Source of the DNA: a bacterium
GTDB lineage: Bacteria > Vulcanimicrobiota > CADAWZ01
Direction: 5' to 3'
Length of the DNA: 17,108 nucleotides
NCBI GenBank assembly: GCA_024409025.1
Contig: JAKSUM010000004.1
Location: 1 to 17,108 of the forward strand
Position numbers and translations under genes: made by a program
Shown: in pieces, positions 1 through 17,108 of the stretch
How positions within the stretch are numbered: position 1 is the stretch's first letter
Layout: each line of letters opens with the position of its first letter
Notes under the pieces: generated by a model
Told to the model about the DNA's origin: nothing
The model's database searches: none
The model's input: the letters and a program-made list of their open reading frames with translations, nothing else

Positions 1-181
1 CGCATGGATAGTCAAACCACACCTGTATATTCTTGGAGTCAAGCCTTTTTATCTTCACGCCCTTATGATATGAGAGCCACTTTATCCAATCCTTGTCATT
101 GACCCCTTCAAGTATGATAAAAAACTTCTCGCAACAGTGATCACTGCATGAACCACAGGGCGAATCCTCAAATTTAGTCAT
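1..181 (-). CDS. Cysteine-cluster protein, YkgJ/UPF0153-like, N-terminal part (runs off left edge)
   Basis: About 60 N-terminal residues are visible, starting at ATG 181-179; the rest lies outside the window. Cysteines at residues 9, 12, 16 and 17 form CGSCSDHCC, followed by a hydrophobic FFIIL stretch, and another Cys at about residue 60 follows a Phe-Asp-Tyr-Pro stretch. This layout matches the N-terminus of the CxxCxxCC family (YkgJ/UPF0153), thought to bind zinc or iron; no enzymatic role is established for the family. The start overlaps the end of the upstream 98-aa gene by 8 bases, which suggests translational coupling in the three-gene operon starting at 1897. Family assignment is moderately sure; the cellular role is unknown. 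Confidence 0.6.
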   Translation of the reverse strand, partial: MTKFEDSPCGSCSDHCCEKFFIILEGVNDKDWIKWLSYHKGVKIKRLDSKNIQVWFDYPC

Positions 182-470
182 AAGCCTCCCCCCAAAGCCC
201 ATGCTTTCTCAATCTGCATCTCATCTCCTCAAGATATCCCTTTGAAGATGGATGGAGAAGAGAATATGAAAAGCCAAACTCCTCGCCATTCTGTATTCTT
301 GAATAAATTGGAGTCCCGAAAAGCCTGCCCAGAGTATCCCTCATCGAGCTTGAAGGGCAGTCTATTTCCAGCATGCCCTCATCATTCCTGAACACCCTTC
401 CAAGAACGATATCCGAAGGGACATATCCCTGATGTGATTTTAAAAGGGAATATATGGCTATGCCTTTCAT
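174..470 (-). CDS. Hypothetical protein, 98 aa
   Basis: I do not recognise this small protein. It has no signal peptide, membrane segment or obvious metal-binding cluster. It begins MKGIAIYSLLKSHQG and looks like a compact mixed alpha/beta fold; the C-terminal third (KGYLEEMRCRLRKHGLWG) is probably an amphipathic basic helix. The case for a real gene is its context: its ATG overlaps the stop of the 476-aa gene in an ATGA arrangement, and its own stop lies inside the start of the Cys-cluster gene. It is therefore the middle member of a tightly coupled three-gene unit. Function unknown. Confidence 0.65.
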   Translation of the reverse strand: MKGIAIYSLLKSHQGYVPSDIVLGRVFRNDEGMLEIDCPSSSMRDTLGRLFGTPIYSRIQNGEEFGFSYSLLHPSSKGYLEEMRCRLRKHGLWGEAYD

Positions 471-1897
471 ATTTTCGACCTCTTCTTTCCGAACTTTCCG
501 AACAGATACTCCATATAGGAGAACATCGTCCTGTCATAATCATACAGCTCCCCGCAGTCAAAGAACGGGCTTTCAGCAAGAACATCCCCATCTTCACGAA
601 GGAATGATTCGGCGGACTGGGCAAAATAGAGCGAAGGATCTGATGCGGAAAAAGCATCCTGGAACAGATGGCCTCTCTCAAGGCTTCTGCAGAGGTGCCA
701 GCTGCTAAGAACCGCAGGTGATTTTGCAGATGAAAAATCACCGTCTCCGAGAGAATGATCAAACGCCATAGCCATATAAAATCTTGCAGACACAAATTCC
801 TGCTTTGAAGAAAGAGACGCCTGAGGAATAAAGCATGTCTTTTCCTTCTTGGAATAGCCTCCGGAGTAAAATGAGGAGCCGTCAGACGGCATAACCCTAA
901 TTTTGACTCCAGAGTCAAGACAAAGCTTAAGAATCTCAATACCGAATGAACCGACATAATAGTTAAGGACGGATATCTCATAATCGCTCAAGTAAGAGGA
1001 ATCCTTAAGCATTGCCGCAATCACGGCATTTATCCCCGCATCAGATCCTTCCGCATCCTTAGGTATCGTAACCTTTTCAAGGGAAGGTGCAGACGCCTCC
1101 TCTTCCGCAGCTGCAGATGATTTAAATTTCTCGTCATCCGCAATAAGAAAGCCTTCGTCAAATGAGAGTAGGGAATTCCATTCAGAGCTCTTTTTTTCCG
1201 TTTTTTCCTTAGGGGCAATTTCCGCCTGGACATTTTCTTCGGATATTTTTACAGAATCAGACTTTGAAGGACGATCCGAAGACGGAGCCCTCTCCACAAG
1301 AACGGCAGCAGGAGGCGGAGGGGCACAATCCTCCTCAGGCTCAGAATTTTCCGAGAACTCAGCAGGCGAAACCTCATAATCCTGAGGATGAGTGATGTCA
1401 GGAACCGGCTGCTCAGTATAACAGGAAGTGACAGGTTCAAGAATACTGGAAGACTGCTCATCCGCATCAGCAACCTGCTTTTCCCCTGCCGGCTGTTCGG
1501 TATTTTGAGTAAAAGACTGTTCAACGGTAAAAGGCGAATGATGATCCGACACAAAAGAAGGGGCGGCTTCAGACGATGCCGACTTCATGGACGCAAGCAT
1601 CTCCGCAAGATTTGCAGACTGCTTCTCCCTCTCCTCGTCGTCTTCGGTAATGCTCGAAAACGCTTGGAACCCAGAGCCCCCTCCCCTGAATTCCCCGAGA
1701 TCCATGCTGCCCATCATGTCCTCTCCGGAAACGCTTGCCTCCATAGAGATTCCGGACTTTGCGGCCTTTGCCGATTTCGACGTCTTGGTCTTTCCCTCGG
1801 CAGCATTCTGCGCCCTGTGAAGCATTGAGTTGGATCTAAGGGAATTGTCAGTGAACTGCCTCATAGAAGGGTTCATATCAAAAAATACAGATTCCAT
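467..1897 (-). CDS. Disordered protein with C-terminal degenerate zincin-like domain, 476 aa
   Basis: The protein has a short conserved-looking N-terminus (MESVFFDMNPSMRQF). A long low-complexity acidic region rich in Ser, Glu, Pro and Ala follows, to about residue 290, with a PPPP run. A folded domain occupies about 290-476. In that domain the stretch around residues 370-384 (FYMAMAFDHSLGD) can be laid over the zinc-site helix of lethal-factor/MtfA-type metallopeptidases (HExxH-A-x-D-H), and residues 424-433 (YFAQSAESFL) over the downstream 'EyFA' segment. The His and Glu ligands are absent, so peptidase activity is unlikely. There is no signal peptide. AAGGA lies 10 bases upstream of the ATG, supporting this start. 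The alignment is made from memory; the function is unknown and could be scaffolding or protein binding. Confidence 0.7.
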   Translation of the reverse strand: MESVFFDMNPSMRQFTDNSLRSNSMLHRAQNAAEGKTKTSKSAKAAKSGISMEASVSGEDMMGSMDLGEFRGGGSGFQAFSSITEDDEEREKQSANLAEMLASMKSASSEAAPSFVSDHHSPFTVEQSFTQNTEQPAGEKQVADADEQSSSILEPVTSCYTEQPVPDITHPQDYEVSPAEFSENSEPEEDCAPPPPAAVLVERAPSSDRPSKSDSVKISEENVQAEIAPKEKTEKKSSEWNSLLSFDEGFLIADDEKFKSSAAAEEEASAPSLEKVTIPKDAEGSDAGINAVIAAMLKDSSYLSDYEISVLNYYVGSFGIEILKLCLDSGVKIRVMPSDGSSFYSGGYSKKEKTCFIPQASLSSKQEFVSARFYMAMAFDHSLGDGDFSSAKSPAVLSSWHLCRSLERGHLFQDAFSASDPSLYFAQSAESFLREDGDVLAESPFFDCGELYDYDRTMFSYMEYLFGKFGKKRSKI

Positions 1898-1982
1898 TTA
1901 AAGAGCGTCCTTAAAAAATTTCTATCCTGTTAAATTTGGTTGTCATATGGCATTAATCCTTTTTATAATAAGGTTTTAATGC

Positions 1983-2012
1983 AAAAAAAGCGGCGCTGTT
2001 TTTATGCGCCGC
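1983..2012 (-). terminator. Intrinsic terminator of the M16-cmk-plsC-der-plsY operon
   Basis: Read on the minus strand, a perfect 7-bp GC stem (GCGGCGC / GCGCCGC) closes a 9-base A/T-rich loop and is followed directly by seven U residues. It starts 6 bases past the plsY stop codon. The plus strand has no T tract after the stem, so it acts in one direction and separates plsY from the 476-aa gene downstream. Confidence 0.92.
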
Positions 2013-2018
2013 AATATG

Positions 2019-2705
2019 CTATTTTTCAGAGTCCGAATCTGAAGAAGCTTCTCCTGAGGTTCCATCAGATGAGCTTCCTGAAACATTCTTCTTCTCTTTT
2101 GTGGACATCCGGAGCTCTTCCCCGTTAATGAGCCTCTTTATGTTAGACCTATGCATATATATGACAAGAAGAAAAGCCATGACTGCGAAAACCTTAAAAG
2201 GCATGTCCTGATTAAAAGCAAAAGCAAGTATCGGAAGACATAAGGCCGCAGACATTGAAGCAACAGAGCTTATTCTTAAAACAAGCACAATCAGCCCCCA
2301 AAAGGCAAAGCATATAAGAGATATAAGCCAGTTCAGGGCAAGAAAAACCCCGAAGGAAGTTGCAACGCCTTTCCCTCCTTTGAAATTAAGGAAAGGGGAA
2401 AAATTATGGCCAAGTATGGCACAGGCCCCTGCAGCAATCCTTGCTACGGAAAGAACGAATGGATCTGATATCAGCCAGCCGGCAGCAAGGACAGGAAGAG
2501 CGCCCTTAAGAGTGTCGCCAAGAAAAACAAGGCTTCCCCCGACAGGCCCCAAAGCCCTGAAAGCATTGCTGGTTCCAATATTCCCGCTTCCGGTCGTCCT
2601 TATATCGACCCCTTTCATTGACTTGCCGATTATGACCCCAAAAGGGATGCCGCCAAGCAGGAATGAAGCTGCCGCAATAATAACGGCCGTAATGACAGGA
2701 TTCAT
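2019..2705 (-). CDS. plsY: Acyl-phosphate:glycerol-3-phosphate acyltransferase PlsY
   Basis: This integral membrane enzyme transfers the acyl group from acyl-phosphate to position 1 of glycerol-3-phosphate, the first step of phosphatidic acid synthesis. The three family loops are present: GSGNIGTSNAFRALG (39-53), GHNFSPFLNFKGGKGVAT (99-116) and HRSNIKRLINGEE (185-197), between several hydrophobic membrane segments. At 228 aa it is slightly longer than usual because of a Ser/Asp/Glu-rich hydrophilic tail from about residue 201, which looks like a disordered cytoplasmic extension. It is the last gene of the operon, 3 bases after der, and a terminator follows. PlsC, the next enzyme in the pathway, is encoded in the same operon. 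Confidence 0.96.
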   Translation of the reverse strand: MNPVITAVIIAAASFLLGGIPFGVIIGKSMKGVDIRTTGSGNIGTSNAFRALGPVGGSLVFLGDTLKGALPVLAAGWLISDPFVLSVARIAAGACAILGHNFSPFLNFKGGKGVATSFGVFLALNWLISLICFAFWGLIVLVLRISSVASMSAALCLPILAFAFNQDMPFKVFAVMAFLLVIYMHRSNIKRLINGEELRMSTKEKKNVSGSSSDGTSGEASSDSDSEK

Positions 2706-2708
2706 TTA

Positions 2709-4061
2709 TTACATCTCTTCCTTGTTATTCTTAAAATTGAAAACCACAGGAGATCCTATAAATCCGAGGGTCTTTCTAAGATAATTTTCAAGATATCTCC
2801 TGTAAGAGAAATGGATGAGCTTGTTGGAATTTACCTTAATTGTAAATTTCGGCGGAGCCTCTCCAGTCTGGCATGCGTAGAATATGTTAAGCTGCTTGCC
2901 CTTAAATGACGGAGCGGGCCTCATCTCCTGAGCCTCACGGAAAATTCTGTTAATAATAGGAGTGTCAATCCTCTTATGGTATTCGCTAAGAACCTTGCTT
3001 ACTTCCGGATAAAGAGCCCCAAAGCCGGTGCCTTCCTTCGCTGAAGTGAAAAGAATCGGAGAGTAATTAAGGAAGTATATTATGCTCTTAATCTCTTCAG
3101 TCCATTTTTTCTTCTGATCAAGTACTTCCTGCTTATTCTTGCACTTGCTGACAACCGTATCCCACTTATTGACTATTATAAGAGATGCCTTATTAGCCTT
3201 CTGAATCTGTTCCGCAACTCTAAGGTCCTGATTGAGTATACCGTCCTCGGCATTAAGCACCAGTATAACGCATTCGGATTCCTCAATCGCATGGAATGTC
3301 CTGATGGCACTGTAATACTCCACCTTCTCGTCAATCTTGCCTTTCCTTCTGAGACCTGATGTATCAGTAACAAGGAAATTTCTGCCGCCTATGCTTACAA
3401 GGCTCTCAACATTGTCCCTTGTCGTTCCGGCAACATTGCTGACGATGCTTCTCTCATCATCACAGAGAGCATTAAGTATTGATGATTTGCCGACATTCTG
3501 TCTTCCGGCGAGAGTAATCTTAGGGAATGATTCTGAGGGCTCGTCCTTGTCGTCCTCCGGATTATATTCAATCTGCTTGAAGAATTCGTCCATCAAATCC
3601 GCAACACTTATTCCATGGAGAGCGGATACGCAGAATGGAACTCCGAAGCCAAGAGACATAAACTCATAAGCAGAGTCCTCAAGCTTAGGATTGTCAGCCT
3701 TATTGGCAACAATCATTACAGGCTTTTTAAGCCTTCTTATTATATTGGCAATCTCCTCGTCATCAGGAGTAAGTCCATCAACGGCAGACACTACAAAGAG
3801 TATCAGATCTGCCTCTTCAAGAGCCCTGCGGACCTGAGACTGGGACATGCTTTTTACAGCATCCCCCTCATCCTCCTCTATTCCTCCGGTATCGACAAGA
3901 AGGCACTTTTTGCCTGACCAGACGCATTCGGAATAAATTCTGTCTCTTGTTATTCCAGGCTCGTCCTGAACGATAGATATCTGTTTTCCAAGAATTTTGT
4001 TAAAAAGCTGCGATTTGCCGACATTTGGCCTTCCGGCTATCGCAACGACAGGCTTGCTCAT
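2709..4061 (-). CDS. der: Ribosome-assembly GTPase Der (EngA)
   Basis: This tandem-GTPase protein is needed for maturation of the 50S ribosomal subunit. G domain 1 carries GRPNVGKS (10-17), DTGG (57-60) and NKAD (120-123). G domain 2 carries GRQNVGKS (186-193), DTSG (233-236) and NKWD (298-301). A C-terminal KH-like domain occupies roughly 350-450. The two G domains are joined by an acidic linker around 165-178, as is typical. Length (450 aa) is near the usual 435-440. Its ATG overlaps the stop of the DUF512 gene by 4 bases and plsY follows after 3 bases, so it is translated within the same operon. Confidence 0.97.
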   Translation of the reverse strand: MSKPVVAIAGRPNVGKSQLFNKILGKQISIVQDEPGITRDRIYSECVWSGKKCLLVDTGGIEEDEGDAVKSMSQSQVRRALEEADLILFVVSAVDGLTPDDEEIANIIRRLKKPVMIVANKADNPKLEDSAYEFMSLGFGVPFCVSALHGISVADLMDEFFKQIEYNPEDDKDEPSESFPKITLAGRQNVGKSSILNALCDDERSIVSNVAGTTRDNVESLVSIGGRNFLVTDTSGLRRKGKIDEKVEYYSAIRTFHAIEESECVILVLNAEDGILNQDLRVAEQIQKANKASLIIVNKWDTVVSKCKNKQEVLDQKKKWTEEIKSIIYFLNYSPILFTSAKEGTGFGALYPEVSKVLSEYHKRIDTPIINRIFREAQEMRPAPSFKGKQLNIFYACQTGEAPPKFTIKVNSNKLIHFSYRRYLENYLRKTLGFIGSPVVFNFKNNKEEM

Positions 4062-5386
4062 ATTCTTACCTTTTCTTTCTTATTATTACGGTTTCTGCCG
4101 CATATTTCTTTTCTGAGAGAAGGGAAATCCGGACTTACTGGAATTATCCTTCTTCCGGTCTCCTGCTCCACATCGCGAACGGACATTCCGTCCAAGAACA
4201 GCTCGCCGTTCCTGAGACAGTGAGAAGGTATTATAACCTCATCAAATGCCCCATTTGTCTTTATCTCATTTACAATATCAGCTCCGGTAAGCAGTCCGGC
4301 CACGTCAACCGACGGCCCCCAGAACACGCTTTCCGCCGCCTGAACCCTCAACTCAAGATTTGCCGTCTTTTCAAACAGGGAGGCAGCATCCTTTATATGC
4401 CCGTATGCCAGCTTTCCGGTTATGATGCTTATTTTTCGAGGGGCATTTAAAGAGGACGCAATATAGCGCTTATCCCTTTTCATACCGTCAAGAAAAACCC
4501 TTGTCATGCCGATGCCGTTCTCAAGCTGTGGAAAATCTCCGTAATACCATGCCGGAGGAATATCATTGCCGGTCTTAATAAAAAACTCATCGGCGAGATA
4601 GACGAACGTATCATCGTATTCCGAAACGAAATCATTTGAGAATGCTATTGCAATCTCCATGGCATTCTCCATCTCTTCCTTAGAGAATGACCTGACCCTG
4701 TTAGGTGTATGGTATTTTGTAAGCCCTACAGGAACTATGGCCACTGAAGAGACGAAGGGATACAGGCTTCCCAAATCCTGCAGGGTCTTTTCAAGAATCT
4801 TGCCGTCATTAATTCCGGGGCAAAGGACAATCTGCGCATTGACGGAAATCCTCAAATCGGCAAGACGCCTGAGATCCTCCATAATCTTTCCGGCGGAAGG
4901 GTTCTTCATAAGTGAGACCCTCACCTCAGGATCTGTCGCATGAACAGAGACATAAAGAGGGCTTGGCCTCATCAGCTCTATCTTCTTCCAGTCATCTTCG
5001 GACATATTTGTCAGGGTGACGAAATTTCCAGCAAAAAGGGAAAGCCTGTAGTCGTCATCCTTTATCTGCATGCTCTTGCGGGCATCTCTTGGATCCTGAT
5101 CCACAAAGCAGAAATCGCATTTATTGCGGCATGATCTGATTTTGTCAAATACAACATCTTCAAATGCGATGCCAAGAGCCTCCTCCTCGGTTTTGAGGAC
5201 ACGCGCCTCATACTCCTTTCCGTCACGTACATATAGGACGGACGGATTATCCGATGAAGAATAATATGATATGTCGAGCATATCGCATACCTTTATCCCA
5301 TTTATAGCGGTAACCTCGTCACCGCACATCAAGCCGGCTCTTTCAGCCGGAGAATCTTTTTCTATGGCAGCTATTATTCCGCCCAT
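4058..5386 (-). CDS. PDZ-like / radical SAM protein of the DUF512 family
   Basis: The N-terminus (about 2-65) is PDZ-like (SPAERAGL, then GDEVTAINGIKV). Next come Cys86, Cys90 and Cys93 in CRNKCDFCFVDQ, the CxxxCxxC spacing of radical SAM [4Fe-4S] clusters, and the family signature DDDYRLSLFAGNFVTLTN. The C-terminal two thirds correspond to DUF512. The reaction and substrate of the family are not established. No signal peptide, so presumably cytoplasmic. Its ATG overlaps the plsC stop (TAATG) and its own stop overlaps the der start. From general knowledge this gene often sits beside der in Clostridia and relatives, which hints at a role near ribosome or tRNA biology, but that is inference. 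442 aa is the usual size. Confidence 0.88.
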   Translation of the reverse strand: MGGIIAAIEKDSPAERAGLMCGDEVTAINGIKVCDMLDISYYSSSDNPSVLYVRDGKEYEARVLKTEEEALGIAFEDVVFDKIRSCRNKCDFCFVDQDPRDARKSMQIKDDDYRLSLFAGNFVTLTNMSEDDWKKIELMRPSPLYVSVHATDPEVRVSLMKNPSAGKIMEDLRRLADLRISVNAQIVLCPGINDGKILEKTLQDLGSLYPFVSSVAIVPVGLTKYHTPNRVRSFSKEEMENAMEIAIAFSNDFVSEYDDTFVYLADEFFIKTGNDIPPAWYYGDFPQLENGIGMTRVFLDGMKRDKRYIASSLNAPRKISIITGKLAYGHIKDAASLFEKTANLELRVQAAESVFWGPSVDVAGLLTGADIVNEIKTNGAFDEVIIPSHCLRNGELFLDGMSVRDVEQETGRRIIPVSPDFPSLRKEICGRNRNNKKEKVRI

Positions 5387-6057
5387 TAATTTCTATTCCT
5401 TTCCGTATTGACAGGCGCCATTATCGTCTCCATAAGATCATGGGCAAATTTTGCCATGTTTTCTTTTTCCTTGGATTTATCCGGAGACTTCTCATAGACG
5501 ACCGGATCGCCTATCACGATTTTAAGCTTTCTGAATCTCGGAATAAACTTATGATGAATGCTTATGCAGTCCTTGCCCCCTATTATAGAGATTGGGACAA
5601 CAGGTGCGCCGCTCATTCTTGCAAGGGCAGAAACGCCTTTTCTGCTTTCGCTGCCCTCATCCTCTTCATTAAGAACTCTCCTGCCTTCAGGAAATATTCC
5701 GATAATCTCACCTCTTTTGAGCTTGGCAACAGCTGTCTTTATAGTACTGGGATCCGGATTGTCCCTGTTAAGCGGAATGGCGCCAAGAGATATTATAAGC
5801 TGTCTTAGGACAGGTATCTTAAAAAGATTGTCCTGAGCAATGCAGTTGACCCTTCTCCAACTCAAAGCTCCGAATATAGGCGGATCCATGTAACTTGTAT
5901 GGTTTCCGGCCATTATGCATGCTCCCTTAATATTTCTCAGCTTCTCAAGCCCTTCAACCTTCATCCCGCAGAATATGCTGAATATTCCGTTAAGGATTAT
6001 GTGCACTATTGCAAACCATAAATGTCCGAGCTTCTCGGAAAAAGAATTTTTGCTCAT
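5386..6057 (-). CDS. plsC: 1-acyl-sn-glycerol-3-phosphate acyltransferase PlsC
   Basis: PlsC acylates lysophosphatidic acid at position 2 to give phosphatidic acid at the cytoplasmic membrane. The catalytic NHxxxxD motif is NHTSYMD (His53, Asp58), and the glycerophosphate-binding motif is FPEG (122-125) followed by RR. A hydrophobic N-terminal segment (residues 14-30) probably anchors it to the membrane. Length (223 aa) is typical. The start overlaps the cmk stop by 4 bases (ATGA). It shares the operon with plsY, so both acylation steps are co-transcribed. The exact acyl donor (acyl-ACP or acyl-CoA) cannot be read from the sequence. Confidence 0.93.
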   Translation of the reverse strand: MSKNSFSEKLGHLWFAIVHIILNGIFSIFCGMKVEGLEKLRNIKGACIMAGNHTSYMDPPIFGALSWRRVNCIAQDNLFKIPVLRQLIISLGAIPLNRDNPDPSTIKTAVAKLKRGEIIGIFPEGRRVLNEEDEGSESRKGVSALARMSGAPVVPISIIGGKDCISIHHKFIPRFRKLKIVIGDPVVYEKSPDKSKEKENMAKFAHDLMETIMAPVNTERNRN

Positions 6058-6740
6058 CTCAAAGCTCTCTCACCGGCAAGCCTGACAACCTCGTTAAGGA
6101 CATCCACAGGGGTCATATCATCAGAATTTATGACAACAGCATCATGAGCCACCATAAGAGGCGAATCCGTTCTTTCCGAGTCAATCCTGTCCCTCTGCTC
6201 AAGCCTCTTTTTTATCTCATCGAGAGACACATCCCTGCCAAGCTCCTTCTCCTCAAGATATCTTCTGCGAGCCCTTACGTCAACAGAGGCGTCAAGGTAT
6301 ATCTTAAGCTCCGCGTCAGGCATTACGACCGTGGTTATGTCCCTTCCTGCCATCACAATACCGCCTTCGGCAGCCATATCCCGCTGCTGGCCAGCAAGAA
6401 CCCTGCGGACCCCGCTGACAGCCGCAACAGCAGATACAATGGAATTGACCTCCTTTGAGGTTATCTCAGACGTTATGTCATTTCCGTCAATAACGACCCT
6501 ATATCCCTTGGATATCGTCCAATCAGGAATAAGGGTAACAGGATTGTTTTCCGCAAGAGAAGCGAGAGACTCAGCATCAGAGGAATCTATCCCCCTCTGA
6601 ATAGAAAGCCATGCGACAGCCCTATACATGGCTCCTGTGTCCACATAAAGGAAGCCGAGAGCTTTGGCAGCCGCCTTTGCCGCTGTGCTTTTGCCGCATG
6701 CCGCAGGCCCGTCAAATGCTATATTTATATTTTTCTTCAT
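6054..6740 (-). CDS. cmk: Cytidylate kinase
   Basis: This enzyme phosphorylates CMP/dCMP with ATP in pyrimidine nucleotide salvage and supplies CTP for nucleic acids and phospholipids. The Walker A loop is GPAACGKST (11-19), followed by the CMP-site motif DTGAMYRA and the core motif GRDI with TVV. The C-terminal region has the family pattern RDRIDSERTDSPL and a late DAVVINSDD. The 228-aa length is normal. GAGGA lies about 7 bases before the ATG, so translation can begin independently after the 27-base gap from the M16-like gene. The downstream plsC start overlaps its stop. Confidence 0.96.
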   Translation of the reverse strand: MKKNINIAFDGPAACGKSTAAKAAAKALGFLYVDTGAMYRAVAWLSIQRGIDSSDAESLASLAENNPVTLIPDWTISKGYRVVIDGNDITSEITSKEVNSIVSAVAAVSGVRRVLAGQQRDMAAEGGIVMAGRDITTVVMPDAELKIYLDASVDVRARRRYLEEKELGRDVSLDEIKKRLEQRDRIDSERTDSPLMVAHDAVVINSDDMTPVDVLNEVVRLAGERALR

Positions 6741-6767
6741 TACTTATCCTCAAAACAGTCTTAAAAG

Positions 6768-8105
6768 TTACAGCCATGTATCGTTTATATAAAGCCCCGG
6801 AGGCCTTATTATAAGGATTTCAGGCTTGGAAAAATATTTTTTCATTACACGCAGAGCATCCTCTGAGGTGACCTTCATTATTTTTTTTTCAAAATCCTCG
6901 ACAGCGTACGGAGCCCCCAAAGCAGACGCAGAAGCAGAAAGCATTACTGATGCGGCGGCAGACTCGTTTTTAATCAGGAATTCGCCCACAGCCTTTGCCT
7001 TCGCGTCCTCAAGCTCCCTGTCCGAAGGACCTTCTTCAGCAAGAGACGCAAGGGCGTCAGAGGCTATCTTTCTGACCTTCATAGCATTCTGGGGAGATAT
7101 GACGGCATACATCATTATATGTGAAGGTCCCTCCAAATCAGGATATATGCTGCCAACCCCGTAGGCAAGCCCCTTCTTCTCCCTTATCTCGACCCAAAGC
7201 CTGGAGGAGAAGCCTTTTGCGGCAAGACATTCGACAACCTTCATGGCATGGTAGTCCTGAGAAGAAAAGGAAGGAGCAGGATAGCCGAATATAACCCATC
7301 CGTTGCCGGAGGAAGAGAGAACGAAATCCTGCTTAAGGGAAGGGGCAGGATCCCATTGTATTTCCGATACGGAAGAACGCTTTATCTCTTCAGTTCCGAA
7401 GTGCGAAAAAATAATCTTTTCGGCCTTTTCCCTGCCGGCATTGCCAGACAAAGCTATGGTCATACGCCCCGGGCTGAAAAGCCTCTTCATAAATGCCGAG
7501 GACTTTTCATAGCTCAATGACGAGACTGCCGAAAGACTGTAATCATTTATTCGCCTGTACGGATGATATCTGTAGAATTCGGAAAGGAAGAGGGAATAGA
7601 CGTCATCAATAACGCCGTTCCTGTCCTTATACTTCTTTGAATATGATTTTTTTGCCGCATCAAAAACGTCCTTATCACAGTAAAATCCAGAAAGACAGGA
7701 ACAGACATGCTCAAGCACGTCGTAAAAATCTTCCCTGAGACACTCAAAGGAAAAAGAAATATAGTCAGGGGCAGTTTCCGTCCGAAAAGACACCCCTCTA
7801 GACTCAAGATAAGGTATTCCGCCTCCGGAATCAATCCTGTCAAGCCTTTCAGAAATCATCTCTGCGGCAAAAGGCCTCATGCCCTGAGCGTATGATTCCT
7901 CGTCGGCGACCCCCCATTTCAATATGAATGAGAAGGCGGCAGTCCTGTCCGAACATGAGGTGGACTGTTCAATAACGGGCCCTTTTGCCTGCCTCCTTGA
8001 AAAAAACAGAAAAAAAGCAGGTTTAGGGGTTGAGGATGCAAACGCAGGCGGACAGAATGAAGATGCCAGAATCATAAAGGCAGCTATAGACGCATTTATT
8101 CTCAT
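6768..8105 (-). CDS. M16-family peptidase-like protein, non-catalytic subunit (secreted)
   Basis: The protein has an N-terminal signal peptide (hydrophobic core about 6-17, likely cleavage after AFA at residue 23), then two M16 halves. Where active members have HxxEH, this one has MRPFAAEMI (76-84), so the zinc site is missing. The C-terminal half keeps the substrate-positioning Arg/Tyr pair: Arg302 in SSRLW and Tyr315 in KGLAYGV. This is the pattern of the partner subunit in heterodimeric M16B peptidases. It follows the catalytic M16 gene with a 4-base ATGA overlap and a GGAGG 12 bases upstream of its ATG. The pair probably forms one exported protease; the substrate is unknown. Confidence 0.88.
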   Translation of the reverse strand: MRINASIAAFMILASSFCPPAFASSTPKPAFFLFFSRRQAKGPVIEQSTSCSDRTAAFSFILKWGVADEESYAQGMRPFAAEMISERLDRIDSGGGIPYLESRGVSFRTETAPDYISFSFECLREDFYDVLEHVCSCLSGFYCDKDVFDAAKKSYSKKYKDRNGVIDDVYSLFLSEFYRYHPYRRINDYSLSAVSSLSYEKSSAFMKRLFSPGRMTIALSGNAGREKAEKIIFSHFGTEEIKRSSVSEIQWDPAPSLKQDFVLSSSGNGWVIFGYPAPSFSSQDYHAMKVVECLAAKGFSSRLWVEIREKKGLAYGVGSIYPDLEGPSHIMMYAVISPQNAMKVRKIASDALASLAEEGPSDRELEDAKAKAVGEFLIKNESAAASVMLSASASALGAPYAVEDFEKKIMKVTSEDALRVMKKYFSKPEILIIRPPGLYINDTWL

Positions 8106-9406
8106 TTTTTCTTAGGGCCTCCGGAAAAAACAAAAACGTCAGGGCCTCCGGAAAAGCCTGATGCAATGCCGATCACATCATCTCTGGACACCTTTTCTAT
8201 CATTCCGGCATAATCAGCAGCAAAGCCCGATCTTCCTATGACGGCATAAAGACCGAAGGATCCAGCCCTACCGGCATTCGTATCAAAGGAATAGACGCTT
8301 TCTGCCGAAAGTATCCTGCGGGCTCGGGCAAGATCGGCATCGGAAAATTTTCCGTCAGCCACATATCGCACGGCCGCATCAATCTCAGACTTCAGCTCTT
8401 CAGGCGTCATATCATTTGATGATGCGGAGAAGAGAATAAGCCCTGGATCCTTCATAGTCTGAAAATCCACTCCCATAGACAGAATCCTGCCGCCGCTGTT
8501 TTCCCTTGCCTTTGCAAGAACAGAGCTTCTTCCTTTGCCAATCAGAAAGCAAAAAACGTCAGCCGCGCAAAGCTCCCGCTCCTTACTTGCAGGAGGAGCA
8601 TAGTATCCGGCCATTACCTCGGAAATACCTGATGACTTCAGCCTTTTTTCCTTCGGCTTTCCGGAAGGAATGGCGAACTCCTTCCTATCATACCTTTCAG
8701 CATATCCGGAAAGAGAGCCGTATTCGTCAGAAATAATACCAAGAGCCTCCTTTTCAGAGAACCTGCCTGCTATTACAAACACCAGATTTGACGGCCTGTA
8801 CATCTTTTCCCTGTACGAAAGGAAATCGTTTCTGGAAAATCTCTTTATATTGGCTTCATATCCGATTACAGGCCTAGCATACGGATGCTGGCCGTATGCC
8901 GTCTCAATGGCGGCATTAAACAGAACGGATGATGCTGCATTGCCTCTCATTCTGCACTCTTCAAGGATAACCTTTCTCTCAATTTCAAGCTCATCCTTTG
9001 AAAAAGAGGCCTTCTTCAAGGCATGAATAAGCATGGAAAGGGCCTTTGACGCATTTTTCGAAGGGGCATTTATATAATACCGTGTATAATCGTTCGCAGT
9101 CTCGGCATTGGAAACCCCGCCAAGAGCCTCTATAGCGGCTTTAAATTCCGCTCCGGACTCTTCCTCAGAGCCTCTGAAAAACAGATGCTCGAGAAAATGC
9201 GAAATGCCTTCCTCTCCCTTGTCTTCGTCCCTGCTTCCGGCTTTTACCCAAATATTTACGGAAACCGTCCTTGACGAGGAATCAGGAATGAATATAACTC
9301 TTGCACCGGACGGCAGCTCCTTTTCCGTCCATGCAGGCCATGCACAGACGACGGCAGGCAGCATAAAAGCAAGCGCCGCTATGATAAAAACGATTAAACG
9401 CAGCAT
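8102..9406 (-). CDS. M16-family zinc peptidase, catalytic subunit (secreted)
   Basis: The inverted zinc motif HFLEH is present (His70, Glu73, His74), and a distal Glu ligand is probably Glu149 or Glu150 in VILEECRM. I chose ATG 9406-9404 because it gives a clean signal peptide (LRLIVFIIAALAF, cleavage near VVCA, residue 22). A longer frame back to 9625 would overlap the divergent aminotransferase gene. Mature length fits M16B peptidases. The C-terminal half has lost the usual Arg/Tyr pair: the region aligned to SSRL reads SSVL and LAYGV reads LSMGV. The partner subunit carries that pair. First gene of the seven-gene operon ending at 1983. Substrate unknown. Confidence 0.9.
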   Translation of the reverse strand: MLRLIVFIIAALAFMLPAVVCAWPAWTEKELPSGARVIFIPDSSSRTVSVNIWVKAGSRDEDKGEEGISHFLEHLFFRGSEEESGAEFKAAIEALGGVSNAETANDYTRYYINAPSKNASKALSMLIHALKKASFSKDELEIERKVILEECRMRGNAASSVLFNAAIETAYGQHPYARPVIGYEANIKRFSRNDFLSYREKMYRPSNLVFVIAGRFSEKEALGIISDEYGSLSGYAERYDRKEFAIPSGKPKEKRLKSSGISEVMAGYYAPPASKERELCAADVFCFLIGKGRSSVLAKARENSGGRILSMGVDFQTMKDPGLILFSASSNDMTPEELKSEIDAAVRYVADGKFSDADLARARRILSAESVYSFDTNAGRAGSFGLYAVIGRSGFAADYAGMIEKVSRDDVIGIASGFSGGPDVFVFSGGPKKK

Positions 9407-9564
9407 ATAAAAACTTAAACCTTTTTTTGATGTTTTTTCTTCATAAAACAAAGAAAAACCTTTCAGAGCATGATTAATTAGAGGAATAAAAGAAGAAAAT
9501 GCAGAAAATTCCCTGTTAAAGCAGATGAAAAAAAGAAGAAAATCGTAAAGAGGGCTTATTTTAT
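9407..9564. promoter_or_regulatory. Divergent intergenic region between the M16 operon and the aminotransferase operon
   Basis: This 158-base A/T-rich spacer separates two head-to-head operons, so it must hold both promoters. I could not find a convincing -35/-10 pair on either strand. On the plus strand a GAGGG about 11 bases before ATG 9565 is the likely ribosome binding site. On the minus strand an AAAGG lies about 13 bases before ATG 9406, which is weak. There is no clear stem-loop or operator. Confidence 0.5.
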
Positions 9565-10818
9565 ATGAACGATCTAAAAACAACTGAACGCAGATACAAA
9601 GAGCACATTTCGCCTTCCATGGCAAGGCTTCTCAAATTTGGCGGCTTCTATGCTCAGGAAGTATCTGCCGAGGGCGTATACATATACGATGAAAAGGGAA
9701 ACAAATACCTTGACTGCTCAGGAGGCTACGGGATATTCATTCTCGGTCACAGGCATCCCGAGGTAACTGCCGCCGTCAAGGATCAGCTTGACAAAATGCC
9801 CATATCATCGCATGTATTCTTCAACCCTCTTCAGGCCGAGCTCTCCGAAAGGCTCGCCAGCGCCTGCGGCGGCGGGCTGGACTACTGCTTCATATGCAAC
9901 AGCGGTACAGAGGCAGTCGAAGGAGCAATAAAGATAGCAAGGCTGGCAACAGGAAAGCCGACTATCATATCAACGACTAACGCCTTCCACGGAAAGACAA
10001 TGGGTTCCCTTTCCGTATCCGGAAGGGAAATGTATAAAAACGGCTGCGGCCCTCTTCTCCCGGAGACAATCCACATACCGTTCAATGACGCTGAAGCGCT
10101 TGCCAATGCAATAGACGAGAATACAGCCGCATTCCTCTGTGAGCCTATACAGGGCGAAGGCGGAATAATAGTGCCTGACAGGGAGCATTTTGCAAAAGTA
10201 AGAAAAATATGCGACGATAAGGGAATCCTTTTCATAGCGGACGAAGTCCAGAGCGGCATGGGAAGAACAGGATCCTTCCTCGCGCTCGACAAATTCGGAA
10301 TAAAACCGGACATGGTTCTTCTTGCAAAAGGTCTTGGAGGCGGCGTAATGCCTATAGGGGCAATTGTCGCCACCAAGGAAGTATGGCAGCCCTTCTTCAA
10401 AAACCCCACAATCCACACCTCCACATTCGGCGGTAACCAGCTGGCCTGCAGCGCTGCAATAGCGACACTCAAAATCATAGAGAGAGACGGGCTTGTTGAA
10501 CGTGCAAAAAAAATGGGAGAATACTTCTCTGAAGGACTGAGAGCCATAAAGGCAAAGCATGAGGACGTTATCGCTGACGTAAGAGGCGCAGGACTCATGC
10601 TCGGAGTCGAGATGAAAGAGGAAGGCTACGGCGGCTCCATAATGTATGAAATGGCAAAATCGCACGTTACCGCGGTCTATACTCTTAATAATCAGAAGGT
10701 CATAAGATTTGAGCCCGCCCTAATCGTGGAGAAAGAGCAGATAGAAACGGCACTCGAAGCGTTCGAGAATGCGGTAATAAGAACAGAAGAAACTCTTGTA
10801 GCAAAAAGGAAAGACTAA
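9565..10818 (+). CDS. Class III PLP-dependent aminotransferase
   Basis: This enzyme moves an amino group between an amine (or omega-amino acid) and a keto acid or aldehyde using pyridoxal phosphate. It has the class III fold markers: phosphate-binding NSGTE (112-116), the FHG motif, PLP-ring Asp226 in FIADEVQSGMGRTG and the Schiff-base Lys255 in LLAKGLGGG. The C-terminal RFEPALIVEKEQI is as in ArgD/YgjG-type enzymes. Length (417 aa) is normal. Database names would probably be putrescine, acetylornithine or 4-aminobutyrate aminotransferase, but substrate cannot be fixed from sequence. It heads an operon with an SRPBCC protein and an acyl-thioester-reductase-like gene, so an aldehyde made there is a plausible partner substrate. 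Confidence 0.93.
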   Translation: MNDLKTTERRYKEHISPSMARLLKFGGFYAQEVSAEGVYIYDEKGNKYLDCSGGYGIFILGHRHPEVTAAVKDQLDKMPISSHVFFNPLQAELSERLASACGGGLDYCFICNSGTEAVEGAIKIARLATGKPTIISTTNAFHGKTMGSLSVSGREMYKNGCGPLLPETIHIPFNDAEALANAIDENTAAFLCEPIQGEGGIIVPDREHFAKVRKICDDKGILFIADEVQSGMGRTGSFLALDKFGIKPDMVLLAKGLGGGVMPIGAIVATKEVWQPFFKNPTIHTSTFGGNQLACSAAIATLKIIERDGLVERAKKMGEYFSEGLRAIKAKHEDVIADVRGAGLMLGVEMKEEGYGGSIMYEMAKSHVTAVYTLNNQKVIRFEPALIVEKEQIETALEAFENAVIRTEETLVAKRKD

Positions 10819-10841
10819 TTAACTGACTGGAGAATTTTTTT

Positions 10842-11279
10842 ATGCCTTACGTTGAAACTTCAATTTTTATAGATGACAAGCCTGAAAATGTTTACAAGGC
10901 GGCAAGCGACATGGAAAGCTACCCCAAGTATATGGCGGACGTGGAAAGCGTCAAGGTCATCGAAAGAACCGAAAACACAACTCTTTCAGAATGGGTGTCG
11001 GACATAGAGGGCACGCCGATCTACTGGACGGAAAGAGACACTTTCGACAGGGAAGCGATGACCATAAGCTATAAACTCACTGAGGGAGACCTTGACAAGT
11101 TTGAAGGCACATGGGTCTGTACTCCCAGCGGATCAGGTACGAACGTGGTCCTCGGAGTCGATTTCGATTTCGGAATTCCCCACCTTGAGGAGCTTATCGG
11201 ACCAGTTCTTAAGACAAAGGTAAGAGACAATTCGGATATGATGCTCGCCGGCCTCAAGGCCCTCTGCGAGCAGAAATAA
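10842..11279 (+). CDS. SRPBCC (START/polyketide cyclase-like) hydrophobic-ligand protein
   Basis: This 145-aa soluble protein begins PYVETSIFIDDKPENVYKAASDMESYPKY (positions 2 onward, pattern YVET, then aromatic-rich 'YPKYM'). That is typical of coenzyme Q-binding/polyketide-cyclase-like SRPBCC proteins, which form a helix-grip fold with a deep hydrophobic cavity. A beta-rich middle and a long C-terminal helix (about 120-143) complete the fold. No catalytic residues can be named. It sits 23 bases after the aminotransferase and 14 bases before the AAR-like gene, with TGGAG before its ATG. A role binding or presenting a hydrophobic intermediate of this operon is an inference. Confidence 0.8.
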   Translation: MPYVETSIFIDDKPENVYKAASDMESYPKYMADVESVKVIERTENTTLSEWVSDIEGTPIYWTERDTFDREAMTISYKLTEGDLDKFEGTWVCTPSGSGTNVVLGVDFDFGIPHLEELIGPVLKTKVRDNSDMMLAGLKALCEQK

Positions 11280-11293
11280 AACGGAGGCTGATT

Positions 11294-12385
11294 ATGCGCA
11301 GATTCGGTTTCTTCGTGCACCCTCTCGACATGCGCGACGTGGTGAGGATTGCCCCACAGTCAAAAGGCAAGAGGCTTCCTCTGGTGGAAAAAATACTTGA
11401 ATGGACGCCAGCCCATGAAGTCGCATACATACAGGGCCTCAAATGCGCTGACGGAGAGGATGCCGAAGGATGGTTCATAGGAATACCCCTTCTTCCAAAG
11501 CAGATAACGGGACTTCCCAAGGAATTCGTCCTCAAGAGGCTTTATGAAGGGGCGCTTCTCGCAAAGGAAAGAGGGGCCCAGATCCTTGGTCTCGGAGGAT
11601 ATACCTCGGTAATAGGTAAAGGCGGCATAGAGCTTGCCGAAATGCTTCCGGAGCTTCCGATGACAAGCGGCAACAGCTGCACAACAGCAGCAGCCATCGA
11701 TGCAACGGCAAGAGCGGCAGAGAGAATCGGAATAGATTTGGCATCAGCAAAAGTCGCCGTAGTAGGAGGAAGCGGCTCAATAGGGGCCGTTTGCGCCAAG
11801 GTCTTTGCGGCAAACGAGCAGGCGGCGGAAATAACACTGATAGCCCGCAACCAGATAAGACTTGAGAAGGTCGCAAACGAAATACATGAGGAGACAGGCA
11901 AAACAGTCCTGACAAACAACAGCGTTCAGGACGGAATAAAGGATGCCGACATAATCATATCCGCAACAAGTTCGTCCGGAGACATAATAAAAGCCGAATA
12001 CATAAAATCCGGAGCCCTAATCTGCGACGTGTCCCTTCCACATGACGTATGCAGGGATGTTGCGACCAAAAGACCAGACGTGCTCGTAATAGAGGGCGGC
12101 CTTATGCAGGTTCCCGAGGGTGTCGATCTAAACTATGATTTCGGTTTCGATCCAGGAATAGCACTTGCCTGCATGGCAGAAACAATGACCCTCTGCATGG
12201 AAGGCAGATTTGAGACATACAGCATAGGAAGAGGCCTTCAGCTGGAGAAGGTACGGGAGATATACTCCATGGCAAAGCGTCAAGGTTTCTCTCTTGCGGG
12301 CTTCCGCAGCTTTGAAAGGCTTGTAACGGATGAAATGATCGAAAAGGTCATAAAGGCTAAAAATACAGCAGAGGTTCAGGAATGA
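11294..12385 (+). CDS. Acyl-[ACP]/acyl-thioester reductase-like protein (cyanobacterial AAR family; shikimate dehydrogenase-like fold)
   Basis: The 363-aa protein resembles cyanobacterial long-chain acyl-ACP reductase along its length. It has a domain-1 motif LGLGGYTSVI, then TSGNSCTTAAAI, a Rossmann NAD(P) loop VAVVGGSGSIG (154-164) and ARNQIRLEKV. The segment ALACMAETM holds Cys293, which lines up with the cysteine that forms the acyl-enzyme thioester in the Synechococcus enzyme (Cys294 there, from memory). It ends in the family-like pattern EGRF-x5-GRG. Automatic pipelines may call it shikimate/quinate dehydrogenase. Predicted reaction: NAD(P)H reduction of an acyl thioester to an aldehyde. 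A GGAGG precedes the start, and its stop overlaps the next gene's ATG by 4 bases. Acyl chain length and carrier are unknown. Confidence 0.8.
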   Translation: MRRFGFFVHPLDMRDVVRIAPQSKGKRLPLVEKILEWTPAHEVAYIQGLKCADGEDAEGWFIGIPLLPKQITGLPKEFVLKRLYEGALLAKERGAQILGLGGYTSVIGKGGIELAEMLPELPMTSGNSCTTAAAIDATARAAERIGIDLASAKVAVVGGSGSIGAVCAKVFAANEQAAEITLIARNQIRLEKVANEIHEETGKTVLTNNSVQDGIKDADIIISATSSSGDIIKAEYIKSGALICDVSLPHDVCRDVATKRPDVLVIEGGLMQVPEGVDLNYDFGFDPGIALACMAETMTLCMEGRFETYSIGRGLQLEKVREIYSMAKRQGFSLAGFRSFERLVTDEMIEKVIKAKNTAEVQE

Positions 12386-13287
12386 AGCACATTGTAAGCG
12401 TGAGTCTCGGAACATCGAGAAGAGATCATAAGGCGGAAGCGGAGCTGCTTGGGGAAAAATTCATTATCGAGCGCCGTGGAGTAAACGGAGATACCAGAAA
12501 AGCAAAGGCTATTCTTGAAGAGCTTGACGGCAAGGTTGACGCCATAGGATTGGGCGGCCTCGACGTATATCTATATTCCAAGCATGGAAGATACGCACTA
12601 AGAGAAGGTCTGGATCTGCTGAATACTCTAAAAAAGACCCCGGCCGTAGACGGAAGCGGATTGAAGAATACCCTTGAGGCGGAGGTAATCAAAGCGGTTG
12701 CCAAAGATCCAAGATTCCCCCTGAAAGGCAAAAACGTCCTTATGGTAAGCGCCATGGACAGATTCGGAATGGCAGAAGCATTTGTTGAAGCAGGGGCCGA
12801 GATGATATTTGGGGATCTCATCTTTTCCATGGGGCAGGATAAGCCGATCAAAACGCTTGCAGAGCTTGCGGAGCAGGCGGACATGTATCTTCCTGAAATA
12901 TCCAAGCTTCCCTTGGCATTCATATATCCTATGGGAAAGAGACAGGACGAGCCTTCAAAAAACAAATTTCCCCAATACTATGAGTGGGCCGACTATATAG
13001 CCGGAGACTTCCACTATATCAGAAAATACCTTCCTCCGGAAATCAAGGGCAAGGTAATAATAACAAATACGGTGACGCCCGCAAACATAGAAGACCTTAA
13101 ATCAAGAGGAGCGTCATATATAATCACGACAACTCCTAATTTCAGCGGAAGATCGTTCGGCACAAATGTTCTTGAAGCAGTATTCGTTTCAATACTTGAC
13201 AAGCCATGGGAAGAGACGAAGCCTGAAGAATATCTTGAGCTTATAAAACGGCTCGATCTGAAGCCCAGAATTGAAAAATTAAACTAA
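12382..13287 (+). CDS. 'Quinate 5-dehydrogenase' family protein of unknown function
   Basis: This 301-aa protein matches a family I recall from Moorella-like and related anaerobes, carried in databases as quinate 5-dehydrogenase. Recognisable segments are SVSLGTSRRDHKAEAELLG at the start, DAIGLGGLDVYLY, TPAVDGSGLKNTLE, a Rossmann-like strand and turn LMVSAMDRFGMAEA (120-133), and TTTPNFSGRSFGTN near the end. I see no classical GxGxxG dinucleotide loop and no shikimate-dehydrogenase Lys/Asp pair, so the quinate name is doubtful. Its ATG overlaps the stop of the AAR-like gene, which implies a tight functional link, perhaps the same acyl/aldehyde chemistry. Soluble, no signal peptide. Confidence 0.75.
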   Translation: MKHIVSVSLGTSRRDHKAEAELLGEKFIIERRGVNGDTRKAKAILEELDGKVDAIGLGGLDVYLYSKHGRYALREGLDLLNTLKKTPAVDGSGLKNTLEAEVIKAVAKDPRFPLKGKNVLMVSAMDRFGMAEAFVEAGAEMIFGDLIFSMGQDKPIKTLAELAEQADMYLPEISKLPLAFIYPMGKRQDEPSKNKFPQYYEWADYIAGDFHYIRKYLPPEIKGKVIITNTVTPANIEDLKSRGASYIITTTPNFSGRSFGTNVLEAVFVSILDKPWEETKPEEYLELIKRLDLKPRIEKLN

Positions 13288-13305
13288 TCTAAAAGGAGAA
13301 AGACA

Positions 13306-13806
13306 ATGGCAGCGCCTTCAAAAGAAATAGTCCTCACCAGAGACACATACGAAAGCTATCAGAAGAAGCTTGATTACTATAAGACATACCGCCGTCCGGC
13401 AGTAGCCGAAAGAATCAAACAGGCTAAGGAATACGGCGATCTTTCCGAAAACGCCGAGTACGAGGATGCGAAAACCGAGCAGTCCGTAATCGAAGGAACG
13501 ATTATAGAGCTCGAAAATATCATCAGATATGCAAAAATCCTTGACGAGAAGGAAATAATAAAAGACAGAGTGGATTTCGGAGTAACCGCAGTAATCAAGA
13601 ACCTTGGAGATTCAAAGGTATATGAATACACTCTCGTAGGCTCCCTTGAGGCAGATCCGTCAAACGGCTTCATATCAAATGAATCCCCAGTAGGCAAGGC
13701 AATCAACGGAAGGGCTGTTGGAGAAGTCGTAGAGATAGAAGTTCCCAAGGGCCTTATGAAATACGAAATCTGCAGAGTCTACAAGAAACAGAAACAGTAC
13801 GAATAA
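13306..13806 (+). CDS. greA: Transcription elongation factor GreA
   Basis: GreA enters the secondary channel of RNA polymerase and stimulates cleavage of backtracked transcripts. The N-terminal coiled coil (about 10-80) carries the acidic tip DLSENAEYEDAK starting at Asp45. The C-terminal FKBP-like domain includes the VGSLEAD and ISNESPVGKAI segments. At 166 aa it is only slightly longer than usual (about 158). AGGAG sits 8 bases before the ATG. It lies 18 bases after the previous gene and 20 before lysS, in the same operon. Confidence 0.95.
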   Translation: MAAPSKEIVLTRDTYESYQKKLDYYKTYRRPAVAERIKQAKEYGDLSENAEYEDAKTEQSVIEGTIIELENIIRYAKILDEKEIIKDRVDFGVTAVIKNLGDSKVYEYTLVGSLEADPSNGFISNESPVGKAINGRAVGEVVEIEVPKGLMKYEICRVYKKQKQYE

Positions 13807-13826
13807 TACCGGAGGATACGAGTAAA

Positions 13827-15818
13827 ATGGAAAGAGAAAAACTCCCCCTCTCGCTTCAGGGAGATCAGGAAAGAGACAGAATAGCCAAGATGGATTCCGC
13901 AAGAGAACTCGGAGCGGATCCCTACGGGCATAAGTTTGCAGGAACCATAAGCACAGAGGAGATAAAGCAGCGCTTTTCTTCGCTCGGAACCGGAGAAGAG
14001 AGCGAAGGCGAGATAAAAGCGGCAGGCAGAGTCATGGCAATAAGATCCCATGGCAAGACCGCATTCCTTACCATAAACGATCTCTACGGCAGCATGCAGG
14101 TTTACTTCAGAAAGGACGTTCTTGGCGAAGAGCAATTTGCAATAGCCAAGCTTCTCGATCTCGGAGACATCATCGGAGTTTCCGGAAAGATGTTCAGGAC
14201 AAAGACCGGAGAGCTTACGGTTTTCGCATCATCATTCGAGCCCCTTTCAAAATGCCTCCATCCTATGCCTGAAAAGTGGCATGGCCTCAAGGATGTGGAG
14301 CTGAAATACCGCAGACGCTATGTGGATCTCATCGCCGACGAAAAATCCAGAAAGACATTCATTACAAGAAGCAAGATAATATCCGCAATCAGAAATTATC
14401 TCGATGCCAAGGGATTCCATGAAATGGAAACCCCATGCATGTCATCAATAGCCGGCGGAGCAGCCGCAAGGCCCTTCATAACCCACCACAACACCCTCGA
14501 TATGGACATGTATCTGAGAATAGCAACAGAGCTTCATCTCAAAAGATGCCTCGTCGGAGGAATGGAGAAGGTATATGAAATAGGAAGGCTTTTCAGAAAT
14601 GAAGGCATAGACACAAGGCACAATCCCGAATTCACGACTATCGAGCTCTATGAAGCATATTCGGATTACGAAGGCATGATGAGGACAGCTGAGGACATCT
14701 TCAGAAAGGCTGCCGACATCGTAGGAGCAGGAGACTCAATCGAATATCAGGGCAAGACAATATCCCTCAAGACCCCATTCCGCAGAATGAGCATGAACGA
14801 AGCCCTCAAGACATGGGGCGGAGTCACGATAGAAGAGATAAGGGATCCTGAAAAGGCTCCTGAAATTGCCAAGAGATTCAACCTCCCCTACACAAAGGGC
14901 GAGCCCTGCGGACATCTTATTGAGAAGGTTTTCGATGAAGTAGCCGAGCCCCATCTTTCAGATCCTATCTTCATCACCGACTATCCGATCGAGATATCTC
15001 CTCTTGCAAAGAAGCAGAAGGAAGACCCGACCCTTACATACAGATTTGAGCTCTTTATCTGCAACATGGAATTCGCTAACGCATTCTCAGAGATAAACGA
15101 TCCTCTCGACCAGCGCGCAAGATTCGAAGCTCAGGCGCTTCTGAAGGCAGCCGGAGATGAAGAGGCTCAGGATCTCGATGAGGACTTCCTCTGCGCCCTC
15201 GAATACGGCATGCCTCCGGCAGGCGGAATGGGAATCGGCATAGACAGGCTTGCAATGCTCTTTACGGACTCCCAGTCAATCAGGGACGTCATCCTCTTCC
15301 CGACACTTAAGAAATCCGAGTCAGAGAAGAAGTCCTCCCCTGCCCACTCTCAGGCACCCAAGCAGGCAGAATCTTCAGAAGCCCCTGCAGCAGTACCTGC
15401 AGCAGATGAAGCCCCTGCGGCAGAAGAGGTTCCGGCAGCAATAGACTTCTCAAAGGTAAAGACAGAGCCCATAAGTGAAGAAGCCGTCGATTTCGACACA
15501 TTCTGCAAATCGGACTTTAGGGCAGTAAAGGTCAAAAACTGCGAAGCAGTCCCGAAGTCCAAGAAGCTTCTTAAATTCACTCTCGACGACGGAACAGGAA
15601 AAGACCGCACGATACTCAGCGGAATAAAGGCATATTACGAGCCCGAGCAGCTCATAGGCAAGACGCTCGTGGCAATAACGAACCTCCCGCCCAGACAGAT
15701 GATGGGTATCGAATCATGCGGAATGCTTCTCTCAGCAGTCCATGAGGAAGAAGGAGCCGAGAAGCTCAATCTTATCATGCTAAGCAATGCAATCCCGGCA
15801 GGAGCAAAGCTCAGATAG
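13827..15818 (+). CDS. lysS: Lysyl-tRNA synthetase (class II) with C-terminal Trbp111/MetRS-type tRNA-binding domain
   Basis: Residues 1 to about 497 form a complete class II LysRS: an anticodon-binding OB domain (about 60-140), motif 1 near METPCMSSIAGGAAARPF (199-216), motif 2 in RLFRNEGIDTRHNPEFT (about 254-270) and motif 3 GGMGIGIDRLAML (466-478). A Pro/Ala/Glu-rich linker follows (about 500-550). Residues about 559-663 form a second OB domain of the EMAP-II/Trbp111/MetRS C-terminal type (FCKSDFRAVKV, KLLKFTLDDG, ITNLPPRQMMGIESCGMLL). At 663 aa it is about 160 longer than ordinary bacterial LysRS. The frame is open throughout, GGAGG precedes the ATG, and a terminator follows. The extra domain probably strengthens tRNA binding. 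Confidence 0.95.
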   Translation: MEREKLPLSLQGDQERDRIAKMDSARELGADPYGHKFAGTISTEEIKQRFSSLGTGEESEGEIKAAGRVMAIRSHGKTAFLTINDLYGSMQVYFRKDVLGEEQFAIAKLLDLGDIIGVSGKMFRTKTGELTVFASSFEPLSKCLHPMPEKWHGLKDVELKYRRRYVDLIADEKSRKTFITRSKIISAIRNYLDAKGFHEMETPCMSSIAGGAAARPFITHHNTLDMDMYLRIATELHLKRCLVGGMEKVYEIGRLFRNEGIDTRHNPEFTTIELYEAYSDYEGMMRTAEDIFRKAADIVGAGDSIEYQGKTISLKTPFRRMSMNEALKTWGGVTIEEIRDPEKAPEIAKRFNLPYTKGEPCGHLIEKVFDEVAEPHLSDPIFITDYPIEISPLAKKQKEDPTLTYRFELFICNMEFANAFSEINDPLDQRARFEAQALLKAAGDEEAQDLDEDFLCALEYGMPPAGGMGIGIDRLAMLFTDSQSIRDVILFPTLKKSESEKKSSPAHSQAPKQAESSEAPAAVPAADEAPAAEEVPAAIDFSKVKTEPISEEAVDFDTFCKSDFRAVKVKNCEAVPKSKKLLKFTLDDGTGKDRTILSGIKAYYEPEQLIGKTLVAITNLPPRQMMGIESCGMLLSAVHEEEGAEKLNLIMLSNAIPAGAKLR

Positions 15819-15830
15819 AATCAAGACAAA

Positions 15831-15856
15831 GCGGATGCTTGAGCATCCGCTTTTTT
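15831..15856 (+). terminator. Intrinsic terminator after lysS
   Basis: The sequence GCGGATGC-TTGA-GCATCCGC forms a perfect 8-bp stem with a 4-base loop, followed directly by six T residues. It begins 13 bases after the lysS stop and ends the plus-strand operon. It also marks the boundary to the AT-rich region on its right. Confidence 0.95.
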
Positions 15857-15871
15857 AAAGACCATAATATA

Positions 15872-15899
15872 TTTACCTATAATCTTATTTTAGTATAAT
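15872..15899 (+). promoter_or_regulatory. Tandem -10 elements, likely promoter of the P-loop GTPase gene
   Basis: Two exact TATAAT hexamers lie at 15878-15883 and 15894-15899. The second has TTTACC (15872-15877, four of six matches to TTGACA) 16 bases upstream. Initiation from it would fall only about 6 bases before ATG 15912, giving an almost leaderless mRNA; initiation from the first would leave a leader of about 20 bases. No Shine-Dalgarno sequence precedes the ATG. Confidence 0.55.
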
Positions 15900-15911
15900 A
15901 AATCTAAAACA

Positions 15912-17108
15912 ATGAAAAATTTTCCCGACAATATAGAAGAACTTTATAAAACATTAAAAAGTTATCCTGAATTAAAAAACAAACAATGCAGAGCATCATT
16001 CGACGGATATTTTAAAAGCATTGAACAGATACATTCATTTAATAAAGAGACAAAATACAAAATAGTATTCATAGGAGAACCTGGCAGAGGAAAAACAACA
16101 GCTATATGCAATTGGCTAAGTCTTCTGAAAACTGAAAAAATAGATCAGCCAAATATAGATTCCATATCACTTTTAGCCGCATCTTCAGGAAGAAGCACTG
16201 TAGCAGAGGTACATATAAAACAGGTCTCAACAAAGAGCAGAATTTATATAGAATATATGCCAAAAGATATTCAACAAGAATATATAAAAGAATATTGCAA
16301 TTCTTATTATACACAAGCTCTTGATATAAAAGACGAAACTGATTGCTTAGATTCAGAAGAGAATGCAGAACTTCAACACCATTCCGAAATCGATAGAGTC
16401 ATATTTAATATGGCACAGCCTATATTAGAAAAAATACCTTCAAATATTTTGGCAGATGAAGAATCGATAAAAACAAAAGAGAAAATAAAAAAAGACATAT
16501 CAGAATTTAAGAATCAATCTGAATTTTATCAATTTATATTAGATATAATCGATATAGATAATAGAAAATTACAAGAAATATTCTTACCTCCTAATGAAAA
16601 TTTTGAGAATTGGCTTAGAAATAATTTTTATGATATAAATAATGGTAATAATAAACAATGTTCTATACCTAATAAAATCTATATAGATATTAATATCGAC
16701 GATCTAAATATGGAATTGCCTGATTATGTATGCGAAATAATTGATACCATGGGCTTAGATTCAAATGTAAGACCTGATCTGCAAGAATTACTGAAAGCCG
16801 ATGATACAATATGCTTCATTATGGACGAATTAACCAAAGTTCCTTCACAAAACATTGTTAGCCTTATAAACAGCTCATTGCAAAATGATTGGGATAAAAA
16901 ATATTGCCCTAATAAAATTTCAATATTTGTAAGAGCTTCGGATGAAACATTGAGTGCAGTTATGGATGCCGAAGGAGATGCAGAAAAAGGAAATGAATCA
17001 GCAAGAACATGGCCACAAACAGATATATTAAAATCAGGACATCATGGATCAAGTACAAGTTCATCACAAAAATTCTTAGATCAAGTAAAACCAAAAATTG
17101 GAATTATA
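15912..17108 (+). CDS. P-loop GTPase-like protein running into a ComEC-type metallo-beta-lactamase C-terminal segment (partial, right edge)
   Basis: From ATG 15912 the frame is open for 399 codons to the window end. Walker A/G1 is GEPGRGKTT (55-63). A candidate switch I lies around SSGRST, about 40 residues on. A Walker B/G3-like DTMG is at 278-281, preceded by hydrophobic residues and followed by LDSNVRPDLQELL, as in dynamin/septin-like GTPases. The G1-G3 insert of over 200 residues is unusually long, acidic and probably helical. A G4-like FVRASDE follows. From about residue 355 the text changes to GDAEKGNE, then DILKSGHHGSSTS (His377, His378) and VKPKIGII, which matches the C-terminal end of ComEC/Rec2-like metallo-beta-lactamase domains. 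The earlier HxHxDH metal motif is absent. No Shine-Dalgarno. Role unknown; a defence role is speculation. Confidence 0.75.
   Translation, partial: MKNFPDNIEELYKTLKSYPELKNKQCRASFDGYFKSIEQIHSFNKETKYKIVFIGEPGRGKTTAICNWLSLLKTEKIDQPNIDSISLLAASSGRSTVAEVHIKQVSTKSRIYIEYMPKDIQQEYIKEYCNSYYTQALDIKDETDCLDSEENAELQHHSEIDRVIFNMAQPILEKIPSNILADEESIKTKEKIKKDISEFKNQSEFYQFILDIIDIDNRKLQEIFLPPNENFENWLRNNFYDINNGNNKQCSIPNKIYIDINIDDLNMELPDYVCEIIDTMGLDSNVRPDLQELLKADDTICFIMDELTKVPSQNIVSLINSSLQNDWDKKYCPNKISIFVRASDETLSAVMDAEGDAEKGNESARTWPQTDILKSGHHGSSTSSSQKFLDQVKPKIGII

Follow-up and report, generated by a model that had tools for sequence, protein, structure and literature searches.

A GTPase frame that runs into a metallo-beta-lactamase segment at a contig end is very probably an assembly chimera

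Two groups of described GTPases come closest to the gene reported here: the bacterial dynamin-like proteins (SynDLP, BDLP, IniA and LeoA) and the GTPases of DO-GTPase conflict systems (PF19975), which have a GAP1 partner (PMC7159879). The metallo-beta-lactamase (MBL) sequence that follows it in the same frame has its nearest counterparts in the ComEC/Rec2 DNA-uptake protein (TIGR00361) and in stand-alone ComEC/Rec2-type MBL hydrolases of ~300-320 aa (the P0034 family). The window, i.e., the whole stretch of 17,108 nucleotides that was analysed, is contig C191 of a MAG of 256 contigs and 1,458,370 bases, estimated as 69% complete. The features at its right end, as we interpret them, are the following:

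15912..16993, + strand: genuine N-terminal part of a ~670-aa GTPase gene, cut at the junction, with the C-terminal half on contig C217
16973..16993, + strand: junction word of 21 nt, AGGAGATGCAGAAAAAGGAAA, compatible with the GTPase gene as well as with the MBL gene
16994..17108, + strand: foreign tail, from within the gene of a stand-alone ComEC-type MBL hydrolase, without the HxHxDH region and the C-terminal end

A 399-codon frame with an ATG start occupies 15912-17108 (+), and the contig ends before any stop. In its translation, the P-loop GEPGRGKT corresponds to residues 55-62 (16074-16097) and DTMG to residues 278-281 (16743-16754), while GDAEKGNE has its first residue at 355 (16974) and GHHGSS at 376 (17037); HxHxDH is found nowhere in the 399 aa. 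The G+C content is 28.9% over 15912-16972 and 30.4% over the tail (16994-17108), versus 46.9% over 1-15820. The initial annotation had described these GTPase and late MBL motifs in one frame without a stop, an AT-rich composition across the junction and a missing HxHxDH, and its description is accurate on each point. The ComEC-like MBL segment that it had recognized is also real, since residues 334-399 match NCBIfam TIGR00361 (ComEC_Rec2) with an E-value of 1.1e-10 and the tail shares 84% identity with P0034 and other stand-alone MBL proteins, over 94% of residues 352-399.

Among the members of the GTPase family to which the frame belongs, the full-length relative P0007 is predicted to be dynamin-like. 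In the comparison with the bacterial dynamin-like proteins, identity is 8-12% in the rows concerned, with whole-chain TM-scores of ~0.3 or less, and the P-loop differs, reading GEPGxGKTT. The matches of 19 family members at an E-value of 0.01 include no Pfam dynamin family, and the PADLOC model of LeoA gave a match (E 8.8e-4, 16.5 bits) at profile positions 15-80 of 559. PF19975 was matched by two of the 19 members (best E 0.0011) and most of them had no match to it.

The tail resembles ComEC/Rec2 in its late MBL motifs (GDAEK, GHHGS), but it matches only positions 563-630 of the 663 in TIGR00361 and reaches 40.3 bits, below the curated model cut-off of 190.05 for the whole protein. Residues 352-399, used as a query, identified 52 further proteins, which are 243-322 aa long; as the search considered only candidates of 0.55-1.75 times the query length, it did not extend to full-size ComEC proteins. 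Unlike these separate proteins, 51 of which contain HxHxDH, the window keeps only positions 202-265 of the 306 in the MBL profile (residues 334-399), and its frame lacks the arrangement of an MBL-fold hydrolase, in which HxHxDH lies upstream of GDA and GHHGS. Against the MBL defence protein Avs1a, the 48-aa tail scored 12.1 bits (cut-off 420).

As for the N-terminal part, the search with residues 1-350 identified 32 proteins besides the window's own, most of the close homologues being 45-53% identical across nearly all of these residues. Residues 3-363 of the window's protein correspond to positions 5-359 of the 668 in the GTPase family profile. In the alignment, 31 of the 32 (490-689 aa) pass the junction and continue into their own C-terminus, the remaining one being a 219-aa piece that ends ahead of it, and GHHGS is present in none. 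This continuation, never with an MBL segment, is the pattern that the initial annotation had itself named as speaking against a fusion. It had also proposed separate profile searches of the two halves, and these yield two unconnected families: the GTPase profile matched 0/52 MBL homologues and the MBL profile 0/32 GTPase homologues (E 1e-3), each profile matching its own set by construction. No homologue with both halves was found in either set.

The continuation of the GTPase gene is present in the same genome. When the genome was searched with the family alignment (A1), only two places were found, namely, the window (model positions 3-358) and the minus strand of contig C217 at 5936-6859 (352-668), so that the profile is matched from near its first position to the junction in the window and the remainder lies elsewhere in the genome. 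The frame on C217 (5912-6865, minus strand, 317 aa) corresponds to profile positions 353-667 of 668, and the two halves have a G+C content of 28.9% (C191) and 25.7% (C217). Read in the direction of the gene, the first 462 nt of C217 are other DNA; an in-frame stop lies just ahead of the word, after which the contig reads EEKGKEIKQAELERK and goes on to a normal GTPase end. The 462 nt (C217 6857-7318) are foreign-looking, with 50.9% G+C and long pyrimidine-rich runs on the plus strand. Given that C191 and C217 have GAAAAAGGAAA in common at the break and in the same frame, the two contigs depart from the GTPase gene at identical codons, each into foreign DNA of a different kind. We infer that the two halves are one gene, and the real gene behind the join is almost certainly a ~670-aa GTPase; for the end of C217, we propose that it is false as well and marks another chimera at these GTPase codons.

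The end of C191 is, with little doubt, an assembly chimera of a genuine, truncated GTPase gene and a 115-nt foreign tail, and the GTPase-MBL fusion is almost certainly not a real feature. The initial annotation had left both readings side by side: its fusion architecture is not supported, and there is strong support for its assembly chimera of two AT-rich genes, chiefly from the missing GTPase half on another contig of the same genome.

The genomic neighborhood was considered as well. Downstream of the GTPase half, C217 carries a TSCPD-domain gene and then, on the opposite strand, putative type IV pilus genes, the last of which is a secretin gene (Pfam gives Secretin for this putative "pilQ", the pilQ and type IV pilus naming being our own reading). 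In four relatives, a synteny test with lysyl-tRNA synthetase (lysS) and the C217 genes as neighbors was not supportive. Although lysS was found in three of the four genomes (not in G003) and the secretin gene in all four, only G004 has both on a single contig, with the same orientation and ~30 kb between them, and in G001 and G002 they occupy separate contigs. A weak match to the TSCPD gene came from one of the four. Joining C191 and C217 would place lysS and pilQ convergent and close, unlike in G004, and the neighborhood of the two contigs thus has no independent support. The synthetase encoded by lysS in the window (13827-15818) has a tRNA_bind domain added at its C-terminus (Pfam E 7e-24, residues 565-660); the matches in G001, G002 and G004 cover residues 1-496 or 2-496 of 663, in frames of 506-534 aa.

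The word 16973-16993 is the best position for the join, and C191 ends 115 nt past it. At this position, the GTPase relatives have a conserved VNEADGD...G stretch, in which most members other than the following two read GDxDxG; the relative P0018 reads NEANGDAEKGKENK, which includes GDAEKG, and the one from the host's own family (L003, in G002) reads VNEADGDAEKGEQIK. The MBL relatives read YLFTGDAEKGNESARSWPQTD at the junction, with YLFTGDAEKGNE in the MBL proteins; of the 48 with GHHGS, 20 have GDAEKGNE exactly. Both motifs are thus native to their own families. Since members of both read GDAEKG, the 21-nt word can serve either gene in the same frame.

The tail could be followed further at the DNA level. 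Using the word and the tail as a query (136 nt), 175 of the 390 genomes of one family, probably on the Clostridia side, were matched at an E-value of 1e-3; the way to this family led from a Lachnospiraceae MAG to its class and, by way of the genomes that matched, to their order and family. Among the best 12 of the 175 matching genomes, the tail identity is 77-89%, with the highest value in G690:C56 (89% nucleotide identity over 16973-17095). With a longer query starting at 16851, the similarity begins at 16973 or 16974 in all 12 loci, and in all 12 the MBL gene's own sequence continues upstream of the word. The exact 21-nt word is present in 0/12 of these best loci; the nearest DNA has it with one mismatch (L111) or has its first 19 nt (L112), and a separate comparison, which covered the 19 of 40 MBL loci with a forward-strand motif, gave 16 nt as the longest stretch identical to the word (L030). 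With no exact copy in the 12 loci, we infer, rather than observe, that the true donor has it. The core of the word occurs once in the genome itself, and viral contigs gave 0 matches to the word. These comparisons suggest a Clostridia-side donor family for the tail, which most likely comes from another bacterium, as a piece of an ordinary stand-alone MBL hydrolase. The host's own ComEC was considered as a source and rejected, the ComEC-like match of the host (on C22) being only 44% identical to the tail.

How the join could have arisen may be outlined as follows. The genome would have a normal ~670-aa, low-G+C GTPase gene downstream of lysS, and at the GDAEKG codons this gene and the MBL gene of another bacterium in the same sample would have a word of ~20-21 nt in common. 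A short-word (de Bruijn-type) assembler would have quit the GTPase path at this word and run 115 nt into the MBL gene, and the other GTPase half would have been assembled separately, opening a second contig, C217. We take this assembler step as the probable origin of the join; in assemblers, 21 is commonly the default for the minimum word. Word and tail together (136 nt) would fit within one read if a read length of 150 nt is assumed. Both genes read the word in one and the same frame, and this keeps the false join open. Short-read metagenome assemblers build their graphs from short words, some of them stepping up from a small k, and words in common are described as able to yield chimeric contigs (PMC7299287).

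Two other explanations have to be weighed against the assembly chimera, and we consider each of them highly improbable. A genuine new architecture, in which a GTPase took up part of an MBL fold and became a nucleotide-switched hydrolase, would agree with the single open frame, free of stops and frameshifts, and with the even base composition across the join. However, none of the 32 GTPase and 52 MBL homologues has both parts, the MBL part begins at position 202 of 306 and is without HxHxDH, and the rest of the GTPase is on C217. The join interrupts both folds; on the GTPase side, near residue 360 when aligned to the P0007 model, it precedes strands 386-388 and 394-402 and the whole helical stalk. 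The synteny result does not favor a real fusion, nor does the database cluster of the window's protein, which has three member sequences from two contigs. The second explanation is a real recombination in the living population, where microhomology with an MBL gene broke the GTPase gene and left a truncated pseudogene in some cells; recombination, like assembly, could make use of a common word of ~20 nt. Against it, C191 stops 115 nt past the word, where C217 also breaks, its foreign DNA being a different one, a pattern that would fit a weakly covered graph node and not one recombination event. That the genome has two GTPase-family genes, each of them half assembled, is possible in principle, but both would need to break at the same codons.

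The assembly chimera also has a practical side. A public genome bin with a false fusion could give rise to the record of a supposedly new defence architecture, and here a short in-frame coding coincidence (GDAEKG) keeps the frame of the chimera open and its composition even, so that both usual checks miss it. A test for such chimeras that does without reads is to search the bin itself for the half that each partner lacks.

Freed from the tail, the GTPase belongs to a family that was found in MAGs of Lachnospiraceae, Atopobiaceae, Methanomethylophilaceae and Verrucomicrobia. Relatives were searched for with the window's protein in 98 genomes, the own one included, of which 14 were matched; the GTPase part was matched only in the own genome and in G002, the other 12 being matched in the tail region only (residues 333-399 or less, 38-58% identity). 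A first scan of genome contigs with the window's protein gave no confirmed relative, and neither the GTPase half nor its family was found in viral contigs and phages. Plasmids gave no blastn match to 15840-17108, and with P0007 they gave 10 records below 60% identity, several of them annotated as helix-turn-helix or XRE regulators. In both contigs, the GTPase gene, with 26-29% G+C (window 15820-17108; C217 5912-6856), adjoins DNA of 45-47% G+C, as expected of a recent acquisition.

The surroundings of the gene differ among the relatives. In an Atopobiaceae MAG (L017:7908-11213), a HEPN_Swt1-domain gene (E 2.1e-23) follows the GTPase gene, and two genes, ATPase-like and DUF4276-type by eye, precede it, the setting being defence-like. 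In a Lachnospiraceae MAG (L016:2571-10004), the GTPase gene comes after an apparent serine recombinase and mobile-element replication genes (by eye), which suggests that it is carried on an integrative element. A Verrucomicrobia MAG (L019:7983-13482) has tandem GTPase copies, the second in a frame of 1139 aa with a long extra C-terminal region; a formylglycine-generating-enzyme-like domain, suspected there by eye, is not claimed, as Pfam found 0 families in the whole protein at an E-value of 0.001. Tentatively, and with more doubt than confidence, these ~670-aa proteins may be seen as a family of dynamin-like GTPases without a Pfam family of their own, spread by horizontal transfer between distant gut bacteria and archaea and sometimes located beside defence-type genes, which could act as a mobile, membrane-acting immunity GTPase.
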